64,000 nucleotides of DNA from Candidatus Woesearchaeota archaeon. GTDB lineage: Archaea; Nanobdellota; Nanobdellia; Woesearchaeales; JAAOYA01. This document shows positions 1-64,000 of this stretch, one piece after another. The notes under the pieces are model-generated. The model was not told where the DNA came from. It did not search any database and saw nothing but the letters and a program-made list of their open reading frames with translations. The number at the start of each line of letters is the position of its first letter. Positions within the stretch are counted from its first letter, which is position 1. The position numbers and the translations under genes were made by a program. The stretch spans positions 1 through 64,000 of the forward strand of contig JAAOYA010000008.1 in NCBI GenBank assembly GCA_018221105.1, given 5' to 3'.

Positions 1-1151
1 ACCTCTAATTCCTTGTTCTCACCAGTATCATCAGTACAACAAGCAGTAGGGTCTACTTCACCGCCAATATTCCAATAATTCACGCCAACAATATTATCGC
101 AAGCTGTTTGACTAGCATCACCGCCAAGCCACGAGCCACTACTACAATAACCACGATTAGGAATACTACCAGTAACTTGTCCAGTTGTATAACAAATACT
201 CGCCTCTGTACAATCTGTTGTAGTGTCACAACAAGCATCACTACTATCATCAAATAGAGCAGGAGCGTCACTACCCTGTGTTTCAATATCACGGTATTCG
301 CCAGCATCATCTCCACAGCAAGCTGTTGCTCCAGCGCCTTCTCCTCCAGGATTCCATGCTATTCCACCATCTCCTCCTGTGACATCACAACTAGCAACAC
401 AATAACCAGAACCTTCATCAGGATCCTCCCAAGAACCAGCACTACAATAACTATTGCCAAAAACACCAACACCATAACAAGCAGCAGTATCCTGACAAGC
501 ACCAGCATCATCAATACAATCAGTAGTTAACGTGCAACAAGCAGTAGTGTCACCACCACAAGCACCTTGACCGCTACTATCAGTACAAGTTTGTACTCGC
601 TCGCCAGTATCATCACCACAACAAGTAGTAGAAGCTACTTCACCACCTATACTCCAATCGTAAGAGCTTGGGTACGCGAATCCAGGTGCACAATTAGCGT
701 TTTCGCAATGTCCTTGTTGACCATCCCAATCAACTGTGTACACTAAAATACCGCTAACAGAACTACTTGTTGAATAGCCAGTACAACTTGTTTGAGAGTC
801 GCTAGGACAAATCGAGTAAACATACTGGTTAGGCGCCACGTTAGCATCGCTTGAATGATAAATTCTTAGTTGAGAATAAATGTTTCCTTCAACAGCACAA
901 TATGAAGGGCTAGCAACTGTTCCAACATTTTTGTTGCAAACATATCCATTTGTTTGATCATGATTTTCATTGCTAATAGTAGTATCACACCGAACAGCCC
1001 AGCCTTCAATACTGGTGGTTATAGTGTTATAATCTCCTTGCCATATTCTAAAATCATAATTATCTGGAGCGTAATCGATTGCAAAAGTGATTGTTGAAAA
1101 TAAAACAACTAGTATCAAAGATATAAACAGTTGTTTTTTCATAAAATTCAT
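1..1151 (-). CDS. Secreted Cys-rich repeat surface protein (5' part; runs off the window)
   Basis: Open on the minus strand from ATG 1149-1151 (or ATG 1140-1142) through base 1 with no stop, so only about the first 380 residues are seen. The N-terminus is a signal peptide: MKKQ, then a hydrophobic run ending near TFA-IDY. The body repeats Cys-rich modules. The clearest is GGE....(A/T)CC(G/T)DD(T/A)GE, present three times at about 600-650, 300-345 and 1-55, alternating with a YCS(A/S)GSW module. Such repeats are common in very large exported proteins of DPANN archaea, probably disulfide-knotted surface or adhesion proteins. That role is inference; no catalytic motif is seen. It is divergent from the radical SAM operon, with about 120 bp between them. 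Confidence 0.8.
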   Translation of the reverse strand, partial: MNFMKKQLFISLILVVLFSTITFAIDYAPDNYDFRIWQGDYNTITTSIEGWAVRCDTTISNENHDQTNGYVCNKNVGTVASPSYCAVEGNIYSQLRIYHSSDANVAPNQYVYSICPSDSQTSCTGYSTSSSVSGILVYTVDWDGQQGHCENANCAPGFAYPSSYDWSIGGEVASTTCCGDDTGERVQTCTDSSGQGACGGDTTACCTLTTDCIDDAGACQDTAACYGVGVFGNSYCSAGSWEDPDEGSGYCVASCDVTGGDGGIAWNPGGEGAGATACCGDDAGEYRDIETQGSDAPALFDDSSDACCDTTTDCTEASICYTTGQVTGSIPNRGYCSSGSWLGGDASQTACDNIVGVNYWNIGGEVDPTACCTDDTGENKELE

Positions 1152-1194
1152 AAACGTCACACTCTTTAAAGTATTTTTAAATAAAAACTCTGTT

Positions 1195-1210
1195 TTATCG
1201 TATATAAAAC
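1195..1210 (+). promoter_or_regulatory. TATA box of the radical SAM operon
   Basis: TTATCG followed by TATATAAAAC gives a good archaeal TATA box at 1201-1209. Transcription would start near 1230, leaving a leader of about 40 nt before ATG 1273. No Shine-Dalgarno sequence is obvious before that ATG. Confidence 0.55.
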
Positions 1211-1272
1211 TTTCCCTATGTCTCGAGAAAAAAGAATAAGTTTAATAAAACTAAAGTTTTGGTTTTTTGAGT

Positions 1273-3618
1273 ATGTTTAAACGGGTGGATGTAAAAACTG
1301 GATTTTCGTGTAATAATAATTGTTTGTTTTGTGTGCAAGCAGATAACAAGCTTAAAAATAATAGGTCTTTTAATGATATTAAAGAAGATTTGGAGGATTC
1401 TAGAAAACGCTGTGATGGCGTGGTTTTAACAGGTGGAGAAGTAACAATTAGAAAAGATTTTTTTGATATTGTAACTTTAGCAAAAAAATTAGATTATAAG
1501 ACTGTTCAAGTACAAACTAATGCTCGAATGTTTGCAAACCTAGATTTTTGCAAGAAAACTATTGCTACTGGAGCTACAGAGTTCAGCCCTGCGTTGCACG
1601 GCCATGATGCAGCGCAGCATGACTTTTTAACACAAACGCCTGGCAGTTTTGTTCAAACTATTAAAGGTATCAAAAACTTAAAGGCATTAAACGCCAAAAT
1701 TCTCACAAATACTGTTGTCACACAGCAAAACTATCAAGATTTGCCAAAAATAGCACAATTGCTAGTCAAACTTGGCGTTGACCAGTTTCAATTTGCTTTT
1801 ATTCATCCAATGGGTAATGCTTGGAAGAATTTTGATCAAGTAGTGCCCAGTATTTCCAAAGCGGCACCATACATCCACCAAGCACTCAGTATTGGTGCTG
1901 CTGCGGGAATAACTGTTATGGCTGAAGCAATGCCTTACTGCCACATGCAAGGCTATGAAGATTATATTGCTGAAAAAGTTATCCCCGAAGCTGAAATAAG
2001 AGGGTCAAAGCATCAAAACACTGATAGTTTTACAACACAACGTAAAGTATATGGCAAACAAAAATTTGTACAGTGTAAAAAATGCTATTATGATAATGTT
2101 TGCGAGGGCCCGTGGAAAGAATACCCGCAAAAAAAAGGAAATGAAGAATTCACTCCATTAGAAAAAAAATACGCATTATTTAGATCTAATGTCCTTAACG
2201 ACATGAGGGATTACATTTTTGACTCTAAAAAAATACAAGAAAAATTAAAGTTATCTGAAAAAATTTTATTTAATTTATCAAAAAAAAAAACAGAATCTAC
2301 TAAGTACTTATTTACATCTATGTTTTTTCGTGTTAATAAACATATAATGATAACTCCTAAAAAATTTAGAGAACTATGGAGGGAAAAAATTCGTAATAAC
2401 ACATTATCTTCTTTTAATTTATTTAATTTATACCTTCACATCCCTTTTTGTAAAACAAAATGCGATTATTGCATGTACTACTCAACTGAAAACAAAACAA
2501 AAAAAGAGATTGATGATTATTTAGAGAATTTAATAAAAAAAATAAAGTATTTTTCTCCTGTTTTTTCTAAAATAATTTTTCAAAACGTTTTTATTGGTGG
2601 GGGAACACCCAGCATATTAGATGAAAAACAACTTCATTATTTACTTAGTAACATATACAAACATTATACTTTCAATAATGATGGTGAAATAAATTTTGAG
2701 GTAAATCCTACTAGTATAACTTCTTCAAAGCTTAAAATACTAAAAAAATATGGTTTTAATAGAATTAGCATGGGCGTTCAATCTCTTGACCCTAAAGTAT
2801 TAGAATATGCTAATAGAAAAAATCAGGATTACCAAAAAATAAAAGAAACTATAGAACTTGCTAAGAGTTTAGGATTAGAAGTAAATATTGATTTAATGAT
2901 AGGACTACAGCATGATAATCCTGAAAAATTATTATCTTCTTTTAATAAAATAATGAATATGAGGCCTCAGAGTATTAGTTTATATCCTTTAAAACCAAGT
3001 TATGAATATCTAAAATATCATTACTCACAAGATGAGAAAAAATTTTTTGATTATATAAATAATGAAATAATTGAATTTTTAAAGATTATCAAACCTATAG
3101 CAAAAAAACACGACTATACAACCCCTCATCTAATAACTATTTCTGAAGGATATTGTGGCACTTTTCGTGATAAAAAAACAAGCAATATAAAAAAAAAGAA
3201 AAAAGGTTATTATACAAATGTTCCTTATTCTATATTCGGTCTTGGTCCTAATTCTCTTTCAAAAATTTCTGGAATCTTTAGATGTAATGAAATAGCAATC
3301 CAAAACTCAAAATTTAATGAAAATTCTCTTTCTTATTCAGGAAGCGTTGCTACGATAAAAGATGATATAAGAGATTATATTTTAGATAACTTTGCCAAAA
3401 AATCCCCGCTCATAATATCAAATTTTAAAAAAGTTTTTGGGACAAGCATTTTTGAAGTTTTCCCCCAAACACTACATTTTTTAATTAAAGAAAATAAAGT
3501 GAATATAAAGGATGATAAATTAATTTTTTTACCTAATGATTTTAATGAAATTTTTAAGTATGGTTTATTATTTTGGAATAAAAAAGAACTAAACAATTTT
3601 TTAAATTACACAACCTAA
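1273..3618 (+). CDS. Twin radical SAM fusion: CEGPWKEY-type radical SAM plus HemW-like radical SAM domain
   Basis: First gene of the operon, 781 aa from ATG 1273 (an in-frame TTG lies 6 nt upstream). Residues 1-295 form one radical SAM unit: CNNNCLFC (C13, C17, C20), TGGE, a Cys in MPYC, then CKKCYYDNVCEGPW, which probably binds an auxiliary Fe-S cluster. Stand-alone paralogs downstream end just after this point. The chain here continues into a second domain with HIPFCKTKCDYC, GGGTPS, EVNP and GVQS motifs, typical of the HemW/coproporphyrinogen-dehydrogenase-like family. The N-terminal part has base composition like the rest of the chromosome; after about base 2160 it becomes strongly AT-rich with runs of AAA, ATA and TTA codons. 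Both clusters look intact. The substrate is unknown, and a heme role is not implied. Confidence 0.85.
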   Translation: MFKRVDVKTGFSCNNNCLFCVQADNKLKNNRSFNDIKEDLEDSRKRCDGVVLTGGEVTIRKDFFDIVTLAKKLDYKTVQVQTNARMFANLDFCKKTIATGATEFSPALHGHDAAQHDFLTQTPGSFVQTIKGIKNLKALNAKILTNTVVTQQNYQDLPKIAQLLVKLGVDQFQFAFIHPMGNAWKNFDQVVPSISKAAPYIHQALSIGAAAGITVMAEAMPYCHMQGYEDYIAEKVIPEAEIRGSKHQNTDSFTTQRKVYGKQKFVQCKKCYYDNVCEGPWKEYPQKKGNEEFTPLEKKYALFRSNVLNDMRDYIFDSKKIQEKLKLSEKILFNLSKKKTESTKYLFTSMFFRVNKHIMITPKKFRELWREKIRNNTLSSFNLFNLYLHIPFCKTKCDYCMYYSTENKTKKEIDDYLENLIKKIKYFSPVFSKIIFQNVFIGGGTPSILDEKQLHYLLSNIYKHYTFNNDGEINFEVNPTSITSSKLKILKKYGFNRISMGVQSLDPKVLEYANRKNQDYQKIKETIELAKSLGLEVNIDLMIGLQHDNPEKLLSSFNKIMNMRPQSISLYPLKPSYEYLKYHYSQDEKKFFDYINNEIIEFLKIIKPIAKKHDYTTPHLITISEGYCGTFRDKKTSNIKKKKKGYYTNVPYSIFGLGPNSLSKISGIFRCNEIAIQNSKFNENSLSYSGSVATIKDDIRDYILDNFAKKSPLIISNFKKVFGTSIFEVFPQTLHFLIKENKVNIKDDKLIFLPNDFNEIFKYGLLFWNKKELNNFLNYTT

Positions 3619-3622
3619 AAAA

Positions 3623-4945
3623 ATGACAATTATAACGCCCCTAACAAATATATGTAATCAACACTGTATTTATTGTTCTTCACATAATAGAAAAGAAAAT
3701 TCTAGAGAAGAAATCATAAAATCTATAATCGCTGAAGATAATCATTTAATTTTTAGTGGAGGAGAAACAACGCTTGCCAAAAATTTATTTAAGTATTTAT
3801 CAAAAGCTAAAAAAAAAGATTTATTTATTGAACTACAAACAAATGGCGTTACAAGTTCTTATTTTTCTTTTGCAAAAAAACTTGTTTCTTCAAAAATAGA
3901 TCTTTTTAATGTGTCTTTTCCTTCATTTAATTCAGAAACTTATCAAAAAATTACTAAAACTTTTTATTACGATAAATGTGTTAAAGGTATCAAAAACATA
4001 ATAGGTTTAAAAGGAAATGTTAGAATAACTAATGTTATCAATAATCTAAATTATAAAGAGCTTCCTGACTTAGTACGATTTGTAAAAAAAGAATTTAGTG
4101 GATTAAACTTATTAGAACTAAATTTTGTAAAAGGTGTTGGTCTTGCAAAAAATAATAAAGAAGTTATCCCAAAACATAAAGAAATTAGTAAATATTTAGT
4201 TGAAGCTCTTCGTTTTTGTTTGAATCAAGAAATAAATGTTATTGTTGATCACATTCCTCTTTGCTACTTAAAAGGTTTTGAAGATTTAAGTGTTGATTTT
4301 CAAAAAATAGTAAATAATAAAGATAAGACTTTCTTAGATGAAAAAATTAAGATAAAAAAATGCAAAGATTGTGATATTAAAAATTTTTGTACAGGTATCA
4401 GAAAAGACTATTATGAATTATATAAAGAAGAAGTTAATCCCGTCTCAACTATTTTTAATATTGATGATATTTCAGAAAATATTAGTAAAGAAAAAGATTT
4501 ATTAAAAAAAAGGTTCGATTTCTTTATAAAATATGACATTCCTTTTCAATTGATCAACTATCCTTTATGTATTTTTAGAAGTTATAAAAAATATGTTAAG
4601 AAAACAAAAGATTTTAAAAAGCCAAACAGTTGTAATGAATGTCGATACTTAAAAGAATGTGCAGGAATTCCAAAAAAATATTTTGAAAAAAATGGTTCTT
4701 CTGAATTTATTGCCATTAACGAAAAAGCTTTTTTAACTAACAGAGAAAAATGTATTCTTAGTATACTTAATTATAAGAATGATTTAACTACAAAAGAAAT
4801 TTTTTCTTTAACATCAAAGTTTAATATTTGTGCTGATTGTTCTTCTAGTGATAATAGCATTATCGTAGCTAGAAAACTTGAAAAAAAAAATAAACTTAGT
4901 AAAAAATTAACAAAAAAAGGGTATGTGTGGAGCTTAAAAAAATGA
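3623..4945 (+). CDS. Radical SAM protein with duplicated C-terminal Cys module and winged-helix tail
   Basis: Starts 4 nt after the preceding stop; 440 aa. CNQHCIYC (C11, C15, C18) and SGGE mark the radical SAM core. The C-terminal auxiliary motif of this paralog family occurs twice: IPLC followed by CKDCDIKNFCTG, then YPLC followed by CNECRYLKECAG about 85 residues later. The second copy has no radical SAM core of its own. The last 70 residues (REKCILSIL...TTKEIFSL...ARKLEKKNKL...GYVW) look like a winged helix. A likely history is fusion to the C-terminal half of a neighbouring paralog. Its last base overlaps the next gene in an ATGA junction. Substrate unknown. Confidence 0.85.
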   Translation: MTIITPLTNICNQHCIYCSSHNRKENSREEIIKSIIAEDNHLIFSGGETTLAKNLFKYLSKAKKKDLFIELQTNGVTSSYFSFAKKLVSSKIDLFNVSFPSFNSETYQKITKTFYYDKCVKGIKNIIGLKGNVRITNVINNLNYKELPDLVRFVKKEFSGLNLLELNFVKGVGLAKNNKEVIPKHKEISKYLVEALRFCLNQEINVIVDHIPLCYLKGFEDLSVDFQKIVNNKDKTFLDEKIKIKKCKDCDIKNFCTGIRKDYYELYKEEVNPVSTIFNIDDISENISKEKDLLKKRFDFFIKYDIPFQLINYPLCIFRSYKKYVKKTKDFKKPNSCNECRYLKECAGIPKKYFEKNGSSEFIAINEKAFLTNREKCILSILNYKNDLTTKEIFSLTSKFNICADCSSSDNSIIVARKLEKKNKLSKKLTKKGYVWSLKK

Positions 4946-6189
4946 AAGATATACGAGAAGATTTTCCAATTTTAAATAAAAAAATAAATGGTAAAAGACT
5001 TATTTATTTTGATAATGCTTGTTCTATTCTTAAACCGAAAAGTGTTATTAATGCCATAAATTATTATTATACACATTTAGGTGCTTGTGCGGGGGAAAGA
5101 ACTTCTTATTCTATAAGTAGGAAAACCGATGAGTTATGCGAGAAAAGTAGATTTAAAACACAAAAATTTATTGGTGCTAAGTCTGCTTCTGAGATTATAT
5201 GGACAAAAAACGCCACTGAATCTATTAATTTAATAGCTAATTCTCTTGATTATTCTAAAAGAAACAAAATTATTCTTAGTAGTAATTCTCATCATAGTTT
5301 ATTGTTGCCTTTTTATGAGCAAATTAAAAAAAAGAAAATTAAATTAAAAATCATTGATTGTAATAAAAACGGCCAAATATCCTCTGAAAAATTAAAAGAA
5401 GTTGTTGATAATAAAACAGCTTTGGTCGGAATTACTCATGCTTCAAATGTTACTGGGAGAGTTGAGGATTTAAAAAGTTTTTGTGAAATCTCTCAAGATA
5501 AAGGAGCATTAGTTTTAAGTGATAGTTCACAATTCGTTAGCCATCATAAATTAGATGTATTAAAAAATAATGTTGATTTCTTGGCTTTTTCAGCTCATAA
5601 ACTTGGAGGTCCAACAGGCCTTGGAATTCTTTATGGAAAAGAAGAAGCTTCAAAGAATTTATCTAATTTTATTGTTGGAGGCAACACTATCAAGACAGTT
5701 GATTATTTTAATAATTCTTTAAGTGTAAATTATTCTAATCAACCTAAAAGATTTGAAGCCGGATTACAAAATTATTCTGGGATAATTGGATTTGGAGAAT
5801 TAGTTAAATATTTAGAAAAAGTAGGATTGGGTAATATAGAAGAATATGAAAAAATACTAAGTGCTTATTTCTTAAAAAAAATAAGTTCTTTAAAAGATGT
5901 TATAGTTTTTGATGACTCAAATAATAAAATTAGAAACCCTACTTTTTCTTTTAAATTAAAAAAAGATGTTTCCCCTAAAGATTTTAGCATTTATCTAAAT
6001 GAGTTACCTAAAAATGAATTTGCAATTAGAACAGGAACTCATTGCGCTAATCCATTACATCAAGCCTTAGGCATGGATTATAAGAAAGGGGAAGGAAGTA
6101 TTAGGGCGTCTCTTTTCGCGTATAATACAAAAGAAGAAATTAATTTATTTTTTGAAGCTCTAAGTAGTTTTTTAGATTTAATAAGATGA
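4942..6189 (+). CDS. SufS-like cysteine desulfurase (class V aminotransferase)
   Basis: PLP enzyme predicted to take sulfur from cysteine as a persulfide. ATG 4942 overlaps the upstream stop (ATGA) and gives MKDIREDFPIL, the usual SufS start; an in-frame GTG at 4927 is less likely. Visible motifs are YFDNAC near the N-terminus, THASNVTG, SDSSQ in place of the usual DGAQ, the PLP lysine in SAHKLGGPTG, and the catalytic Cys in RTGTHCANP. Length is about 415 aa, as in SufS. No SufU, SufE or scaffold gene is nearby. Embedded among radical SAM genes and translationally coupled on both sides, it may supply sulfur for the clusters or for sulfur insertion into the product; that is inference. Confidence 0.88.
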   Translation: MKDIREDFPILNKKINGKRLIYFDNACSILKPKSVINAINYYYTHLGACAGERTSYSISRKTDELCEKSRFKTQKFIGAKSASEIIWTKNATESINLIANSLDYSKRNKIILSSNSHHSLLLPFYEQIKKKKIKLKIIDCNKNGQISSEKLKEVVDNKTALVGITHASNVTGRVEDLKSFCEISQDKGALVLSDSSQFVSHHKLDVLKNNVDFLAFSAHKLGGPTGLGILYGKEEASKNLSNFIVGGNTIKTVDYFNNSLSVNYSNQPKRFEAGLQNYSGIIGFGELVKYLEKVGLGNIEEYEKILSAYFLKKISSLKDVIVFDDSNNKIRNPTFSFKLKKDVSPKDFSIYLNELPKNEFAIRTGTHCANPLHQALGMDYKKGEGSIRASLFAYNTKEEINLFFEALSSFLDLIR

Positions 6190-7091
6190 AAAAAGAAAAA
6201 AGTGAAGTAAATTTTTTTGATATTATGAGTAGTTATAAATGTAATCAAAATTGTTTATTTTGTTCTGTAGAATATCAAAAGAGAAAAATGCAAAGAAGCA
6301 CTTTTGATATCAAAAAGGATGTTTTAGAAGCTAAAAAAGAAGGAATAAAAAATATTGGTTTTAGTGGAGGAGAACCAACATTAAGAAAAGATATTTTTGA
6401 ATTATCACGTTTTGCAAAAAAAGAAGGTTTTAAATTAATAAGATTACAAACAAATGGTATATTATTAGCATATGATAATTATTGTAATAAATTAGTTGAT
6501 TCTGGAATTAATTATTTTAAGATATCAATACATTCTCACATTCCAGAAATACATGATTATTTAACACAAACAAAAGGAAGTTTTAAACAAACAAACAAAG
6601 CTATACAAAATCTTATTGAATTAAATCAGCCTGTAGAACTTAATTATGTTATAAGTAAACATAATTATAAATTTATTCCCCAGTTTGTTGAGTATTTTAG
6701 TAACAAAGGAATTAGTAAATTTTGTTTTATTTATCAAATTTATTGTGGCAATGCGTATGATAATAAAAGAATTATTAGTGTAAAGATAAGTGAAATTACT
6801 CCTTTTCTAAAAGAAGCTCTTAACATAATTGATGATTATGATTTAGACAAAGGTATAGTTTTTAACATCCCTTTTTGTTTATTACCAAAATACCATGAGC
6901 GGTGCGTTCAGATTTTTAATACTAAGGTTTCAACCCCTGAAAAAATAATGCAAAATGTTGATCTTGATGGAAAGGAAGACAAAATAAAATTTGATAGGTG
7001 TAAAAATTGCAAGTATGAAAAAAAATGTTATGGTGTTTGGAAAACTTACGTTAAACTATTTGGAGAAAAAGAATTCAATCCTATAAAATGA
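6186..7091 (+). CDS. Radical SAM protein (MoaA-like core, PFC/CxxC auxiliary motif)
   Basis: 301 aa, coupled to the desulfurase gene by an ATGA overlap. CNQNCLFC (C19, C23, C26), SGGEPT and TNG motifs mark the radical SAM core. The paralog-family signature LTQTKGSF.QTNKAIQNL follows. The C-terminal cluster site is IPFC, then CKNCKYEKKCYGVWKTY, ending at EFNPIK. This is the simplest architecture in the operon and the best template for the family. No peptide-recognition (RRE-like) domain is evident. Substrate unknown. Confidence 0.86.
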   Translation: MKKEKSEVNFFDIMSSYKCNQNCLFCSVEYQKRKMQRSTFDIKKDVLEAKKEGIKNIGFSGGEPTLRKDIFELSRFAKKEGFKLIRLQTNGILLAYDNYCNKLVDSGINYFKISIHSHIPEIHDYLTQTKGSFKQTNKAIQNLIELNQPVELNYVISKHNYKFIPQFVEYFSNKGISKFCFIYQIYCGNAYDNKRIISVKISEITPFLKEALNIIDDYDLDKGIVFNIPFCLLPKYHERCVQIFNTKVSTPEKIMQNVDLDGKEDKIKFDRCKNCKYEKKCYGVWKTYVKLFGEKEFNPIK

Positions 7092-7993
7092 ATAAAAAAA
7101 AAATTGGTTTAAATGCAATTCATAGAAAAAATAATTATAGTTTTATACCTATTATTTTTAAATGTAATGATAATTGTATTTCTTGTATTGTTGAAAAAAA
7201 TAAAAGGAACAAATTAAGAACTCCTACTTTAAAAAATATTAAAGAAGACATAGATAGGATAGCAAAATACTCAACTCATTTAGAGATAAATGGCGGGGAA
7301 CCCACCTTAAGAGAGGACATATTAAAAATAATCTCTTATGCTCATTCTAAACCAACAATTAAACACCTTTCTTTATTAACAAATACTAGAATGTTATCTT
7401 ATAGTTCTTTAGTTAAAAAACTTGCTAATTTTCATAAATTAAAAATTGTGACAACTCTTTATGGTCATGATAGTAAAACTCATAATTCAATTACTAGAAA
7501 TCCTGAGAGTTTTAATCAAAAACTAAAAGGGATAAAAAACATAATAAAAGAAAATATTGAATTAGAATTAAGAATATTAGTTCATAAAATGAATTATTTA
7601 GATATTAATAATATTTCTAAGTTCATAATTTCAAATTTTAATCCTAACAATTTTTCATCTATTATTTTTATGAGTCCAAAAATGACTGGGGAAGCAAAGA
7701 ATAATAAGAATGCTATTCACATTTCAATTAAAAAAAGTATTAAAGAACTAATTCAGGCTATTAAAATATTAGAAAAAACTGGTTTTAACATCACTCTTAG
7801 ACATTACCCTCTTTGTGTATTGCCTAATAAATTATGGAAATATGCATCTAGTGTAACCGCTGAAGAAACAGAGATATTTTTTCCTAAAAAATGTGATTTT
7901 TGTACTCAAAAAAAATCTTGTTCCGGGATTTGGAAAAGTTATTATGACCTCTACAAGGATTATGAATTAAAACCAATAAAAAATGAAAAATAA
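7088..7993 (+). CDS. Radical SAM protein, divergent paralog
   Basis: 301 aa; ATGA overlap with the preceding gene. CNDNCISC (C26, C30, C33) follows a longer N-terminus than in its sisters; NGGEPT replaces the usual SGGEPT. The family features remain: SITRNPESF.QKLKGIKN, YPLC, then CDFCTQKKSCSGIWKSYYDLY. All cysteines for two clusters are present, so it should be active. Sequence divergence from its neighbours argues for a distinct substrate or step. Function unknown. Confidence 0.85.
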   Translation: MNKKKIGLNAIHRKNNYSFIPIIFKCNDNCISCIVEKNKRNKLRTPTLKNIKEDIDRIAKYSTHLEINGGEPTLREDILKIISYAHSKPTIKHLSLLTNTRMLSYSSLVKKLANFHKLKIVTTLYGHDSKTHNSITRNPESFNQKLKGIKNIIKENIELELRILVHKMNYLDINNISKFIISNFNPNNFSSIIFMSPKMTGEAKNNKNAIHISIKKSIKELIQAIKILEKTGFNITLRHYPLCVLPNKLWKYASSVTAEETEIFFPKKCDFCTQKKSCSGIWKSYYDLYKDYELKPIKNEK

Positions 7994-8891
7994 AAAAATA
8001 AAAAAATCTGTTATATTTATGGGATATTCATGCAACAATAAATGCGTTTTTTGTTGTAATGAGAATAAAAGAAATATAAAAGAGAAGTCTTTTGATCAAA
8101 TTAAAAAAATATTGATCAAATTAAAAAAAGAAGGTTACACTTATTTAGAACTTATTGGGGGGGAACCAACAATTAGAAAAGATTTTTTAAAAATAATAAG
8201 ATTAGCAAAAAAGTTAAGTTTTGAAACAATAATGTTTGCTACTAATGGAAGAATGTTATCGAACTATGATTTTGCAAAGAAAGTTATTGATGCTGGAGTA
8301 AATCATATAGTTTTTTCAATTCATGGGCACACTAAAGAATTACATAATCAATTAACCCAATCTCCGAAAAGTTTTGAACAATTAATTAAGGGCATTACTA
8401 ATCTTAAAAAATTAGGTTTTACAAATATTGGATCAAACACTACGATAGTAAAACAAAATTGTGATTATCTTAAAAGAATTGGCGAATTAATTTATAATTT
8501 AGGAATTAAAAATGCTGAATTTATTTTTGTTGATCCAACACATGGCGCGCCTAATCACAATTTTGAAACATTAGTTCCCAATTATGAAGATTGTTCTTCC
8601 CAGATAAACAAATTATTAGAATTTGCTACAAATAATAATTTAAACTATTTTAATATTAGATATTATCCTCTTTGTTTTATTGATAAAAAATATCATGATA
8701 AGATCAGTGAAATAAATGAGGTTGAAGTTTTTGATGTCTCTCATTTAGCTCCTGATTATAATAATATTGATGCGTTAAAATCAAGAAAAATAGTATCAAG
8801 AAAAAAAATTGAGAAGTGTAATAATTGTGATTATTTTAATATCTGCGAGGGTTATTGGGTAGAATATATTAAAAATAAAAAAATAAAATGA
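7983..8891 (+). CDS. Radical SAM protein, paralog
   Basis: 302 aa, starting inside the upstream gene with an 11-nt overlap (ATGAAAAATAA). CNNKCVFC (C17, C21, C24), IGGEPT and TNGRML mark the core. HGHTKELHNQLTQSPKSF, YYPLC and CNNCDYFNICEGYWVEY follow; the CEG.W signature is close to that of the first gene of the operon, so this copy is among the less diverged. Coupled to the next gene by ATGA. Substrate unknown. Confidence 0.86.
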   Translation: MKNKKIKKSVIFMGYSCNNKCVFCCNENKRNIKEKSFDQIKKILIKLKKEGYTYLELIGGEPTIRKDFLKIIRLAKKLSFETIMFATNGRMLSNYDFAKKVIDAGVNHIVFSIHGHTKELHNQLTQSPKSFEQLIKGITNLKKLGFTNIGSNTTIVKQNCDYLKRIGELIYNLGIKNAEFIFVDPTHGAPNHNFETLVPNYEDCSSQINKLLEFATNNNLNYFNIRYYPLCFIDKKYHDKISEINEVEVFDVSHLAPDYNNIDALKSRKIVSRKKIEKCNNCDYFNICEGYWVEYIKNKKIK

Positions 8892-10717
8892 AAAATATTA
8901 CTGTATTATCCTCAAAAAAATGTAATAATAGATGTTTAAATTGTCCGATAGACTTAGAAATCGGAATAAAAAGGCATGCTGACTCTTTTGATTTTATAAA
9001 AAATAAAATCAAATCTTTAAATCTAAAAAAAGATGATGAGGTTACTCTTAGTGGAGGAGAACCAACAATAAACAAAGCATTTATAAAAATTGTTATATAC
9101 CTCCAAAATAAGTTTAATAAAGTAAATATCTTAACCAATGGAAGATTATTAAGTAATTCTGTTTTTTTAAAAAAAATACAAAAATATTTTAATAAAAAAA
9201 AAATTTTTTTTCATATCTCTTTGTATAGCACGAATCCTGAAATAAATAATAAACTAACCCGGTCTAATAGTTTAAATCAAACTTTAGAAGGTATTAAAAA
9301 ATTATCTTTAAATAGTTTTAATTTTAAAATACGCATCCCTATATTAAGAAGTAATAGTTATTCATTATATGTAACTATTAACAAATTGAGCAAGTTATAT
9401 CCTTTTACAGAGTTCGTTTTTATTTATCCTGACATAATGGGAGAACTAAAGAAAAACAAAAAAGAAGTTCTCAAAATAAATGATCTAAAAATATTGTTCT
9501 CGACTTTTGATTATTTGATTAATAATAACATAAGATTCTTCATATATCACTTACCGTTTTGTTTATTACCCTATAAGTATTGGGGGTATTTATTAAAATC
9601 AAAATCAGACATTCGATTAGTTAATTATAGTAAATGCCTAACTTGTCATTTAGAAGATATTTGTCCCAAGATTTCCAAAACTAATAAAGTATTAATTAAT
9701 CAAGATGAATTGACTTCTTTTTCAAAAAAAGACATTCGCGACTATATAAAAAAAAATGGTTTTTTCTATAGACTTAAACCATTAGAAAAAAAAATTGATT
9801 CATTTCAACTAAGTAAAGTTCAAGAAATAAATTCATCGTTTCCTGATGTTTTAGCAGTTTCAAAAAATATAAAACCCTTAACAAGGATCTCTTTTAATAG
9901 TTTGTCAAGGGTTAAAATTATTGAAAAAGTACTTCCTAAAGATATTCTTCTTAGTTTTAGTAAGCTTAAAATTTTGCACAATAATTCAGAAAGCTTTAAC
10001 ATAAATGATCCTAGGAATGGATTAGTTGATATATACTCTAAAAGAAAAGGGACCATTTATGGTTACTTATCCAAATCTTCCTCTCTTTTAGAGTTTACTT
10101 CAAAAAATGATCCTGAATTAGAATTAAAGCCTTCCTATAATGAAGTAAAAAATTTTGCTTCTAATTTAGGCTATCCTTCTTGTTGTGTTGAATACTGGTT
10201 AAAAAAAGAAAATATTCATATTGATATGGCAACTTTTTTTTCTAAAGAAAAAAAGTCCTTTTTATTTAACAATTTCTTAGTTCCCTATTCCAATTATTAT
10301 CTTAGTTTCCACCATCCTTGTAGTTATGAATGCAAAAAAACTTTATTATACAACAAGAGAATATATAATTCAATAAAAAAATATAATGAAAATTTTGGAG
10401 TAGAGATTAAGAAAGTTTTAACAAAACCCCTTCTAATATTATTAAATTCTAAAGAACGTTCTACCTGGGAAACATTAGATAGTAGGCTCACTGTAATTTT
10501 TAATGGAATTCAAATTAAAAACAAAATATACTATTATGGCTTCTATTTTTTTGAAGAAGCATATAAAAAGAATCAATTCCACTATTTTAAAGATATCTTA
10601 TTAAAGTCTAATAATATTTTTCTTGACAATGAAAAGATTTATTTTTATTTAAATGATAAATTAATAAATGAAAAAAAATTGGTAGGTGAAAAAGTATACA
10701 TGTTAGATTTTGACTAA
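8888..10717 (+). CDS. Radical SAM protein fused to a Cys-rich C-terminal module (DUF483-like)
   Basis: 609 aa, twice the length of its sisters. Residues 1-265 are the family core: CNNRCLNC (C12, C16, C19), SGGEPT, LPFC and CLTCHLEDIC. The remaining 340 residues are a separate module containing GYPSCCVEYW and, about 50 residues later, HHPCSYEC, a CC plus H-PCS-C arrangement that reminds me of archaeal DUF483 proteins. It could be a metal or substrate site. The family match is from memory and should be tested by profile search. ATGA overlap at the start; the next gene begins 1 nt after its stop. Confidence 0.8.
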   Translation: MKNITVLSSKKCNNRCLNCPIDLEIGIKRHADSFDFIKNKIKSLNLKKDDEVTLSGGEPTINKAFIKIVIYLQNKFNKVNILTNGRLLSNSVFLKKIQKYFNKKKIFFHISLYSTNPEINNKLTRSNSLNQTLEGIKKLSLNSFNFKIRIPILRSNSYSLYVTINKLSKLYPFTEFVFIYPDIMGELKKNKKEVLKINDLKILFSTFDYLINNNIRFFIYHLPFCLLPYKYWGYLLKSKSDIRLVNYSKCLTCHLEDICPKISKTNKVLINQDELTSFSKKDIRDYIKKNGFFYRLKPLEKKIDSFQLSKVQEINSSFPDVLAVSKNIKPLTRISFNSLSRVKIIEKVLPKDILLSFSKLKILHNNSESFNINDPRNGLVDIYSKRKGTIYGYLSKSSSLLEFTSKNDPELELKPSYNEVKNFASNLGYPSCCVEYWLKKENIHIDMATFFSKEKKSFLFNNFLVPYSNYYLSFHHPCSYECKKTLLYNKRIYNSIKKYNENFGVEIKKVLTKPLLILLNSKERSTWETLDSRLTVIFNGIQIKNKIYYYGFYFFEEAYKKNQFHYFKDILLKSNNIFLDNEKIYFYLNDKLINEKKLVGEKVYMLDFD

Positions 10718-10718
10718 A

Positions 10719-11636
10719 ATGATGGCTAATAATAACAAAGTATTAGAGTTGCATTTAACAAATAACTGTAATAATAATTGTGAATTTTGTTCTTTTGGAG
10801 AAAAAGAAGATCGGGATATTGACTTAAAAGTTTTGGATGAAATATTGTCTAAAGAAAAAATTAATAAAATCGCTCTTTCTGGTGGAGAGCCAACTATTTC
10901 AAAAAAAATTTTTCAAGTTTTAGAATACTTAAAAAATAAAAGATATTCTGTCGGAGTAGCAACAAATGGTAGGATGTTATCCAACGATGCTTTTTTTAAT
11001 AAATTAAAAGATTACAATATTAATCACTTCTATGTTAGTCTTTTATCTTATAAAAGAGAAACTCATGATAAATTGACAAGAACAAAAAATAGTTTTGATC
11101 AAACAATGAAAGGAATTAAGAAATTAGTAAAAAATAATCAAAAGATAATTATTGATTACGTGATAACTAAAGATAATGTTAAAGATTTATATGAAACAGT
11201 AAAAATGATTCATGATATGTCGCCAAAAATTATGGTTAAGTTAAGGCTTGTAGAACCTGTTGGTTTTGCTAAAAAAAAAATTTCTTCATTGTTTCCCGCA
11301 CTAAGATTATTAGAAGAAGAATTAAGTAAAATAAAAAGTTATTCAAATAAAAAAAATGTTAAGGTTCTGGCAATACCTCTTTGCTTGTTTAATTCAAAAT
11401 TAATAAATTCAGATTATGATTACATTAAACAAAATTTAGATGATTTTTCTTTGTTTAAACTAAGTGATGAAAATATTAAAAAAGTCAAAATTAAAGAAAA
11501 CTTTTTAAAAAAAGTTGATTTTTGTGCAAGTTGTCGCCTAAGAAAAAGATGTGTCGGTATTTATACTGATGTTGAAGATGAATTTATTAATTTTTTTAAA
11601 AATAAGAAATTAACAAAAAATGATTATGAAAAATAA
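10719..11636 (+). CDS. Radical SAM protein, paralog
   Basis: ATG 10719 (or the adjacent ATG 10722) lies 1 nt after the preceding stop and gives about 305 aa; the upstream TTG at 10710 is less likely. CNNNCEFC (C17, C21, C24), SGGEPT, TNGRML and LTRTKNSF.QTMKGIKKL show the family core. IPLC and CASCRLRKRCVGIY form the auxiliary site. Its 3' end overlaps the next gene. Substrate unknown. Confidence 0.85.
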   Translation: MMANNNKVLELHLTNNCNNNCEFCSFGEKEDRDIDLKVLDEILSKEKINKIALSGGEPTISKKIFQVLEYLKNKRYSVGVATNGRMLSNDAFFNKLKDYNINHFYVSLLSYKRETHDKLTRTKNSFDQTMKGIKKLVKNNQKIIIDYVITKDNVKDLYETVKMIHDMSPKIMVKLRLVEPVGFAKKKISSLFPALRLLEEELSKIKSYSNKKNVKVLAIPLCLFNSKLINSDYDYIKQNLDDFSLFKLSDENIKKVKIKENFLKKVDFCASCRLRKRCVGIYTDVEDEFINFFKNKKLTKNDYEK

Positions 11637-12999
11637 TATAAAAATAGTTTTGGTTAGTCTAAATTATACTAGTAGATCTCTTGGTTCTGCTACTCCTTCT
11701 ACTGCTTTGGCTTATCTGTCTACTTTTTTAAGAAAAAAAGGATATGATGTGTCTTGTATTGATATTAACCACTTCAAAGAAGTTTTTGATTATTTAAGAG
11801 AAAAAAATATTACTAAAGCAATAAAAAGGATATCTAAAAAAGTAAGTTCTTTAGACCCTTTTTTAGTAGGTATAAGCTCTTTTTCTTCTACTATAACCTT
11901 TGCTATGGAATTGGCTAAAGAAATTAAATTAAACAATAAAAGCATTTACACAGTTTTAGGTGGTGTTGGTGCAGCTACTAAACCAGAACTAATATTAAGA
12001 GAATGTGAGAATCTAGATTTTATAATTAAAGGTGATGGTGACTCCTTTCCTTTATTAATTAATTCTCTGTTTCAAAGAAAAAAAATCGGGAATGTGAGCG
12101 GTGTTTGTTATATTAAAAATGGTAAGTATATAAAAAATAATGATTTATCTGTAGGTAAAGAAATTAACAATACTATCTTTGATTATGAAAGTTTTATAGA
12201 ATTACAAAGAATCACTCCTGGAATAACTACCTCTAGGGGTTGTATGTTTAAGTGTTCTTATTGTTCTGTCAATGTGGTACATACAAAATGTTTTCAATTA
12301 AAATCTGATATTGTTTTAAAGCAAGTTAATAAATTGATTAATATGTATTCTCCGAAAAATCTTCTTTTCCAAGATGATTCTTTACTAAATAATAAAATCT
12401 ATTTTAAAAAATTGATATCTAAACTACCCAAAAACTCTGCTGATTTTGCACTTTACGCGAGATTAGACCAAGTTAATCATGAAATAATAAAAGATTCGTA
12501 TGATTCTAATTTTCATAAGATCATGATGGGTATTGAAAGTTTTAATCCTATAAATCTCGCTTTTTTTAATAAGTCAATACCTTTAGAAAAGCTTTTTTCA
12601 ACTTTAAATTTATTAGATAAGTTTAATTTTAAAACAGAATTATCTTTTATTATAGGTACTCCTTATGATACTAAAGAATCTTTAGAGATAGAAAGAAAAG
12701 AGATTGAAAAAATAAAAATGAATCATTCTTCAAATGTAAAAATAGAACATAATATTTTAATTGCGTATCCGGGTACTAAGTTGTGGAATATGTATGAAAA
12801 TAAAGAAATAAGTCTTTTTAAAGCATTTGACATATTTAAAAAAGACGAGAAATTGAGTAAATACTCTTCTAACCCTTTTTTTTCTCCTTTTAATTTTGTC
12901 TTCGAAAATAAAAAAGTTCCCTCTCATATATTTAGAAATTATTTATTAGAGCATTTAAGAGAAATATCAAATATTACAAAAAGAATAAATCACAAATAA
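11626..12999 (+). CDS. B12-binding-type radical SAM protein (BchE/MiaB-like layout)
   Basis: Last gene of the operon. ATG 11626 overlaps the upstream stop as ATGAAAAATAA, the same junction seen at 7983; ATG 11620 is an alternative. About 457 aa. The first 180 residues form a Rossmann-like cobalamin-binding domain (STALAYLSTFLRKKGYDVSCIDIN, then LGGVGA and KGDGD). No DxHxxG base-off motif is seen, so any B12 would bind without that His. The radical SAM core starts at SRGCMFKCSYC, about residues 206-213. B12-radical SAM enzymes often methylate or rearrange unactivated carbons. It is distinct in family from the other members. It overlaps the convergent gene by 26 bp. Confidence 0.85.
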   Translation: MKNNIKIVLVSLNYTSRSLGSATPSTALAYLSTFLRKKGYDVSCIDINHFKEVFDYLREKNITKAIKRISKKVSSLDPFLVGISSFSSTITFAMELAKEIKLNNKSIYTVLGGVGAATKPELILRECENLDFIIKGDGDSFPLLINSLFQRKKIGNVSGVCYIKNGKYIKNNDLSVGKEINNTIFDYESFIELQRITPGITTSRGCMFKCSYCSVNVVHTKCFQLKSDIVLKQVNKLINMYSPKNLLFQDDSLLNNKIYFKKLISKLPKNSADFALYARLDQVNHEIIKDSYDSNFHKIMMGIESFNPINLAFFNKSIPLEKLFSTLNLLDKFNFKTELSFIIGTPYDTKESLEIERKEIEKIKMNHSSNVKIEHNILIAYPGTKLWNMYENKEISLFKAFDIFKKDEKLSKYSSNPFFSPFNFVFENKKVPSHIFRNYLLEHLREISNITKRINHK

Positions 13000-13498
13000 A
13001 TTTCCAATCATCTATTATTTCTGCAAAATCTTGGTATTGACAAACTCGAGTATCATTATTTAAAACTTTATTCTTAAATTCTTTATTTATTGTTAAAGAA
13101 CAAAAAGTTTTTTCTTTGTCGCTTAATTTATCTTCATAACATAAATTTATGTCATTTGCAGAAATTGCTTCACATAAAATTTTTCCAGTTTCCAAAGAGA
13201 TTTGTTTACATTCAAAGTTCTGAGTTGAAATAAATTTTATTAAGTAAAAAACAAATTCGCATTCTTTAACATCTCTCTCAGTATATTTATTCAATTCTGC
13301 GCATTTGGATATATCATTAGTTATTACTGATTCTTTTAAAAAATTTAATTTAGCTTGGCTGGCTATAGCGTCTTGTTTATAGATTTTAGAAGAGCTATAA
13401 TTTTCTTCTTTTTCGTATATAAAATTAAAAGAAAAATATGATATTATTAATACTATTAAAATTCCTACAATCAATATCAGATTTTTTATTTTTTTCAT
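12974..13498 (-). CDS. Membrane-anchored Cys-pair protein, distal gene of the Hxs-like operon
   Basis: 174 aa. MKKIK, then a hydrophobic helix (about residues 7-29), places the rest outside the cell. The exported part contains cysteines in repeated pairs (D(I/T)..C followed by C 8-15 residues later, about four times), suggesting a small helical, disulfide-stabilised fold. It lies 9 bp downstream of the His-Xaa-Ser precursor on the same strand, so co-expression is likely. It may be a partner, chaperone or anchor for the modified peptide. No family recognised. Its 3' end overlaps the end of the radical SAM operon by 26 bp. Confidence 0.72.
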   Translation of the reverse strand: MKKIKNLILIVGILIVLIISYFSFNFIYEKEENYSSSKIYKQDAIASQAKLNFLKESVITNDISKCAELNKYTERDVKECEFVFYLIKFISTQNFECKQISLETGKILCEAISANDINLCYEDKLSDKEKTFCSLTINKEFKNKVLNNDTRVCQYQDFAEIIDDWKFICDLFFL

Positions 13499-13507
13499 TT
13501 ATTTTAC

Positions 13508-13834
13508 TTAATCAAAATAAAATGCTGCCGAGTTATGGCTTCCGTGACTACCATGACTACCATGACTACCATGACTACCATGATCGTGCTGGTGTGTTCC
13601 AGCAACGTTTGGAGGAGTATTATAATTTATTCCTGAAGTGTTACAGTGTTCGTGATGTGTAGTAGCATCATTTCCAAGAGTTGTTGGAGGGCATGCTGCT
13701 TGCACTTGCAATGCTGAGACTGCGGCAACACTCAAGAAAATACCTGTTTTTAATAGTGCTTCCTTGCTAATTTTTCCTTCTTCACGCGTAAGAAAAGATT
13801 GTACTTTTTTTTTTATTTTTGGAAGTTTCAACAT
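13508..13834 (-). CDS. HxsA-like His-Xaa-Ser repeat precursor with class III-type signal peptide
   Basis: 108 aa; probable substrate of the downstream-acting maturase. The C-terminus has six consecutive His-Xaa-Ser units (five HGS, one HNS; residues 85-102) ending in SAAFYFD, the hallmark of HxsA peptides. A further His-rich stretch (THHEHC, THQHDH) and two cysteines (C48, C64) precede it. The N-terminus has a Lys-rich segment, then EEG(20)/K(21)-I-S(23)-K-E(25) and a hydrophobic stretch to residue 47. Gly at -1, Ser at +3 and Glu at +5 match archaeal class III (prepilin-type) signal peptides, and a prepilin peptidase heads this same operon. The likely product is an exported, modified, His-rich peptide or filament subunit. 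Known: bacterial HxsA is paired with HxsB/HxsC. Inferred: cleavage site and fate. Confidence 0.82.
   Translation of the reverse strand: MLKLPKIKKKVQSFLTREEGKISKEALLKTGIFLSVAAVSALQVQAACPPTTLGNDATTHHEHCNTSGINYNTPPNVAGTHQHDHGSHGSHGSHGSHGSHNSAAFYFD
13541..13588 (-). repeat. 9-bp tandem repeat encoding Gly-Ser-His units
   Basis: On the minus strand GGTAGTCAT repeats exactly four times, with one diverged copy (GGAAGC/CAC). It encodes the His-Xaa-Ser tract. Identical codons suggest recent expansion by slippage, so repeat number probably varies between strains. Confidence 0.9.
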
Positions 13835-13855
13835 TTTAAACGTTAAGTACTTAAA

Positions 13856-15229
13856 TTATTGCAGTTTTTCTTTTATAAAGTTTTCTTTTACTACCCAATC
13901 AAACTGTTTCATGTAAATTTTACACCTGTCAGTCTCGGATATTTTTGCTATTATGCTACCTTGTTCTGAATAATTACAAACTGGGCAAACACCACAGTAT
14001 GGTTTGTAAGCGCAACTATTACAAGTGTATTGATCATTTATTGAAGCTGCGCTTGTAGCACAGGCATTATCGCAAGTGAGCACTTCTTTATAATTATTTT
14101 CGTGCACGTTACCCAGTAAGAACAAGTCCTCAGTTAGTGTTCTTGCTTCATCACACGTATAAATATCTCCATTATACTGATACGCTAATTGTCCTATTGC
14201 AGCACCGCAAGGGCTTCTTAGCTCTAAATAGTTAGGTTCGAACTCAGTGCTTATCTTTTGAGTCATTAATCGTACCATTCGTTCATTGACAAAAACATCT
14301 TTTTTCTGTAATTCTTTGATGTACTCGACTCCTTTTTTCCAAAAGGCTAAGTATTCTTTTGCTGTGTAGCTAATAGCAGGCCAAGCTTTTTTTGCAAGGC
14401 CTAAATTGTTCAAAAATCTCAAGTGCACATCAAAAATTCCAAGCTTTACATATTCATCAATAATCTCTTTATGGTATGAAAGACTTTTTTTTGTAAGTGT
14501 TAATATGGCGTTTGCTCTACGATTAGAAATGTTTCTTTTTTCATATTCTTTATTGAATTTTTTTATCCATTTGATTACAGCGTCATAGTTACTGCCACCA
14601 GAATATTTTCTATTATGATCATGCAATTCTTTAGGGCCATCTAAAGAAGTGCATACGCTAACATTATTGTTAATTAAATAATTCATTTTTTGTTCATTCA
14701 TTACTGAAAAATTAGTGACTACTGTAAAAAGAACATTCTTTTTTGCTTTTTCGTTTTTTTTGTTTGCGTATTCTACAATATATTTTAAGACATCCCAGTT
14801 AAGAAATGGTTCTCCACCTTGAAATTCAATAGTAATATTATTGTTTGGGGATTGGAATATGAAATCAACTGTTTTTTTGGCTGTTTCTTTTGTCATGTCA
14901 AAAGATTTGTCAGCCATTGATTTGGCAGTAGCGTGACAGTAAACACAATTCATGTTGCAACGCAGTGTTATGACTATTATATGCAGTGAAGTTCCAAAAA
15001 ATAAGAAGTTATTGCGGTTTCTCAGTAATCTTACTGCTTCATCAATATTTGTTTTGTCAAGCAGTATTTCTCTTTCTAATAATTTTTCTTTTAGTTTTGC
15101 GTCAATATTATTTTGCTGCAATTTTTTGAATTCGTTTTCTGATAGAATACTATAACTTCCATGGTCTGTTGTCACAAAATATTTATCATCTAATTTTCTC
15201 ACTCTATAATTGTTTATTGTATAAGTCAT
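13856..15229 (-). CDS. hxsB: HxsB-like radical SAM/SPASM peptide maturase
   Basis: 457 aa. The N-terminal 90 residues contain FVTTDHGSYSILSENEFKKL, the precursor-handling segment typical of His-Xaa-Ser maturases. CNMNCVYC (C91, C95, C98), QGGEP and the core follow. The C-terminus is a full SPASM domain: CGAA, YTCDEART, LLGNV, then CNSCAYKPYCGVCPVC and a final DRCKIY, enough cysteines for two auxiliary Fe-S clusters. SPASM enzymes crosslink or epimerise ribosomal peptides; here the substrate should be the HxS precursor 22 bp downstream. ATG 15229 is 1 nt after the preceding stop. I see no HxsC homolog in the window, so this is a single-maturase variant. Confidence 0.87.
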   Translation of the reverse strand: MTYTINNYRVRKLDDKYFVTTDHGSYSILSENEFKKLQQNNIDAKLKEKLLEREILLDKTNIDEAVRLLRNRNNFLFFGTSLHIIVITLRCNMNCVYCHATAKSMADKSFDMTKETAKKTVDFIFQSPNNNITIEFQGGEPFLNWDVLKYIVEYANKKNEKAKKNVLFTVVTNFSVMNEQKMNYLINNNVSVCTSLDGPKELHDHNRKYSGGSNYDAVIKWIKKFNKEYEKRNISNRRANAILTLTKKSLSYHKEIIDEYVKLGIFDVHLRFLNNLGLAKKAWPAISYTAKEYLAFWKKGVEYIKELQKKDVFVNERMVRLMTQKISTEFEPNYLELRSPCGAAIGQLAYQYNGDIYTCDEARTLTEDLFLLGNVHENNYKEVLTCDNACATSAASINDQYTCNSCAYKPYCGVCPVCNYSEQGSIIAKISETDRCKIYMKQFDWVVKENFIKEKLQ

Positions 15230-15230
15230 T

Positions 15231-15446
15231 TTAGATAATGTTCTCGTTTTTCATAAGTCCCAAAACATAGTTAGAAAACTCTTCTTTTAATGGCTCTTCT
15301 AATGGCTCTTTTTGTAATAATTCAATTCCGAATTCATCATCAAGTATTGTTATTTTTGCAATGTGTTCGAAATCCTTTATTGCTTGACTGATTGCTTTTT
15401 TATCATAGAAGTTTTTGTTAAGGACTAATTTAATCTTTTTTTTCAT
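15231..15446 (-). CDS. Small HxsD-like protein
   Basis: 71 aa. The pattern LNKNFYDKKAISQAIKDFEHIA followed by LKEEFSNYVLGL resembles the HxsD fold (Y...AI..A...F, then EF.N) in shortened form. Starts within the end of the longer HxsD-like gene (17-nt overlap) and stops 1 nt before the maturase start, so all three are translationally coupled. Likely an accessory binding the precursor or maturase; that role is inference from the known Hxs gene set. Confidence 0.7.
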   Translation of the reverse strand: MKKKIKLVLNKNFYDKKAISQAIKDFEHIAKITILDDEFGIELLQKEPLEEPLKEEFSNYVLGLMKNENII

Positions 15447-15882
15447 CTTTTTGCCCGTATTTTTCTTCCCACGGTACGGCTATTCCTTCAGGGTCATCTA
15501 ATTCTTCATCGTCTTCTTCTAATTCATTTAATATCTCGTTATAATCTACTTCTTCATCATCATCCGGGATTATTGAAGGGTCATTTGTGAATAGCGCTCT
15601 TTGTAAAAGGTATTCCCTGATTGTTTTTGTTTGTGCTGCTCTGTGCTTATAATCAGCGTAATTTATTAATTCATTTAAAAATTCTCCGCCAAGCTTTTCT
15701 AAGTCTTGTTTTTGCTTAGGTTGTAATTTAACCAGTATTTCCTTTTTTAAATCACCATCTAATAACACGTATGCTTTATCTAAAAAAACGTATGCTGCAG
15801 AATAAATAATATCTAAAGGATAAAATTCAGGATTTACTTTAAGAACTACAGAACCATCTCTTACTTCTAATTTTTTATCCAC
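15430..15882 (-). CDS. hxsD: HxsD-like protein of the His-Xaa-Ser system
   Basis: 150 aa from GTG 15882, chosen because GGAGGG (15894-15889) lies 6 nt upstream. Residues 5-95 match HxsD: VLKVNPEFYPLDIIYSAAYV, LDKAYVLLDGD, GGEFLNELINYADY, then TIREYLLQRALF. The last 45 residues are very acidic (EED/DDEE runs) and end in a DPEGIAVPW segment. Together with the shorter paralog it gives two HxsD-like proteins in one operon. Probably cytosolic and needed for peptide maturation; exact activity unknown. Confidence 0.8.
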   Translation of the reverse strand: MDKKLEVRDGSVVLKVNPEFYPLDIIYSAAYVFLDKAYVLLDGDLKKEILVKLQPKQKQDLEKLGGEFLNELINYADYKHRAAQTKTIREYLLQRALFTNDPSIIPDDDEEVDYNEILNELEEDDEELDDPEGIAVPWEEKYGQKDEKKD

Positions 15883-15888
15883 ATTAAT

Positions 15889-15894
15889 CCCTCC
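15889..15894 (-). promoter_or_regulatory. Shine-Dalgarno site deciding the GTG start of the HxsD-like gene
   Basis: GGAGGG on the minus strand, 6 nt before GTG 15882. It overlaps the stop codon of the prepilin peptidase gene, so translation of the two is probably coupled. Confidence 0.7.
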
Positions 15895-17063
15895 TAACTG
15901 AACAATTTCATCAATAAAGTTTTAAATAATATTAAAAGGTTTCCTTTCACGATTACAGTCATCAAAACACCTAAGAATATTAAATGTGCAAATGGCATTA
16001 CTTGACTTACATTGATTGTCTTAAACCCTAATTTTTTAATAGTGTTGACTTGCTCTAGTGTTAGTCCTTCAGCTTCTTGCTTTATAAAAATCTCTTTTTC
16101 AGTAGAGTTCTTAGGCTTTGCGAGGTAATAACTGCCTTTTTGGTGTATTAATTGAAATGCAGGATTTTTTTTGAGAGTTTCTAATTCGCCCTCTGTCGGT
16201 CTGCGGTTTGTTTTTATGATATCATCACTTAATATCATTTTAGGCTTTAACTCATCAATGTTTAATTGTTTAGTGAATAGCTCACTTCCTAACTTTGATA
16301 AACTTCCCCTGAACAAACTCATCAAAAACTTCCAGGTGAACAAGAACATTAAAAAAGTTAGTAGAAAGTTCCAAGAGTATACTGATTTGTCAACGCTAAA
16401 ACGAATTATTGCAATTAAACTCATTAAATATATCATTTTATCGCCTAATTTTTTCTTAACATTTGAAAAAACAAGCATTGTAAGTACTAATCGTAACATA
16501 TAACTTTGTGATAATCCCATCATAGCTAGTAATAGTTCTAAAACCCAAAAAATTGCAAAAAAGGAAATGATAGATTCAATTAATGTCATTGGTTTGAAAA
16601 ACTCTTCTAAAAATTCTTTTAATACTTTTTTTAGGTCTTTAAAGCGTGTTTTAAAAAGTAATAATCCTAACATAAAAAATAAGCCTACAACAAAAATGTT
16701 TACTAATAGTGTTATTGATGGTATCCATTGTTGATATCCTGCTGAGTACACTGTTAATGGTAGTAATGCTGTGTATGCTATGAATAGTTTTCCGTCTCCT
16801 GCGCTCCATATGTTGTAGTGCCACAGCCCGTAGCCTATTAGTGTTGCGAATGTTATGTTAGTGATTAGTTCTAACACGTAAATAGTGTTAATGCCTGTTG
16901 TTAGATTGTAATAGATAATTAGTCCTATGTTGGTTATAATGGCGTAGATTATTGCCGATAAAATCCATTTGTTGCGTATCTTGCCAAATTTTATGTCTTC
17001 AATGCTTGTTATCGTGCCTAGGGCTAGTATTGCTGGCAAAAAAAACCATATGATATTTATCAT
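15894..17063 (-). CDS. Archaeal class III prepilin peptidase, first gene of the Hxs-like operon
   Basis: 389 aa integral membrane aspartic protease that cleaves pilin-type signal peptides at the inner face of the membrane. The two catalytic Asp regions are visible: SIEDIKFGKIRNKW near residue 25 and WSAGDGKLF (GxGD-like) near residue 95. Several hydrophobic segments follow, then a soluble stretch (about 260-345) and a last membrane helix with MPFAHLIF, as in archaeal FlaK/EppA-like enzymes. It is long for the family (usually 230-350 aa). Only 11 bp separate it from the HxsD-like gene, so it is probably dedicated to the HxS precursor. The second copy at 18202 may serve general pilins. Confidence 0.85.
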   Translation of the reverse strand: MINIIWFFLPAILALGTITSIEDIKFGKIRNKWILSAIIYAIITNIGLIIYYNLTTGINTIYVLELITNITFATLIGYGLWHYNIWSAGDGKLFIAYTALLPLTVYSAGYQQWIPSITLLVNIFVVGLFFMLGLLLFKTRFKDLKKVLKEFLEEFFKPMTLIESIISFFAIFWVLELLLAMMGLSQSYMLRLVLTMLVFSNVKKKLGDKMIYLMSLIAIIRFSVDKSVYSWNFLLTFLMFLFTWKFLMSLFRGSLSKLGSELFTKQLNIDELKPKMILSDDIIKTNRRPTEGELETLKKNPAFQLIHQKGSYYLAKPKNSTEKEIFIKQEAEGLTLEQVNTIKKLGFKTINVSQVMPFAHLIFLGVLMTVIVKGNLLILFKTLLMKLFS

Positions 17064-17084
17064 AATAGTACTGTGTTTAGAAAC

Positions 17085-17094
17085 TTTTATATTA
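17085..17094. promoter_or_regulatory. Shared TATA element between the Hxs-like operon and the HIT genes
   Basis: CTTTTATATTA reads as a TATA box on both strands (minus TAATATAAAAG). It lies about 25 bp from ATG 17063 on the minus strand and from ATG 17116 on the plus strand, so both transcripts could be almost leaderless. Confidence 0.5.
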
Positions 17095-17115
17095 TTTTTG
17101 TGTTGTTAATGCTTT

Positions 17116-17700
17116 ATGGTTGATCAAATGGGTAGTGGGGATTGTATTTTTTGCCAGTTGGCTAGTGGTGCGATGGATTCTAAGGTTGTATATGAGGATG
17201 ATGATTTCAAGGCCATTCTTGATATTTATCCTGCTAGTCCAGGTCACGTTCTTGTAATTCCTAAAGAGCATGTTGTATTGTTTAATCAGCTTTCAGAGTA
17301 TAAGACTCAGCGCTTGGGAGTGGTTGCTAAAATTGTTTCTGAGAAATTGTTCAAAGCTTTGAAGCCTCACGGATTGAATGTTTTTATTGCTAATGGTACT
17401 GTTGCTGGCCAGAAAGCGCCTCACATGATTTGTCATGTTATTCCTCGTTTTGAGGGTGATGGTTTGAACTTTAACCTTCCAGAAGGCACTGAAGTTGACG
17501 AAGAATCGTTTAGCAAAATTAAAGAGTTTTCAGTTAACGCGTGGGGCGAGGCAAAACCAGTAGAGACGCAGGCACCAATAACTGTTAGCGAATCTGAAGT
17601 GACGGCACCAGTTGTACAAGAGTCAATTGATGCTTTTGATGATGGTAAGGTTTCATTAGAAGCCATTAATAAATTGTATGAGGAGTCAGACAATGTGTGA
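17116..17700 (+). CDS. HIT-family protein lacking the catalytic histidine
   Basis: 194 aa. CIFC and an AIL..YPASPGHVLVIPK segment give the HIT fold, usually a nucleotide hydrolase or transferase. The histidine triad should read H-x-H-x-H; here AGQKAPHMICHVIPR has H103, I105 and H107. The middle His, the nucleophile in Hint/Fhit enzymes, is replaced by Ile. A C-terminal extension (from about residue 130, acidic and Pro/Val-rich) is not typical. Overlaps the next HIT gene by 8 bp. Probably a nucleotide-binding or scaffold protein rather than a hydrolase. Confidence 0.85.
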   Translation: MVDQMGSGDCIFCQLASGAMDSKVVYEDDDFKAILDIYPASPGHVLVIPKEHVVLFNQLSEYKTQRLGVVAKIVSEKLFKALKPHGLNVFIANGTVAGQKAPHMICHVIPRFEGDGLNFNLPEGTEVDEESFSKIKEFSVNAWGEAKPVETQAPITVSESEVTAPVVQESIDAFDDGKVSLEAINKLYEESDNV

Positions 17701-18205
17701 AGTTTGTGAGTTAGCAAAAAGCGGTAAATTGCTTTACAGTGATGATTATGTTGTTGCAGCGATGCATCCAAAACCAACTGTTAAAGGTCACGTGTTAGTG
17801 TTTGCAAAGGAGCATCATCAAATTATTACTCAAGTTCCACAAGCAGTTTTGTCACAATTGTTTGATAAGGCTAAAATGATGGCTGGTTTTGTTTTTGACG
17901 CCTTGCAGGCTGAGGGCACTAATATAATAGCCCCTAACGGCACTATCGCTGGTCAGACTGACGCACATTTTGCTATGCATGTGTTGCCGCGTTTTGCAAA
18001 TGATGGTTTGAATTTTGATTGGCAGCCAAAACAATATCCTGAAGAAAAACTTGATGAGCTCTTAGGACTCTTAAATGAAGTACAAGTTGGCGAGGAAAGT
18101 TTTGCTGATCAAGAAATAATACTTGATACTGAACCTAAAGAGGTTAGTTCTACTGTGCCGCCTGATAAGAATTATCAATTAAAGCATTTAAGACGTATTC
18201 CTTAA
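17693..18205 (+). CDS. Second HIT-family protein lacking the catalytic histidine
   Basis: 170 aa from ATG 17693, which overlaps the upstream stop; an in-frame ATG at 17678 is less likely. CEVC and KGHVLVFAKEHH give the HIT fold. The triad AGQTDAHFAMHVLPR has H92, A94 and H96, so the nucleophile is Ala. GDGLNF/NDGLNF follows the triad in both copies, so the pair arose by duplication. Both lost the same residue. A heteromeric pseudo-enzyme is a reasonable guess. Ends 4 bp inside the convergent prepilin peptidase gene. Confidence 0.82.
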   Translation: MCEVCELAKSGKLLYSDDYVVAAMHPKPTVKGHVLVFAKEHHQIITQVPQAVLSQLFDKAKMMAGFVFDALQAEGTNIIAPNGTIAGQTDAHFAMHVLPRFANDGLNFDWQPKQYPEEKLDELLGLLNEVQVGEESFADQEIILDTEPKEVSSTVPPDKNYQLKHLRRIP

Positions 18206-19059
18206 ACAATTAATTCTATAAATCTTAATAGTATATTGTCAAAAAATAGTGTTAACAAATATGCTATTAGAAAGCTTGGAACAAATGGTATTCCTTCTTT
18301 TACTAACACGTTTTTTATTTTGTGCTTTTTTAGTGTGTTGATTTGTTGTTGTGATATTCCTAAGTCTTTTGGTCCGACGATTATTTTATTGTTGATTTTT
18401 ACTGTTTTTGCTATCCAGTCTCCGATTGTTAGTTTTGATGGTGGTAGTGTTGTGTACATGCAAGTGTTTTCTACTGCTTTGACGTACAACCATAAGTAAT
18501 GGATTGTAGCTGATAATATGGTCATTATCGCGGTGCTGATTTGTAATGCTTTGTTTGGCGTTGTTAATGTGATGATTAACAGTATTATTGTTATGCTTAA
18601 TGCCCAATATTTTGAGTGTTTTGCTTTTGTTGTTTTAGCGATTTTTTTTATTTCAGCATAAACTTTTTTATGATTTTTTATTGCTAAAGTTGTGCTCCAG
18701 GCCAGTCCATAGAATGCTCCTGCTATTAGCATGTTGGCTAGTAGACTTATCAGAAATGAGTTTGGTGTTAGTTGCAGTCCTAGCATTGCACCTAGTCCCA
18801 TTAGCATTTTTGAGTCTCCGCCGCCCCATTGGCCGCCGTAGTACATTAATACTGCTATTATGAAGAATACTCCAAATCCTGCTAGTCCTTCTAGTAGTGG
18901 TGTGAAGCTTGTTGTGTTGATGCTTTGTAGGCCTCTTATGCCAAAACCTGTGATTATTAATCCGTAGTTTAGCCAGTCTGGTACTTCTCGTGTTTTGATG
19001 TCTGTGATTGTTGCTATTATTAGTGCTGTTATTGTTATTGTTGTGATTATTGCTAGCAT
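18202..19059 (-). CDS. Class III prepilin peptidase, second copy
   Basis: 285 aa membrane aspartic protease. Catalytic regions are ITDIKTREVPDW (Asp near residue 21) and GGQWGGGDSKMLMG (GGGD), a clean match to archaeal FlaK/PibD-type enzymes. The C-terminal part has the family's GPKDLGIS..QI..LKK...IKNVLVKEGIPFVPSFL segment. Shorter and more canonical than the copy at 15894, so probably the housekeeping enzyme for pilins or archaellins. No pilin gene is seen beside it. Confidence 0.88.
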   Translation of the reverse strand: MLAIITTITITALIIATITDIKTREVPDWLNYGLIITGFGIRGLQSINTTSFTPLLEGLAGFGVFFIIAVLMYYGGQWGGGDSKMLMGLGAMLGLQLTPNSFLISLLANMLIAGAFYGLAWSTTLAIKNHKKVYAEIKKIAKTTKAKHSKYWALSITIILLIITLTTPNKALQISTAIMTILSATIHYLWLYVKAVENTCMYTTLPPSKLTIGDWIAKTVKINNKIIVGPKDLGISQQQINTLKKHKIKNVLVKEGIPFVPSFLIAYLLTLFFDNILLRFIELIV

Positions 19060-19130
19060 GTTATTTTTTTGTTTTTTTACACTTAAAAAACCATATAGTG
19101 TTACTTAATAGTGGTAAATTTATCGAAAGC

Positions 19131-19139
19131 TTTATATAT
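19131..19139 (+). promoter_or_regulatory. TATA box of the GH15-like gene
   Basis: TTTATATAT at 19131-19139 predicts transcription from about 19160. This rules out the upstream GTG 19111 as start and favours ATG 19195. Confidence 0.5.
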
Positions 19140-19194
19140 CAGTATACACTACCTAGTAGTAACAAATCATGGTGGGGTGTCTAACTTGCTAAAC

Positions 19195-20199
19195 ATGCTT
19201 TACAAAAAAAAATCGCAAAAAATATTAAAACAATTACAGCACGATAACGGTTTATTCGTAGCTAGTGGAAACGCTAAAAAAACACACTACGGAAGACAAG
19301 CCTGGATTCGTGACACAATCTATGAAGCCAAAGGACTAGAAAAAGTCAAAGACTTAAAATCAGTACAAAAGGCTTATCACGCTCTTTTTGACATATTCTT
19401 AAAACACGAATACAAAATCGATTTCGCAATAGCAAAAAAACCACTATACAAACACGAGTACATTCACGCACGATACTGTCCTAACACACTAGAAGAATTT
19501 CATGAAGACTGGGGCAACATGCAAAACGACGCAGTCGGAGCATTCTTGTTCAAAGTCGGAGACTTAAAAGAAAAAGATATCGAGTTAGTACGCAATGAAA
19601 ACGATCATAGAATACTACAAAAACTAGTACAATACCTACAAAGTATTGAGTACTGGCAGCACGAAGACAACGGCATCTGGGAAGAAAACGAAGAAATACA
19701 CTCATCTTCTGTCGGCGCTTGCCTTGCAGGACTGCAAAAAATCAGCAGTTATGTTGACGTACCACAAGAACTTATCAAAAAAGGACAAGAAAAACTCAAC
19801 GAACTATTACCACGAGAGTCAATTACAAAAGAAGTTGATCTAGCACAATTATCATTAATCTACCCGTTCAATGTAGTGAACGATCATCAAAAACGCCAAA
19901 TACTCTACAACGTAGAGATGAAACTAGTACGTGAAAACGGAGTTATCCGATACCACGACGATTACTACTTCAACAACGGTGTATCAGAAGCAGAATGGTG
20001 CTTTGGATTTCCATGGCTTGCAAAAATCTACAAAGACGCAGGCAACAAAACACGCTACAAACACTACCTAAAAAAAACACACGATGCCATGAACGCAAAA
20101 GGTGAACTGCCAGAATTGTACTACGGCAAAAGCAACTTGTACAATGAAAACACTCCACTAGGATGGAGCCAGGCAATGTACCTATGCGCGATAAGTTAA
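19195..20199 (+). CDS. GH15-like glycoside hydrolase (glucoamylase/phosphorylase-kinase fold)
   Basis: About 334 aa from ATG 19195, chosen because the TATA box lies at 19131; longer readings start upstream of it. The (alpha/alpha)6-barrel signatures are GRQAWIRDTIY near the N-terminus, DWGNMQNDAVGAFL, DNGIWEENEEIHSSSVGACLAGL, VSEAEWCFGFPWLA and a C-terminal NENTPLGWSQAMYLCA. These resemble archaeal GH15 glucoamylases, which release glucose from alpha-glucans; E in GIWEEN may be catalytic. It is shorter than typical GH15 (about 600 aa) and lacks the N-terminal beta-sandwich. Fits with the glycogen genes at 36-42 kb. No signal peptide, so cytosolic. Confidence 0.75.
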   Translation: MLYKKKSQKILKQLQHDNGLFVASGNAKKTHYGRQAWIRDTIYEAKGLEKVKDLKSVQKAYHALFDIFLKHEYKIDFAIAKKPLYKHEYIHARYCPNTLEEFHEDWGNMQNDAVGAFLFKVGDLKEKDIELVRNENDHRILQKLVQYLQSIEYWQHEDNGIWEENEEIHSSSVGACLAGLQKISSYVDVPQELIKKGQEKLNELLPRESITKEVDLAQLSLIYPFNVVNDHQKRQILYNVEMKLVRENGVIRYHDDYYFNNGVSEAEWCFGFPWLAKIYKDAGNKTRYKHYLKKTHDAMNAKGELPELYYGKSNLYNENTPLGWSQAMYLCAIS

Positions 20200-20212
20200 T
20201 CAAACTCATATT

Positions 20213-20286
20213 GATTGCGGGGCTCAACTGTTTTTAATTCAGTTTTGACCCACCCCTCCCTTGAATTGACGTGGGTCCCGCAAATC
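20213..20286 (+). ncRNA. Candidate structured RNA element (three-way junction) before a small-protein operon
   Basis: TTGCGGG (20215-20221) pairs with CCCGCAA (20277-20283). Inside are two hairpins: AACTG/CAGTT around a 9-nt loop (20226-20244) and GACCCAC/GTGGGTC around 20247-20277. The last base of the second hairpin competes with the outer stem. It is GC-rich against an AT-rich background and ends about 20 nt before the AGGTGA ribosome site at 20297. It may be a leader element for 20307-21013 or the end of the upstream transcript. Confidence 0.35.
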
Positions 20287-20306
20287 AATTTTCAAAGGTG
20301 AAAAAA

Positions 20307-20675
20307 ATGACAAACAAATATTCAACTTCAATGTTGCAAATACAAAGAGTGGATACATACAAAGAGCTCAGAGATAGAGTAAAAAGTATAGAACAACAAA
20401 CAAGTATTAGGCCAAAAGTAAAAGTAGCAGCTATTGACGGTGAAGCTTATATGTTAATGACCGATGGCACAATGGAACATCCTCGTGCTTACTGGCACAT
20501 ACCACCAGAAACTCTTGATGAACAATCACGAAAACGTGACATTCCAATAATCAACGGCAATGCAGTACAAGAAGAAAAAACTCTTATAGAAGCCATAAGA
20601 ACACAAGAGACAGAGCGTCGGGCTCAAGAACAACTCGATTCAATAGACGAGTTTTTGTCGGGATTGAAAAAGTGA
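20307..20675 (+). CDS. Small protein of unknown function, coupled pair member 1
   Basis: 122 aa from ATG 20307, chosen because AGGTGA lies 6 nt upstream; a GTG at 20271 sits inside the structured element and is less likely. The middle reads VAAIDGEAYMLMTDGTMEHPRAYWHIPPETL, a possible small beta domain. The last 45 residues are charged and helical (ETERRAQEQLDSIDEFLSGL). No family recognised. Ends in a GTGA overlap with the next gene, so the two are translationally coupled. Confidence 0.65.
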   Translation: MTNKYSTSMLQIQRVDTYKELRDRVKSIEQQTSIRPKVKVAAIDGEAYMLMTDGTMEHPRAYWHIPPETLDEQSRKRDIPIINGNAVQEEKTLIEAIRTQETERRAQEQLDSIDEFLSGLKK

Positions 20676-21013
20676 CTAAAAACAAATGTGCAACACAACT
20701 ACCTGCAAAAGAATACATTAAAGTTGTAGAAAGAGCTACTTTAATGTTACAAGAAGGCAATTTAGAACAAGGACTTATTAGCATAGGAGAGCGCGAAGAC
20801 TGGGCTTACTTCTTATTTAATCCAACCAACAAAGTTGGAGCTTTTTATACTACTATATCAAGTTTACATAAAGAAGGTTTGGATTGTGATGCTCTAAAAG
20901 TTGAAAAAGCAGATATGACAATATACTCTAAAAGAGCAAACTTATCACAATGTCCAATACTAGAAGAAATTATTAATTCTATAAGAGAACAACACAAAGA
21001 AAGAAAAGTTTAG
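20672..21013 (+). CDS. Small protein of unknown function, coupled pair member 2
   Basis: 113 aa from GTG 20672, which overlaps the preceding stop (GTGA). Mostly helical at both ends (EYIKVVERATLMLQEGNLEQG; LEEIINSIREQHKERK) with a central WAYFLFNP...GAFYTTISSLH segment. Two isolated cysteines near the ends. Not recognised. Its 3' end overlaps the SRP54 gene by 4 bp. Confidence 0.65.
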   Translation: MTKNKCATQLPAKEYIKVVERATLMLQEGNLEQGLISIGEREDWAYFLFNPTNKVGAFYTTISSLHKEGLDCDALKVEKADMTIYSKRANLSQCPILEEIINSIREQHKERKV

Positions 21014-22350
21014 AATTTCATTCCTTTTGGCATTTTTTGCATTAGTTTTTGAAGGTTTTTCTCGCCGCCACCCTTTAACATCTTAGTCATTTTTTTTGCT
21101 TGTTTGTACTGTTTTAAAAGTTCTCGTACTTCTTGAACTGTTGTTCCACTGCCTTGTGCGATGCGTTTTACTCTATCACCATCTAAAACTTCTGGATCTT
21201 CTAATTCATTTTTTGTGCAAGAATCAAGTATAAAACGCCATTTTTTTAGTTTGCCTTCTTGGACTTGCAATGCTCCTTTTGGCATTTTTAATTGTCCCAT
21301 TCCAGGAATCAATTCCATTACTTTACCAAGCGGTCCCATCTTGCTCATCGCTTGCATTTGCTCGTACAAGTCAATAAGATTAAATTCTCCTTTTAAGAAT
21401 CGTTTTCCTAAGTCTTGTGCTTCTTCTTGAGTTATTGCCTCACTTGCTTTTTCTAATAATGCTTTAATATCGCCCATTCCCAACATTCTTGATACGAATC
21501 CTTGAGGGTCAAATTTTTCAAAAGCATCAATTTTCTCGCCAACACCTACGAATTTTACTTTTGCTCCTGTGACTTGACATGCTGCTAGTGCTCCGCCGCC
21601 TTTAGCAGTACCGTCAAGTTTTGTGATGATTACTCCTGTGATTTTTACTGCGTCGTGAAATGCTTGTGCTTGTTTTTGTGCTGTTTGTCCAATGTCAGCG
21701 CCAATTATTAGTAGTGCTTCTGTTGGCTTTACTACTTTTGCTAGTTTGTTTAATTCTTCAATCAAATCATTGCTTAGGGCGTCGCGTCCTGCTGTGTCAA
21801 CTATTGTTAAATCATACTTTGATAGTTCTTTTTCAAAAGTTTTATAGATTTTTATTGGGTCCTTGCTTTTTGGATCGCCAAAAACTTTCACGTCTAATTG
21901 TTTGCCTAGAGTTTCTAATTGTTTGTAAGCTGCTGGGCGCCAAGTGTCAGTTGATAACAATGCTACTTTTTTACCTCTTGTTTTATAGTAACGTGCTAGT
22001 TTTCCAGCAGTTGTTGTTTTACCGTTACCAAAAAGTCCCACAAGCATTATTTTTGAACCTTTTTTTGTGTTTAATTCTTCTTCTTTCTCACCTAAGAAAT
22101 TGACTAGTTCTTCGTAGACAATTTTGACTAATTGCTCTTTTTTAGTCATTGAAGCAGTAGGTTTTTCTTTTGCTCGGTCTCTAATCTTGTTAGAAAGCTC
22201 GAAGACTAATTGTACGTTAACGTCTGACGTTAACAAGGCTCGTTGTATGTCTTTTATTAGCTCGTTTATTAGTTTGTCATCTACTAATACTGCGTTAGTG
22301 ATTTTTTGCAAAGTGTCCTTTAAGGACCCTCCTAGCTTATCAAGTACCAT
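21010..22350 (-). CDS. srp54: Signal recognition particle GTPase SRP54
   Basis: 446 aa, normal length. N domain 1-95, then the GTPase: GLFGNGKTTTAGKLA (P-loop; usual GxQGSGKTT, here FGN), DTWRPAAYKQL, DTAGR, TKLDGTAKGGGAL and GVGEKIDAFEKFDP. The M domain (about 300-446) is Met-rich with FNLIDLYEQMQAMSKMGPLG and the RNA-binding region GDRVKRIAQGSGT. It binds 7S RNA and signal peptides and docks with FtsY at the membrane. A TATA box (minus TTTTATAAATAA near 22370) lies about 22 bp upstream of the ATG, so the mRNA is probably leaderless. Confidence 0.97.
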   Translation of the reverse strand: MVLDKLGGSLKDTLQKITNAVLVDDKLINELIKDIQRALLTSDVNVQLVFELSNKIRDRAKEKPTASMTKKEQLVKIVYEELVNFLGEKEEELNTKKGSKIMLVGLFGNGKTTTAGKLARYYKTRGKKVALLSTDTWRPAAYKQLETLGKQLDVKVFGDPKSKDPIKIYKTFEKELSKYDLTIVDTAGRDALSNDLIEELNKLAKVVKPTEALLIIGADIGQTAQKQAQAFHDAVKITGVIITKLDGTAKGGGALAACQVTGAKVKFVGVGEKIDAFEKFDPQGFVSRMLGMGDIKALLEKASEAITQEEAQDLGKRFLKGEFNLIDLYEQMQAMSKMGPLGKVMELIPGMGQLKMPKGALQVQEGKLKKWRFILDSCTKNELEDPEVLDGDRVKRIAQGSGTTVQEVRELLKQYKQAKKMTKMLKGGGEKNLQKLMQKMPKGMKF

Positions 22351-22388
22351 AATACTGTTTTAGAACTCCAAATTATTTATAAAAGTAC

Positions 22389-23003
22389 CTATGGTTTGTC
22401 GACGACACCATAAATTGCTGTTTTTTTGTTATTTTTTTTAGCCCATTGCCTGTCACCATAAGACCAATGCCAGAATTCCATAGGATAATTTACAAGACCT
22501 ACTTTTGTTAAAGCTTGTATCAAAAAATCACGATTTTTTTGAATGTGGTTTGGCAGTTTTGATTGTTTTGTTTTAGAATTCTCTTGATATGTTAGTTTTT
22601 TTGATCGCATTGGAACCAAACGATTATTTCGTACTAGTCGAACGTCAATTGCTGCACCGCAAATATGTCCTGAAGCTTCAAGACCATTAAATGGAGCAAC
22701 ATATTTTTTTGCTTCTTTGATGATTTGTTGTTCTGTCCAATCAGGATTTTGTTTTTTGAACTTTTTCACTATATTTTCAAAAATAGTTTTTTGTTGTTTT
22801 GGAGAACGCCAAGCACTACGAACAACAAATGTTATCCCTTTTGGCAAATGTTTTTGTGCTTGGCAAAGCTTTTTTGCAACAGTTAATCTAGCGTAAGCTT
22901 TAGAATCTGATGGTCTGCTGTAAGGTCCTAAACGAACTATTATTTTTGGACAAACCTTTTTTATATCAACTAGTGGTTCACCACATTCTTTTATTTTAAT
23001 CAT
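22389..23003 (-). CDS. VanX-like D-alanyl-D-alanine dipeptidase (peptidase M15)
   Basis: 204 aa zinc peptidase. SGHICGAAIDVRL gives the SxHxxGxAxD zinc motif, and EFWHWSYGDRQW gives the catalytic Glu and third zinc ligand, as in VanX/DdpX. RSAWRSPKQQ is the substrate-binding Arg region. VanX splits D-Ala-D-Ala, a peptidoglycan building block that archaea do not make. It has no signal peptide, so it would act on imported dipeptide or another substrate. Likely acquired from bacteria. Confidence 0.88.
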   Translation of the reverse strand: MIKIKECGEPLVDIKKVCPKIIVRLGPYSRPSDSKAYARLTVAKKLCQAQKHLPKGITFVVRSAWRSPKQQKTIFENIVKKFKKQNPDWTEQQIIKEAKKYVAPFNGLEASGHICGAAIDVRLVRNNRLVPMRSKKLTYQENSKTKQSKLPNHIQKNRDFLIQALTKVGLVNYPMEFWHWSYGDRQWAKKNNKKTAIYGVVDKP

Positions 23004-23033
23004 AAAAAGTGTATTGTAGAATTATTTAAAAAA

Positions 23034-23453
23034 CTAGCGTCGACCGCGACCAACACGACCATTATCTAATCCTTTAACACCATTTAAGTTATATGTTGGA
23101 GGTCTTTGTTTAACTGGATGTTCCAGTACCGCTTTTAATTGTTCTATTGGAGGTGTTGATATTTCAGGCATTCCATAAATTGTATGATAATCTAAATTTC
23201 CAACACCGATATGTCCAATATCGCCTTTGTATACTAAAATCATTAACTCGTCTTCTTGACTTGTCATTACTAGAATATTTTCATCTTGTGAAAGTATCAT
23301 GTTAGGAACTTGTCTTTTTATAGCTTCACAAATATCTCTAGCGCGTTCTTCTCCAGCCAACAATCTTATAGTTTCTTCACTAGGAGGCCACTCTTGATCA
23401 GGCAGATACTCATTAAGTCTAGTCATTAAATCAAATATTTTGTCTTCATTCAT
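23034..23453 (-). CDS. Unknown 139-aa protein with Arg-rich tail
   Basis: N-terminal part is helical and acidic (MNEDKIFDLMTRLNEYLPDQ...). The middle is a beta-rich ILVMTSQEDELMILVYKGDIGHIGVGNLDYHTIYG domain. The C-terminus is Pro-rich, ending NGRVGRGRR, which could bind nucleic acid. Reads like an archaeal lineage-specific protein. Same strand as VanX and ThrRS with about 30 bp on each side, so perhaps one transcription unit. Confidence 0.65.
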   Translation of the reverse strand: MNEDKIFDLMTRLNEYLPDQEWPPSEETIRLLAGEERARDICEAIKRQVPNMILSQDENILVMTSQEDELMILVYKGDIGHIGVGNLDYHTIYGMPEISTPPIEQLKAVLEHPVKQRPPTYNLNGVKGLDNGRVGRGRR

Positions 23454-23483
23454 AATAGAACTTTCAAAAATAGTTATTTATAA

Positions 23484-25382
23484 TTATTTCTTTTCATTTA
23501 TTTCTTTTAATAATTGTTTTAAGAATTCGTCAGCTTTCTTGGCGCCTATTACTTGGTTGTCGCGAGTGCGTATTGCTACAGTGCCTTTTTTTATTTCTTG
23601 CTCTCCAACAACTAATATGTAATTGGCCTTGGCTAGTTGTCCGTCACGAACTTTTTTTGAAATGCTTTCAGTACGACTATCAACTTCTACTCTGACGCCT
23701 TTTGCGTCGTAAGCTTTAGCGATTTTGTACGCGTAATCTGCAAATCGGTCTGCTACTGGCAGGATGCGTACTTGTGTTGGCGAGAGCCATAATGGAAATT
23801 TTCCTGCGTAGTGCTCTACTAGTATTCCTATGAATCGCTCTAGCGAGCCATAAATTGTTCTGTGTATCATTACTGGTTGGTGTTTGTCTTCACCGTCTTC
23901 GCCCATGTATGTTAGTTTGAAGCGCTCAGGCATGCTCATGTCTAATTGTATTGTTCCACACTGCCATGTTCTGTTTAGTGCGTCGCGAATGTGAAAATCG
24001 ATTTTTGGTCCGTAGAATGCTCCGTCACCTTCATTTATGTAATATTGTTTTCCAGCTTTTTTTATTCCTTCTTCTAATGCTTTAGTGGTGGTTTCCCATT
24101 GTTTGTCTGTTCCAATGCTTTTTTCTGGTCGTGTTGATAGTTCTATTTTGTATTCAAAGCCGAACATTTTGTAGATTCGCTCTGTGAATTTGATTAGTCG
24201 TGTTATCTCTGATTGTATTTGTTTTTCTGTCATGAATATGTGAGCGTCGTCTTGTGTGAAAGCTCGAACACGAAATAGTCCGTTTAATGTGCCGCTTAAT
24301 TCGTGGCGGTGCACTAATCCTAACTCGCCAACTCTTAGTGGTAATTCTTTGTAGGAGTGTACTCTTTCTTTGTACATTAGCATCCCACCTGGACAATTCA
24401 TTGGTTTTATTGAATAATCCTGATTGTCAATTTTTGTCAAGTACATGTTTTCTTTGTATAATTTCCAATGACCGCTTTTTTCCCAAAGTGTTTTGTTTAA
24501 TATTATTGGAGTGCTGATTTCAACATAACCTTCTTTTTTGTGTTCAGTGCGCCAGTAATCTACTAGTGTATTGTATAAGTGTAGTCCTTTTGGGTGCCAG
24601 AATGGGAAGCCTGGTGCTTCATCGTGAAAACTGAATAGTTCTAGGTCTCTTCCTAGTTTTTTGTGATCGCGTTTTTTTGCTTCTTCGAGTAAGTGCAAGT
24701 ATTGGTTTAATTCTTTTTTGTCAGGAAATGCTACTCCGTAAACGCGTTGTAATTGTTTGTTTTTTGCGTCTCCACGCCAGTATGCTCCTGCTAGTTTTGT
24801 TAGTTTTACTGCTTTTATTTTTGCTGTGCTTGGCACGTGCGGTCCACGGCATAGGTCTACGAATTTTCCGTGTTTGTAGAGTGTGCATTGCTCGTCTCCT
24901 AACTCGTCAATCATCTCAAGTTTGTAGGGTTGGTCTTTTTGTAGTTTTTTTGCTTCATTTTTTTTTACGTCTAATCTTTCGAATACAATGTCTTCTTTGA
25001 TGATTTTTTTCATCTCGCTTTCTAGTTTGTTTAGGTCTTCTGGTGTGAAGGCTCTTTTGAAATCAAAATCGTAATAGAAACCGTCTTCAACTGCCGGACC
25101 AATTGTTAGTTTTATTTGAGGAAATAGTCTTTTTGCTGCTTTTGCTAGTATGTGACTTGCCGAGTGTTTGAATGTTTCTCGACCTTCTGGCTCTTTGAAT
25201 GTGAATATTTGAAATTTGCCGTTTTTGTTTATTTTGGTTGTTAAATCTATCAGTTCATTGTCAAGCTTTGCGACTATTGCGTCTTGTGCTAGTCGTGGGC
25301 CAATACTCTTTGCTACCTCTAATGCAGTGATGCCTTTTTTGTACTGTTTGCTTTTGCCGTCAGGAAATGTTAGTTTTATCAT
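23484..25382 (-). CDS. thrS: Threonyl-tRNA synthetase, bacterial/eukaryotic architecture
   Basis: 632 aa class II synthetase charging tRNA-Thr. Domains: TGS (1-60), N2 editing domain with HSASH (H73, H77) and CRGPHVP, catalytic core with motif 2 FRVRAFTQDDAHIF and the zinc Cys of NCPGGM, then an anticodon-binding domain starting RILPVAD. Euryarchaea typically carry a different, DTD-like editing domain, so the TGS/N2 form here is of bacterial type, as in several DPANN genomes. The core is complete, including the HHRTIYGS-like HRTIYGSLERF motif 3. Confidence 0.96.
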   Translation of the reverse strand: MIKLTFPDGKSKQYKKGITALEVAKSIGPRLAQDAIVAKLDNELIDLTTKINKNGKFQIFTFKEPEGRETFKHSASHILAKAAKRLFPQIKLTIGPAVEDGFYYDFDFKRAFTPEDLNKLESEMKKIIKEDIVFERLDVKKNEAKKLQKDQPYKLEMIDELGDEQCTLYKHGKFVDLCRGPHVPSTAKIKAVKLTKLAGAYWRGDAKNKQLQRVYGVAFPDKKELNQYLHLLEEAKKRDHKKLGRDLELFSFHDEAPGFPFWHPKGLHLYNTLVDYWRTEHKKEGYVEISTPIILNKTLWEKSGHWKLYKENMYLTKIDNQDYSIKPMNCPGGMLMYKERVHSYKELPLRVGELGLVHRHELSGTLNGLFRVRAFTQDDAHIFMTEKQIQSEITRLIKFTERIYKMFGFEYKIELSTRPEKSIGTDKQWETTTKALEEGIKKAGKQYYINEGDGAFYGPKIDFHIRDALNRTWQCGTIQLDMSMPERFKLTYMGEDGEDKHQPVMIHRTIYGSLERFIGILVEHYAGKFPLWLSPTQVRILPVADRFADYAYKIAKAYDAKGVRVEVDSRTESISKKVRDGQLAKANYILVVGEQEIKKGTVAIRTRDNQVIGAKKADEFLKQLLKEINEKK

Positions 25383-25446
25383 CTTCTCGTCTTTATGTTA
25401 TTGTCTTATTTTTTAAAGTTTTGCTAAAAGATAATAAAAATACAAT

Positions 25447-25791
25447 TTAGAATAATTCTCTTTTGTGGGTGAAGTAATCTGCGCCTGCTTTTTTTGCTTT
25501 TTTTTCAAATGATGGGTTGGTGCTTGTCGCGATAATTGTGCCTGTGTAACCTTTTTGTCTTAAATGTGTTATGAACTCTAATCCTTCAACATTCGATAGG
25601 TCTGTTGGGTTGAGGTTTATGTCGCTGATTATTAATGCAGGGTTTGTTTTTGAGCATATTTTCTTGGCAGCTTTTTGGTTATAAGTGCTCATTACGCTTA
25701 TTTGAGGGTTTTTAAATGTTAGACTGATTATAGAAGCAATTCTATTGTGTAGTGTTTCGTGGTCGTCTAATACTAGTATGTTTAGTGACAT
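25447..25791 (-). CDS. Stand-alone response regulator receiver (REC) domain
   Basis: 114 aa, only a receiver domain. Acidic pocket DDHE near residue 10, phosphoacceptor Asp in ISDINL, Thr/Ser in ATSTN and Lys in THKRELF are all present, so phosphorylation should work. No output domain. A CheY-like single-domain regulator. No histidine kinase is in the window. A TATA box (minus GTTTTATATATTCC, about 25808-25821) lies some 20 bp before the ATG. Confidence 0.9.
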   Translation of the reverse strand: MSLNILVLDDHETLHNRIASIISLTFKNPQISVMSTYNQKAAKKICSKTNPALIISDINLNPTDLSNVEGLEFITHLRQKGYTGTIIATSTNPSFEKKAKKAGADYFTHKRELF

Positions 25792-25854
25792 AGTAAGTTG
25801 AATATAGTAGGAATATATAAAACTTATTCTTATTGACTACTTAATAGTAGTTAA

Positions 25855-26658
25855 TCAAGTAGTTATTGTTCTTGCCTGTAAAACATAAAATTTTTTATTT
25901 GTAAAAGAATATTCAACGTCAACTACTTGTTTAAAAAATCGCTCTATTTTAATTGATTGTTTTGCCACATGTAATATTTGTTTGTCAGAAAGTTTTTGTT
26001 TATTTTTTTGTGTGCCAACAAGTTTTTTAATTGTTTTTTTGCCATTAACAAAACAAATAATTTTGTCCTGAACACTGATTTTTTTATCAAGTATCTTCAA
26101 TGATTTTTTATCAATCAAATACTGATCTGGAGTAATAATCCCTGAAACCAATGCTTCTCCAAAACCAATTCCTGCCTCAACAAATATAGTATTAGTATCG
26201 CCACTTACTGGATGTTTGGTAAAACAAACACCTGAAACACTGCTTTTGATCATTGGCTGAACCAACACTGACAATTGCAAATTGGATTTTTTGATGTTTT
26301 GGAGTTTAGAGTAAGCTAGTATTGAAGGATTATTTATCCTATTAAAACATTTTTTTATGGTGTTGATTAGTTGGTCGCGTCGTACTCCTAGATAACTGTT
26401 AAATTGCCCTGCAAAACTGTAGTTTTTGGAATCTTCAAGGTTTGCTGAGCTGCGCACTGCAACACTACCAGTTTTTAATCCATCAAAAAGTGAAAGAATA
26501 GTATTCGATTGTTTGTCTAAATTGTTTTGTTCATCAGTTGTTATGACAAAACCTTGTGGTACATTAAAACCTTTTTGTAAAAGTTTTGCAAGAGCGCTTG
26601 CCTTACCACCGACAATTTTATAATCATTGTTTATTAAATCACTTAATTGTTTTATCAT
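25855..26658 (-). CDS. PEP synthase-like ATP-grasp half (PPDK N-terminal domain)
   Basis: 267 aa. GGKASALAKL, VPQGFVITT, VAVRSSANLEDSKNYSFAGQF and GVCFTKHPVSGD are the nucleotide-binding signatures of pyruvate-phosphate dikinase and PEP synthase. The chain stops at VLQARTITT, exactly where the ATP-grasp domain ends. The phospho-His swivel domain is encoded by the gene just upstream (20-bp overlap). Together they resemble a split PEP synthase or a rifampicin-phosphotransferase-like enzyme without a PEP-binding barrel. Substrate unknown. Confidence 0.85.
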   Translation of the reverse strand: MIKQLSDLINNDYKIVGGKASALAKLLQKGFNVPQGFVITTDEQNNLDKQSNTILSLFDGLKTGSVAVRSSANLEDSKNYSFAGQFNSYLGVRRDQLINTIKKCFNRINNPSILAYSKLQNIKKSNLQLSVLVQPMIKSSVSGVCFTKHPVSGDTNTIFVEAGIGFGEALVSGIITPDQYLIDKKSLKILDKKISVQDKIICFVNGKKTIKKLVGTQKNKQKLSDKQILHVAKQSIKIERFFKQVVDVEYSFTNKKFYVLQARTITT

Positions 26659-27739
26659 TTTGTAGCTTTATAGTACCAGAACGCATATCCAACAATATTT
26701 GTTGACCAGTTTTTAACCTTTTTGTAATGTTTTTTGCTCCAACAATGCAAGGGATCTTTAATTCTCTGCTAAGAATTGCAGCGTGGCAGGTAAGGCCTCC
26801 TTCTTCAGTCACTATTGCTTTAGGATGCTTTTGCGCTATTAAAGGAATTTGTTGTGGTAGTGTTTGAATAACAACTAATAATTCGCCATGCTTTAATCTC
26901 TTGAGGTCTCTTGAGTGGCGGATAACCCTGACTTTTCCAGTTATTGTTTTGCTTCTTGTTTTGCTTGCAACCTGGCCTTTCAATAAACTTTCAGTTATTG
27001 TTTTTGAAAAAAAGTTTTTTAATTCTTTAACAATTGCAGGTTTGTAAATTAGGGCTGCTTGTCGTTTTGTAGCTATAAAAACAAAGCCTTGTTTTCGTTT
27101 AACAATAAGTTTCAATAATTGTTTTGAAATTTTATAATTATTATCGATTACTATTTGTAGTTCTATGTCTGTTAAATACAAGAATTGATTATTTTTTGCA
27201 AGTGTTGGAATAATTTTTTTTAAGACTTTTTTAATATTCTTTTCTGCTTGTTCTTCTTTGAATACTATTGTGTTGCGCCAAAGATTATGTTTTTTTAAGG
27301 AACTATTTTTTTTCTTGTTTTGCTTGAGCATTAATCCTAATGAAAAGCTTTTCATAAATAAATACGAGTAATACTCGTACATAACTAGTAATTTTTTAAC
27401 ACCCTTTTTTGTCGGCTTTTTTAGTGATTGTTTGCTTAATAATAGCATATCGGACATTAAGGTTTCGCATTTTTGTATTGTATTATTTAATAGTTTTTTG
27501 TCTTTGAGTAATTGTTTTGCTGATAATTTATGAAATGTTTTTGCAGTCTTTAAATTAAATACTCTGACGTGTTTTTGATCAATTGGTAATAATAAACGTT
27601 CAATAAATTTCTTGTCATGTTTTCTCTCGCCACTTGTTCGCAGACTAAAAAATAATAGGTTATCAGTAGTCCTAACTCCTGTGAACCACTGATTTCTTTT
27701 AACATAGTTTAATAGTCTTTGTTCTTTTGAAAAAAACAT
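26639..27739 (-). CDS. PEP-utilising enzyme swivel (phospho-His) half with novel helical domain
   Basis: 366 aa. The C-terminal 90 residues form the mobile phosphohistidine domain: GKVRVIRHSRDL...TEEGGLTCHAAILSRELKIPCIVG, with the catalytic His in TCHAA (usually TSHAA). The first 270 residues are Lys-rich and mainly helical and would sit where rifampicin phosphotransferases have their substrate domain. The C-terminal TIM barrel of PEP synthase is absent. Cotranscribed with the ATP-grasp half at 25855. Confidence 0.8.
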   Translation of the reverse strand: MFFSKEQRLLNYVKRNQWFTGVRTTDNLLFFSLRTSGERKHDKKFIERLLLPIDQKHVRVFNLKTAKTFHKLSAKQLLKDKKLLNNTIQKCETLMSDMLLLSKQSLKKPTKKGVKKLLVMYEYYSYLFMKSFSLGLMLKQNKKKNSSLKKHNLWRNTIVFKEEQAEKNIKKVLKKIIPTLAKNNQFLYLTDIELQIVIDNNYKISKQLLKLIVKRKQGFVFIATKRQAALIYKPAIVKELKNFFSKTITESLLKGQVASKTRSKTITGKVRVIRHSRDLKRLKHGELLVVIQTLPQQIPLIAQKHPKAIVTEEGGLTCHAAILSRELKIPCIVGAKNITKRLKTGQQILLDMRSGTIKLQNDKTIK

Positions 27740-27785
27740 GTTAAAACTTTATAGAATTATTGATTATAAAAAATTATTGAATTGC

Positions 27786-28238
27786 TTAATTGTAGTGTTG
27801 GTCTACCGCTTTTGCGTATTCTTTGGCTCTTTGTGTTAGTGCTGGCAGTAACACCCTAATTATTTTTTCTTCAAAGATTTCAGCTAACGTCATGTTTTCA
27901 GTGATTCTGTAGTGTCCATTATGTTTTTCTATTATGAACAAGTCTTTGAGTCTTTTTAATTGTCGTCGTATGTTGCTTGGCGCTATTCCAACTTGTGCTT
28001 TGCGATGCTTTTTACGATGTTCAATGACTAAATTAGGTATTTTTTCTGGTGTTTGCTGGTTTTCGAGTAGTATTGATAGTACGTCGACTATGACATCGCG
28101 CGAGTCACCAGGCTGCAACAATCCTAGTGTTAAACATAGTTTTCGTACTATCTCGCGCTTGCCAAGGTCATACGGTCTTTCATAACGGCGCAGTGTTAGC
28201 TCTTGCAAGGGAGTGTCTTTTGAAATTGTTGTTTTCAT
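27786..28238 (-). CDS. Helix-turn-helix transcriptional regulator, leaderless
   Basis: 150 aa from ATG 28238, chosen because the TATA box at 28259-28270 places transcription start almost on it. The segment SNIRRQLKRLKDLFIIEKHNGHYRI is a winged-helix-like DNA-binding end, preceded by a helical domain (REIVRKLCLTLGLLQPGDSRDVIVDVLSILL). It resembles small archaeal HTH regulators, family not named. Two direct repeats upstream of its promoter are candidate operator sites. Confidence 0.7.
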   Translation of the reverse strand: MKTTISKDTPLQELTLRRYERPYDLGKREIVRKLCLTLGLLQPGDSRDVIVDVLSILLENQQTPEKIPNLVIEHRKKHRKAQVGIAPSNIRRQLKRLKDLFIIEKHNGHYRITENMTLAEIFEEKIIRVLLPALTQRAKEYAKAVDQHYN

Positions 28239-28258
28239 ACTAAGAGTGTTGTTTTTTT

Positions 28259-28270
28259 GGTTTATATACT
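28259..28270 (-). promoter_or_regulatory. TATA box of the HTH regulator gene
   Basis: AGTATATAAACC on the minus strand, centred about 26 bp before ATG 28238, giving a leaderless transcript. Confidence 0.6.
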
Positions 28271-28281
28271 CGGCGCGTGCG

Positions 28282-28333
28282 TGTCCAGTGAACAACTGAT
28301 TGTTTTGTCGTGGTTAAAAGAATGTCCAGTGAA
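28282..28333 (-). repeat. Direct repeat pair, possible operator
   Basis: TGTCCAGTGAA (plus-strand sense) occurs exactly at 28282-28292 and 28323-28333, 41 bp apart, just upstream of the regulator's TATA box. Spacing near four helical turns would put both on the same face of the DNA. Confidence 0.4.
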
Positions 28334-28384
28334 TGATTAAACTTTGTTAGAAATTATTGTAATAATTTGTTTTTGATAAAATTA

Positions 28385-29269
28385 TTATGGTAAGGCTTCA
28401 CAAGCTTTTCCATCATCATCTCCATCTAAGTGATGAATATCTAAACCAACCTCTTGTTTACAATGATAATAAACAGCTTGGGCTTCTAATTCAGTATCAA
28501 AATCCTCACAATTATAATAATTAGAAAAGCATAAAATATCATCATCTTCTACATTTTCCCATAGACAACCATTGTTAGTTCCTTTAGCAAGTTCTTCTGC
28601 TTCATCAAACAAATCATCATAGGTATTGCCAAAAGAATAAGAATACGCTAAACCCAGAATTATCATCCCGTAATTTACAAATCTGTCTTCTCCATCAATT
28701 TCAACATAAATGTATCTTAATAATCTGCCATATTTGTCTTTATCTTCAATATCTACTTCTAAAGTAACTTCTTTTCCTAATATCAAATCTTCAAGTTCTT
28801 CTTTTGCTTCTTCAAAACACTCTTCTCCAAATTCAGCAGAATTAATTCCAATCAATCTAACTCTTTCTCCAGTTTCAAGTTCTATAGTATCTCCATCAAT
28901 AACCTTTGTTACTCTATACTTTTTTGGTTCTATATCAATTAAATCTTCATCATCTGGGGGAAGTGTAGGACAATTAAGAACCATTTCCACCTTATCAGTT
29001 ATATAGTCATATTCAGCTTCATATTCACACTTGTACATATCCCTTCTCATATCATCATACATCGCATCCCTCATCATATCATTATACTTAGCGTCTCTTC
29101 TCATATCGTCAATCATATCTTGTTGTAGTTCTTTTTGTTTTTGTTCTTCCCTCATTTGTTCTAATAATATTTTATCTTTTTCTAATTGTTGTTCATATAC
29201 ACTATACTCAGGACTACAGCCTACTAAGAATAAAGAAAGTATAATCAATCCAATTAATATTTTTTTCAT
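28385..29269 (-). CDS. Lipoprotein thermonuclease (SNase) with Excalibur domain
   Basis: 294 aa from ATG 29269 (ATG 29278 also possible). The signal peptide ends in the lipobox LVGC, so Cys would be lipidated; an lspA-like gene is in this window. Residues 20-80 are a charged Met/Asp/Arg coiled coil (repeated DDMRRD). The nuclease domain has KVIDGDTIEL, ERVRLIGINSAE and DKYGRLLRYI, covering the catalytic Arg/Glu/Arg. The C-terminal DGDDDGKACE is the calcium-binding Excalibur motif. It should degrade DNA or RNA outside the cell and could feed nucleotide salvage. The design is bacterial, apart from the coiled coil, which I do not recognise. Confidence 0.88.
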   Translation of the reverse strand: MKKILIGLIILSLFLVGCSPEYSVYEQQLEKDKILLEQMREEQKQKELQQDMIDDMRRDAKYNDMMRDAMYDDMRRDMYKCEYEAEYDYITDKVEMVLNCPTLPPDDEDLIDIEPKKYRVTKVIDGDTIELETGERVRLIGINSAEFGEECFEEAKEELEDLILGKEVTLEVDIEDKDKYGRLLRYIYVEIDGEDRFVNYGMIILGLAYSYSFGNTYDDLFDEAEELAKGTNNGCLWENVEDDDILCFSNYYNCEDFDTELEAQAVYYHCKQEVGLDIHHLDGDDDGKACEALP

Positions 29270-29358
29270 GTTATACATTAATAATAAATAATTATTAAAC
29301 TTTTTCTAAAAGACGAAGAATATGCTGTTGATGAACTAGAATTCTTTAAAAATAAAGC

Positions 29359-32300
29359 TTATTGTTTTTCAACAAATAGTTTTACTTGTTCTGTTTTGAT
29401 TTTTTCTGTTTTGTGATAGTCAACGTTGTGTGTTGGCTCTTTTGTTGTGATGACTAATTCTTTTGCTCCAACCTTTTCGCGAATTAATTCTGAATATTGT
29501 TCTAACATTTTATTAAAACCTTCTGTGCTAACAAGTGTTAATCTGATATCATCAATTTTTTGCAATCCTAGATTCTTGCGAGCTACTTGTATTCTGCGCA
29601 TTAGTTCTCTAGCGTAACCCTCGCTTTCTAACTCTTGTGTTCTTGTGCTGTCAATGTATAGGCTTCCAAACTTGAAGTCTCCTAAATAGTATGGTTTTGC
29701 TACTGTTTCTTCAATGCTAACATGAGAGTTTTTAATATCGTACTTTCCAACTTTGAAAACTCCTTTTGATTTTAGACCAGCAACTAGTTTTTTGCTATCA
29801 GCTTTTTTTATTAATTCTCCAACTTTTGCAGTGTCCTTGCCGAAAACTTGTCCGAGGTTTTTGTAGTTTGGCTTGACGTCAAAACTGGCAGCTTTGAAGC
29901 TTTCTACAAATTCTATTTCTTTTACGTTAGTTTGTTGTTTTATCGCGCCAAACAATTTTTTCACGGCCGTTTTTACTGAATTGTTTGTTGTTGCAATAAT
30001 GATTTTTTGTACAGGCCAGCGTATTCCAAGGCTTGCCCTCTCGCGAGCGGCTAAGGTTGAGCTGATAACTTCTTTTGCAATTTCAAAGTTTTTCTCCAAA
30101 GCAGTATCAATTTTTTTTGTATCGCTTTTTGGCCAGTCAATTAAGTGAATGCTTTCATCTTTTAGCGAGTATTCTGTTTTGAAGTTTTGATAAATTTGTT
30201 CTGTGATAAATGGTGCTATTGGAGCAAACAATAATAGTGTATTGTAGATTGTTTGATAGGCAACGTACGCTACTGTTTTTCTTTCTTTGTCGTTTCCTAG
30301 GCTTGCTTTGTCGCGTGTTAATTGAATGTAGGTGCGGCTTAACTCTAAGAACAGTTGTTCTACGACTTGCGGTGTCTCACTTAATTTATACACATCAAAT
30401 AATTCTGTTGTTTTTTTTATTGAACTGTTTAGTTTGCTTAGCATGTATTGTTCTGCAAGGCATATGTCTAAGTCTTTGCTTGTTAGTTTTGTTGGATTAA
30501 TTTTTAGCTGTCTTGTTAGATCGAATAGGAAGTTTTGCAAATTCCATAGTATAAACAAGGTTTTGTTTTTTACTTTCATGTCTTCAAAATTATAATTCAA
30601 ATCCAACCCTGGGTTTGCTGCGCCAATAGTGTAATATCTGAATGTGTCTGCTCCGTACTTGTCAAATACTTCAAAAGGGCTTATGATGTTTCCTAAGCTT
30701 TTGCTCATCTTGCGCCCCATTGCATCGTTGATAAATCCGTGCATGTATACTGCGTCAAAAGAGTGTTTGTTCATGCTTACCATACTAGCAACGAATAATA
30801 GGTTGAACCAGCCTCGTATTTGATCTTTTCCTTCTAGTATGAAGTCTGCTGGAAACATTTCATCAAACAAGTCTGTGCGAACTGGGTAATCAAGGCATAA
30901 CCAACTACTACAACCCGCGTCTACCCAAACGTCTAAAACGTCAGGACAACGTTTTTTTGTGCCGCCACACTTACATTTTAGTGTTACCCTATCAATATAT
31001 GGTTTGTGCAAATCTGTTGGAACTTTCACGCCGAGTTTTGCTAATTCTTTTGTTGAGCCGATTACTGTGTAATCATCGCATTTTTCGCACTTCCATACTG
31101 GTAGTGGCGTGCCCCAATAGATTTGTTTTGTTATGCTATTATCTCGTAGGTTGTCAAGCCATGAATGAAATTGTCTGCTGCCAGCCCAATCTGGAACCCA
31201 ATAAGTTTTTTTGTTAAGGGTTTTCATTCGCTCTTTTAAATCTTCAATTTTGAAAAACCATTGTTTTGTTGCGCGAAAGATTATTGGTTCTTTGCAGCGC
31301 TCGCAATGCGCGTAATCATGCTCTACTGGTGTGGTCGCGATTAATGCGTCTCTTTTGTCTAGTTCTTCTGTGAATTTTTTGTCGTTAACTCTTGCTTGCA
31401 ATCCCTCAAAAGCTTTGATGCCATTAAATTTTCCTTGTTCGTTCACAAGGTTGAAAATTGGTAGTTTGTTGCGAACTCCTACTTCGTAATCTTCTGGCCC
31501 GCAGCCTGGAGCGCAATGCACTAGACCACTACCTGCTGTTGTGTTGACATACTCTGTGCTCATAAGAACAGTGTGTAATTTTTTGGCTTTTGGAAAATCA
31601 ATGATGTCCTCAAACGGGTGAGCGTACTTTATGCCTTCTAATTTTTTTCCTTTGAATTCTTCTATGATTTTGTATTTTTTGTTGGCAACCCCTATGATTA
31701 ATGGTGCTGCTAGTGCTTTTGCTACAATCCAAATTTCATTGTCGACTTTTGCGCGCACGTAATCAAGTTCTGGGTTTACCATCACTGCTAAATTAAATGC
31801 TATTGTCCAAGGAGTAGTTGTCCAAATGATTAATGATTCTCCTTTTTGGTTTTCTAGTGGAAATTTTACGAATATTGAATTGTCTGTGACGTTTTTGTAT
31901 TCTAATTCGTGTTTTGCTGTACTTGTCTCACAACTCGCACACCAAGTCAAAGTTCTTAGGCCCTCGTATAATCTTTTGTTTTCATGTGCTTTTTTTACCA
32001 GCCACCAGATGCCTTCAATGTATGAATTGTCTATTGACTTGTAAGGATTCTCAAAATCCATCCACACTCCCATTCTTGTGAAGTCTTCTATCATCAAGTG
32101 CATGTTTTGTAGTGCTAATTTTTTGCATTCTTTTACAAATTTTTCAACGCCGTACTTTTCTATTTCTTCTTTGCTCTCTAGTTTTAGTTTTTCTTCTACT
32201 TTATGACTTATTGGCAGTCCGTGCATGTCAAAGCCTGCCCTGTCCCACACGTTATAACCTTTCATTCTTTTGTAGCGCATTAGTGCATCGCGTAGTGCTT

Positions 32301-32472
32301 TGCCCCAGGCTGTTCCAAGGTGTATTCTGCCACTGGTGTATGGCGGGCCGTCTAAGTAGTAAAAGCGTTTTTTCGTGTTATTTTTTGTTTTGGCTTTTTT
32401 GTAGACTTGTTTTTTTTGCCAGAATTGTAGAATTTCTTTTTCTAGTTTGTCGGCAACATAACTGTTTGTCAT
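29359..32472 (-). CDS. ileS: Isoleucyl-tRNA synthetase
   Basis: 1037 aa from ATG 32472; TATA box 32490-32503 makes this start leaderless and excludes the upstream ATG 32535. Class I synthetase: YTSGRIHLGTAWGKAL (HIGH-like HLGT at residues 51-54) and GRKMSKSLGN near residue 590. The CP1 editing insertion contains TTTPWT and GSGLVHCAPGCGPEDYE. A Cys-rich stretch (CERCKEP, CEKCDDY, CKCGGTKKRC) suggests zinc in the middle. Length and layout match archaeal/eukaryotic-type IleRS. Confidence 0.96.
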   Translation of the reverse strand: MTNSYVADKLEKEILQFWQKKQVYKKAKTKNNTKKRFYYLDGPPYTSGRIHLGTAWGKALRDALMRYKRMKGYNVWDRAGFDMHGLPISHKVEEKLKLESKEEIEKYGVEKFVKECKKLALQNMHLMIEDFTRMGVWMDFENPYKSIDNSYIEGIWWLVKKAHENKRLYEGLRTLTWCASCETSTAKHELEYKNVTDNSIFVKFPLENQKGESLIIWTTTPWTIAFNLAVMVNPELDYVRAKVDNEIWIVAKALAAPLIIGVANKKYKIIEEFKGKKLEGIKYAHPFEDIIDFPKAKKLHTVLMSTEYVNTTAGSGLVHCAPGCGPEDYEVGVRNKLPIFNLVNEQGKFNGIKAFEGLQARVNDKKFTEELDKRDALIATTPVEHDYAHCERCKEPIIFRATKQWFFKIEDLKERMKTLNKKTYWVPDWAGSRQFHSWLDNLRDNSITKQIYWGTPLPVWKCEKCDDYTVIGSTKELAKLGVKVPTDLHKPYIDRVTLKCKCGGTKKRCPDVLDVWVDAGCSSWLCLDYPVRTDLFDEMFPADFILEGKDQIRGWFNLLFVASMVSMNKHSFDAVYMHGFINDAMGRKMSKSLGNIISPFEVFDKYGADTFRYYTIGAANPGLDLNYNFEDMKVKNKTLFILWNLQNFLFDLTRQLKINPTKLTSKDLDICLAEQYMLSKLNSSIKKTTELFDVYKLSETPQVVEQLFLELSRTYIQLTRDKASLGNDKERKTVAYVAYQTIYNTLLLFAPIAPFITEQIYQNFKTEYSLKDESIHLIDWPKSDTKKIDTALEKNFEIAKEVISSTLAARERASLGIRWPVQKIIIATTNNSVKTAVKKLFGAIKQQTNVKEIEFVESFKAASFDVKPNYKNLGQVFGKDTAKVGELIKKADSKKLVAGLKSKGVFKVGKYDIKNSHVSIEETVAKPYYLGDFKFGSLYIDSTRTQELESEGYARELMRRIQVARKNLGLQKIDDIRLTLVSTEGFNKMLEQYSELIREKVGAKELVITTKEPTHNVDYHKTEKIKTEQVKLFVEKQ

Positions 32473-32489
32473 TTTAATTTTGAGAACTG

Positions 32490-32503
32490 GGTTATTTATA
32501 AAC
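32490..32503 (-). promoter_or_regulatory. TATA box of ileS
   Basis: AGTTTATAAATAAC on the minus strand, centred about 25 bp from ATG 32472. It overlaps the end of the small zinc-ribbon gene by no more than its last bases. Confidence 0.6.
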
Positions 32504-32504
32504 T

Positions 32505-32663
32505 TTAACGTACTGGGGTGTTGCATTTGATGCATACATGTCCATCGTGTTCATCGTCAAATCGGGTGTTTACATCGTAGTCTAATGTCTCACCACACTT
32601 TGGACATTTTGGCTCTAAGTAGTTTACGTCGTTAAAAAAATCTACTCCTTGCTGCTGATTCAT
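32505..32663 (-). CDS. 52-aa zinc-ribbon protein
   Basis: ATG 32663 to TAA 32505. Contains EPKCPKCGETLDYD and VCIKCNTP, two CxxC pairs about 24 residues apart, a minimal zinc ribbon. A GGGTGTG ribosome site lies 6-7 nt upstream. Same strand as ileS, immediately upstream. Probably a nucleic-acid or protein-binding zinc ribbon; no further assignment. Confidence 0.72.
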   Translation of the reverse strand: MNQQQGVDFFNDVNYLEPKCPKCGETLDYDVNTRFDDEHDGHVCIKCNTPVR

Positions 32664-32745
32664 TTTTCACACCCTAAAACTAGTATGTTTACTTAGGCAC
32701 TTTGCCATATTTAAAAGTTTTGTTTTAAACAATAAAAGCGAAAGG

Positions 32746-32817
32746 TTTATATATTAATATACATATTCCCATACTGATATTTGATTTACAATATTAGTTT
32801 ACAGCATTTTGGAGGTG
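32746..32817 (+). promoter_or_regulatory. Promoter and strong Shine-Dalgarno of the parA-like gene
   Basis: TTTATATATT (32746-32755) predicts a start near 32780. GGAGGTG (32811-32817) lies 7 nt before ATG 32825. This is one of the clearest leadered, SD-driven genes in the window, in contrast to the leaderless ileS next to it. Confidence 0.65.
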
Positions 32818-32824
32818 CATAGTA

Positions 32825-33625
32825 ATGAGAAAAATAGCAGTGATAAACCAAAAAGGTGGTGTTGGAAAGACCACTACAACAGTGAACCTGGCAGCAGGAC
32901 TAGCACGACAAAATAAAAAAGTACTAATAATAGATTTAGACCCTCAAGGCAACATCAAAAGTAGCCTTCACACCTACTCTAAATATGATATGTACCACGT
33001 TCTAACAACTGAAATGCCCGCAACAGAAGCAATAGTGCCACTTGGGCGAAACCTTGATGTTATAACAAGCAAGGAAACACTAACAAAAACAGAGCTTATG
33101 ATGATAGGACAGCCAAACTGTCAAAAAATACTAAAAGAAAAACTTAATTGTATCAAAGGCTATGATTACGTACTAATAGATTGTGCACCATCACTCGGGC
33201 TATTAAACCAAAACGCTCTTTTGTATGCTGAAGAAGTTTTCATTCCTGTAAGCGCTGACGTTTTAGCGATTGACGGCTTGCAAAAAATGATTGAAGCAAT
33301 TGAAACAATCAACGAAGCTTTTCTGCACAAATTAAAAGTTTCAAAAATCATTCCAACAATGTACGATCAACGAAACAAAATCTGCAAGGCAAGCTTGCAA
33401 AAACTGCGCGATGAATACTACACGATTCTAACAGATCCGATAAGAGTCAATAGCAAACTGATGGAAGCGCCAAAACACGGCAAAAGCATCTACGCTCTGG
33501 ATCCTAAAAGTCGCGGTGCAAAAGATTACTGGCAATTAGTACAGCACGTCATCAACGACGAGCAAACAATTACTGGTAAAGAACAAACACTAATAGCCCC
33601 ACTAGTCAGCGGAATAAAATTTTAA
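32825..33625 (+). CDS. ParA/Soj-type ATPase
   Basis: 266 aa. Deviant Walker A KGGVGKTTTTVNLAAGLA, switch IDLDPQGN and YVLIDCAPSLGLLNQNAL are typical of chromosome or plasmid partition ATPases that dimerise on DNA. No ParB gene is adjacent; the neighbours on the other strand are small proteins of the RNase operon. May serve chromosome segregation. It is close in form to bacterial Soj. Confidence 0.93.
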   Translation: MRKIAVINQKGGVGKTTTTVNLAAGLARQNKKVLIIDLDPQGNIKSSLHTYSKYDMYHVLTTEMPATEAIVPLGRNLDVITSKETLTKTELMMIGQPNCQKILKEKLNCIKGYDYVLIDCAPSLGLLNQNALLYAEEVFIPVSADVLAIDGLQKMIEAIETINEAFLHKLKVSKIIPTMYDQRNKICKASLQKLRDEYYTILTDPIRVNSKLMEAPKHGKSIYALDPKSRGAKDYWQLVQHVINDEQTITGKEQTLIAPLVSGIKF

Positions 33626-33642
33626 TTTTTTATTATTATATT

Positions 33643-33903
33643 TTATAAAAATCGTTGTTTTAGTTTTTCTAAGAGGTTTTTTGCTTCTTCGAGTTGACTT
33701 GGCATTGCAAGCTCAAAACTTTTCTTGTTAGCAAAGCGCACTTGTTGCTCTCTTAGCGATTGCAAAAAAACATCAACCTCTTTTATAGCACCATAAATTT
33801 GGTGTTGTCGTGAAAGATCAATTTCGTGCTTTCTATCATAAAGCATTTGCGCAAGGTTAACCCTTCGCTGCTCAAATGCTCTCATTATATCTGCAAAAGG
33901 CAT
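33643..33903 (-). CDS. Small helical protein, last gene of the RNase operon
   Basis: 86 aa, almost entirely helical and charged (AFEQRRVNLAQMLYDRKHEID...QLEEAKNLLEKLKQRFL), likely a coiled coil. Begins 4 bp after the stop of the preceding zinc-finger gene. No family recognised; may be a partner of the RNase. Confidence 0.65.
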   Translation of the reverse strand: MPFADIMRAFEQRRVNLAQMLYDRKHEIDLSRQHQIYGAIKEVDVFLQSLREQQVRFANKKSFELAMPSQLEEAKNLLEKLKQRFL

Positions 33904-33907
33904 TTTT

Positions 33908-34204
33908 TTAGTATTCCTCTCTTTGTTTACTCAATTTTTTTACTTGTATTAAAAAATAATCCAAGCAGTCCATGGCGCAAAAAGACGCTTTTTTCATAAG
34001 GTCAGGAGGCCCAAAAGTTAGAGTATATGAGTACTCTCGAAACAATGGCTTTTGACATACTGCGCAAAAACTGTTGCGTGTTTCATAATCAACGATGCGC
34101 TTTTGTATTAATTGTTTCATGTGATTGCCGCCTGTTTGCAAATCAAACTCTACCTTTTTTAACTCTTGCAAGTCCATGCCTGTTATTGCTTGTCTGACAT
34201 TCAT
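33908..34204 (-). CDS. 98-aa zinc-finger protein in the RNase operon
   Basis: NSFCAVCQKPLF and about 25 residues later ASFCAMDCLDYF give a CxxC...CxxxC treble-clef-like site. The N- and C-termini are helical. ATG 34204 overlaps the RNase stop by 4 bp, so it is translationally coupled to it. Possible RNA-binding or RNase-partner role is inference. Confidence 0.68.
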   Translation of the reverse strand: MNVRQAITGMDLQELKKVEFDLQTGGNHMKQLIQKRIVDYETRNSFCAVCQKPLFREYSYTLTFGPPDLMKKASFCAMDCLDYFLIQVKKLSKQREEY

Positions 34205-35469
34205 AAATTTATCACCTCACCATTTTTTGGAGTAAAAACTTTAATGTTTTGATTTTGTGCTAGAATCTTTTGTCTAAATTGTTCTATAGCTTGTGGGTCG
34301 CCATGGTTTAGGACAACATTTTTGGGTTTTAATTGTGCTACAAGCTCTAGTAGTTGACGTTGTCCTGAGTGAGCGCTAAAATCGTATTTTTTTACTGTTC
34401 CTTTATAGCGTACTTTTAGGCCGTCAAGGTATAGTTTTCCTTCATCGAGTAGTAGTCTGCCGTTTGATCCTTCTGCTTGATAGCCCGTTAGCAAGATGGC
34501 GGTGTTTGTGTGATTCCAAAGTGTTGTCAAGTATTGTATTACCGGGCCGCCGTCTAGCATTCCGGAGGTTGTGACTATTATGGAGTTTTCTTTCATTACA
34601 ACTTTGCGCTGTCTTGGGCTTCGAACCATTATAGTGTTTTGCAAGGCTTTTTTTAATTTTGATGCGTCAGCTAGGTTTGTTGGCATTTTGACAAATTGGT
34701 TGGTGATTTTTTTGCCCATTCCATCTAAGTAAATATTGTTTTCTAGTTTTATCGTGTTTAGCATCATTAGTACTTCTTGGCTTCTTCCAAGGGCAAAGGC
34801 TGGAATTAATACTTGCCCGCGATGCGATAGGTCTTCTACAGTGTTTAGAAAGTCTTGTTCTTGTGATTGACGGTCTGGGTGGTCGCGATCGCCATAAGTG
34901 CTTTCTATTATTAGCACGTCAACGTTTTGTGCTTGCACGTTATGACCTCGTTGCAGTAATGTTGGAGTCTTTTTTATGTCTCCTGTGTAAATTATTTTTT
35001 TGTTTTCAATGTTTAATTCTATGCAGGCGCTTCCTGGAATGTGACCTGCGTCATGGTATTTGAAAGTGGCGTTTTTTAGCGAGTAGTCTTTTAGGTAGTT
35101 TACTGTCTGCATGTTTTTTAGTGTGAGGTTGATATCTTGATAGTCATAGCTTGGGTGCTCACCGTTTAATAGTTCGACTTTTAGTGAATCCTTTAACAAT
35201 ATTTTTGAAAGTCCTTTTGTTAGCGCTGTAGTGTAGATTGGGCATTTGAGTCCTTGACTAAAAAATAGTGGCAGTGCTCCTACGTGGTCTAAGTGAGCAT
35301 GACTTACTAGCACTCCATCAATTGTTGAATAATCAAAAGCTTGAGGGTATTCTGTTCCTTCTTCTGAAAGTTTTAGTCCTGCATCAAATAATATGTTTGT
35401 ATTGCCAGATGTTACTTGGATGCAACTTCTTCCAACTTCTCTTCCCGCGCCGTGTATTGTTATTTTCAT
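34201..35469 (-). CDS. Beta-CASP metallo-beta-lactamase RNase (aCPSF2/RNase J type)
   Basis: 422 aa. Metal-binding SHAHLDHVG, HAGHIPGSA and YTGD; then ESTYGDR, IPAFALGRSQEVL, TTSGMLDGGPVIQY, YDFSAHSGQ and NHGDP, covering the MBL and beta-CASP motifs. No KH domains, so it is the short aCPSF2/aRNase J class rather than aCPSF1. It would process or degrade RNA exo- or endonucleolytically. Coupled at its start (ATGA) to a 54-aa gene, and preceded by a leader hairpin that could allow autoregulation. Confidence 0.92.
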   Translation of the reverse strand: MKITIHGAGREVGRSCIQVTSGNTNILFDAGLKLSEEGTEYPQAFDYSTIDGVLVSHAHLDHVGALPLFFSQGLKCPIYTTALTKGLSKILLKDSLKVELLNGEHPSYDYQDINLTLKNMQTVNYLKDYSLKNATFKYHDAGHIPGSACIELNIENKKIIYTGDIKKTPTLLQRGHNVQAQNVDVLIIESTYGDRDHPDRQSQEQDFLNTVEDLSHRGQVLIPAFALGRSQEVLMMLNTIKLENNIYLDGMGKKITNQFVKMPTNLADASKLKKALQNTIMVRSPRQRKVVMKENSIIVTTSGMLDGGPVIQYLTTLWNHTNTAILLTGYQAEGSNGRLLLDEGKLYLDGLKVRYKGTVKKYDFSAHSGQRQLLELVAQLKPKNVVLNHGDPQAIEQFRQKILAQNQNIKVFTPKNGEVINL

Positions 35470-35630
35470 TTTATTGTTTCAAAGTCTATGTACCAACGGT
35501 TTTGTTTTTTATCATAGTTGAATCTAACATAGTATTTCTTTTTTGAATCTAAGTGAAAAAGTAGTGGCATCGGTATTGTAGTTTCAAAACTGCTGCCTCG
35601 CCTGTATAATTTTCTTTTGAGCTCTCGCAT
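35466..35630 (-). CDS. 54-aa basic protein heading the RNase operon
   Basis: ATG 35630, TGA overlapping the RNase start (ATGA). Sequence begins MRELKRKLYRRGSSFETTIP and ends YDKKQNRWYIDFETIK. The RRGSSFETTIPMPLL segment resembles the swapped-hairpin (AbrB/MazE-like) beta fold of small archaeal DNA-binding proteins. Could regulate its own operon. The coupling to the RNase supports it being a real gene. Confidence 0.72.
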   Translation of the reverse strand: MRELKRKLYRRGSSFETTIPMPLLFHLDSKKKYYVRFNYDKKQNRWYIDFETIK

Positions 35631-35643
35631 TTTGTTTTTTTAC

Positions 35644-35707
35644 TATTCAAAGGGGCTTATAGGAGGGGTGTGTGGTGGTATAGAACCGAGGAAAACCCCT
35701 TTGAATA
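35644..35707 (-). promoter_or_regulatory. 12-bp perfect hairpin in the RNase operon leader
   Basis: TATTCAAAGGGG (35644-35655) is the exact inverse of CCCCTTTGAATA (35696-35707) around a 40-nt loop. In the minus transcript the stem ends 13 nt before ATG 35630. The loop is rich in CC and CACA. With the TATA box at 35748-35760, the hairpin lies fully inside the mRNA leader. Plausible RNase feedback site, as known for other RNases; also could be an operator in DNA. Confidence 0.6.
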
Positions 35708-35747
35708 AGTATTTTTTGATTAATCTTTTTAAGAACTAATATGATAA

Positions 35748-35760
35748 CTATTATATAAAC
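35748..35760 (-). promoter_or_regulatory. TATA box of the RNase operon
   Basis: GTTTATATAATAG on the minus strand. The predicted start near 35728 gives a leader of about 100 nt containing the hairpin. The surrounding 35710-35880 is very AT-rich, with several weaker TATA-like stretches and no gene. Confidence 0.45.
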
Positions 35761-35882
35761 TTTTCTATTAATATACTTTATCGTATATTAGCTTATATTT
35801 TAGGTTATTAGTAAACTTATAAAAATACTTATAACTTGATTATTTGTAGAGAAAGAGAGAATGTTAAATTTAATTAAAAAAA

Positions 35883-36299
35883 TTATGCTAAACCACGCAA
35901 CAAAATAGAAACAACAAGACCAATAAATAATCCAACAATAAGCCCTAATAAAAAATCTTTCATGCCATTGTGCATCGTCACACTATCAGTAGCATCGTAT
36001 GCCAAAAGTTTTTTTTGCAATTGTCCAACACGGCGTCGAACTTTTTGTGCCATCATCTTTTTAGTAGTGGCAGTTTTTATGACAGTAGCAAGTTTTTTAT
36101 CTTGTATAACATCTAAAATCCAAGGGTGAAAATCATTACGCTCTTTGTTTACGTGATGGCTAAAAGTCACGTCATCCATCACCTCTAAAGCGTCAGCTAA
36201 CTCTTCTAAACTTTCAATCTCAGCGCCCAAGTGCAAACGAAAAAAACCTTCTCGCTCTACAGGCGCGAGCAATTTTTTTGCTCTCGTAATATTACACAC
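35883..36299 (-). CDS. DUF5752-like protein with C-terminal membrane anchor
   Basis: 138 aa. FFRLHLGAEIESLEELADAL...FSHHVNKERNDFHPWILDVIQDKKLA matches the next gene upstream and resembles DUF5752 (L.EL...L....FY.H.....NDF..W). The C-terminus MKDFLLGLIVGLFIGLVVSILLRG is a transmembrane helix, so this copy is membrane-tethered. Last gene of the glycan operon, 3 bp after its paralog. Function unknown; association with glycan genes is the best hint. Confidence 0.72.
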   Translation of the reverse strand: MCNITRAKKLLAPVEREGFFRLHLGAEIESLEELADALEVMDDVTFSHHVNKERNDFHPWILDVIQDKKLATVIKTATTKKMMAQKVRRRVGQLQKKLLAYDATDSVTMHNGMKDFLLGLIVGLFIGLVVSILLRGLA

Positions 36300-36302
36300 C
36301 CC

Positions 36303-36644
36303 TTATTGATTTTTTACAATGAATTTCAAAACCACTTTTTGACATTCATGCTTATCACTAGCTTCACACAAATCTTGCGCCAAACTGTCTTCGTTGAAAA
36401 TGTCACGAACCCAATTTGCAAAATCGTTTTTGACAGCGTTGACATGATTGTAAAAAATGTTGTCTGCAATGTGCTCTAATTCTAATGCTAAATCTTTAAG
36501 ATTTTTGAGCACTTTACCATCTGTCACGTAAAAATACGATTGTTTTGGCGCGTTAACTTTCTTCTTTGCAACTGTTTTCTTCTTGGTCACTGTTTTTGCT
36601 GTTGCTTTCTTTGCGGTTTTTTTCTTTGCAACCGTTTTTGCCAT
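36303..36644 (-). CDS. DUF5752-like protein with histone H1-like Lys/Ala tail
   Basis: 113 aa. The first 33 residues are a Lys/Ala/Thr tail (AKKKTAKKATAKTVTKKK pattern), like H1 or HU-tail sequences. The rest, YFYVTDGKVLKNLKDLALEL...YNHVNAVKNDFANWVRDIF, is the DUF5752-like domain. Tail and domain together suggest binding to polyanion (nucleic acid or charged glycan). Starts directly after the GH57 stop. Paralog of 35883. Confidence 0.72.
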   Translation of the reverse strand: MAKTVAKKKTAKKATAKTVTKKKTVAKKKVNAPKQSYFYVTDGKVLKNLKDLALELEHIADNIFYNHVNAVKNDFANWVRDIFNEDSLAQDLCEASDKHECQKVVLKFIVKNQ

Positions 36645-37886
36645 TTAATTCACCCCTTTTAATTTATCTGCAAAAGTGCTGATTTTTGGAACTTCAAAAT
36701 TGTCATCGAGCTTTTTTAGCCTTAATACAATGTCGTGCAGCACGTTAATGTAATTTATGAACCCGTCATACGGGCTGTCGTATGCGTTGAAATACTTGTG
36801 AACGTCACCATCAGCAAACCATTTGACACACATATAATAAAAGTGATCGCTGGTGGTGAGTAATCTCCAATCTCTTATTAGTTTGTCATCGCCACTATTT
36901 AAAACTTGTTTTTCAAGCAAGTATAATTCTTTTATTGCTGCTTGTTGCATTTTATTGCCAAGCCAAGCGCTTAAATCTCGTTCTAGGTCTGCCCAACTAA
37001 TAATGTACGGAATGTCTAAAGTGTCTTTGACGTCATACTTTTTGATTACTTGTGATGGTGTTAGAAAATTGTTGTCAGGGTGATTGTAGATTTCTTCTGG
37101 CAATTTTTTTAAAAACTCGAAAATTCCAGTGTCTTCCCATTGGTGCTCTCCGAAAGTTTCATAATCCATAAACAAATTAATGACTTCTCCATTGCCATTA
37201 ACACTGCTAATCCAATGACCAAATTTTTCTGTAGTTAAAGGCCATTCCTTCCAACCACGATTTGAAAACCTAAACGCGATATCATCTGAGAGTTTATAAT
37301 TCTTGGTTAATAATTTGATTTTTTTCGTGTTTGGCGGCTGGTAGACAAAGTTTGGGCTTCGCCATCCCATAATACGATCCACTCCTTCGCATAGCACAGC
37401 GTCAAAGCCCATTTTTTCGACGTGAGCTGCGACTTCATTACTGTAGACTAATTCGGTGTTGCGAAAAATTGTTGGTTTTTGGCCAAACAATTCCTTAATC
37501 CTTTTTTGGTGCGTTCTAACCTGGCGGTCAAACTCATCTTTAGAATACATAAACGCTAAACTGTGATAGTATGTTTCTGTGAGCATTTCAACATTGCCAG
37601 TGGCTACCAGTTCTTTGAAGCTTTCTAGTACTTCTGGAGCGTACTGCTCAAACTGCTCCAAAGCAGTTCCGCTAATAGAAAATGCAATTCTAAACTCTGG
37701 ATGTTTTTTTATTAGGTCAAGTAATACTTTGTTAGTTGGAAGGTAGCATTTGTCAGCTACTTTGCGCATTATCCCAGCGTTTTTTTCTTCATCAAAATAA
37801 TCACTCTTTTTTCCAATATCAAAAATAGTGTAATCTCTAATCCTGTAAGGTTGATGCACTTGAAAATAAAAACACACGCTTACCAT
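36645..37886 (-). CDS. GH57 family alpha-amylase-like glycoside hydrolase
   Basis: 413 aa. YFQVHQPYRI (motif 1), the catalytic-nucleophile region FRNTELVYSNEVA (motif 3) and the acid/base Asp in LFMDYETFGEH (motif 4) identify GH57. It hydrolyses or transfers alpha-1,4-glucan chains. No signal peptide, so cytosolic. Overlaps the preceding gene by 1 nt (TAATG). The operon with a glycosyltransferase points to turnover of an intracellular alpha-glucan. Confidence 0.93.
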   Translation of the reverse strand: MVSVCFYFQVHQPYRIRDYTIFDIGKKSDYFDEEKNAGIMRKVADKCYLPTNKVLLDLIKKHPEFRIAFSISGTALEQFEQYAPEVLESFKELVATGNVEMLTETYYHSLAFMYSKDEFDRQVRTHQKRIKELFGQKPTIFRNTELVYSNEVAAHVEKMGFDAVLCEGVDRIMGWRSPNFVYQPPNTKKIKLLTKNYKLSDDIAFRFSNRGWKEWPLTTEKFGHWISSVNGNGEVINLFMDYETFGEHQWEDTGIFEFLKKLPEEIYNHPDNNFLTPSQVIKKYDVKDTLDIPYIISWADLERDLSAWLGNKMQQAAIKELYLLEKQVLNSGDDKLIRDWRLLTTSDHFYYMCVKWFADGDVHKYFNAYDSPYDGFINYINVLHDIVLRLKKLDDNFEVPKISTFADKLKGVN

Positions 37887-38308
37887 TATGCCACAAACCT
37901 CCTATGAATATTAAAATTATAATCGCTAACAGCACTTGATAATGCAACGCAAAAATCGCGCAAGTATGTTGTATGCGGATCATCACCAAATACTAATTCT
38001 TCTGTCAAATCCTTTAATTGCCTACCTATTGTAATGGACTCATTCAATAATTGGTCTAACGAAGGAGGCACTATGCTTTCTTTTTTTATACTAGATTTTA
38101 ATATATTTGCAGTTTTAGGATCCAAAAGTAATTTTTTTCCAACTCTTCGCTGCTCTGAAACGTCCAAAAGTTCTGCAATTTTTTGTACATTTTCATAGCT
38201 TTGACTTACTCCTCTTTGAGCATTATCAATTTCAATTGCTGCGTGTATAGCCCAAAATTTTAAATCAGGGTTTTCCCCCCAATCAACAAACGAAATATTA
38301 CTCATCAT
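37886..38308 (-). CDS. Small unknown protein between glycosyltransferase and GH57
   Basis: 140 aa, mostly helical, no cysteine motif or membrane segment. Contains WAIHAAIEIDNAQRGV and TYLRDFCVALSSAVSDYNFN. Starts directly after the transferase stop and overlaps GH57, so it is part of the operon. Not recognised; may be a partner subunit. Confidence 0.65.
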   Translation of the reverse strand: MMSNISFVDWGENPDLKFWAIHAAIEIDNAQRGVSQSYENVQKIAELLDVSEQRRVGKKLLLDPKTANILKSSIKKESIVPPSLDQLLNESITIGRQLKDLTEELVFGDDPHTTYLRDFCVALSSAVSDYNFNIHRRFVA

Positions 38309-39565
38309 TCATCCTCCCCATCCTATTAAGTTTCTACCACTATTTATCAAAACCTGATTATAAATGTCTTTTGTTTTTTGTGCAGGCTTGTAAATACAGT
38401 GGTCAAATGCTTCCTGATAACTGTTGCTTTGAAGCTCTTGATGTAATTCTTTATGACGTAAGACGCTGACGATCTTGTTGGCCATGTCGTCGACATTCCA
38501 AAAGTCGGTTTTTAGCGCGTTGTTCACAACCTCTGAAACACCAGACTGTTTACTGATCAGAATTGGCGTGTTGTTCTTCAACGACTCTAGCGCAACAAGA
38601 CCGAAAGGTTCACTAGTTGATGGCATCACATAAAGATCAGCCATCTGGAAAGCCTTGTGTACGTCAGCGCCTTTTAAAAATCCTGTAAAGACAAAATGAT
38701 TATGAAGTCCTAGTTCTGTAACGCGATCAATCATTCGCGGCAGCATGTCACCATTGCCAGCCATTATAAACTTTGTTTTTGGGTGATGATCTACTACTTT
38801 TTTTGCTGTTTCTACAAACCAGTCAGGGCCCTTTTGTATTGTAACTCGGCCTAAAAATAATACTGTACCGTGCTCTTCATTAAAAGGTGATTCTTGGCCA
38901 ATACCATAATGAGGGCTTTCTTGTTCAATACCCCAGTGCACTACTTGAATTTTGCCCGGGTCTAAGCCGTAAGCTTTGATAACGTTTTGTTTAGTGTACT
39001 CACTGTTAGCGATTATAACGTCAGCCGCTTGCAAACCTTCAAATTCGCGGTGGCTGATAAATTGGTTAGGATTGCCGCCAGTTCTATCGAATTCTGTTGC
39101 GTGAATGTGGGCCACTAATGGTTTTCCTGAAACATTTCTTGCATTAATTCCTGCTTGATAAGTCATCCAATCATGAACGTGAATCACGTCATGAGGTTCT
39201 TGAGCTGCTATTAATAGTGCTGCTTTTGTGTAACGTTCAACTTCTGCGTAAATGTTTTTTCCATAAATATCTTTCTCTCCTTTAGTACCTAAGATATCAA
39301 AGTTGTGAATCATTTCATCATAACCGTGAGCTGTCTGGTAAGGTGTCAGTACTGTGTTTACACCTTTAATTTTTAGTTTTCCTGTAAGTTTTGCAGTGCC
39401 CATAAGTTTTGCGTAAGGGCTTGAAATGCCTTCAGTGTCAGCAGGCATGACAAAAGTGATATCAACGTCAATTGCGCAAAGCCCCTTAGCGAGGTCTCGA
39501 CAAGCAGTTCCAAGACCGCCACTTTTTATTGGTGGAAACTCCCAGCCAAACATTAAGACCTTCAC
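38309..39565 (-). CDS. GT4-type glycosyltransferase (glycogen-synthase-like)
   Basis: 418 aa from GTG 39565, chosen because GAGGTG (39571-39576) lies 5 nt upstream; TTG 39568 is too close to it. GWEFPPIKSGGLGTACRDLAKGL is the donor-site loop; HVHDWMTYQAG, FLGRVTIQKGPDWFVETAKKV and MPSTSEPFGLVALES (E-x7-E) define GT4/GT-B. It likely elongates an alpha-glucan from ADP- or UDP-glucose. It heads the operon with GH57. A TATA box lies around 39600. Confidence 0.9.
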   Translation of the reverse strand: MKVLMFGWEFPPIKSGGLGTACRDLAKGLCAIDVDITFVMPADTEGISSPYAKLMGTAKLTGKLKIKGVNTVLTPYQTAHGYDEMIHNFDILGTKGEKDIYGKNIYAEVERYTKAALLIAAQEPHDVIHVHDWMTYQAGINARNVSGKPLVAHIHATEFDRTGGNPNQFISHREFEGLQAADVIIANSEYTKQNVIKAYGLDPGKIQVVHWGIEQESPHYGIGQESPFNEEHGTVLFLGRVTIQKGPDWFVETAKKVVDHHPKTKFIMAGNGDMLPRMIDRVTELGLHNHFVFTGFLKGADVHKAFQMADLYVMPSTSEPFGLVALESLKNNTPILISKQSGVSEVVNNALKTDFWNVDDMANKIVSVLRHKELHQELQSNSYQEAFDHCIYKPAQKTKDIYNQVLINSGRNLIGWGG

Positions 39566-39568
39566 CAA

Positions 39569-39824
39569 CTCACCTCAACAGAACTAGATAATAATATGTG
39601 ATAAAGCTTGTAAAAGAAAGGTAGTTTTATTACTGTTAACATCTGTGTATTCCTCTAATGTAGTATTTTTTTGTTACACTAGCGTTGTGAATTGCGCGCT
39701 AAGATTAATTCTGTAATCTGTTGTATATAAAGCTTACACATCACTACACGGTAACAACAACCTTTTTTTGTAACAAATTTTATAAAGTCAATAGACACTA
39801 GGTAATAAAAAGAGGTGTAATCGC
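39569..39824. promoter_or_regulatory. Divergent promoter region of the two glycan operons
   Basis: About 250 bp with no gene. Two plus-strand TATA boxes, TGTATATAAAGC (39723-39734) and TTTTATAAAG (39777-39786), and one minus-strand element (CTTTATCACATATT, about 39594-39607). The second TATA lies about 45 bp before the GT3 start, next to its GAGGTG site at 39812-39817. Two plus-strand boxes may allow differential control. Confidence 0.45.
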
Positions 39825-41600
39825 TTGACATTAAAGGCAAACGCAGACTACTTATTTGAAACTTCCTGGGAAGTATGTAACAAAGTTGGCGGCATCTACA
39901 CCGTGATAACTTCTAAAATAAAACTGATGAGCGAATATTATACTAACTACATCCCTATAGGACCATATGTTAAAGAAAAAGCAAAATTCAACTTCAAAGA
40001 AGAAAAACCAGACAAAATATTTGCTAAAGCTTTCAAAGAATTAGAAAAAAGAGGCGTGAAATGCTACTATGGAAAATGGTTAACATCAACTGAGCCGATA
40101 ACAATACTTGTGGACTTTCAAAACTACAATCACAACGCAAACAACATAAAAAAATGGTTGTATGAAAAATTTGGAATTGATTCAATGGGAGCACCATTTG
40201 ACTTTGACGAGCCAATAGTATGGAGTTATTGTGTCGGATTACTTCTGGAATTAGTCTCAAAAGAATTAAAAGGTAAAAAAGCAGTCTTGCACTGCCACGA
40301 GTGGATGGCAGGAGTCAGCGGACTATACTTGAAAAGTGTTAGTTCGCCTATTAAAACTGTTTTCACAACACACGCGACAATGCTAGGTCGTGCAATAGCG
40401 GGAAGCGGCTCACCACTGTACGACATGCTTGAAGGAATTGATGCTGTTGACGCTGCCTACAAGTTTGGAGTTAAAGAAAAGTTTTTCACTGAGAAGGCTT
40501 GCGCTAACAATTTTGAAGTATTCACAACTGTCAGCGAAATAACAGGCATGGAAGCTGAAAAGTTATTAGGTAAAAAGCCTGATGTTTTAGTACTTAATGG
40601 ACTGGATGTTTCTAAATTTCCAACATTTGAAGAAGCCTCAGTGCAGCATCATGCTCATAGGGAGCGCATGCGAGAGTTCATAATGTACTACTTCTTCCCA
40701 TATTACACATTCGATATTGAACAGTCCCTTGCTTTTTTTATAATGGGACGCAACGAATTTCGAAATAAAGGTTTTGACATCTTCATCAAATCACTTGGTC
40801 GTTTAAACGAGCAAATGAAAAAAGAAAAACACAAAAAAACAATCGTAACATTCTTTTGGATGCCATTAGGTACCAGAGGCACAAAAACAGAAGTTAGTCA
40901 GAACAAAATAAGCTTCTACCAATTACACGAAGAAGTAAAAGCACAAACACACCACATGACACACAAAATAATCCAAAACATACTAACAAAAAAAGAAAAA
41001 ATTGACGAAGACCTAATAACAAAAGACTTCCTGAACGATTTAAACCGCTTGAAATTAAACTTTGAAAAAGACAACAATCCACCACTATGCTCACACAACA
41101 TTGGTGATGAAAGCAACAATGAAACAATAAAAGCGTTTTATGAAAATGGTTTATTGAATAGGCCTGAGGATTGTGTAAAAGTAATACTTTATCCGGTTTA
41201 TTTGACAGGTGTTGACGGGTTGTTAGATCTTTCGTACTATGAGGCTATTAACGCATGCCACTTCGGAGTATTCCCGTCGTATTACGAGCCGTGGGGCTAC
41301 ACTCCTTTGGAAAGTGCTGCAATGGGTGTACCAGCACTAACAACTGACCTTGCAGGCTTTGGACAATTCATAAAAAGCAAAAACACAAAAAACGAAGGAA
41401 TATTTGTTCTTGACAGATATCATAAAAGTGAAGAAGACCAACTAAAACAATTCACAAGCATACTACACTCCTACGCGACAATGCACCGCCCAGAACGAGT
41501 GAAGCAAAAAATAATAGCTAAAAACTTATCTACTATTGCAGATTGGCGGTTGTTAATAAAAAATTATATTGACGCTCATAATTTAGCCTTGACAAGATGA
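39825..41600 (+). CDS. GT3 (eukaryotic-type) glycogen synthase
   Basis: 591 aa. TTG 39825 is the likely start: GAGGTG is 7 nt upstream and the next Met would cut off the conserved ETSWEVCNKVGGIYTVI donor loop. HCHEWMAGVSGLYL, FTTHATMLGRAI, KPDVLVLNGLDVSKF and FPSYYEPWGYTPLESAAMG are the GT3 signatures seen in animal and fungal glycogen synthase rather than bacterial GlgA (GT5). It builds alpha-1,4-glucan. The following GalT-like gene is coupled by an ATGA overlap. Confidence 0.93.
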   Translation: MTLKANADYLFETSWEVCNKVGGIYTVITSKIKLMSEYYTNYIPIGPYVKEKAKFNFKEEKPDKIFAKAFKELEKRGVKCYYGKWLTSTEPITILVDFQNYNHNANNIKKWLYEKFGIDSMGAPFDFDEPIVWSYCVGLLLELVSKELKGKKAVLHCHEWMAGVSGLYLKSVSSPIKTVFTTHATMLGRAIAGSGSPLYDMLEGIDAVDAAYKFGVKEKFFTEKACANNFEVFTTVSEITGMEAEKLLGKKPDVLVLNGLDVSKFPTFEEASVQHHAHRERMREFIMYYFFPYYTFDIEQSLAFFIMGRNEFRNKGFDIFIKSLGRLNEQMKKEKHKKTIVTFFWMPLGTRGTKTEVSQNKISFYQLHEEVKAQTHHMTHKIIQNILTKKEKIDEDLITKDFLNDLNRLKLNFEKDNNPPLCSHNIGDESNNETIKAFYENGLLNRPEDCVKVILYPVYLTGVDGLLDLSYYEAINACHFGVFPSYYEPWGYTPLESAAMGVPALTTDLAGFGQFIKSKNTKNEGIFVLDRYHKSEEDQLKQFTSILHSYATMHRPERVKQKIIAKNLSTIADWRLLIKNYIDAHNLALTR

Positions 41601-42547
41601 ACCAACTACGAAAAGACTACGTGTTAAACAGATTTGTAATCATAGCTTCGGAGAGAGCTAAAAGACCTGATCAGTTCAAAAAAGAAAGTTCACGCGAGCC
41701 AGACGACAAAAAATGCTTTTTTTGCCCAGGAAACGAAAAACTAACACCGCCAGAAATCGGCAGTGTTTTGGATAGAGGCAACTGGTTGATTAGGTGGTTC
41801 GCGAATAAATTTTCTGCTGTGAGTCATGATGAAAATGTTCCATTAAGAACTGATAATGATTTTTTTACTTGGGGTTCAGCTTTTGGCTACCACGAAGTAA
41901 TAGTAGAAACACCTTTGCACACTGAACAACTCTGGGACCTATCAGAAGACCATTTGATGAAAGTAATGAAAGTTTACGCTGACCGTATTGAAACATTATC
42001 TAAAAAAGATGGTGTTGAATATGTTGACGTATTCAAAAACCACAAAAAAGAAGCCGGGACATCAGTAGTACACTCACACAGCCAAGTAGTAGCTTATAAC
42101 TTACTGCCATCAGTTGTAAAACAAAAAATTGAAGATTGTAAAACTAAATTTGATTCTTGTCCTTATTGTGCAATCATAGAGCGCGAGCGCGGAAGCGAAC
42201 GTTTTGTTAGTGAAAATGAAACGTTTATTGCGATTACACCATACGCCTCGCGCTTCCCATTCGAAGTACTAATAATGCCAAAACGCCACGTTACCAAGTT
42301 GGAGGAGTTAACTGATAGAGAGTTCTGCGAGCTAGGACAAATACTAAAACCAATACTCGCAAAACTAAAAGAATTAGGAGCGCCATTCAACTACTACTTC
42401 CACTACGGGCCAGGCGACAAAGACCTACATCTCCAACTAGAAATCACCCCAAGACTAGCAACGTGGGCGGGATTCGAGCTCTCCACAGGAACAATCATCA
42501 ACAGCGTACCACCAGAAAACGCAGCTCGCTTCTACAAAGAAGAATAA
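41597..42547 (+). CDS. galT: Galactose-1-phosphate uridylyltransferase-like (GalT)
   Basis: 316 aa. RKDYVLNRFVIIASERAKRP start, CFFCPGNE zinc site, VVHSHSQV catalytic triad (H-S-H-S-Q; His166-like), CPYCAII second zinc pair, and HYGPGDKDLHLQLEITPR. GalT family members transfer UMP between UDP-glucose and sugar phosphates; some archaeal relatives are UDP-sugar pyrophosphorylases. It would supply the nucleotide sugar for the GT3 synthase it is coupled to. Confidence 0.9.
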   Translation: MNQLRKDYVLNRFVIIASERAKRPDQFKKESSREPDDKKCFFCPGNEKLTPPEIGSVLDRGNWLIRWFANKFSAVSHDENVPLRTDNDFFTWGSAFGYHEVIVETPLHTEQLWDLSEDHLMKVMKVYADRIETLSKKDGVEYVDVFKNHKKEAGTSVVHSHSQVVAYNLLPSVVKQKIEDCKTKFDSCPYCAIIERERGSERFVSENETFIAITPYASRFPFEVLIMPKRHVTKLEELTDREFCELGQILKPILAKLKELGAPFNYYFHYGPGDKDLHLQLEITPRLATWAGFELSTGTIINSVPPENAARFYKEE

Positions 42548-42549
42548 AG

Positions 42550-42666
42550 CTAAAGTATGGGGGTTTCTAGTCCTTCGGATATATAGCCTGCCTTCAGCAG
42601 ATTGATTGGGAACTCAAATTTTACTTTGCGGTCGAAATTTTCCCATACAAAGTGTGGGAAAAGAAC
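42550..42666 (-). pseudogene. Possible C-terminal gene remnant at the left edge of the defence island
   Basis: A 38-codon frame between two stops reads like the end of a real protein (FVWENFDRKVKFEFPINLLK, then AGYISEGLETPIL) but has no start. It is followed upstream by a stop and no coding sense. TTTTCCCATAC (42638-42648) and GTGTGGGAAAA (42652-42662) form an 11-bp hairpin inside it. The region 42548-42814 holds nothing else I can support. Family unknown; interpreted as debris from the island's insertion. Confidence 0.35.
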
Positions 42667-42780
42667 TTAACAGGAATTCCGATGTTAACCAAAATATTAC
42701 TTAGGGCACACTCAAGAAGGTGCTTCGCACTTTATGTTTAACATTATTGAAGTGGAGAATAAGGATATAATTAGCAAAAG

Positions 42781-42790
42781 GTTTATATAG
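42781..42790 (+). promoter_or_regulatory. TATA box of the defence island plus-strand unit
   Basis: GTTTATATAG, preceded by AAAAG, about 28 bp before ATG 42815. Gives a near-leaderless transcript starting with the small RHH-like gene and running into the methylase. Confidence 0.55.
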
Positions 42791-42814
42791 TAGTTTATCA
42801 TATTTCATAGTAAA

Positions 42815-42949
42815 ATGCCACAAATCACTGTAGATTTTGATTCTCGAGAAAATAAAGAGATAGAAATATTCAAAGCAAAAGAAGGGCTTAAGAATAAATC
42901 TGATGCAGTTAAAAAGATAATTAGGACATTTTTCAATATTAAGAAATAA
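42815..42949 (+). CDS. 44-aa RHH-like protein heading the restriction-modification unit
   Basis: MPQITVDFDSRENKEIEIFK followed by a helical KEGLKNKSDAVKKIIRTFF. A beta strand then two helices is the ribbon-helix-helix plan of small regulators. It starts 25 bp after a TATA box and ends 22 bp before the methylase, so it may be the controller of the unit, comparable to C proteins of restriction systems; that is inference. Confidence 0.6.
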   Translation: MPQITVDFDSRENKEIEIFKAKEGLKNKSDAVKKIIRTFFNIKK

Positions 42950-42971
42950 TGGATGAAAAACGAGGTTAATA

Positions 42972-44057
42972 ATGAGAAGTAAACCAACAGTGATTGATTT
43001 TTTTGCAGGGGCCGGCGGTATAAGTTTAGGATTTAAAAAAGCTGGCTTTGAGATCTTAGCCGCTAATGATATTGATAAGCACTGCAAAGAAACCTACAAC
43101 AAGAACTTTCCAAAAGTTCCCTGCATCTTAAAAGACATTCGTAATTTAACAGCTAACGAAATTTTTCAAGTATGCGGAACAGACCAGATTGACGTAGTTG
43201 TAGGCGGACCAGCCTGTCAAGGATTCTCATTAGCAAATATTAAAACAAGAACAGCAGACAATCCTAAAAATAACCTTGTTTTTGAATTTATCAGATTGGT
43301 TAAAGATATCAGACCTTCTTGGTTTATAATGGAAAACGTAGAAGGACTAATTCACATGAATAATGGTTCATTCACAAATTCAATCATAAAAAACATGCGA
43401 AGACATGGTTATTCCATAGATTTTATCTCACTTTGCGCCGCTGATTATGGAGTACCGCAAAAGAGAAAGAGAGTATTTTTCATAGGCAATAGGATAGGTA
43501 AGAAAATAGAAATTCCAAAAAAAAAGTTTGGAACTGAAAAAAAACCCCATATTACTGTAGAAGAAGCTTTAGGTGACTTGCCTGAAATAGATAATCAAAC
43601 TGGAGGGTATGCATTTTGTGAATATACTACCGCGCCAAAAAATAAGTATCAAAAGAAAATGAGAGGAAGATCAAAGAGTGTGCATAATCATTTAATTACA
43701 AAGAGCAGTAAATTAATTCTTGAAAGATATTCAAGAATTCCGCCAGGAAAGAATTGGAGCGCACTTCCCGATTCACTTAAGTCAAAATGTGTTAAAGAAT
43801 CAGGAGGACACAGTTATTTGTACAAAAGACTGGAACCAAATTCGCCTGCCAACACCATTGCTAATTTTAGAAAAGCTATGATGATACATCCTTTTGAGGA
43901 TAGGGGACTTTCAGTTAGAGAAGCCGCTAGATTACAATCATTTAATGATTCTTTTGTATTTACTGGAGGAATAAGTTCGCAACAACAACAACTAGCTAAT
44001 GTTGTCCCTCCTTTGTTAGCTCAAGCCATTGGAGCGCAAATTATTAAAACATTATAA
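42972..44057 (+). CDS. C5 cytosine-specific DNA methyltransferase
   Basis: 361 aa. Motif I DFFAGAGGISLGF, motif IV GGPACQGFS with the catalytic Cys (Ala in place of the usual second Pro), motif VI ENVEGL, motif VIII VPQKRKRVFF and motif X QLANVVPPLLAQAIG. The recognition region lies about 195-300. It transfers methyl from SAM to C5 of cytosine, protecting host DNA. It is followed 14 bp on by Vsr, which repairs T:G mismatches arising from 5mC deamination. Confidence 0.95.
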   Translation: MRSKPTVIDFFAGAGGISLGFKKAGFEILAANDIDKHCKETYNKNFPKVPCILKDIRNLTANEIFQVCGTDQIDVVVGGPACQGFSLANIKTRTADNPKNNLVFEFIRLVKDIRPSWFIMENVEGLIHMNNGSFTNSIIKNMRRHGYSIDFISLCAADYGVPQKRKRVFFIGNRIGKKIEIPKKKFGTEKKPHITVEEALGDLPEIDNQTGGYAFCEYTTAPKNKYQKKMRGRSKSVHNHLITKSSKLILERYSRIPPGKNWSALPDSLKSKCVKESGGHSYLYKRLEPNSPANTIANFRKAMMIHPFEDRGLSVREAARLQSFNDSFVFTGGISSQQQQLANVVPPLLAQAIGAQIIKTL

Positions 44058-44071
44058 ATTCTTAACTAACT

Positions 44072-44470
44072 ATGTCAGATAATCTTACTAAGAGTCAAAG
44101 AAGTTATTGCATGTCTAATATTAGGAGCAAATGGACTACACAAGAGAGTAAAATCCATAACTATCTTAAAGGAAATAAAATAAAACACAAAATGCACCCA
44201 AATATTACTGGTAGTCCCGATATTCTGTTAACCAAAAATAAAACTGTAATATTCTTACATGGGTGTTTTTGGCATAGATGCCCAAAATGTTTTAAGGAAC
44301 CTAAAACAAGAATGGAATATTGGATTCCTAAAATAGAGAATAATGTTAAAAGGGATAAAAGAAATGAAAGGAACTTGAAAAAAGAAGGTTATAAAGTATT
44401 AAAATTATGGGAACATGAGATTAAGAAAAATCTCAAGAAATGTGTTAAGAAAATTGAAAAATACAAATAA
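44072..44470 (+). CDS. vsr: Very short patch repair endonuclease (Vsr)
   Basis: 132 aa. MSDNLTKSQRSYCMSNIRSKWTTQESK start, GSPDILLTKNKTVIFLHGCFWHRCPKC (Asp metal ligand and zinc Cys), then EYWIPKIENNVKRDKRNERNLKKEGYKVLKLWEHE. Full-length Vsr: nicks 5' of T in T:G mismatches at methylated sites. Pairing with the Dcm-type methylase is standard. Overlaps the next gene by 56 bp if that gene starts at 44415. Confidence 0.95.
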   Translation: MSDNLTKSQRSYCMSNIRSKWTTQESKIHNYLKGNKIKHKMHPNITGSPDILLTKNKTVIFLHGCFWHRCPKCFKEPKTRMEYWIPKIENNVKRDKRNERNLKKEGYKVLKLWEHEIKKNLKKCVKKIEKYK

Positions 44471-46124
44471 ACAAGTTGTTAGTAAACTAAAGGAAATCAT
44501 CTATGAAGAGGAAAAAAAGATATCTCAATTAAAATATACTAATGAAGTCATACATAAAAAGATAGTTCTATTCGAGCTAATCCGAGCTTTTGATCTTTTT
44601 TTCTTGTTTCAAACGAATAAAAAGAAGATGATTTCGAATTATACATTTGGATTTAATGAAGCTTTAAGGATTTATTATGGGAGTTATGTGAATAAAGGCA
44701 GATTTCCACTATTACATTCAACTAAACACACTTGGAGTTATGCTAATTCTATCATACAACACTGTGGGAAAATCGGTTTTTGCAGAAAAATTATATCTTT
44801 TATTGAGGCTAATCTAGCAGATGCCACGCTACGAAATCAAATTATTGAAGTTATATTCAAAAAAGGCGGTGTGCCCGAACAAGCAGATGTTGAGGCATAT
44901 GATTGGGCTCAAAATCTAGTTGATAAACATGTTTTTAAACCAAAAACTGATGAAATTAAAAGAAATATTGAGAGTATAAAAGAGCTTTTACGAAATAAAG
45001 TAGCCAAGTGGAAGAATCATTTTATTCAATATGATACTAATCCAGAAATAGATAAATATTTTGACAAATTAGCTTATTATTCCATATCTTCTAAACACAT
45101 GTATAGTGAATTTCCTCAAGATGCGAAATTTGGAGGAATTAAATACAAAACTTATTGCAAATTTGTACACATCCAATGCGCTGTAGCGCTTAAGCATTAT
45201 TATTTTTGCCATGAATTGTTGAAAAAGGAAAAGGGCATTGACTCGAGAGATATATTTACAATTCCGCGAGACAGAAAGTCTGTTATTACCTCTTCGGCTA
45301 GATACTTACGAATATCTGAAAAGGAAGCCGAGCAAATCTTATGTTGTCTTACACTGTCAACTGAAAACTACGAGCATCACACTTCTCTTCCAGAAGGTGT
45401 ATCTCCCCCTTATATCCAAGTTGGAGAGAATAGTCTAGCACACTCCATCATTGGATCGACAAATCAACCGATTAAATTTCTAAATAAAGAGCTTAAGAGA
45501 AGATTTAAAAAAGATTATTTTAACGCAGTTAATGCTAGAGAGAAAAAATTTAGAAAGGAATTATATCATCTTTTTCCTGAAGATTATTATTTTAAAAGTA
45601 AATCACGTATTTACATAAAATCTAGTGAAGGTTCTACTGACATTGATGCTACAATTTATGATTCTAAACATAACATTCTTGGTTTGTTCCAGCTTAAGTG
45701 GCAGGATGTATTTGGGGGATCATTAAAGGAAAGATACAGTAGAATTTCTAATTTATATCCTGCAGTAAGCAAATGGCTAGACAAACTTGAAAAATGGGTA
45801 GAAGAGACGAACAGTGCAGAATTACTAAAAAGACTTGATTTAAAAGAAAATATAATTCCTTCAAAAGTCTTTATTTTTGTTATCTGCCGCCACAATGTGT
45901 TTTTCACAGATGTTAAGCCAGATAAAAGGGCGGCTTGGTCTTCAATATGGCATATGTTACAAGCTATATCCAAAATCCCTACATCCACCCATAATAAGAT
46001 TGGAAAGCTTCATGAAGAATTAAAAAAGATAGAAGGGAAAATTTTCAATGAAAAAATTGACATCGAAGAAGAAAAATTCGAAATATCTAATTATACAATT
46101 AAGTTAAAAACAAAAGACTCATGA
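44415..46124 (+). CDS. Probable restriction endonuclease of the island (PD-(D/E)xK-like)
   Basis: 569 aa by ATG 44415; a later start is possible because of the overlap with vsr. No match to a named enzyme. Near residues 410-430, STDIDATIYD followed by LGLFQLKWQD has the spacing of a D...(E/Q)xK nuclease site, here with QLK. The rest is basic and helical. Location directly after methylase and Vsr suggests it is the restriction nuclease or its equivalent. Function is inference from context and a weak motif. Confidence 0.6.
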   Translation: MRLRKISRNVLRKLKNTNKQVVSKLKEIIYEEEKKISQLKYTNEVIHKKIVLFELIRAFDLFFLFQTNKKKMISNYTFGFNEALRIYYGSYVNKGRFPLLHSTKHTWSYANSIIQHCGKIGFCRKIISFIEANLADATLRNQIIEVIFKKGGVPEQADVEAYDWAQNLVDKHVFKPKTDEIKRNIESIKELLRNKVAKWKNHFIQYDTNPEIDKYFDKLAYYSISSKHMYSEFPQDAKFGGIKYKTYCKFVHIQCAVALKHYYFCHELLKKEKGIDSRDIFTIPRDRKSVITSSARYLRISEKEAEQILCCLTLSTENYEHHTSLPEGVSPPYIQVGENSLAHSIIGSTNQPIKFLNKELKRRFKKDYFNAVNAREKKFRKELYHLFPEDYYFKSKSRIYIKSSEGSTDIDATIYDSKHNILGLFQLKWQDVFGGSLKERYSRISNLYPAVSKWLDKLEKWVEETNSAELLKRLDLKENIIPSKVFIFVICRHNVFFTDVKPDKRAAWSSIWHMLQAISKIPTSTHNKIGKLHEELKKIEGKIFNEKIDIEEEKFEISNYTIKLKTKDS

Positions 46125-46128
46125 TAAC

Positions 46129-46908
46129 TTAAATCTTAGAAGTAATCACCTTCGCAAGTTCTTCTGACGTTATGCTTCCATCTATAAGTTTTCCAATAGA
46201 ATTAATTTCATCAGAAATTACTTTCTTAAGCATAATTTTGAAATTATCAGAATCATTTTGGTAATCCCCAGTAATTAATTTTTTTGATAGCTTCAGTGAG
46301 CCATCATAACACCTAACTATTTCTTCGTCATTTAGATCTTTTGTTTCTACACCGCTTAAAATCGAGTTTAAACATTGGATAAACAAACGAGTATTCTCTC
46401 TAGATGTGTAATTCTGCTCCGTCTCAATCTTTTCTTTGTCCCAACTATCAAATCTTTCTTCGTAGTTAATAAATGGACTGTCAAATAAGTAAACCCATTC
46501 ACTCCATTTTCTTTTCAAAGCAATTTTTTTTGGATAACCTGCAAGTCTAAAACAATATGCAACATGAATTCTGTTAGGTCCCCTATCTTTTGCTAAAAGA
46601 CCTTCTGGAGCATGGATTCCGACATTCAACCAGAATAATTTTTTTTCGCTTGGTTCAACCAAACCAGATTCAAGAAAAATCTTTCTTAAAGTCAGTCCAA
46701 ATTCCCAGTAGGCCTCAACTTTATTTCTTGTTCTATTTCCCACAACTATTCTTAGATTTTTAAGTCTTGATGTCAACTGAATCAATCTTTTTTTTACTAT
46801 TTCATTAAGTTGTATTGCTTTTTTTTTATCTTCTTCAGATCCACCTATTCCCTTAATAGAATCAAAAAGGTATTTTCCGTTTTTATCAATTTCAACAATA
46901 ATTGTCAT
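46129..46908 (-). CDS. Unknown protein, third gene of the GHKL unit
   Basis: 259 aa. N-terminal half has VEIDKNGKYLFDSIKGIGG...QLTSRLKNLRIVVGNRTRNKVEAYWEFG and LFWLNVGIHAPEGLLAKDRGPNRIHVAYCFRLAGYP. No family recognised. Starts 3 bp after the GHKL ATPase stop, so co-expressed. Converges with the nuclease gene 4 bp away. Confidence 0.65.
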   Translation of the reverse strand: MTIIVEIDKNGKYLFDSIKGIGGSEEDKKKAIQLNEIVKKRLIQLTSRLKNLRIVVGNRTRNKVEAYWEFGLTLRKIFLESGLVEPSEKKLFWLNVGIHAPEGLLAKDRGPNRIHVAYCFRLAGYPKKIALKRKWSEWVYLFDSPFINYEERFDSWDKEKIETEQNYTSRENTRLFIQCLNSILSGVETKDLNDEEIVRCYDGSLKLSKKLITGDYQNDSDNFKIMLKKVISDEINSIGKLIDGSITSEELAKVITSKI

Positions 46909-46910
46909 TT

Positions 46911-49400
46911 TTAATTCATCTCAATTAAAGCGTCACCTACAATTTCATGAATCTTTAAAAAAGCCTCAGCAGGTGATGTATCAGGATTTAAAAGGATATC
47001 TTTGAATTTTTCAGCTACACCAGTAAATTCTTGTTCGACAATAGCAATTGCATACGCCTGACACAACATTTGTTCTTTAATATACTCTTGTTTAACTTCA
47101 GACTCATATGAATTTGCAAATCTGTATGAAGGATGGCCGTCATTTAAAACAAAAGTATATCCTGAAGCCCGATCTCCTTGATACCATGAACGCCTACCAT
47201 CTTTAGGATCATCCGCCATTAATGTTTTATTAAAAATTGACCTTCCTGGAGGATCCATACCAACATAAAATATAATATTCTTTTTCCCTAAGTGTTGTCC
47301 TTTTATCATATTAAGGGCTGGCTCATTTTGGAAAAGTCTGACACTGAAATAAATTTCACATTTACGTTCATCAGCATTAGCTGGACCTTCATTAACAGCT
47401 ATAAACTGCTCTCCAGAAATATCTAAAGCATCATATGCAAATTCAATATCCGACATTGCTTGCAACTTAAATTCTCTTTCAGTTCTAATTTCTTTTAATA
47501 TCCTTACATTACCGGATGTGCTAGGAGATTTTCTAGCAACTAAATCTACATTAATTTTAACATCTCTAGCACTTTTGTTGGATACTTTAAACATTATATT
47601 CCTTATTGATTCTGTTATTTCAACACGATTAGATTTAGCTCTTGGAAACAAAGGAGCATAAGCTGTAACTGTAAATGGACTTTCTTTATTTTTCGGTTCT
47701 TCTCGTCCCAACCAAAGCATTCTTGAAACTTGACACATCTTCTCTCCTGAGTTCTTATTATTTACTTTTGCAAAAACAATAAGTCCTTCTCCATTTCTAA
47801 AATCGCAAGTTTCTATTTCAAAGGGCTCACAATTAATTTTCTTACGTTCATTTGGTTGCAGATTAAATTCTTTCTTACACAATGTTTTTATCTTATTTTC
47901 AGGTCCTCTTTGTTCCGCAGTTAAGAAAAGTTCAACCTGTTGTAACCGGTTAGAATTATTTTTAACTTCATATACCATAGGACCAACAGAATCTCCAAAA
48001 TCTATCCTTTTTGTACCTTCATGGGGCAATTTAAATGACTCAATTGTAATCTCTACATCTTTTGATTTTGGTCCAACAAAAAACTCAGAAATCAATCCCA
48101 ATTTCCTTGCAACTTCATTAATCTCTTTCATTGCGTCCAACATGTCTTGTTGAGAACGTCTTTCATCACTTGTTGTTCTTATGCCCAAGCGTTCTTGGAA
48201 TCTTTGTAAATGTGTATTGACTACTTGTCTAATTTGATTTGGAGCACTATGTCTAAAGTTAAAACTATAGTGTGTTGTTCCCTCACTCTTTTCAATTTCT
48301 TCTTCGAGACCAGAATCTAATACCACATACCCGCATATTTTTTTAACTATTGTATGATTAGGGTATATGCTTTTCATGTATCCTATCTTCATTCGTTTTC
48401 TCTGAATCCAGAATCCCCTTAAATCATCGTCCAACAAATCAGGCGATAGAGCCAGCCTTAATTCTTTAATTTTATAAGTTACATTTTGAACAACTATAGG
48501 TACATGTTGTTGCTTATAGATTTTCCATTTAGTTCCATTCTCCTCTGCATTTACAATGCTCTTAAGTGGGTCGCTTAATTGGACTTGTTTTATCTTTCCA
48601 TCAAATTCTATAGTAATCTTTGCATTAAACTTTTGTATTATTTCCCACCAACTTTCCTCTATCATCTTAATAAATGATAAAGTATAATCATTCATAATCT
48701 CTAGTTTATCTTCTCTAAACGAATTTATAATTGAATCGACTATCTCTTCTTTCAAATCAAAAATAGTAATCCTTGTACCTGGCTTATCCAATGGGGTTAT
48801 AACCCCCTTGCCGAGTTTATTAACGAATTGTTTAGCGTCTTCATCTTGAAGAGGAATTGGATTTTGCTTTAGACTATTTCCTATTAATTTTCGCTCAAAA
48901 GCAATATATTTTAAATCATCATACCTAAGCGAATCACATAAAATTGCGGCTGATTTAGAAGCTGCTTGGAATATTAGTTTCCCCCTACCAAAACTTCCTG
49001 GTCCATAGTTGCCACCTGAATCAAATCTTGTTAAGAATCTGCTTAAGTTTTGTTCAGAAGTCAGTTTTCCTTCTGAAGACCATTTATCAATGTCTCGAAC
49101 AGATAATAGTTCGCCAGTTAAACCTTTTGTCCCTTCGTCGGTAAAAGAAAGAGTAAATTTCCCGTCTATCTTAAAAAGTTTGAATCTGAAACACCAATTC
49201 TTATAGGAGTTTGGTTCGCTTCCATGTAATCTAGCTCCAACCCCATTTTGAATTGCATCTTTTTGTATTCCATGGGATATACCTTTTGCTGGTTCACTCT
49301 CATATTCCCTAGCAATCTGTTCAATCTGCTGCAAATCATTTTGAGGGGTGTTTACATATTCTTCATTCTGATCTGGTATGCTTGTTTCTTCATCTTCCAT
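46911..49400 (-). CDS. GHKL (HSP90/MutL-like) ATPase of the defence island
   Basis: 829 aa. The N-terminal ATPase has GIQKDAIQNGVGA (N box with the Mg-binding Asn), SFTDEGTKGLTGE (DxGxG-like) and GSFGRGKLIF (G2-like loop). The middle has a transducer-like part, and the C-terminal 450 residues are beta-rich with a repeated VEVTE/VFAKVNN layout. GHKL ATPases related to MutL/MORC are known companions of Dcm and Vsr in prokaryotic restriction islands. It likely acts as an ATP-driven DNA clamp or remodelling subunit. Coupled to 46129 and preceded by 49409. Confidence 0.78.
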   Translation of the reverse strand: MEDEETSIPDQNEEYVNTPQNDLQQIEQIAREYESEPAKGISHGIQKDAIQNGVGARLHGSEPNSYKNWCFRFKLFKIDGKFTLSFTDEGTKGLTGELLSVRDIDKWSSEGKLTSEQNLSRFLTRFDSGGNYGPGSFGRGKLIFQAASKSAAILCDSLRYDDLKYIAFERKLIGNSLKQNPIPLQDEDAKQFVNKLGKGVITPLDKPGTRITIFDLKEEIVDSIINSFREDKLEIMNDYTLSFIKMIEESWWEIIQKFNAKITIEFDGKIKQVQLSDPLKSIVNAEENGTKWKIYKQQHVPIVVQNVTYKIKELRLALSPDLLDDDLRGFWIQRKRMKIGYMKSIYPNHTIVKKICGYVVLDSGLEEEIEKSEGTTHYSFNFRHSAPNQIRQVVNTHLQRFQERLGIRTTSDERRSQQDMLDAMKEINEVARKLGLISEFFVGPKSKDVEITIESFKLPHEGTKRIDFGDSVGPMVYEVKNNSNRLQQVELFLTAEQRGPENKIKTLCKKEFNLQPNERKKINCEPFEIETCDFRNGEGLIVFAKVNNKNSGEKMCQVSRMLWLGREEPKNKESPFTVTAYAPLFPRAKSNRVEITESIRNIMFKVSNKSARDVKINVDLVARKSPSTSGNVRILKEIRTEREFKLQAMSDIEFAYDALDISGEQFIAVNEGPANADERKCEIYFSVRLFQNEPALNMIKGQHLGKKNIIFYVGMDPPGRSIFNKTLMADDPKDGRRSWYQGDRASGYTFVLNDGHPSYRFANSYESEVKQEYIKEQMLCQAYAIAIVEQEFTGVAEKFKDILLNPDTSPAEAFLKIHEIVGDALIEMN

Positions 49401-49408
49401 TTTACCAC

Positions 49409-50377
49409 CTACAGTTCTCCAATAATTGTATAATCATTCCTTTTATCTTTAACAATACCTAATTCTCTCAATAAGGAAATCTTTGCAGATGCAAAGCTCC
49501 TCGCATAATTGTAAAGTTGTTTCTTGAATTTTTTTTCATCATTTCTTGCTCTTTCGCTTCTTGATAAAATGTGTTGCTTAAACTTTTCATTGTTCTCAAA
49601 CCAACTCCATAAATCTTTGTTACCATTATTGCCTGATTTAAGAAAATTATAAACTTCTTCCAAGACAGAATATTCTTTATACCCTTTTTTGTCTAGTTTC
49701 TTATAATAATCAACAAACCAATCCTTTTCTTCTGGAGTTAATATCTGTTCTGTTTTGCCCTCATCAAATACATTATTTTTTAATTGTGCAAACTCCAGTC
49801 CTTCTTTTGTTAATGAGACTTTGATTTTATTCCATTTTTCTTTCCACACATCATCAATAGCTTTTTCGATTGGCTCAGCAGTGACCAACCCCATGTTCGC
49901 AAATGTCCTTAGAAAATGATGTACTAATCTGCTACCTTCCTTATCCTTTTTAAGATTAGGAAATCCTTTAAGGTGAGATAAATTATGTTTGCTGATTAAA
50001 TTAATTGAATCACTCATTAAATTGCTCAATACTATAGTATCAGAACTCTCTTTATGCAATTTCCAAGCTAAAACTCTGCTTAAAAATTTGGGAGCAAAGA
50101 AATCATTGAACATCAACCAAGCTCCCCATGTTTTAGTTTCATCATCTGCTATTACTAAGCCAGATTTTAATTTTATTGGTGGTGGAATCTGTAAATATTC
50201 TATTGTCTTATGTTCTTGAACTTTAGCAGATACTATTTTAATCTCATCAGAAATAATTTTCTGGCTTTTTTTGCCAAACCCACACAGCGGACATCCATCT
50301 TTATTTTGATTCAAATCAAATTCTGTGTTGCATTTTCCGCATTTTATCCTGTTGTCCTGGTTTGAAAATAATTCCAC
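49409..50377 (-). CDS. Zinc-ribbon protein, first gene of the GHKL unit
   Basis: 322 aa from GTG 50377; AGGTGG (50384-50389) lies 6 nt upstream. Begins with a zinc ribbon, IKCGKCNTEFD then GCPLCGFG. A middle region has TWGAWLMFNDFFAPKFLSRVLAWKL and a helix-turn-helix-like FLRTFANMGLVTAEPIEKAI. The C-terminus is basic and helical. Probably the DNA-sensing or adaptor subunit for the GHKL ATPase 9 bp downstream. No family name known to me. Confidence 0.68.
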   Translation of the reverse strand: MELFSNQDNRIKCGKCNTEFDLNQNKDGCPLCGFGKKSQKIISDEIKIVSAKVQEHKTIEYLQIPPPIKLKSGLVIADDETKTWGAWLMFNDFFAPKFLSRVLAWKLHKESSDTIVLSNLMSDSINLISKHNLSHLKGFPNLKKDKEGSRLVHHFLRTFANMGLVTAEPIEKAIDDVWKEKWNKIKVSLTKEGLEFAQLKNNVFDEGKTEQILTPEEKDWFVDYYKKLDKKGYKEYSVLEEVYNFLKSGNNGNKDLWSWFENNEKFKQHILSRSERARNDEKKFKKQLYNYARSFASAKISLLRELGIVKDKRNDYTIIGEL

Positions 50378-50383
50378 TTTTAA

Positions 50384-50421
50384 CCACCTACAACTCAGTA
50401 GAACATAACATATATATAAAA
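50384..50421 (-). promoter_or_regulatory. Promoter and ribosome site of the GHKL unit
   Basis: TTTATATATATG on the minus strand (50410-50421) with AGGTGG at 50384-50389, 6 nt before GTG 50377. The transcript leader is short. Confidence 0.55.
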
Positions 50422-50425
50422 GTTT

Positions 50426-50487
50426 CGTTAAATAGTCTTATATAGTCACTATTTGATAATTTACAACTAATAAATACGTTAAATAGT
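50426..50487. repeat. Direct repeat pair upstream of the GHKL unit
   Basis: CGTTAAATAGT occurs at 50426-50436 and 50477-50487, 51 bp apart, each followed by an AT-rich TATA-like stretch. Candidate operator; may also be coincidental in AT-rich DNA. Confidence 0.3.
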
Positions 50488-50511
50488 TTATAAAGTTTAT
50501 GTTATTGTTTT

Positions 50512-50604
50512 TTATACCATTGTATAGTTTTTTTTTAAGCCTTCTTCAAAACTAGTAGTTGGGTTAAAGCCCAAAACTTTTTTTCTTTTTTTACCGTTTC
50601 TTTT
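50512..50604 (-). pseudogene. Decayed C-terminus of an NDP-sugar epimerase/dehydratase-like gene
   Basis: A minus-strand frame without a start reads KKVLGFNPTTSFEEGLKK and then stops. This closely resembles the end of NAD-dependent sugar epimerases, where (L)GW.P.TSFEEGLKKTI(E)W is near-universal. Upstream the frame is closed by a stop and interrupted by A-runs. It marks the right flank of the defence island. It is not translated in any useful form. Confidence 0.5.
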
Positions 50605-50630
50605 TTATATAACTTTGTTTTGTGTGTTTT

Positions 50631-51389
50631 ATGCGTTGGTTGGATGATGTTTTGCAAATTGAATGTGGTACTAAGGACTTTCTTCACGAGAATCGACATT
50701 ATAGAAAGGATGATTCTGGAGTTGTTGTTCCAACGAGGGATTGGCCTGACAGGATTTGGGCAGTAGCAAGTAATTCTTTTGATTACGCTCAAGCACAACG
50801 GGAAGCAAAGCTTCTAAGAAAATCAATACTTGATGAGAGCATTCCATATAATGTTAGATTAGAATTTAATGGTAATTCTAGATTTCAGGGTGGCAGGGTG
50901 ATGGACGCTTACCTTTTAGGAAAAATCAAGTACTTCGAAGCAAAAGATGAATTATTAGAAGCTGCAACTCACGATTTAAACGAAGAAATGAGAGCAATAT
51001 CTATTGAAGCTTTAGGATTAATGAAAGAAAGAGTGTCCCAGCAAGCTTTAGGAATTGCCACAATTTTAATCGATGATAAAAGTTCTTGGGTTAAAAAAAT
51101 AGCAGCGAAAACTTTGGGAGAATTAAATAATCCTGTTGCAATACCTTATCTTAGGGATTCAATTGATGAAATACTGCCAATAATCAAGGATTTAGAAAAA
51201 CAATGCTTAACTGAAGAGCCAAAATGGGAAGAGTGTAGGCAAGCTTCAATGATTTTAGAAAACGCCATTGTTTCATTATACAAATTAGATCCTTTAATTG
51301 GCAGGGAAGCTTTAGCGCAAGCAATGAATTCTTCAAGCGCTCACGCAATACACCACGCGAAAAGAGCTTCTTTTTTGTTGAAGAATTAA
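50631..51389 (+). CDS. HEAT-repeat protein
   Basis: 252 aa from ATG 50631, favoured because a TATA box (TTTTATATAAC near 50603-50613) makes it almost leaderless. Helical repeats: YFEAKDELLEAATHDLNEEMRAISIEALGLM, then QALGIATILIDDKSSWVKKIAAKTLGEL and further. Such PBS-lyase/HEAT arrays bind proteins or nucleic acids. No catalytic motif. Probably a scaffold; partner unknown. Confidence 0.78.
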   Translation: MRWLDDVLQIECGTKDFLHENRHYRKDDSGVVVPTRDWPDRIWAVASNSFDYAQAQREAKLLRKSILDESIPYNVRLEFNGNSRFQGGRVMDAYLLGKIKYFEAKDELLEAATHDLNEEMRAISIEALGLMKERVSQQALGIATILIDDKSSWVKKIAAKTLGELNNPVAIPYLRDSIDEILPIIKDLEKQCLTEEPKWEECRQASMILENAIVSLYKLDPLIGREALAQAMNSSSAHAIHHAKRASFLLKN

Positions 51390-51392
51390 TTT

Positions 51393-51959
51393 TTAGTCTT
51401 TTAGGTCGTCAAAGCCTATCATTTTGAGAAAATCTTCATGACTCATTTTAGGCTCTTTAGGTTTTGGTTGTGGCTCTTCTAATAACCCGTAAGATTTCAA
51501 AACATCCTCGCTAACCCTGCATCCCGCACTGCACTTATCGTCTCCTGTAATTCTATAATCACAAAATAATATGTATGGTTCTCCATCATCAGGTTCTGGC
51601 AAATCAGTCCATTTAATTCCAATATAGCACGTTTGAGAATTCTCAGTTGTTTGTAAAGGATACAACTCCCAATCTTGCATGTCTTTTATTGAACGATGTA
51701 ATTCGTATTGAATGTTTCGCTCGAAAAGTCCTAATCTAGAATAACTGCCTGCTTCTTTGTTAAAGCGCACCATTCCTTTATCGTCAAGTGTCAAACAAGC
51801 GCTTAAATCGTCTATTGAATCAACAATTGCGCTAACACCATCTCGAAACCTTCTAGGATCTATTTCAACACATTTGTTGACAAGATCGTCTAATTTCATC
51901 TTGCCACCATTCAACAATACTTGTTGTATTGGAACAAAAGTTCTAGACCACTGACCCAT
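51393..51959 (-). CDS. Unknown 188-aa protein
   Basis: Starts MGQWSRTFVPIQQVLLNGGK; helical N-terminal part, a beta-rich centre (YIGIKWTDLPEPDDGEPYILFCDYRIT) with DDKCSAGC, and a Pro/Lys-rich tail ending FLKMIGFDDLKD. ATG lies 1 nt before the preceding stop on the same strand. No family recognised. Confidence 0.62.
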   Translation of the reverse strand: MGQWSRTFVPIQQVLLNGGKMKLDDLVNKCVEIDPRRFRDGVSAIVDSIDDLSACLTLDDKGMVRFNKEAGSYSRLGLFERNIQYELHRSIKDMQDWELYPLQTTENSQTCYIGIKWTDLPEPDDGEPYILFCDYRITGDDKCSAGCRVSEDVLKSYGLLEEPQPKPKEPKMSHEDFLKMIGFDDLKD

Positions 51960-51960
51960 T

Positions 51961-52254
51961 TTATTCTTCTCTTGCCATATAATTTCTTAGAATTCCTAAC
52001 AGGGAACTTTTAAAATTATCTAAATATCTTTCATTTCCTTCTAAGTCATTAAACAATTCGCTTAATTGACTTGCAAGATCGTCACGTGCGTCTTGTGCAT
52101 CTTTTCCAACGCCTAAAATGAAATGTTCCAGTTGTTTAGATGTAGCAATATAGCCAAACCCTTCACCCTCGTATACAACACTAACATCTAAAGGTTTTAA
52201 TGTCGTGTAAGGTCCTGGAAAACTTGTTATTGTCATATCTTTTGGCGTTCGCAT
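51961..52254 (-). CDS. Unknown 97-aa protein
   Basis: ATG 52254 (2 nt from the upstream stop) is preferred over ATG 52278, which would overlap it more. Starts MRTPKDMTITSFPGPYTTLKP; beta N-terminus with SVVYEGEGFGYIATS, then two helices (DAQDARDDLASQLSELFNDL; LDNFKSSLLGILRNY). Resembles HicB-type partly in its beta-helix order (YIATS...A..NL), but not closely. Unassigned. Confidence 0.6.
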   Translation of the reverse strand: MRTPKDMTITSFPGPYTTLKPLDVSVVYEGEGFGYIATSKQLEHFILGVGKDAQDARDDLASQLSELFNDLEGNERYLDNFKSSLLGILRNYMAREE

Positions 52255-52255
52255 T

Positions 52256-52543
52256 TTATTGTTTTCCCCTATCTTCATAAGTGAATGGAGTTCTTGTCTT
52301 TAATGCTTTTTCAATCTCTTCTGCTGTCGTACCACTTATAGTAAGCGTTGTTTCATGGAGAAAATAAACAGCGTCAATCCTACCATCAAGTAAACCGTAA
52401 GGTCTTGAGGTATGGCTTTGAAAAGTGCAAAATACACCAAACTTTAGTTCTGGATCAAGCTCTTGAAGAGCTTTTTCTAATTGTGCCGGTTCTACTTGCC
52501 AACCTTCTTTGTCAACAACTTTAAGTCCTATAACGTCAATCAT
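52256..52543 (-). CDS. Unknown 95-aa protein
   Basis: Compact alpha/beta protein: MIDVIGLKVVDKEGWQVEP, a helix with QLEKALQELDPELKFG, then VFCTFQSHTSRPYGLLDGRIDAVYFLHETTLTI. No cysteine cluster or membrane segment. In a run of small same-strand genes (53064 to 51393). Confidence 0.6.
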   Translation of the reverse strand: MIDVIGLKVVDKEGWQVEPAQLEKALQELDPELKFGVFCTFQSHTSRPYGLLDGRIDAVYFLHETTLTISGTTAEEIEKALKTRTPFTYEDRGKQ

Positions 52544-52611
52544 TCAAAACTCAAAATTAAACTTATTTAAAAAAATATTGTTGTCACCAAAAATTTACGA
52601 AAAAACTAGTG

Positions 52612-53064
52612 TTATTGAGTCTCTTGTGTTTTTTGAGAATTTTCTTTTTCGACTCTCATTGTTACGTAGCCCATTGTTAGTGTTCCAACGCTTGTTTCTT
52701 CTATTATTGGAATATTAATGCTTTCATTAATCGCTCTTTCTAAATTATCACTGGCTTGTTGTGCTAGCACGTCAAAATCTTCATCTGATGCTCTACCCGG
52801 AAGAGTTGGTACTTCAGCGCCAAGGTAAGCAAAATATCCCATTGCGTCAGGCATTAACCTAAAAGACTCAGGCATATTCTCAAAAGGATGTGGAAATAAA
52901 TAAAACTCAGTGCCTCCTGGTGACATCCCGACAAGAGCGTCGGCTCCTGGAGCTCCAGCGCATAAAAAGTTAAAGTTTTCCGGTGATAGAACAAGTTCGT
53001 AATGTGGTTTGTGATCAACAAAAGTTCTGTTGACCTTCATGACTGGGTGCATTGTTGTCATCAA
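52612..53064 (-). CDS. Unknown 150-aa protein
   Basis: MMTTMHPVMKVNRTFVDHKP start; ends in acidic/Gln-rich EKENSQKTQETQ. Centre PGADALVGMSPGGTEFYLFPHPFENMPESFRLM is unusual and rich in Pro/Gly/aromatic residues. No family match. No signal peptide. Confidence 0.58.
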   Translation of the reverse strand: MMTTMHPVMKVNRTFVDHKPHYELVLSPENFNFLCAGAPGADALVGMSPGGTEFYLFPHPFENMPESFRLMPDAMGYFAYLGAEVPTLPGRASDEDFDVLAQQASDNLERAINESINIPIIEETSVGTLTMGYVTMRVEKENSQKTQETQ

Positions 53065-53130
53065 CTATGAAAAAAAAACTTATTAATAAATATTCCTAAG
53101 TTTTTTATATAAGTTATTTTAAAGAGTTTT

Positions 53131-53448
53131 ATGGAGTTTGATGGTGATTTAACACTTTTAGAAATATTAGACCGGGGAATATCTATTGGTACAGCAGTGA
53201 CACTTTCTTACACACAATTAATGCTTAAAAAACGAGCTGTTTTTGATGGTCTAAGAACTAAAGAAGAACGTTTAATGGCCTGCCAGGAATTTGATCAAAT
53301 GTACTTTCAATTTGATAAATTAATAGAATCTTACGACGTTGACTCAAATTACCTTCAAAGTACTGGCTTGGCAGAAGTGTTAAGAAAAGCTGAACAATTA
53401 AAAAGTGATGTGCAACTCGAAGAAAAAGCGTTAGGCCCTCCATTCTAG
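53131..53448 (+). CDS. Unknown 105-aa helical protein
   Basis: Mostly helical (MEFDGDLTLLEILDRGISIG; QLMLKKRAVFDGLRTKEERLMACQEFDQM; AEVLRKAEQLKSDVQLEEK). TATA-like TTTTATATAAG lies about 28 bp upstream (53103-53113), so near-leaderless. Divergent from 52612. Not recognised. Confidence 0.6.
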   Translation: MEFDGDLTLLEILDRGISIGTAVTLSYTQLMLKKRAVFDGLRTKEERLMACQEFDQMYFQFDKLIESYDVDSNYLQSTGLAEVLRKAEQLKSDVQLEEKALGPPF

Positions 53449-53547
53449 TCTTTTAAGCTTATTACTTGAAAGCCTACGGCATTTTGAGTTCTTAACGAAA
53501 TTCATCTGTCGACATATTTATATTATAAGAAATCAGCTTATTAGATT

Positions 53548-53973
53548 ATGGAACATCTTGCTATAATGAAAAAGTCATTAGATTATCTTGAAAAAATAAA
53601 ATCTGGAGAAAAAGTAATTGAATCAAGATGGTATAGTTCAAGAATATCTCCTTGGAATAAAATAAGAAAAGGAGATTTTGTATATTTCAAAAATTCAGGA
53701 TGTGCAGTAACTCTCAAATCAAAAGTAAAAAAAGTTATCCAGTATGATGATTTGACTCCAAATAAAATTAAAGTTGTTCTTTCAGAATTTGGTAAGGACA
53801 TTGGAATAAAAGATTTGAAAACTTTTTTTGAAGAAGTTAAATCTAAGCGTTACTGCATTTTGATATTTTTAGAAAACATTAAAGAAATATCTCCTTTTTT
53901 TATAGATAAGATCGGATTTGGTATTATGTCTGCGTGGATTTCTATCGAAAATATTAATCAAATAAAAAGGTAA
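53548..53973 (+). CDS. ASCH-domain protein
   Basis: 141 aa. MKKSLDYLEKIKSGEKVIESRW, RISPWNKIRKGDFVYFKNSG and the following VKKVIQYDDL match the ASCH fold (G-K-xxE-x-R near the start, then GD-x-hydrophobic). ASCH proteins bind RNA or nucleosides; some are N4-acetylcytidine amidohydrolases. Here no catalytic assignment is made. Confidence 0.75.
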   Translation: MEHLAIMKKSLDYLEKIKSGEKVIESRWYSSRISPWNKIRKGDFVYFKNSGCAVTLKSKVKKVIQYDDLTPNKIKVVLSEFGKDIGIKDLKTFFEEVKSKRYCILIFLENIKEISPFFIDKIGFGIMSAWISIENINQIKR

Positions 53974-54017
53974 ATTCCTAAACTCAAAAGCTTGTGGCCA
54001 AGTCTTTTTTTCGATTC

Positions 54018-54542
54018 TCATTTTATCGCCCAATATTTTTCACTGTTTTGTGCTTTTTGATAAGCTTTTTGAAAGCTTTGCTCGTCAAACAATCGACCTG
54101 CAATGCCTACAATGTAAGGTATTGCATCATCATAGCCTTGCATGCTTAACATTTCCGGGTCTACAAATATTCTGCCATCATTTAAGCAAATAGTTCTTGG
54201 ACGGTCCAAAAGAAACAATGGTTCTTCAAGGCTTGTTCCATCATAAGGACTATTTTTTCTTCTTGGTATTACTATTCCTTCACAAAATGGCAGGTAATTA
54301 ACTTTTGTTTCTAAACCATCAACTTCTTGAGTGCTTTCTAAATCATTAAAATTTTCAGTTGTCCAACAAAGATCAAAACTATAAACTCCATCAGTAATAA
54401 CAGCAGTATGTTGTGGAATATCTAAACTGGTAAGTTTGAAAAACATTTGCTTCCAAGGACTAGGATACGATCCCTCAATCACTGTATTAAAAGAAACCTT
54501 TTCTTTTTTAGTTTTTGATGGCAATATTATAAGATCTCCCAT
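54018..54542 (-). CDS. Unknown 174-aa protein
   Basis: Beta-rich: MGDLIILPSKTKKEKVSFNT, SFDLCWTTENFNDLE, YLPFCEGIVIPRRKNSPYDG, then an Asp/Pro-rich part ICLNDGRIFVDPEMLSMQGYDDAIPYIVG. The C-terminus is helical. Two or three cysteines, no clear motif. No family. Confidence 0.6.
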   Translation of the reverse strand: MGDLIILPSKTKKEKVSFNTVIEGSYPSPWKQMFFKLTSLDIPQHTAVITDGVYSFDLCWTTENFNDLESTQEVDGLETKVNYLPFCEGIVIPRRKNSPYDGTSLEEPLFLLDRPRTICLNDGRIFVDPEMLSMQGYDDAIPYIVGIAGRLFDEQSFQKAYQKAQNSEKYWAIK

Positions 54543-54572
54543 GAATATTATAATAAAAACTTATTTAAAAAA

Positions 54573-54929
54573 TTAATCGTTTCTGAAGAATTCTCGTAAC
54601 ACTTTTTTTGCTCTGGTATAAAATGATTCTGGTTGCACCGGCAAGGGTTCTGGTTTTGTGAATGTTTGATCGCTCTCAACAGTTGGCATTTGATAATGGT
54701 AAGCTGGTGGTTGTTCAAGCATTCTTAAAGGGTCAAAAACTCTGATATCATCGCCTGATATGTGAAAAAGTGATGGTATTCTAGAATTATAAAATAGTGC
54801 TGGGTTATCATGACCCTCTTCACTGGCCTCTTCTAATGCACTTAATGGGTCTTTACCATGACTCACTACAAGTCCATTAGCAAGTGCTACAAACTCATCA
54901 ATGCATTCATTAGCAATAGTTTTTACCAT
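54573..54929 (-). CDS. Unknown 118-aa protein
   Basis: MVKTIANECIDEFVALANGLVVSHGKDP is helical, followed by LSALEEASEEG. The rest is Pro/aromatic-rich (PLRMLEQPPAYHYQMPTVES, EPLPVQPESFYTRAKKVLREFF). No domain recognised. TATA box before the start is plausible (about 54950). Confidence 0.58.
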   Translation of the reverse strand: MVKTIANECIDEFVALANGLVVSHGKDPLSALEEASEEGHDNPALFYNSRIPSLFHISGDDIRVFDPLRMLEQPPAYHYQMPTVESDQTFTKPEPLPVQPESFYTRAKKVLREFFRND

Positions 54930-54997
54930 ACAAAGAGTGTATTAAAGGTTTATTATAAAACTAGCCCTTTTTTATACTTTTAACATATTATTTTATT

Positions 54998-55654
54998 ATG
55001 AAAATATTATTAATTGTTGGTGTTGTTCTTTTATCTTTTGTTCTGCTAGGGTTTGCTGGTTTTGCTCCGTGCTCTCAAATCTTTGGCCAGGTAACGAGCA
55101 AAGTAATAACAACAGAGAAAACTGTTTTTTTAACATTTGATGATGGGCCAAGCCAAAACACACTAGAAGTATTAGAAATATTAAAAAAACATAATGTTAG
55201 CGCAACATTTTTTCTAATAGGACAAAACGCTTTAGAAAACCCTACAATTACAAAACAAATAGTCGCTCAAACCCACTCCATAGGTGTTCACTCTATGACA
55301 CACCCATACTTATTCAATAATAATCACGGCGAATTGTCAAACGCTAAAACAATTATAGAAAACATAACAAATCAAAAAGTAGCATTGTTCAGACCACCTT
55401 ACGGTTTTAGAACACCAACCACTATAAAAACAGCAAAAAACCTAAACATGACAGTCATCACGTGGACTATTTTCCCACGCGATTACAAAAATTCAAAAGA
55501 TGTTATAATAAAAACAGTGTTGGACAATTTAGGGCCAGGAGCAATAATAGTACTCCATGATCACACTGGCAACAGAAATAATACTTTAGAAGCACTGCCA
55601 ATAATAATAGAACAATCAAGAATTCAAGGTTACCAGTTTAAAGTGTTAAACTAA
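54998..55654 (+). CDS. Membrane-anchored NodB-type polysaccharide deacetylase
   Basis: 218 aa. An N-terminal hydrophobic stretch (about residues 1-25) anchors or exports it. NodB motifs: TFDDGPS (motif 1), GVHSMTHPYL (metal-binding His pair), RPPYGFRTP (motif 3), a Trp in TVITWTIFPRD and IVLHDH (motif 5). It removes acetyl groups from N- or O-acetylated glycans such as GlcNAc polymers, outside the cell. May act on its own or a partner organism's surface glycan. Confidence 0.92.
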   Translation: MKILLIVGVVLLSFVLLGFAGFAPCSQIFGQVTSKVITTEKTVFLTFDDGPSQNTLEVLEILKKHNVSATFFLIGQNALENPTITKQIVAQTHSIGVHSMTHPYLFNNNHGELSNAKTIIENITNQKVALFRPPYGFRTPTTIKTAKNLNMTVITWTIFPRDYKNSKDVIIKTVLDNLGPGAIIVLHDHTGNRNNTLEALPIIIEQSRIQGYQFKVLN

Positions 55655-55656
55655 TG

Positions 55657-55962
55657 TTATGCTGCTACTTCTCGCAATTCAATGTCAAGAATTTGCGCAA
55701 TTTGTTGAATCGTCAAACTCATTGCTTTAACAGTATCTAACATGTGTTTTGGATTAATACTTTTTTCCACATATTCTCTTAAATTTTTAGTGCCATCAAT
55801 AATATTTTTTAGTTTTTTTGCAACATCACCTTTACTGCCATGCTTGTCTAATAATTGTTTGCAAGCAACTCTTATTTGATCAGACATGTTCAGGATATCA
55901 GTGGTTTGTCCCCGGTATATCAAATCTGTTGTAGCGTGTACCATTTGGTTTAAACTGTTCAT
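55657..55962 (-). CDS. Unknown 101-aa helical protein
   Basis: Start ATG 55962 is favoured because GAGGT (55971-55975) lies 8 nt upstream; an earlier ATG at 55977 overlaps that site. All-helical (MNSLNQMVHATTDLIYRGQT; MSDQIRVACKQLLDKHGSKG; KHMLDTVKAMSLTIQQIAQIL). Not recognised. Convergent with the deacetylase, 2 bp apart. Confidence 0.6.
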   Translation of the reverse strand: MNSLNQMVHATTDLIYRGQTTDILNMSDQIRVACKQLLDKHGSKGDVAKKLKNIIDGTKNLREYVEKSINPKHMLDTVKAMSLTIQQIAQILDIELREVAA

Positions 55963-56049
55963 TTTAAAATACCTCAATAAGTTTTATACTATTAAACATT
56001 TATAATTTTTTGTAAAAACTTTATAAACTACAAGTTCTGTCAAACAATA

Positions 56050-56478
56050 ATGGATGACTTTGAAAAAAAGTATGGTTTTGTAGAAGACAAAAAAAGAAAA
56101 GCTTTTCATCGTGGGCGAATAATGTTTGTCATCAAAGACAATCGATTGTTTATTGCCCCAAAGGGTGTTGCATACTCTCACGCAGTGTGGTTTGAGCGCG
56201 AAGATTGGATGAAATTTAACGATGACAGTTTTATGAATGAAAACGTTCGCGGCCGTGTTGACCCACAAGGCAACATTGGATTCTATGTAGGCTACGATTT
56301 TAGCGTAACAGAAAAAGCAGAAAAAACCTTTTTTAAACATTTGAAAGAAATAGTAACAAAACTTAACGTTCAACCAACTGCCTTAGTGTATGGTGGACTA
56401 AAAAAAATTAGTGATGATAGCTTAGGACCTGCAAAAAATTATGGCACTGTAAAAGAATTATTAAAAAATGTTGACTAA
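56050..56478 (+). CDS. Unknown protein coupled to an AlkD-like gene
   Basis: 142 aa; MDDFEKKYGFVEDKKRKAFH, RGRIMFVIKDNRLFIAPKGV, EREDWMKFNDDSFMNENVRG, then a C-terminal helix. Ends 11 bp inside the AlkD-like gene. May partner it; no family recognised. Confidence 0.62.
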   Translation: MDDFEKKYGFVEDKKRKAFHRGRIMFVIKDNRLFIAPKGVAYSHAVWFEREDWMKFNDDSFMNENVRGRVDPQGNIGFYVGYDFSVTEKAEKTFFKHLKEIVTKLNVQPTALVYGGLKKISDDSLGPAKNYGTVKELLKNVD

Positions 56479-57163
56479 ACTAAAAAAAGATTTAGTAAAA
56501 GCTTCTAGTAAAGAAAAAGCAATAGTCCTACAACGCTTTTTCAAAACAGGACCAGGACAGTACGGTGAAGGAGACGTGTTTTTAGGTGTTGTAGTTCCAG
56601 ACCAACGCAAAATAGCACAACAATACGTTAGCCTATCATTTAATAATATTCAAGAATTGTTAAACAGCAAGTTTCACGAGCACCGCCTAACAGGATTATT
56701 AATACTGACATATCAGTATGAAAAAGCGACTGAAAAAGAACAAAAACAGATTTACGAATTTTACTTGAAAAACACTAAAGCAATAAATAATTGGGACTTA
56801 GTTGACGTCACAACCCCTAAAATTGTTGGCGCGTACTTAATAGACAAAGATAAGTCAATATTGTACAAACTTGTAAAAAGCAAAGATTTGTGGGAGCGAA
56901 GAATTAGCATTCTTGCAACTCACTGGTTCATTCGCAACAATCAATTCAATGACACAATAAAGATTAGCGAATTATTACTAACTGATTCTCATGACTTAAT
57001 ACAGAAAGCTGTTGGTTGGATGCTGCGAGAAGTCGGAAAACGAGACGAAAACACTTTAATTAAATTCTTAAACACTCATTATAAAATAATGCCAAGAACA
57101 ATGCTACGCTATTCAATAGAAAGATTAAACAAAAAACAGAAAGCTTTTTTTATGAAAAAATAA
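56468..57163 (+). CDS. AlkD-like DNA alkylation repair protein (HEAT-like)
   Basis: 231 aa. KTGPGQYGEGDVFLGVVVPDQRKIAQQY, EHRLTGLLILTYQYEKA, NNWDLVDVTTPKIVGAYL, ERRISILATHWFIRN and KAVGWMLREVGKRD are signatures of AlkD-type glycosylases, which excise bulky or cationic alkylated bases by an all-helical solenoid. The catalytic Asp/Trp positions (WDLVD, KAVGWMLRE) are kept. Overlaps the preceding gene. Confidence 0.9.
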   Translation: MLTKLKKDLVKASSKEKAIVLQRFFKTGPGQYGEGDVFLGVVVPDQRKIAQQYVSLSFNNIQELLNSKFHEHRLTGLLILTYQYEKATEKEQKQIYEFYLKNTKAINNWDLVDVTTPKIVGAYLIDKDKSILYKLVKSKDLWERRISILATHWFIRNNQFNDTIKISELLLTDSHDLIQKAVGWMLREVGKRDENTLIKFLNTHYKIMPRTMLRYSIERLNKKQKAFFMKK

Positions 57164-57166
57164 TGA

Positions 57167-57586
57167 TTATTTTTTATCATGTCTATAAAATGGCATTCTA
57201 TTCTTAATACTTGGTAGGTAAACGTGAAATGGAACAGTACCGCGTAATAACCCGTCAAAAAAACGTTCTAATATACTAAAATATTCTTCTACATTTTCTG
57301 ATTCTAGATTTGTTAGAAAACTTTCAAAAAGTGTTTTTGAAGCTCTCTCAACAGTACTTTTGGCACATAATGCTTCTAGCATCCAATCGTCAACACTACT
57401 AACAGTTGCATAGGAAGCTTTAATATTTGGTAAACAGTACCTATGGCTTTCTCTAATGTAACCTAAATCTTCGAGTTGTGTAATGGCTTCTATCCTGTCA
57501 GTTGCAGTAGCAACTAATAAATTTTTAAAACCATCAACGCCAAACTCATTATTTACACTATCAACTATTTTTCCAGCTTGTGACAT
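57167..57586 (-). CDS. Unknown 139-aa protein
   Basis: Helical N-terminal part with AITQLEDLGYIRESHRYCLP, resembling a winged-helix end (T.LE..GYI..), then a helical stretch and basic C-terminus (IKNRMPFYRHDKK). May be a small regulator; weak evidence. Convergent with the AlkD-like gene, 3 bp apart. Confidence 0.6.
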   Translation of the reverse strand: MSQAGKIVDSVNNEFGVDGFKNLLVATATDRIEAITQLEDLGYIRESHRYCLPNIKASYATVSSVDDWMLEALCAKSTVERASKTLFESFLTNLESENVEEYFSILERFFDGLLRGTVPFHVYLPSIKNRMPFYRHDKK

Positions 57587-57617
57587 TGAAAATTGGAAAG
57601 AAAATGTATATAAAAAA

Positions 57618-58499
57618 TTATGTTTTGATTTGTAGTCCTTCTATCAGTCCTTGTTTGCTGTTGAACCCGCTTAATAGGTTGAAGACTGTTGGTTGTCTTT
57701 TGTACTCGTAAGTTGTCACAGTGATGTTTAACGTGTCTTCTATTACTTGCAGTACTTCTTGTTGATTGCCTAAAACGTCCACTAGGCCTAGTTCTTTTGC
57801 TTTAGAACCTAAATAAATTCTACCATCAGCCAGTCTATCAACTTGTACGAATGATAAATTCCTATTGGTAGCGACTTCTGCTACAAAATAATCGCGCATT
57901 TCATCAAGTGTTTTCTCTAAGTATAGTCTTTCTGCTGGTGTTAATTCTTTAAATGGTGTGCCCATGTCTTTGAACTCTCCTGAGACAAGTCTTTGATAAG
58001 AAACATTGTACTCTTCTAAAAACTCTGAAAAGTCTAAGTATGAGCCAATGACTCCGATGCTTCCAGTAATTGACAAAGGGCTTGCTACTATAACGTCTGC
58101 TGAGGAGGCTACCCAGTATCCGCCGCTGGCGCCGACTTCTCGAATCCACGCGACTGTTAACTTGTCACTTTTTGCAATTGCGCGAGCAATCTCTTCACTA
58201 GCAACCGCTGTGCCGCCAGGACTATTAATTTTTAGAATAATCGCTTCGACTTTAGGGTTCTCATTAGCATCATTTAAGAATTTTAGGACTTCATCAGCAC
58301 TGCCAACTGATAGTCCTTGACCGTCAGAGATGACTCCCTCTATTGGTATTATTGCTGTGTTGCCAGTCTCGCCCCAAATGCTTTCAATAGTTGACGCGAT
58401 AAACATTGCAAATATTGATAGTATTATCAAAAATATTATTGTAAAGCGTAGCGGCCTGATTGTTTGAGGTTTTAATATTATGTTTTGTTTTTTAACCAT
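57618..58499 (-). CDS. sppA: Signal peptide peptidase SppA
   Basis: 293 aa from ATG 58499, which overlaps the RDD stop; ATG 58511 is possible. One N-terminal membrane helix, then the ClpP-like serine protease: AIIPIEGVI, ILKINSPGGTA, REVGASGGYWVASS (nucleophile Ser) and VSGEFKDMGTPFKELT (catalytic Lys). It degrades leftover signal peptides in the membrane. A stand-alone 67K-type half-length form. Coupled to an RDD protein. Confidence 0.92.
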   Translation of the reverse strand: MVKKQNIILKPQTIRPLRFTIIFLIILSIFAMFIASTIESIWGETGNTAIIPIEGVISDGQGLSVGSADEVLKFLNDANENPKVEAIILKINSPGGTAVASEEIARAIAKSDKLTVAWIREVGASGGYWVASSADVIVASPLSITGSIGVIGSYLDFSEFLEEYNVSYQRLVSGEFKDMGTPFKELTPAERLYLEKTLDEMRDYFVAEVATNRNLSFVQVDRLADGRIYLGSKAKELGLVDVLGNQQEVLQVIEDTLNITVTTYEYKRQPTVFNLLSGFNSKQGLIEGLQIKT

Positions 58500-58977
58500 T
58501 AACGTCACCAATATCTAAATTGTCAAAAATTTTTATTTCTTTGTCAACATGTAATAATCGTGTTTTGGATAATATGTTTGATAATGTCTTATTTTTTAAA
58601 ACTATCGCGATTGGATCAATAAACCATAGTATTATGAAAGGAAATATTGGTATTAAAAAAAGGTTTGCCATAACACACGATAAAAAACCGTTGTGCTCTT
58701 GTACTGTTTTGGTTATCATTTTTCCTGGTGTTTGCCCTAAATAATATTCTAATATTGTAAAGTATAAAAAGAAAAATAAGAACAGTACCAAGCTGACAAA
58801 CTGTATTTTAAAAGTTGCCAGTGACTCTTGTGTTATTACCATCATGCGCGATGGTGCAAGGCTTTCAAATAAACTGCTAAAGGGCACTCCTACAACAAAC
58901 CATAATATTATCATGTCAATAATAAACGCTGATAAACGTCGCATTGGCGTTGCCTCAAAAACTAGTCTTTTAGCCAT
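58492..58977 (-). CDS. RDD-family membrane protein
   Basis: 161 aa. RRLSAFIIDMIILWFVVG (RxxxxxxD family motif), a middle membrane stretch and GQTPGKMITKT, the second RDD motif. Four membrane segments by eye. RDD proteins are putative ion or small-molecule transporters. Coupled to sppA by 8 bp overlap. Confidence 0.85.
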   Translation of the reverse strand: MAKRLVFEATPMRRLSAFIIDMIILWFVVGVPFSSLFESLAPSRMMVITQESLATFKIQFVSLVLFLFFFLYFTILEYYLGQTPGKMITKTVQEHNGFLSCVMANLFLIPIFPFIILWFIDPIAIVLKNKTLSNILSKTRLLHVDKEIKIFDNLDIGDVNG

Positions 58978-59033
58978 TATTTTCTAAAAGTGTTTTAATT
59001 ATTTTTATAGTTAATTGTTAGTTGCGGGAATAG

Positions 59034-59044
59034 TTTTATAAATA
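59034..59044 (+). promoter_or_regulatory. TATA box of the aIF1A gene
   Basis: TTTTATAAATA, centred 28 bp before ATG 59067, giving a leaderless mRNA and excluding the upstream TTG 59055. Confidence 0.65.
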
Positions 59045-59066
59045 CTCGGCGGTTTTGCACGTTTTG

Positions 59067-59411
59067 ATGAAGAAAAAGCCACAACCACAATTGAGTGCTG
59101 AAGAGCAAGCAGCAATGCTGCGCCGCACTCGCATTCCTAAAGAACCTGAGAGTTTTGGTGTTATTGACCAACGTCTTGGCGGTAATCGCATGAGAGTTCG
59201 CTGTTTAGATGGCAAAACACGCATTTGTCGTATTCCAGGAAGATTAAAGCGCAGGTTGTGGGTTCGAGAAGGCGATATTGTTATAGTGGAGCCTTGGGAG
59301 TATGGCGGTGACGCAAAAGGCGATATTGTGTTCAAATATCGCCCTATACAAGTTGATTATTTAAGAAAAAAGGGTCTTTTAAAGCAACTTGACGACTTCG
59401 AAGAATTCTAA
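59067..59411 (+). CDS. eif1A: Archaeal translation initiation factor aIF1A
   Basis: 114 aa from ATG 59067. OB-fold: ESFGVIDQRLGGNRMRVRCL, DGKTRICRIPGRLKRRLWVREGDIVIVEPWE and the D-K-G-DIV-F segment. Near-universal length and sequence; binds the A-site of the small subunit and aids start selection. The acidic C-terminus (DDFEEF) is normal. Confidence 0.97.
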   Translation: MKKKPQPQLSAEEQAAMLRRTRIPKEPESFGVIDQRLGGNRMRVRCLDGKTRICRIPGRLKRRLWVREGDIVIVEPWEYGGDAKGDIVFKYRPIQVDYLRKKGLLKQLDDFEEF

Positions 59412-59465
59412 ATTCACCACTATAAAATAGAAACATTTTTATATAGTTTTTCTTGACATCACGTC

Positions 59466-60140
59466 ATGAAGCGCGAAATCACAACAAAAATTTCTATGCT
59501 AGCAAGCCTAATACTAATTTTAGTGCTACTATCAAAACTAAACAATTTCGACTTCATAATACAAGCAGTGCTACTAACAGGACTAATAGTATTAAGTTCT
59601 TTAGCACTAGCACTCGACAAAAGCAAAGAACAAACAATAATGCAAACACTATTTTTTAGTGCGGTAATCGCCAACAGCAACTACTTTTACTTCAAAAACC
59701 CAACACTACTAGTACCACTACTAACACTAATAGCATCAATAGGACTAGTAATAACACTAACAGAAAAGAAAAAAAGTTTAGTGCTGCCACCACAGCTGCC
59801 AGAACTGCCAGAAAACCTAGAAGTAGAAACAACAATCACAGAACCAGCATACATTGTTGAAAACTACAAACCATCAAAACTACAAGTTTACAACGCAAGA
59901 AAAAAAACAGCAAAGAAAACTGTTAAAAGAAAAGCTACTAAGAAAAAAGTTGTTAAGAAAACCGTTAGCAAAACTTACAAACCAGGAAAATACGTAGCGT
60001 CCACTGGCTCTAATGTTTATCATTCTCCAAAATGTTATTGGGCAAAAAAAATAGTAAAACAGCGCAGAACATGGTTTGACACAGAAGCACAAGCACAAAG
60101 ACATGGTTTTAAAAAACACAGTTGCCTAAAAAAGAAATAA
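59466..60140 (+). CDS. Membrane protein with Ada-like zinc-binding C-terminal domain
   Basis: 224 aa. Four short hydrophobic segments (about residues 8-105), a Pro/Glu linker, a Lys-rich stretch (KKTAKKTVKRKATKKK) and a C-terminal KYVASTGSNVYHSPKCYWAKKI...FDTEAQAQRHGFKKHSCLK. The last part resembles Ada metal-binding domains (N.YH.P.C.WA...I...F....A...G....C). Binding of DNA or a metal near the membrane is suggested; role unknown. Confidence 0.78.
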   Translation: MKREITTKISMLASLILILVLLSKLNNFDFIIQAVLLTGLIVLSSLALALDKSKEQTIMQTLFFSAVIANSNYFYFKNPTLLVPLLTLIASIGLVITLTEKKKSLVLPPQLPELPENLEVETTITEPAYIVENYKPSKLQVYNARKKTAKKTVKRKATKKKVVKKTVSKTYKPGKYVASTGSNVYHSPKCYWAKKIVKQRRTWFDTEAQAQRHGFKKHSCLKKK

Positions 60141-60141
60141 A

Positions 60142-60729
60142 ATGTTAACGCGCAAAGAAAAAAGACTTCTAAAAGAAAGCACAGCTGCTTGTAAAATGGC
60201 CGCTCTTTGTTATGACAATAATCCAGAATTATCAGCAGAATTAATGGGAGAAGCTAACAGAGCAGCCAATACTATTAGAGCACAAGTCAGAGGTGAACCT
60301 ACAGCAATTCAATCTCACCAAAATCATTTAGAAGAACGCACAAGACTACAACAACCTTACGCATCAAAAAATCATTCAATGTTAGAAGAAGCTAGTATGT
60401 CAGAGCAAAAAGCAATATTTGCAAAAATGAGAAAGCAATTAGGCCTTTACAATCCAGCAATGAATGCACCCTTAGGACATGTATACACAACAATTGTTGA
60501 AGAGTTAGGCATTGAAGATCCTTGCATTGACAATTTCATAGAAGAATTATTACTAGAATTTGAAAATATAGGAGAAAGAACATCCATGGTAAAAGATCCT
60601 AAAGAAAGTATTTCTTTCAGTTCTCTTTGTTATCCTTTAACTAATTGGTTGAGAAAAAGAGAAGAATTCAAAACAATTAGTGATAAAGCCTTTAAAAAAA
60701 TAGAAGCTCAAGCAAAAGGCCATTACTAA
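60142..60729 (+). CDS. Unknown 195-aa protein
   Basis: All-helical. MLTRKEKRLLKESTAACKMA, then NNPELSAELMGEANRAANTI; a central segment KAIFAKMRKQLGLYNPAMNA and an acidic VVEELGIEDPCIDNFIEELL-like region. Starts 1 bp after the preceding stop. No family recognised. Confidence 0.65.
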   Translation: MLTRKEKRLLKESTAACKMAALCYDNNPELSAELMGEANRAANTIRAQVRGEPTAIQSHQNHLEERTRLQQPYASKNHSMLEEASMSEQKAIFAKMRKQLGLYNPAMNAPLGHVYTTIVEELGIEDPCIDNFIEELLLEFENIGERTSMVKDPKESISFSSLCYPLTNWLRKREEFKTISDKAFKKIEAQAKGHY

Positions 60730-60734
60730 ATGAA

Positions 60735-61154
60735 TTATTTTTTCTTAAAAGCAATCAATATTAACATTATCGCCCCTATAGTAATCGCACTATCTGCAAT
60801 GTTGAACACCGGCCAAACTCTTAAATTAATAAAGTCTATAACATAGCCAAAAAACAATCTGTCAATAAGATTGCCAATCGCTCCAGCAATAATCAACGCT
60901 AGTGGCAATTGATACTTTTTCTCACTAGTCAAAAAAAGCCAAACAAAAACACTCAATAATAACAGCCCGAAAACCAGCAAGAACACGTTATTACCTCTAA
61001 GTAAACTAAAAGCTGCTCCAGTATTTGTAGTGAACGATAAAAAATAATAATTCCACTCGAAAACTCTTGCAAAATATTTTGTTATTTGGTCAAAGAGAAC
61101 AATCACTAAAATCAAAAAAAGGTTTTTTTTACCATGGCTTATCCTTGTTTTCAT
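60735..61154 (-). CDS. lspA: Lipoprotein signal peptidase LspA (SPase II)
   Basis: 139 aa from ATG 61154; ATG 61223 would overlap the upstream gene by 95 bp. Four membrane helices; GAIGNLIDRLFFGYVIDFINL and VFNIADSAI hold the two catalytic Asp. N-terminal FDQITKY is the family's D-x(3)K motif. Cleaves prolipoproteins before the lipid-modified Cys. Bacterial LspA acts on lipobox proteins like the nuclease at 28385; presence in an archaeon is uncommon but known in some DPANN. Overlaps the preceding gene by 26 bp. Confidence 0.88.
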   Translation of the reverse strand: MKTRISHGKKNLFLILVIVLFDQITKYFARVFEWNYYFLSFTTNTGAAFSLLRGNNVFLLVFGLLLLSVFVWLFLTSEKKYQLPLALIIAGAIGNLIDRLFFGYVIDFINLRVWPVFNIADSAITIGAIMLILIAFKKK

Positions 61155-61497
61155 TGTGCATTTCTCGCTCAATATTTTCAAGTCGTTGATTAATAGCGTC
61201 AATGTGAGCTCTAATACTATCAAGCTTGCTCAAGACTAATTCTATATCTTTATCTTTAGCGTGAACAGCCCTATCAGCTCCTATTGGCCCAGCATTGAGA
61301 GGGTTTACGCTGACGCCGGGGTCTGTTGGGTTAAAAGGAAGATTTTGTCCTACAGGAGGAAGGCCTTGATTAGGATTGTGACCTATTGGATTGTCAAAGC
61401 CCGTCGGTGCAACGTCTGGCGGTGGAAGATTGCGAGCATCATCTACAGATGGCTCGAATTCATCTTTTTTCTTATCAAAAATTCCAAAAAAACTCAT
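61129..61497 (-). CDS. Pro-rich protein with C-terminal coiled coil
   Basis: 122 aa. MSFFGIFDKKKDEFEPSVDD, a Pro/Gly/Asn-rich disordered middle (VAPTGFDNPIGHNPNQGLPP) and a coiled coil (IELVLSKLDSIRAHIDAINQ, then RLENIEREMHNE). Probably a cytosolic scaffold; overlaps lspA. No family. Confidence 0.65.
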   Translation of the reverse strand: MSFFGIFDKKKDEFEPSVDDARNLPPPDVAPTGFDNPIGHNPNQGLPPVGQNLPFNPTDPGVSVNPLNAGPIGADRAVHAKDKDIELVLSKLDSIRAHIDAINQRLENIEREMHNENKDKPW

Positions 61498-61545
61498 TTT
61501 GTTTCACACTCTTTTAATCAATAATTGATGTACTGTTTTAAATGT

Positions 61546-63996
61546 TTAACTAAAAATATTGCTAAAAAAGTTTTTAATCCGCTCAAAAAAACCAACAGTC
61601 GTAGTGTTTTCGCGTCCTGTTTCCTCACCTAAATCAACTATTGCTTTGCCCTCATCAAGGTTTTGGCTTATCACATCACCACTAGTATTATTTATTGTCA
61701 CACTATTTGACGCAGTAGTGTAGACTTCATCACGATAATAATAACTTGCAATTGCTGGCTTTGCTATTAATTGTGCTAGTGGAGTGCTGACTTTGAAACT
61801 GACTGTTTTTTGAGCGTTTGAAAACATTGTAATATTCCAGGATTTTCCAACATCAAAAAGTTCTACGTTTGCACTATCACGTCCAATGTTTTGTACTATG
61901 ATAAAAACTTCGTAAGCATTAGGACTTGTTTTTGTTACTTTTTTAGTTAATAGTATTGCTGGACCGTCAAGTTTGCCTTTCTCTACAGTTACAGCATCAA
62001 GAGATGTCTCATTAGAGTAACCTACATATTCTAATTTGTAATTTGCACTGCTATAATTTATTGTGAAATCACCGATTTGTTTGAATCGAACCCTCTCACC
62101 TTCAATGATTATTTGACTGCGCCCTCCCAAATCACCAATAATTCTTGTTGTCGGACCAATAACATCATAGAATCTTCCAAGAGCATAATCTAATCTTACG
62201 CCTTTAGCAGTTTGATCGCCCTCATTTTCTAAAGTGTAAGGAACTTGATAGATTTTTCCCTGCTCTAACTCTTCATCAATATCACGAGTGATTTTTAGAC
62301 TGGTAGTTGGAATAATGCTATAGTTATAGTTAGGGTCTTCATAGACTACAATCTTGCTCTTTTTTGTCTCAGTAAACAATTCTCCATCATACTCGTATTC
62401 AATAATTGTTTGCACATCATAAGATGTTAATTCTTCAACAAATGGTGCCACAACATAATAAGTGTAAGCTATTTTTGTTTGATCACTAACAATATCGAGC
62501 ACTACCCCAGGCATTCCCTTAATAATCATTCCAATAACTTTGTCTGTGATGTTAACATCTTCTAAGTCAATGTTGCGATTGTTTGTTACTTCAACAAGAA
62601 TTTTCGTGTTATTGCCCGCAGTCATGCGCTCTTCATCAATAGTATGTTTTATTGAAACTTTTTTTGGTGCTATAACATTTACAGACTCTGAAATTTTAGT
62701 AATATAGGGTACTCCAAACCCATCACGATAACTCACTATTGCGCTAAAAGAGTAAACTTTATTGCCAGCGGTTTTTGGCATTGGAAGTTCAATGTCTAAA
62801 ATTTGTGCAAAACTATCAGCTTGCAGTAGTGTTTGGCGATAAGTTGGAAAATACCCTAAAGTGCCATTATAATATACTGTTATGTCATAAAAATCAGTGT
62901 GCTCGTTAGGATTCTCAATCCAAGCGCGAACTTTATAACTTGTTCCTGATTCAATATTGTCCTCTAAGTTTGTTGAAGATATCAATCCCGTAACATTAAC
63001 ATCATAGTCAATAAATTCTTCGCGGTGAACTAATTCTTTATCTTTTTCATACTCGTAAACAAGTTTTACCTGTGCTGGTCCAGTGTGTAATGTTTCAAAA
63101 GTTATATGATAATCTTCCAATTCGCCAGGACTAAAAACTTCGTCATTTATTAGTTTGTAACCAGTAGACTTTTTTAGTCCGCCACCAAAAGTTAAAATTT
63201 TTAAGTTTTCTGGAAAGTGTATTTCAAAGCGAACATCTAATTCTTGATCTTCAAGATTTTCAAAAGTCACGTTAAAAAATGATTCTTCGCCACTTTCAAG
63301 GCGCTCTTTTGGCACAATTGTAGTAATATCAAAAGGGTTTTTTACTGTTAGTTTTTTTGTGCTGCTAAACGTTTCAATCATTTCATAGCCATTAAAATAT
63401 TTTATTTTTGCAACACTATCAAAAATAACTTTTTCTGAAGGCAAGAGTTCATAAGTGCAAATTCTGCTATCGCCTTTTGCAATACTTCCTTGATAGCGCA
63501 CTGTGTGAGCTCCGTAAGTACAGCCTTTGCCGCTTGCACTTTCTACTTTAATGCTTGTTGGAAAATCATCAGTGAAAAGTATGTTATCAGCGTCAGTGTC
63601 TCCAGTGTTTGTGATAGTTGTCGTGACAGTCAATGGCTCGAACAAGAAAACGTTTTCTTTTGTGAACTCGCGCTCTATTGTGGCTGTTGCAATATTGTGA
63701 TAGGCCTTGACTCTTGCTTTGTACTGGTCACGCTCCTCATCATAAGTTAGTGCGTAAGCGCAAACTTTTAGTATTCCTTGTTCTGTACAACGATCAGGGT
63801 AAATAAAGTAAGCGTCAAAATCAGAGCGAAGTGATAGTTTTGAGCCTGCAGGGTCAACGTCTAACGTGAAAAAATCATCTTCTATTTTTATAGTTGAACC
63901 TTCAAAAATAGTCTCGTCAGCTATAAGCTCTGAAGCTATTACTGGAGCACTCATTACTATCAATAGTAGTGCAAGTATTATTGTTTTATTCTTCAT
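61546..63996 (-). CDS. Large secreted CARDB/S-layer-like surface protein
   Basis: 816 aa. Signal peptide TIILALLLIVMSAPVIASEL, then repeated beta-sandwich segments (FEPLTVTTTITNTGDTDADN; NITDKVIGMIIKGMP; VPYTLENEGDQTAKGVRLDY), as in COG1361/CARDB-like domains of archaeal surface proteins. C-terminus ends GFFERIKNFFSNIFS, a short amphipathic helix without a classic membrane anchor. Likely cell-surface or secreted adhesion or S-layer component. Confidence 0.85.
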   Translation of the reverse strand: MKNKTIILALLLIVMSAPVIASELIADETIFEGSTIKIEDDFFTLDVDPAGSKLSLRSDFDAYFIYPDRCTEQGILKVCAYALTYDEERDQYKARVKAYHNIATATIEREFTKENVFLFEPLTVTTTITNTGDTDADNILFTDDFPTSIKVESASGKGCTYGAHTVRYQGSIAKGDSRICTYELLPSEKVIFDSVAKIKYFNGYEMIETFSSTKKLTVKNPFDITTIVPKERLESGEESFFNVTFENLEDQELDVRFEIHFPENLKILTFGGGLKKSTGYKLINDEVFSPGELEDYHITFETLHTGPAQVKLVYEYEKDKELVHREEFIDYDVNVTGLISSTNLEDNIESGTSYKVRAWIENPNEHTDFYDITVYYNGTLGYFPTYRQTLLQADSFAQILDIELPMPKTAGNKVYSFSAIVSYRDGFGVPYITKISESVNVIAPKKVSIKHTIDEERMTAGNNTKILVEVTNNRNIDLEDVNITDKVIGMIIKGMPGVVLDIVSDQTKIAYTYYVVAPFVEELTSYDVQTIIEYEYDGELFTETKKSKIVVYEDPNYNYSIIPTTSLKITRDIDEELEQGKIYQVPYTLENEGDQTAKGVRLDYALGRFYDVIGPTTRIIGDLGGRSQIIIEGERVRFKQIGDFTINYSSANYKLEYVGYSNETSLDAVTVEKGKLDGPAILLTKKVTKTSPNAYEVFIIVQNIGRDSANVELFDVGKSWNITMFSNAQKTVSFKVSTPLAQLIAKPAIASYYYRDEVYTTASNSVTINNTSGDVISQNLDEGKAIVDLGEETGRENTTTVGFFERIKNFFSNIFS

Positions 63997-64000
63997 CTTC

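Follow-up and report, generated by a model that had tools for sequence, protein, structure and literature searches.

A row of HxsC-like radical SAM genes beside a His-Xaa-Ser repeat peptide suggests an expanded Hxs RiPP system in a woesearchaeal archaeon

The Hxs system, with its components HxsA, HxsB, HxsC and HxsD (TIGR03976-TIGR03979), is credited to Haft and Basu in PMC9062424. On the Aeromonas plasmid used for comparison, a canonical cassette encodes it in the order HxsD-B-C-A, with only one HxsC. Within the open-access literature searched, papers mention Hxs in passing and none gives a product of any Hxs system, and what was found there on RiPPs in DPANN/Woesearchaeota, on radical SAM in Elusimicrobia and Omnitrophota, and on RRE contains no Hxs arrays. 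An archaeal RiPP survey (PMC12144867) covers ranthipeptide, sactipeptide, YcaO, lasso and lanthipeptide classes, with Hxs unmentioned in the excerpts available. In this report, we analysed a 64,000-nucleotide stretch of DNA (the window) from a woesearchaeal (DPANN) archaeon, in which eight radical SAM genes and one SufS-like cysteine desulfurase gene follow one another on the + strand at 1267-12999. We consider it likely that this array matures the peptide of an expanded Hxs RiPP system. Its genes are the following.

1267-3618, + strand: R1 (783 aa), an HxsC-like radical SAM domain (residues 1 to about 300) and a HemW-like radical SAM domain, from HMM scores
3623-4945, + strand: R2, HxsC-like radical SAM (TIGR03977, 108 bits)
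4927-6189, + strand: SufS-like cysteine desulfurase (TIGR01979, 368 bits; carries the PLP Lys and RxGxHC Cys motifs)
6186-7091, + strand: R3, HxsC-like radical SAM (NF038332, 134 bits; TIGR03977, 125 bits)
7088-7993, + strand: R4, HxsC-like radical SAM (TIGR03977, 174.6 bits, cut-off 267.9)
7983-8891, + strand: R5, HxsC-like radical SAM (NF038332, 142 bits)
8888-10717, + strand: R6, HxsC-like radical SAM with a DUF483-like C-terminal domain (TIGR03977, 122 bits)
10710-11636, + strand: R7, HxsC-like radical SAM (TIGR03977, 123 bits)
11620-12999, + strand: B12-binding radical SAM protein (PF02310, 53 bits; PF04055, 44 bits)

Profile scores and motifs bear out most of what the first-pass annotation had read from this row: eight radical SAM genes with a SufS-like gene inside, seven of them built to one plan (CxxxCxxC followed by P(L/F/Y)C and by CxxC-x5-C, found in all seven), a B12-type radical SAM gene in last place (PF02310 and PF04055 matches), and junctions that are mostly stop/start overlaps (seven of eight, R1 and R2 being separated by a 4-nt gap). 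Its gene count stands, but gene 1, whose start codon is uncertain (TTG at 1267, taken as 1273 in that annotation), is a fusion, so the array holds nine radical SAM domains. When the genome's 19 radical SAM domains were placed at random 20,000 times, no 14-kb stretch ever exceeded five, versus ten here. As had also been claimed, the CxxxCxxC motifs are intact despite strong divergence: all nine are preserved together with the auxiliary Cys, the array is free of frameshifts, and pairwise identity among the seven paralogs is 24-36%.

The paralogs are distinct old subfamilies, not recent copies. In our tree, R1 falls within a 12-row clade of orthologs (support 100/100), R4 and R5 within clades of six genomes each (100/96 and 100/100, respectively), while R2 pairs with a gene from genome G050 (99/90) and R3 with one from G250 (100/99). 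Each of R1, R2, R3, R4 and R5 is thus nearer to orthologs from other families of the order than to the others, and the gene order R1-R4-R5 is conserved across arrays. It could be argued from the common motif design, and from DNA-level similarity near the motif regions, that the seven genes are redundant recent duplicates performing one HxsC reaction with dosage as the sole benefit, but identity of just 24-36%, the position of R1-R5 beside orthologs and the conserved gene order make this extremely unlikely. The old subfamilies fit separate steps or sites, in line with the distinct steps or substrates that had been proposed.

Among NCBIfam families, R2-R7 and the first R1 domain score best with HxsC or HxsC4. 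We file the seven paralogs as HxsC-like, not HxsC, because their scores lie under the equivalog cut-off: none reaches the 267.9 bits of TIGR03977, the best being R4 (174.6), which is nearest to canonical HxsC, and the others scoring 107-125. R1 gives 159 bits with HxsC4 (NF038332) and 118 bits with TIGR03977, both under cut-off, and HemW-type models match its residues ~385-576. R2 contains a duplicated module, with a second P-L-C...CxxC-x5-C at residues 314-346. The tail of R6 (300 aa, with P-x-CC ... PCSxxC) is DUF483-like, scoring 25.2 bits with PF04467 against a cut-off of 25 when taken alone; such domains recur in other arrays, free-standing or fused, and a confident structural model of the tail (pLDDT 82, pTM 0.81) had no significant match in a PDB search. 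The desulfurase gene is the third in the genome, and its product shows 45% identity to the SufS of a Nanohalarchaeota array (L141) versus 36% to the C5 copy of its own genome. B12 radical SAM genes similar to that of the window adjoin Hxs genes in L054, L068 and L096; desulfurase and B12 genes are rare across the compared loci.

On the opposite strand, directly convergent with the array, a His-Xaa-Ser (Hxs) RiPP core is present in full: HxsB, an HxsA-like secreted peptide, a pair of HxsD-type genes and an A24 peptidase. The first-pass annotation had reported neither a substrate nor a peptide gene, which does not hold: just past the interval it described, the other strand continues downstream with the repeat peptide, its cognate SPASM maturase, the HxsD-type genes and the peptidase, and the peptide family adjoins comparable arrays in many genomes. 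The genes of this strand are the following.

12974-13498, − strand: membrane-anchored protein after hxsA (174 aa), an ORF with an N-terminal hydrophobic stretch
13508-13834, − strand: HxsA-like precursor, the proposed substrate (NF038313 HxsA4, 42.3 bits, cut-off 55)
13856-15229, − strand: HxsB radical SAM/SPASM maturase (TIGR03978, 449.6 bits, cut-off 370)
15231-15446, − strand: HxsD-like small protein (NF038315, 63 bits, cut-off 41)
15430-15882, − strand: HxsD (TIGR03976, 48.5 bits, cut-off 50, just missed)
15894-17063, − strand: A24 aspartyl (prepilin-type) peptidase (PF06819, 24.8 bits, over cut-off; PF01478 under cut-off)

This adjoining small secreted His-X-Ser repeat peptide is most likely the substrate of the radical SAM row. 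Encoded by a single-copy gene, it consists of a leader, PKIKKKVQSFLTREEGKISK, a hydrophobic stretch with an AxA-type site and a HGSHGSHGSHGSHGSH core, and it is this core, together with a leader common to 11 aligned homologs, that identifies it as a His-Xaa-Ser repeat precursor. It reaches none of the curated cut-offs for HxsA, A3 and A4, TIGR03979 and NF038309 matching it more weakly than NF038313; for HxsA4, four related peptides encoded at array loci do pass, with 55.4-131.7 bits. A search for a plasmid origin of the peptide gave no match. The Gly of the leader motif E-E/D-G is near-invariant, as a type III (prepilin) signal would require, but position +5 varies and the hydrophobic stretch begins late; with an AxA-type site also present, either cleavage route may apply. 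Repeat number correlates with the count of HxsC-like genes (rho 0.56, 52 peptides), a relationship confounded by contig truncation, relatedness and array-less loci. Loci with seven HxsC-like genes span 7 to 51 repeats, and we rejected the correlation as evidence for a rule of one enzyme per repeat.

As for the other core genes, HxsD is conserved next to HxsB in relatives. Its model (pLDDT 82.5) has a beta-beta-alpha-beta-beta-alpha-alpha topology with weak RPB11-like matches only and no RRE among the matches listed, and gives no support to HxsD being an RRE with a PqqD-like winged-helix fold. A homolog of the A24 peptidase is present in 16 of 20 HxsB loci, and the catalytic Asp are conserved among homologs (D23 in 35/36; D90, in a GD motif, in 37/37). 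The 174-aa protein had no match in a family search, nor a sequence relative beside HxsA in other loci. At its position, several other HxsA genes instead adjoin an unrelated Cys-containing membrane protein.

Linkage between the array and Hxs genes extends across phyla. Among 352 genomes of the order, co-occurrence of the R1 family with HxsA is 26/34 versus 31/318 (p 6.5e-17). Hxs core genes (HxsA, HxsB or HxsD) lie within the stretch, alongside as many as seven HxsC-like genes, at 40 of 80 named R1-family loci, which span archaea, Patescibacteria, Omnitrophota, Elusimicrobia, Myxococcales and others. The convergent arrangement is also seen in L029, L054 and L056, and in distant bacteria (e.g., L098, L123, L125 and L135) R1 stands in one gene row with HxsB, HxsD and HxsA. 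For R1 loci without an Hxs core, 17 of 22 checked genomes have HxsB elsewhere; the other five, whose assemblies may be incomplete, show none. A scenario raised by the first-pass annotation, in which each gene would be found alone in other genomes with unrelated known functions, therefore mostly fails, the R1 family usually accompanying an Hxs core or an HxsB elsewhere in the genome.

The same comparison bears on the possibility that the array is an independent pathway (for a small molecule, cofactor, lipid or RNA modification) beside an ordinary Hxs cassette, its true partners being a PP-loop ATPase, DUF483 and the desulfurase. A PP-loop ATPase does occur near R1 in L029/L087, L076, L084 and L114, a SufS-like gene is found in both the window and L141, some arrays are without a nearby Hxs core (none is on the same contig in L049 and L055), a composition break separates array from core in the window, and, judged by sequence, a sugar-acid decarboxylase and a lipid synthase are among the closest solved structures. 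We nevertheless regard this pathway as unlikely, since R1 co-occurs strongly with HxsA and HxsB over genomes and phyla, shares a gene row with HxsB, HxsD and HxsA in distant bacteria, and HxsC is the paralogs' best family. Of the products suggested earlier, natural-product biosynthesis is what the locus looks like; a cofactor, a lipid or an RNA base is no longer the simplest reading. In several DPANN genomes, HxsB and HxsA have few or no HxsC-like genes nearby, and the array is therefore not essential for the basal Hxs system.

Base composition adds a historical dimension. The block has a GC content of 0.22-0.27 versus about 0.35 around it, with a break inside the R1 reading frame that creates the fusion. 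The array and the Hxs core thus differ in recent history in this genome, and the array was probably acquired recently, because it is sharply AT-richer than its surroundings. The low GC and the fusion could also denote a mobile or decaying cassette, non-functional in its host, which is very unlikely given the intact CxxxCxxC motifs and auxiliary Cys, the absence of frameshifts, the tight overlapping junctions and, in other genomes, arrays with a composition near that of their hosts.

In our favoured scheme of an expanded Hxs system, HxsA would be made from the convergent operon, with a conserved leader of basic, amphipathic character, a hydrophobic segment for export and a core of GSH repeats, and would be modified by HxsB, of SPASM type and encoded with two HxsD-type proteins, and by seven HxsC-like enzymes. 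The latter, which each pair a SAM cluster with a predicted auxiliary cluster of four-Cys type, might take different repeats or successive stages of the His/Ser residues. More radical steps, possibly methylation, may come from the HemW-like domain and the B12 enzyme, and the desulfurase could give local sulfur, for iron-sulfur clusters or a sulfur-bearing modification. The A24 peptidase would cut off the leader during exit from the cell, plausibly after the near-invariant Gly. More tentatively, such arrays might form a new cross-domain RiPP class, in which one secreted GSH-repeat peptide receives several different modifications from up to seven or more specialised HxsC-like enzymes and their HemW-like, B12-dependent and DUF483-like partners, and is released by the A24 peptidase; the peptide might serve as an extracellular material that handles metal, heme or electrons.

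The significance of the locus lies in one repeat peptide being paired with unusually many ancient related enzyme subfamilies, from DPANN archaea to Omnitrophota, Elusimicrobia and Myxococcales, similar long enzyme rows adjoining an HxsA-type peptide in several phyla of uncultured microbes. This opens a testable question: do the HxsC-like enzymes divide a single peptide among themselves, each with its own residue or step? The locus also links an A24 peptidase, a DUF483-like domain and a desulfurase with a RiPP pathway, as candidates for heterologous reconstitution from uncultured organisms.

Compared with known systems, the cluster resembles Hxs in its HxsB over cut-off, its HxsD-type genes, its His-Xaa-Ser repeat peptide and its HxsC-like radical SAM genes. 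The canonical system has one HxsB and one HxsC, whereas here there are seven divergent HxsC-like genes, none reaching the HxsC cut-off, and HemW-like, B12, desulfurase, DUF483-like and A24 peptidase parts go beyond it. The HxsA4/HxsC4 variants (NF038313, NF038332) are the best models for the peptide, R1, R3 and R5, and peptides of related loci pass HxsA4; unlike these variants, however, the window peptide scores 42.3 against 55 and tested R1-family proteins about 115-172 (R1 itself 159) against 500. The archaeal survey likewise describes archaeal peptide-modifying clusters, DPANN included (PMC12144867). We conclude that the array most likely represents a multi-HxsC "array" Hxs cluster, a variant of a known, chemically uncharacterised RiPP type.

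The radical SAM array lies near the start of contig C2 in a 1.15-Mb genome whose host is a DPANN archaeon of Ca. Woesearchaeota, because relatives of the same order carry that record label (e.g., locus L029 of genome G050). The array genes, as delimited by ORF calling, are the following.

1267-3618 (+): R1, HxsC-like and HemW-like radical SAM domains
3623-4945 (+): R2, radical SAM
4927-6189 (+): SufS-like cysteine desulfurase
6186-7091 (+): R3, radical SAM
7088-7993 (+): R4, radical SAM
7983-8891 (+): R5, radical SAM
8888-10717 (+): R6, radical SAM with DUF483-like tail
10710-11636 (+): R7, radical SAM
11620-12999 (+): B12-binding radical SAM gene

ORF calling, Pfam, and NCBIfam bear out the row of eight radical SAM genes and a desulfurase described in the first-pass annotation: every gene except the desulfurase has a radical SAM domain, and R1 has two, of which the HemW-like domain carries a separate CxxxCxxC at residue 395. 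The single design it saw in seven paralogs (CxxxCxxC, PxC, and CxxC-x5-C) is present in all of them, at 24-36% identity, and the junctions do mostly overlap (7/8, the exception being a 4-nt gap between R1 and R2). Ten of the 19 radical SAM matches in the genome fall inside 14 kb at the array; when 19 domains were placed at random 20,000 times, at most five fell in any 14-kb stretch. Upstream, at 3-1160 (-), the contig end truncates a secreted repeat protein rich in Cys, leaving its first part (recurring CCGDDTGE-like and GYCSSGSW-like units); this is possibly a surface protein or adhesin. Farther along, 42972-50377 looks by eye like a restriction or defence island, in which a cytosine DNA methyltransferase and a Vsr-like endonuclease adjoin large proteins, among them a possible ATPase.

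That annotation also held that no substrate was visible, but its interval ended at 12999 and a His-Xaa-Ser (Hxs) repeat peptide is encoded just beyond, among convergent genes.

12974-13498 (-): 174-aa membrane-anchored protein
13508-13834 (-): HxsA-like peptide, 108 aa, with HGSHGSHGSHGSHGSH; HxsA4, HxsA, and HxsA3 models, below cut-offs
13856-15229 (-): HxsB, 449.6 bits (cut-off 370)
15231-15446 (-): HxsD-like protein, 63 (cut-off 41)
15430-15882 (-): HxsD, 48.5 (cut-off 50)
15894-17063 (-): A24-type peptidase

The HxsA-like peptide is single copy in its genome, and its leader (consensus PKLKKKIxSFLxxEEGKISK) can be aligned with those of 11 other Hxs-locus peptides; related bacterial array-locus peptides reach the HxsA4 cut-off of 55 (131.7, 82.2, 58.1, and 55.4). 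No RRE is recognisable in the predicted model of HxsD. At another locus (L035, 14382-16389), a tandem duplication beside HxsB covers hxsA together with the 188-aa gene that follows it.

The linkage of such arrays to the Hxs core recurs across genomes. In three genomes of the same order (G050, G346, and G253), an array faces or adjoins hxsA-hxsB-hxsD in a layout close to that of the window. Across the order (352 genomes), the R1 family has 35 matches (the window's own included) and HxsA 58; with the window's genome excluded, HxsA is present in 26/34 R1 genomes vs 31/318 others (Fisher p 6.5e-17, phylogeny not corrected for). The GTDB contig collection holds 80 named R1 loci, whose record labels, nearly all from MAGs and some possibly mis-binned, are archaeal (Ca. 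Woesearchaeota, Aenigmatarchaeota, Diapherotrites, Nanohalarchaeota, and Undinarchaeales) and bacterial (Patescibacteria, Omnitrophota, Elusimicrobia, Schekmanbacteria, Spirochaetes, Myxococcales, and others). Of these 80, 40 have HxsA, HxsB, or HxsD within the stretch, and their HxsC-like genes number from one to seven; an A24 gene is present in 28 loci, a HemW-like one in 16, and a DUF483-like one in 7. For 22 of the loci that lacked core genes, a genome-wide check found HxsB over cut-off in 17/22 genomes and an HxsA-like peptide in 13/22, HxsB being absent at the same threshold from all 14 control genomes. Two long HxsC-like arrays (L049 and L055, of seven and eight genes) have no Hxs core on their stretch, and their substrate may be encoded elsewhere.

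Among NCBIfam families, R2-R7 and the R1 N-terminal domain match HxsC (TIGR03977) or HxsC4 (NF038332) best, always below cut-off. In a tree inferred by maximum likelihood from 90 HxsC-like domains, R1 falls in a clade of 12 rows (support 100/100), R4 and R5 each in a clade of six (100/96 and 100/100), and the partner of R2 is a G050 gene (99/90), that of R3 a G250 gene (100/99); R6, a long branch, and R7 have no resolved placement in this tree. Because of these separate ortholog clades, and because the order of the R1-R4-R5 families is kept in G000, G050, G033, G327, and G253, the seven paralogs are, judged by sequence, distinct, ancient subfamilies rather than recent copies. Among 299 distinct HxsC-like proteins gathered, CxxxCxxC is kept in 296 and PxC...CxxC-x(3-7)-C in 275, the latter being consistent with a second iron-sulfur site.

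The composition of the locus points to a composite history. Near 2050-2250, inside the R1 frame, GC drops from about 0.36-0.41 to 0.23, and the AT-rich block (2050-13498; GC 0.22-0.27, GC3 0.12-0.19) extends across the whole 174-aa gene. Elsewhere in the window, the genes from HxsA to A24 included, GC is mostly about 0.31-0.40. At other array loci, HxsC-like and HxsB genes are close in composition (median GC3 difference -0.02). Because the block has a sharp edge inside the R1 frame, the simplest reading is a recent insertion between a resident R1 gene and a resident Hxs operon, the same acquisition having made a young fusion of R1 with HemW. A chimeric assembly is also possible; it would require two joins, both falling between Hxs genes.

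Several accessory genes may serve the system. The A24 peptidase at 15894-17063 is probably its leader peptidase because homologs occur in 16/20 HxsB loci and both catalytic Asp residues are conserved (35/36 and 37/37); this is the family linked to HxsB loci, and a second A24-family gene nearby, 18202-19059 (-), is a typical Peptidase_A24. The DUF483-like domain, the R6 tail in the window and free-standing elsewhere, has an invariant P-x-C-C and one further invariant Cys preceded by a near-invariant PC; its confidently predicted model has no PDB match. The SufS-like protein keeps its catalytic motifs and is the third desulfurase of the genome, besides an IscS-type on C7 next to an IscU-like gene and a SufS-type on C5; it is 45% identical to SufS of another array (L141) vs 36% to the C5 paralog. 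A PP-loop ATPase (TilS/QueC-like) lies directly or closely upstream of R1 in archaeal loci L029 (812-1684), L076, L084, L087 (the same record as L029), and L114. A PPDK_N and PEP-utiliser protein is found within the L056 array (10821-12752), and some other arrays have unannotated proteins of similar size.

From the genes, families, motifs, conservation, and linkage observed, we infer each functional step as follows. HxsB together with the HxsD proteins would engage the HxsA leader, HxsC-like enzymes would modify the repeats at their His/Ser residues, differing in site or stage, and the HemW-like and B12 enzymes would perform further radical steps. The desulfurase would supply sulfur for clusters or product, and the A24 peptidase would free the peptide during export. 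The product may act in metal or heme binding, as surface material, or in antagonism. Hxs systems, credited to Haft and Basu (PMC9062424), are already known by annotation; a search of open-access literature turned up no publication on multi-HxsC arrays. The multi-HxsC array is probably a variant form of these systems: the Aeromonas plasmid cassette hxsD-hxsB-hxsC-hxsA has a single hxsC, whereas the window has seven HxsC-like genes.

Follow-up and report, generated by a model that had tools for sequence, protein, structure and literature searches.

The His-Xaa-Ser (Hxs) systems were reportedly described bioinformatically by Haft and Basu. To our knowledge, they are known from bioinformatics alone, and neither their product nor their export route has been established. 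The classical clusters that we compared (L197-L199) exhibit the gene order hxsD-hxsB-hxsC-hxsA, or have hxsA2 first, and their HxsA carries a plain signal peptide; neither an EEG leader nor a nearby A24 peptidase was found in classical HxsA clusters. A membrane protease encoded together with a radical SAM peptide maturase is found in the epipeptide pathway, where the M50 intramembrane protease EpeP is thought to couple cleavage and export (PMC10885120). A 2023 review includes neither an aspartic nor a prepilin-type enzyme among RiPP leader peptidases, and our literature search found nothing on archaeal Hxs systems or on prepilin peptidases in RiPPs. Here, we analyzed a stretch of 64,000 nucleotides from a Candidatus Woesearchaeota archaeon (the window), in which an Hxs-type system is encoded together with an A24 peptidase. 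Co-occurrence and phylogeny support this peptidase as a genuine, dedicated component of the Hxs system.

Gene content of the Hxs run and of the convergent array

The Hxs run is a single minus-strand stretch (12974-17063) encoding the A24 peptidase, two HxsD-type proteins, HxsB, a precursor with HxS units and a Cys-containing protein (Table 1). All six ORFs were found again where the initial annotation had placed them on this strand. From the peptidase onward, they are spaced by a gap of 11 bp, an overlap of 17 bp, and gaps of 1, 21 and 9 bp. In HMM searches against the Hxs families, HxsB and the short HxsD-like protein pass the curated cut-offs and the long HxsD falls narrowly below its own. 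Together with the HxS-repeat precursor beside HxsB, these matches bear out the earlier identification of an Hxs-type system. The AlphaFold2 (AF2) model of HxsB (pLDDT 91) exhibits a bbb-a-a-a arrangement at the N-terminus, which corresponds to an RRE-like topology, and matches the CteB fold (PDB code 5wgg) along its length (E 2.3e-25). The possibility that HxsD is a PqqD-like RRE was rejected, as its model shows a different fold, bb-a-bb-a, whose nearest PDB folds are Rpb11-like and not significant.

A plus-strand operon (1267-12999) converges on the end of the Hxs run, which its last gene overlaps by 26 bp. HxsC had previously been reported as not seen, which proved to be incorrect: HMM searches identified seven HxsC-like radical SAM proteins in this operon, between 1267 and 11636. 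No protein of the window reaches the curated HxsC cut-off, the protein encoded at 7088-7993 coming closest.

The last protein of the Hxs run, described earlier as a Cys-rich anchored protein, is 174 aa long and has a transmembrane segment and 8 Cys. No homologue of its sequence was detected in the compared loci. In L023, L029 and L031, the precursor also precedes look-alike Cys proteins, which have no detectable homology to that of the window.

Table 1 Features of the Hxs run, the convergent array and the housekeeping peptidase. Scores are given against curated cut-offs where available; the bar in sequences marks the predicted cleavage site.
Feature	Coordinates	Strand	Evidence
HxsC4-like radical SAM (N-terminal) fused to HemN/HemW-like radical SAM domain	1267..3618	+	159 bits
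HxsC-like radical SAM	3623..4945	+	TIGR03977 108 bits vs 267.9
Class V aminotransferase / cysteine-desulfurase-like enzyme inside array	4927..6189	+	PF00266 326.8 bits
HxsC4/HxsC-like radical SAM	6186..7091	+	134/125 bits
Best HxsC candidate	7088..7993	+	TIGR03977 174.6 bits, positions 23-291/292, cut-off 267.9
HxsC4-like radical SAM	7983..8891	+	142 bits
HxsC-like radical SAM; C-terminal extension weakly resembling DUF483	8888..10717	+	profile search
HxsC-like radical SAM	10710..11636	+	122.7 bits
B12-binding radical SAM protein at the end of the array	11620..12999	+	PF02310 + PF04055
Membrane-anchored protein, 8 Cys, downstream of precursor	12974..13498	-	ORF call
HxsA-type precursor (108 aa) with leader PKIKKKVQSFLTREEG|KISK, a hydrophobic region and a tail of six HxS units	13508..13834	-	HxsA4 42.3 bits vs 55; alignment A2
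Glu19-Gly20|Lys21 codons, predicted A24 cleavage site (after Gly20, 13775-13777)	13772..13780	-	leader logo, 58 precursors
HxsB radical SAM/SPASM maturase, RRE-like N-terminal domain	13856..15229	-	TIGR03978 449.6 vs 370 bits; AF2; CteB fold
HxsD-like (short)	15231..15446	-	NF038315 63 bits vs cut-off 41; alignment A6
HxsD (long), bb-a-bb-a fold	15430..15882	-	TIGR03976 48.5 bits vs cut-off 50; alignment A5; AF2 core pLDDT >90
Hxs-linked A24 (prepilin-type) aspartic peptidase, 389 aa	15894..17063	-	D23 + D90 (SAGDGK), archaeal A24 C-terminal domain, own clade 100/98
Housekeeping A24 (FlaK-like, GGGDSK), outside Hxs system	18202..19059	-	contrast to Hxs copy

The Hxs-linked peptidase and its distribution

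Both catalytic Asp residues are present and conserved in the Hxs-linked A24 peptidase. In the HMM search, the window copy scores 19 bits against Peptidase_A24, below the cut-off of 26.5, and its C-terminal region scores 24.8 bits against Arc_PepC, above the cut-off of 23.4; no NCBIfam model matched. A likeness of the C-terminus to Sec61-gamma (E 0.0036) has no backing from Pfam, which indicates Arc_PepC instead, and was taken as chance. In the phylogenetic tree, the Hxs-linked A24 peptidases of archaea and bacteria form one clade, separate from the housekeeping A24 enzymes. They are mostly 340-400 aa long and exhibit xAGD[AG]K, whereas the housekeeping enzymes mostly exhibit GGGDSK. TAGD and PAGD variants occur within the xAGD motif.

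Within the order, 60 genomes were compared: HxsB and an Hxs-type A24 occur together in 16, HxsB only in 2, the A24 only in 1 and neither in 41 (Fisher test, p 1.7e-11). With fixed thresholds, a profile of 371 genomes gave 27, 7, 8 and 329 for the same four classes; as these thresholds separated genuine pairs, each discordant locus was inspected individually, after which the numbers were 34, 3, 5 and 329. The module peptidase-HxsD-HxsD-HxsB-precursor is retained in DPANN archaea, with an A24 gene in 29 of 36 archaeal HxsB stretches, at no more than 1.6 kb in 23. Among the sampled bacterial genomes, an Hxs-type A24 is encoded in 24/24 of those with an EEG-leader HxsA and in 0/7 of those whose HxsA lacks the motif. 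On the HxsB tree, this contrast comes down to just one or two independent events. The bacterial cases include the cultured Clostridium drakei SL1. The neighborhood of peptidase and HxsB is thus widely conserved in archaea and bacteria. The coupling proposed in the initial annotation is well founded, given the co-occurrence, the separate clade and the link to the EEG leader, but it is not specific to archaea.

The link between the A24 and the precursor is also seen at a distance from HxsB: in L202 and L207, the A24 gene adjoins a precursor and not HxsB, and in L200, which yielded no strong HxsB, it lies about 5 kb from a precursor. Against the coupling, no Hxs-type A24 was found in the HxsB-containing genomes G041 and G127, and G139 and G201 encode an Hxs-type A24 without any Hxs gene nearby.

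Precursor leader, proposed pathway and alternatives

The tail of the precursor comprises five HGS units and one HNS unit. All scores against the curated HxsA models are below cut-off, namely HxsA4 (NF038313; Table 1), HxsA (28 vs 121.65) and HxsA3 (25.2 vs 65), although the HxsA4 match spans nearly the full length. As these cut-offs are missed and yet the HxS repeats adjoin HxsB, we refer to the protein as HxsA-type and not as HxsA. No further precursor was found across the genome.

Gly20 is the sole invariant column of the precursor alignment. Across 58 anchored precursors, position -1 is occupied by 54 Gly and 4 Ala, the anchor itself having required G or A at this position, and the register is supported by a Glu at -3 in 58/58. 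Position -2 is mostly E/D. The leader consensus is PKIKKKxxxFLxxEEG, the EEG leaders of the sampled bacterial genomes have the motif F-L-x-x-E-E-G|K, and Gly20 is the likeliest cleavage site. In the same set, the hydrophobic stretch begins near position +7 and spans about 17 aa, and Lys is common at +1, +4 and +9. Just past this stretch, AxA is enriched about threefold (23 observed, 6.9 expected), and AxA or [AVSTGC]xA is present in most precursors. The N-terminus had been read as a class III signal peptide, and the window precursor does have Gly20, Ser(+3) and Glu(+5). Nevertheless, beyond the Gly/Ala at -1, the precursors as a set lack the features of this class: positions -2 and -3 are acidic and not basic, the hydrophobic stretch starts late, and Glu+5 occurs in a minority of precursors. 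Acidic residues at -2 and -3 are unlike those of known archaeal prepilins.

The reading that we favor, and consider likely, is a leader-bearing Hxs variant in which the dedicated A24 peptidase removes a RiPP-like leader at Gly, followed by Sec-type export. The leader would bind to the RRE-like domain at the N-terminus of HxsB, both HxsD-type proteins would act as accessory subunits, and the His/Ser-rich tail would be modified in the cytosol by HxsB and the HxsC-like radical SAM enzymes of the array. The membrane-embedded peptidase, whose dedication is indicated by co-occurrence and phylogeny, would then cut after the Gly of E-[ED]-G|K. The remainder, with its Lys-rich segment, hydrophobic stretch and frequent AxA, could act as an ordinary Sec-type signal, so that the modified tail would reach the cell surface, either anchored or released. 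Judging from the sequences, the product is probably a modified, His-rich peptide displayed at the surface.

The EEG motif may be a binding motif instead of a cut site, recognized by HxsB and HxsD only, with export by Sec, cleavage by signal peptidase I at AxA, and a role of the A24 peptidase in clearing the leftover signal peptide or in regulation. The AxA-like sites of most precursors and the plain signal peptides of classical HxsA are consistent with this scheme, and A24 enzymes are GxGD proteases, mechanistically related to signal peptide peptidases. However, the most conserved residue is a Gly at a position of the type that A24 enzymes require, and motif-less HxsA goes with the absence of the peptidase, which makes this scheme unlikely. 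The type I signal peptidase model PF00717 was not detected in the genome, and this model also misses three control archaea; a final cut at AxA is therefore unsupported here.

Even less probable is that the precursor is a true pilin, cleaved by the A24 peptidase and assembled into a fiber by a type IV pilus machine. An A24 peptidase, a Gly at -1 with a hydrophobic stretch behind it, and pilus platform genes in the genome all agree with such a role. The platform genes, however, lie outside the cluster, on C5 and at 230 kb on C2, and a housekeeping A24 copy can serve them; T2SSF matches were found only on C5, at 230-232 kb on C2 and, weakly, on C10, none of them with the Hxs cluster. The position and Lys content of the hydrophobic region, the unconserved Glu+5 and the AxA enrichment also argue against a pilin, as do two genomes, those of L060 (Patescibacteria) and L061 (a spirochaete), which have an Hxs-type A24 and in which no second A24 was found. 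The earlier proposal of a pilin-like assembly is consequently unsupported. We regard as very improbable, finally, that the Hxs-type A24 acts not on HxsA but on the ordinary class III surface proteins (KGQVTLF...) that neighbor many archaeal Hxs clusters, such as those encoded near Hxs genes in L023, L024, L030, L031, L032 and L038. Such proteins are present in 49/60 genomes, most of which lack an Hxs-type A24, so they were rejected as the reason for the extra peptidase. A housekeeping A24 can serve them, and the distribution of the Hxs-type A24 follows that of HxsB and, among bacteria, that of the EEG leader.

Significance and comparison with known systems

With slightly better than even confidence, we propose that a GxGD-type aspartic peptidase of the prepilin family is the leader peptidase dedicated to a RiPP-like pathway with radical SAM enzymes in DPANN archaea and many bacteria, so that the radical modification of a His/Ser-rich surface peptide would be linked to the removal of its leader and to its export; up to nine radical SAM proteins of the window may act on one precursor. 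If this is true, a protease class absent from the listed RiPP leader peptidases gains entry among them, and prepilin peptidases take on a role outside pili. A large archaeal and bacterial branch of Hxs systems with its own A24 also provides E-[ED]-G|K as a precise predicted site of processing. The cultured host C. drakei SL1 has the whole six-gene cluster, at 6461-11380 of L121, which is open to study.

The system of the window resembles classical Hxs systems (HxsA/B/C/D, TIGR03976-TIGR03979) in its HxsB above cut-off, its HxsD-type proteins, its HxS precursor beside HxsB and its nearby HxsC-like enzymes. In contrast to them, it exhibits a dedicated A24 peptidase, a leader with EEG ahead of the hydrophobic segment, a pair of HxsD-type proteins and an array of several radical SAM enzymes. 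The nearest named families are HxsA4 and HxsC4 (NF038313, NF038332), matched by the precursor at 42.3 bits and by array enzymes at up to 159 bits, but every member in the window is under the curated cut-offs (55 and 500). Among the radical SAM peptide maturases CteB, TigE and SuiB, the HxsB model aligns lengthwise with CteB (5wgg), at 22% identity, and its N-terminal domain is RRE-like. As in the epipeptide pathway, the genes of a membrane protease and a radical SAM peptide maturase occur together, but EpeP is a metalloprotease and the Hxs-linked A24 an aspartic one. The peptidase belongs to the same family as FlaK, PibD and EppA (Peptidase_A24 with Arc_PepC), with two catalytic Asp in a GxGD-type context and the archaeal C-terminal domain. 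It differs from these enzymes in its separate clade, its xAGD[AG]K motif, its usual length, its link to Hxs genes, the presence of bacterial members and, for the window copy, a score below the Pfam A24 cut-off.

The Hxs run and the convergent operon

The window proteins, from a source genome of 1.15 Mb in 11 contigs, were compared with the NCBIfam and Pfam models. The initial annotation described a six-gene minus-strand run (12974-17063), and all six ORFs were found at the positions it gave, with HxsB and the shorter HxsD-like protein exceeding the cut-offs of the Hxs families. The precursor does end in six HxS units, as described, but its match to the nearest family, HxsA4, falls below the cut-off. 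The closest named HxsB loci are those of Woesearchaeota and other DPANN archaea.

Features of the window and of compared loci (L-numbers)
Feature	Position	Strand	Length	Match
Diverged A24 peptidase, membrane protein	15894-17063	-	389 aa	Pfam: Peptidase_A24 19 bits, below cut-off; Arc_PepC 24.8, above cut-off
HxsD, borderline	15430-15882	-	150 aa	NCBIfam: 48.5 bits, cut-off 50
HxsD-like protein	15231-15446	-	71 aa	NCBIfam: 63 bits, cut-off 41
HxsB	13856-15229	-	457 aa	NCBIfam: 449.6 bits, cut-off 370
Precursor	13508-13834	-	108 aa	NCBIfam: HxsA4 42.3 bits, cut-off 55
Top HxsC candidate	7088-7993	+		174.6 bits, near full model length; cut-off 267.9 missed
Housekeeping A24	18202-19059
Leader fusion, L059	4104-5741		545 aa
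Leader fusion, L076	12676-14241		521 aa
Hxs-type A24, L218 (genome G201)	5309-6358
Hxs-type A24, L220 (genome G139)	8457-9515
Class III signal peptide protein, L023	18104
Class III signal peptide protein, L024	110
Class III signal peptide protein, L030	540
Class III signal peptide protein, L031	1
Class III signal peptide protein, L032	1
Class III signal peptide protein, L038	15726

A plus-strand operon (1267-12999) converges on the run and overlaps its end by 26 bp. It codes for seven HxsC-like radical SAM proteins, one with a fused HemN-like domain, as well as a cysteine-desulfurase-like enzyme and a B12-binding radical SAM protein. Given these seven proteins, HxsC, which the initial annotation had not seen, is diverged and multiplied rather than absent. 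A comparable convergent array adjoins the Hxs run of L023, a locus of another family. At five bacterial loci (L209, L210, L212, L213 and L215), the Hxs-type A24 lies inside such an array, away from HxsB.

A peptidase clade accompanying HxsB

Most genomes exhibit an additional housekeeping A24 of approximately 290 aa. IQ-TREE analysis grouped all 47 Hxs-linked A24 peptidases of archaea and bacteria together, divided from the housekeeping copies by a branch with support 100/98. The Hxs-type enzymes exhibit the motif xAGD[AG]K, whereas the housekeeping ones mostly exhibit GGGDSK; a C-terminal motif, approximately PFAxxIFxG, is common to archaeal and bacterial Hxs-linked enzymes. In the genomes of a Patescibacterium (L060) and a spirochaete (L061), the sole A24 detected is Hxs-type. 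The weak resemblance of the C-terminus of the Hxs-type profile to Sec61 gamma (15894-16244, minus strand; E 0.0036) is probably due to chance.

The link between peptidase and HxsB is kept in relatives. Strong HxsB and strong Hxs-type A24 occur together in 16 of the 60 genomes of the order, with 41 exhibiting neither, two HxsB without A24 and one the reverse, and under fixed thresholds the 371 genomes of the phylum comprise 27 with both, 7 with HxsB only, 8 with A24 only and 329 with neither (p 1.7e-11 and 1.3e-27, respectively, both ignoring shared ancestry). After reading of the discordant loci, seven shifted to the joint class (34, 3, 5 and 329): HxsB is diverged or truncated beside the peptidase in G210, G229 and G152, and the peptidase is weaker or truncated beside HxsB in G108, G302, G255 and G292. 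The peptidase adjoins a precursor at a site away from HxsB in G014 (L202) and G387 (L207) and lies approximately 5 kb from one in G022 (L200). Clostridium drakei SL1 exhibits hxsA-hxsD-hxsD-A24-hxsC-hxsB on one strand.

Other neighbourhoods were also observed. The L218 and L220 peptidases have no Hxs gene nearby and are each followed by a pair of related proteins of approximately 490-540 aa and a small membrane-anchored protein. Classical class III signal peptide proteins (KGQVTxFxxxG), which have relatives in 49 of the 60 genomes, adjoin Hxs clusters of archaea and usually have a very large secreted protein as a neighbour. The L037/L099 contig bears the title Candidatus Aminicenantes bacterium, yet the genome set assigns it to the window's archaeal order; it is apparently a mislabelled record or a mixed bin.

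The precursor leader and a possible route

Among 58 anchored precursors, the archaeal ones share F-L-x-x-E-[ED]-G|K-I-[ST]-K and the bacterial ones F-L-x-S-E-E-G|K-[IM]. E(-3) is present in all 58; position -1, at which anchoring required G or A, is G in 54 and Ala in 4. HxsA is recognisable at 31 bacterial loci, with the leader in 24; the seven leaderless proteins, from Myxococcota, exhibit soluble or Tat-like N-termini. A whole-genome search found Hxs-type A24 in 24/24 bacterial genomes with the leader and 0/7 without it, which represents only one or two independent contrasts on the HxsB tree, not 31 cases. Their direction is the expected one: L055 and L056 have both the leader and the peptidase and are nested in a Myxococcota group lacking the two. 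In L059 and L076, an HxsA-type leader is fused to a long protein in which STT or HSQ/HSS repeats precede a further domain, an arrangement in which the modified segment may act as a linker within a larger surface protein.

The earlier suggestion that the precursor may be assembled like a pilin lacks support: positions -2 and -3 are acidic, Glu+5 is not conserved, charged residues follow the predicted cut, and assembly genes are absent from the neighbourhood of the run. In the simplest route, HxsB and HxsD would bind the leader, HxsB and the HxsC-like enzymes would modify the tail, the membrane A24 peptidase would cut the leader after Gly, and the remainder would be exported through its Lys-rich n-region and hydrophobic stretch. 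At its N-terminus, the AF2 model of HxsB (pLDDT 91) has RRE topology (three strands, three helices), and across its entire length the PDB structure that it matches best is that of CteB, a thioether maturase bearing an RRE. The hydrophobic stretch of the precursors comprises approximately 17 residues from +7, followed by AxA in 23 of 58 (6.9 expected).

Comparison with known systems

The leader peptidases of RiPP pathways listed in a 2023 review (PMC10885120) comprise cysteine, serine and metalloproteases as well as two further ones, with no aspartic or prepilin-type enzyme among them. The open-access literature yielded no paper on Hxs in archaea and none on prepilin peptidases in pathways of this kind. 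Hxs itself and the families HxsA4 and HxsC4 are already known; in the literature searchable here, an A24 peptidase as an Hxs component appears undescribed. The classical hxsDBCA is widespread on plasmids, with HxsB on 327 in the plasmids collection (Klebsiella 303), mostly conjugative. In contrast to the clusters described here, the classical plasmid-borne ones (Aeromonas, Nostoc, Klebsiella) have no A24 near and exhibit a plain signal peptide on HxsA.
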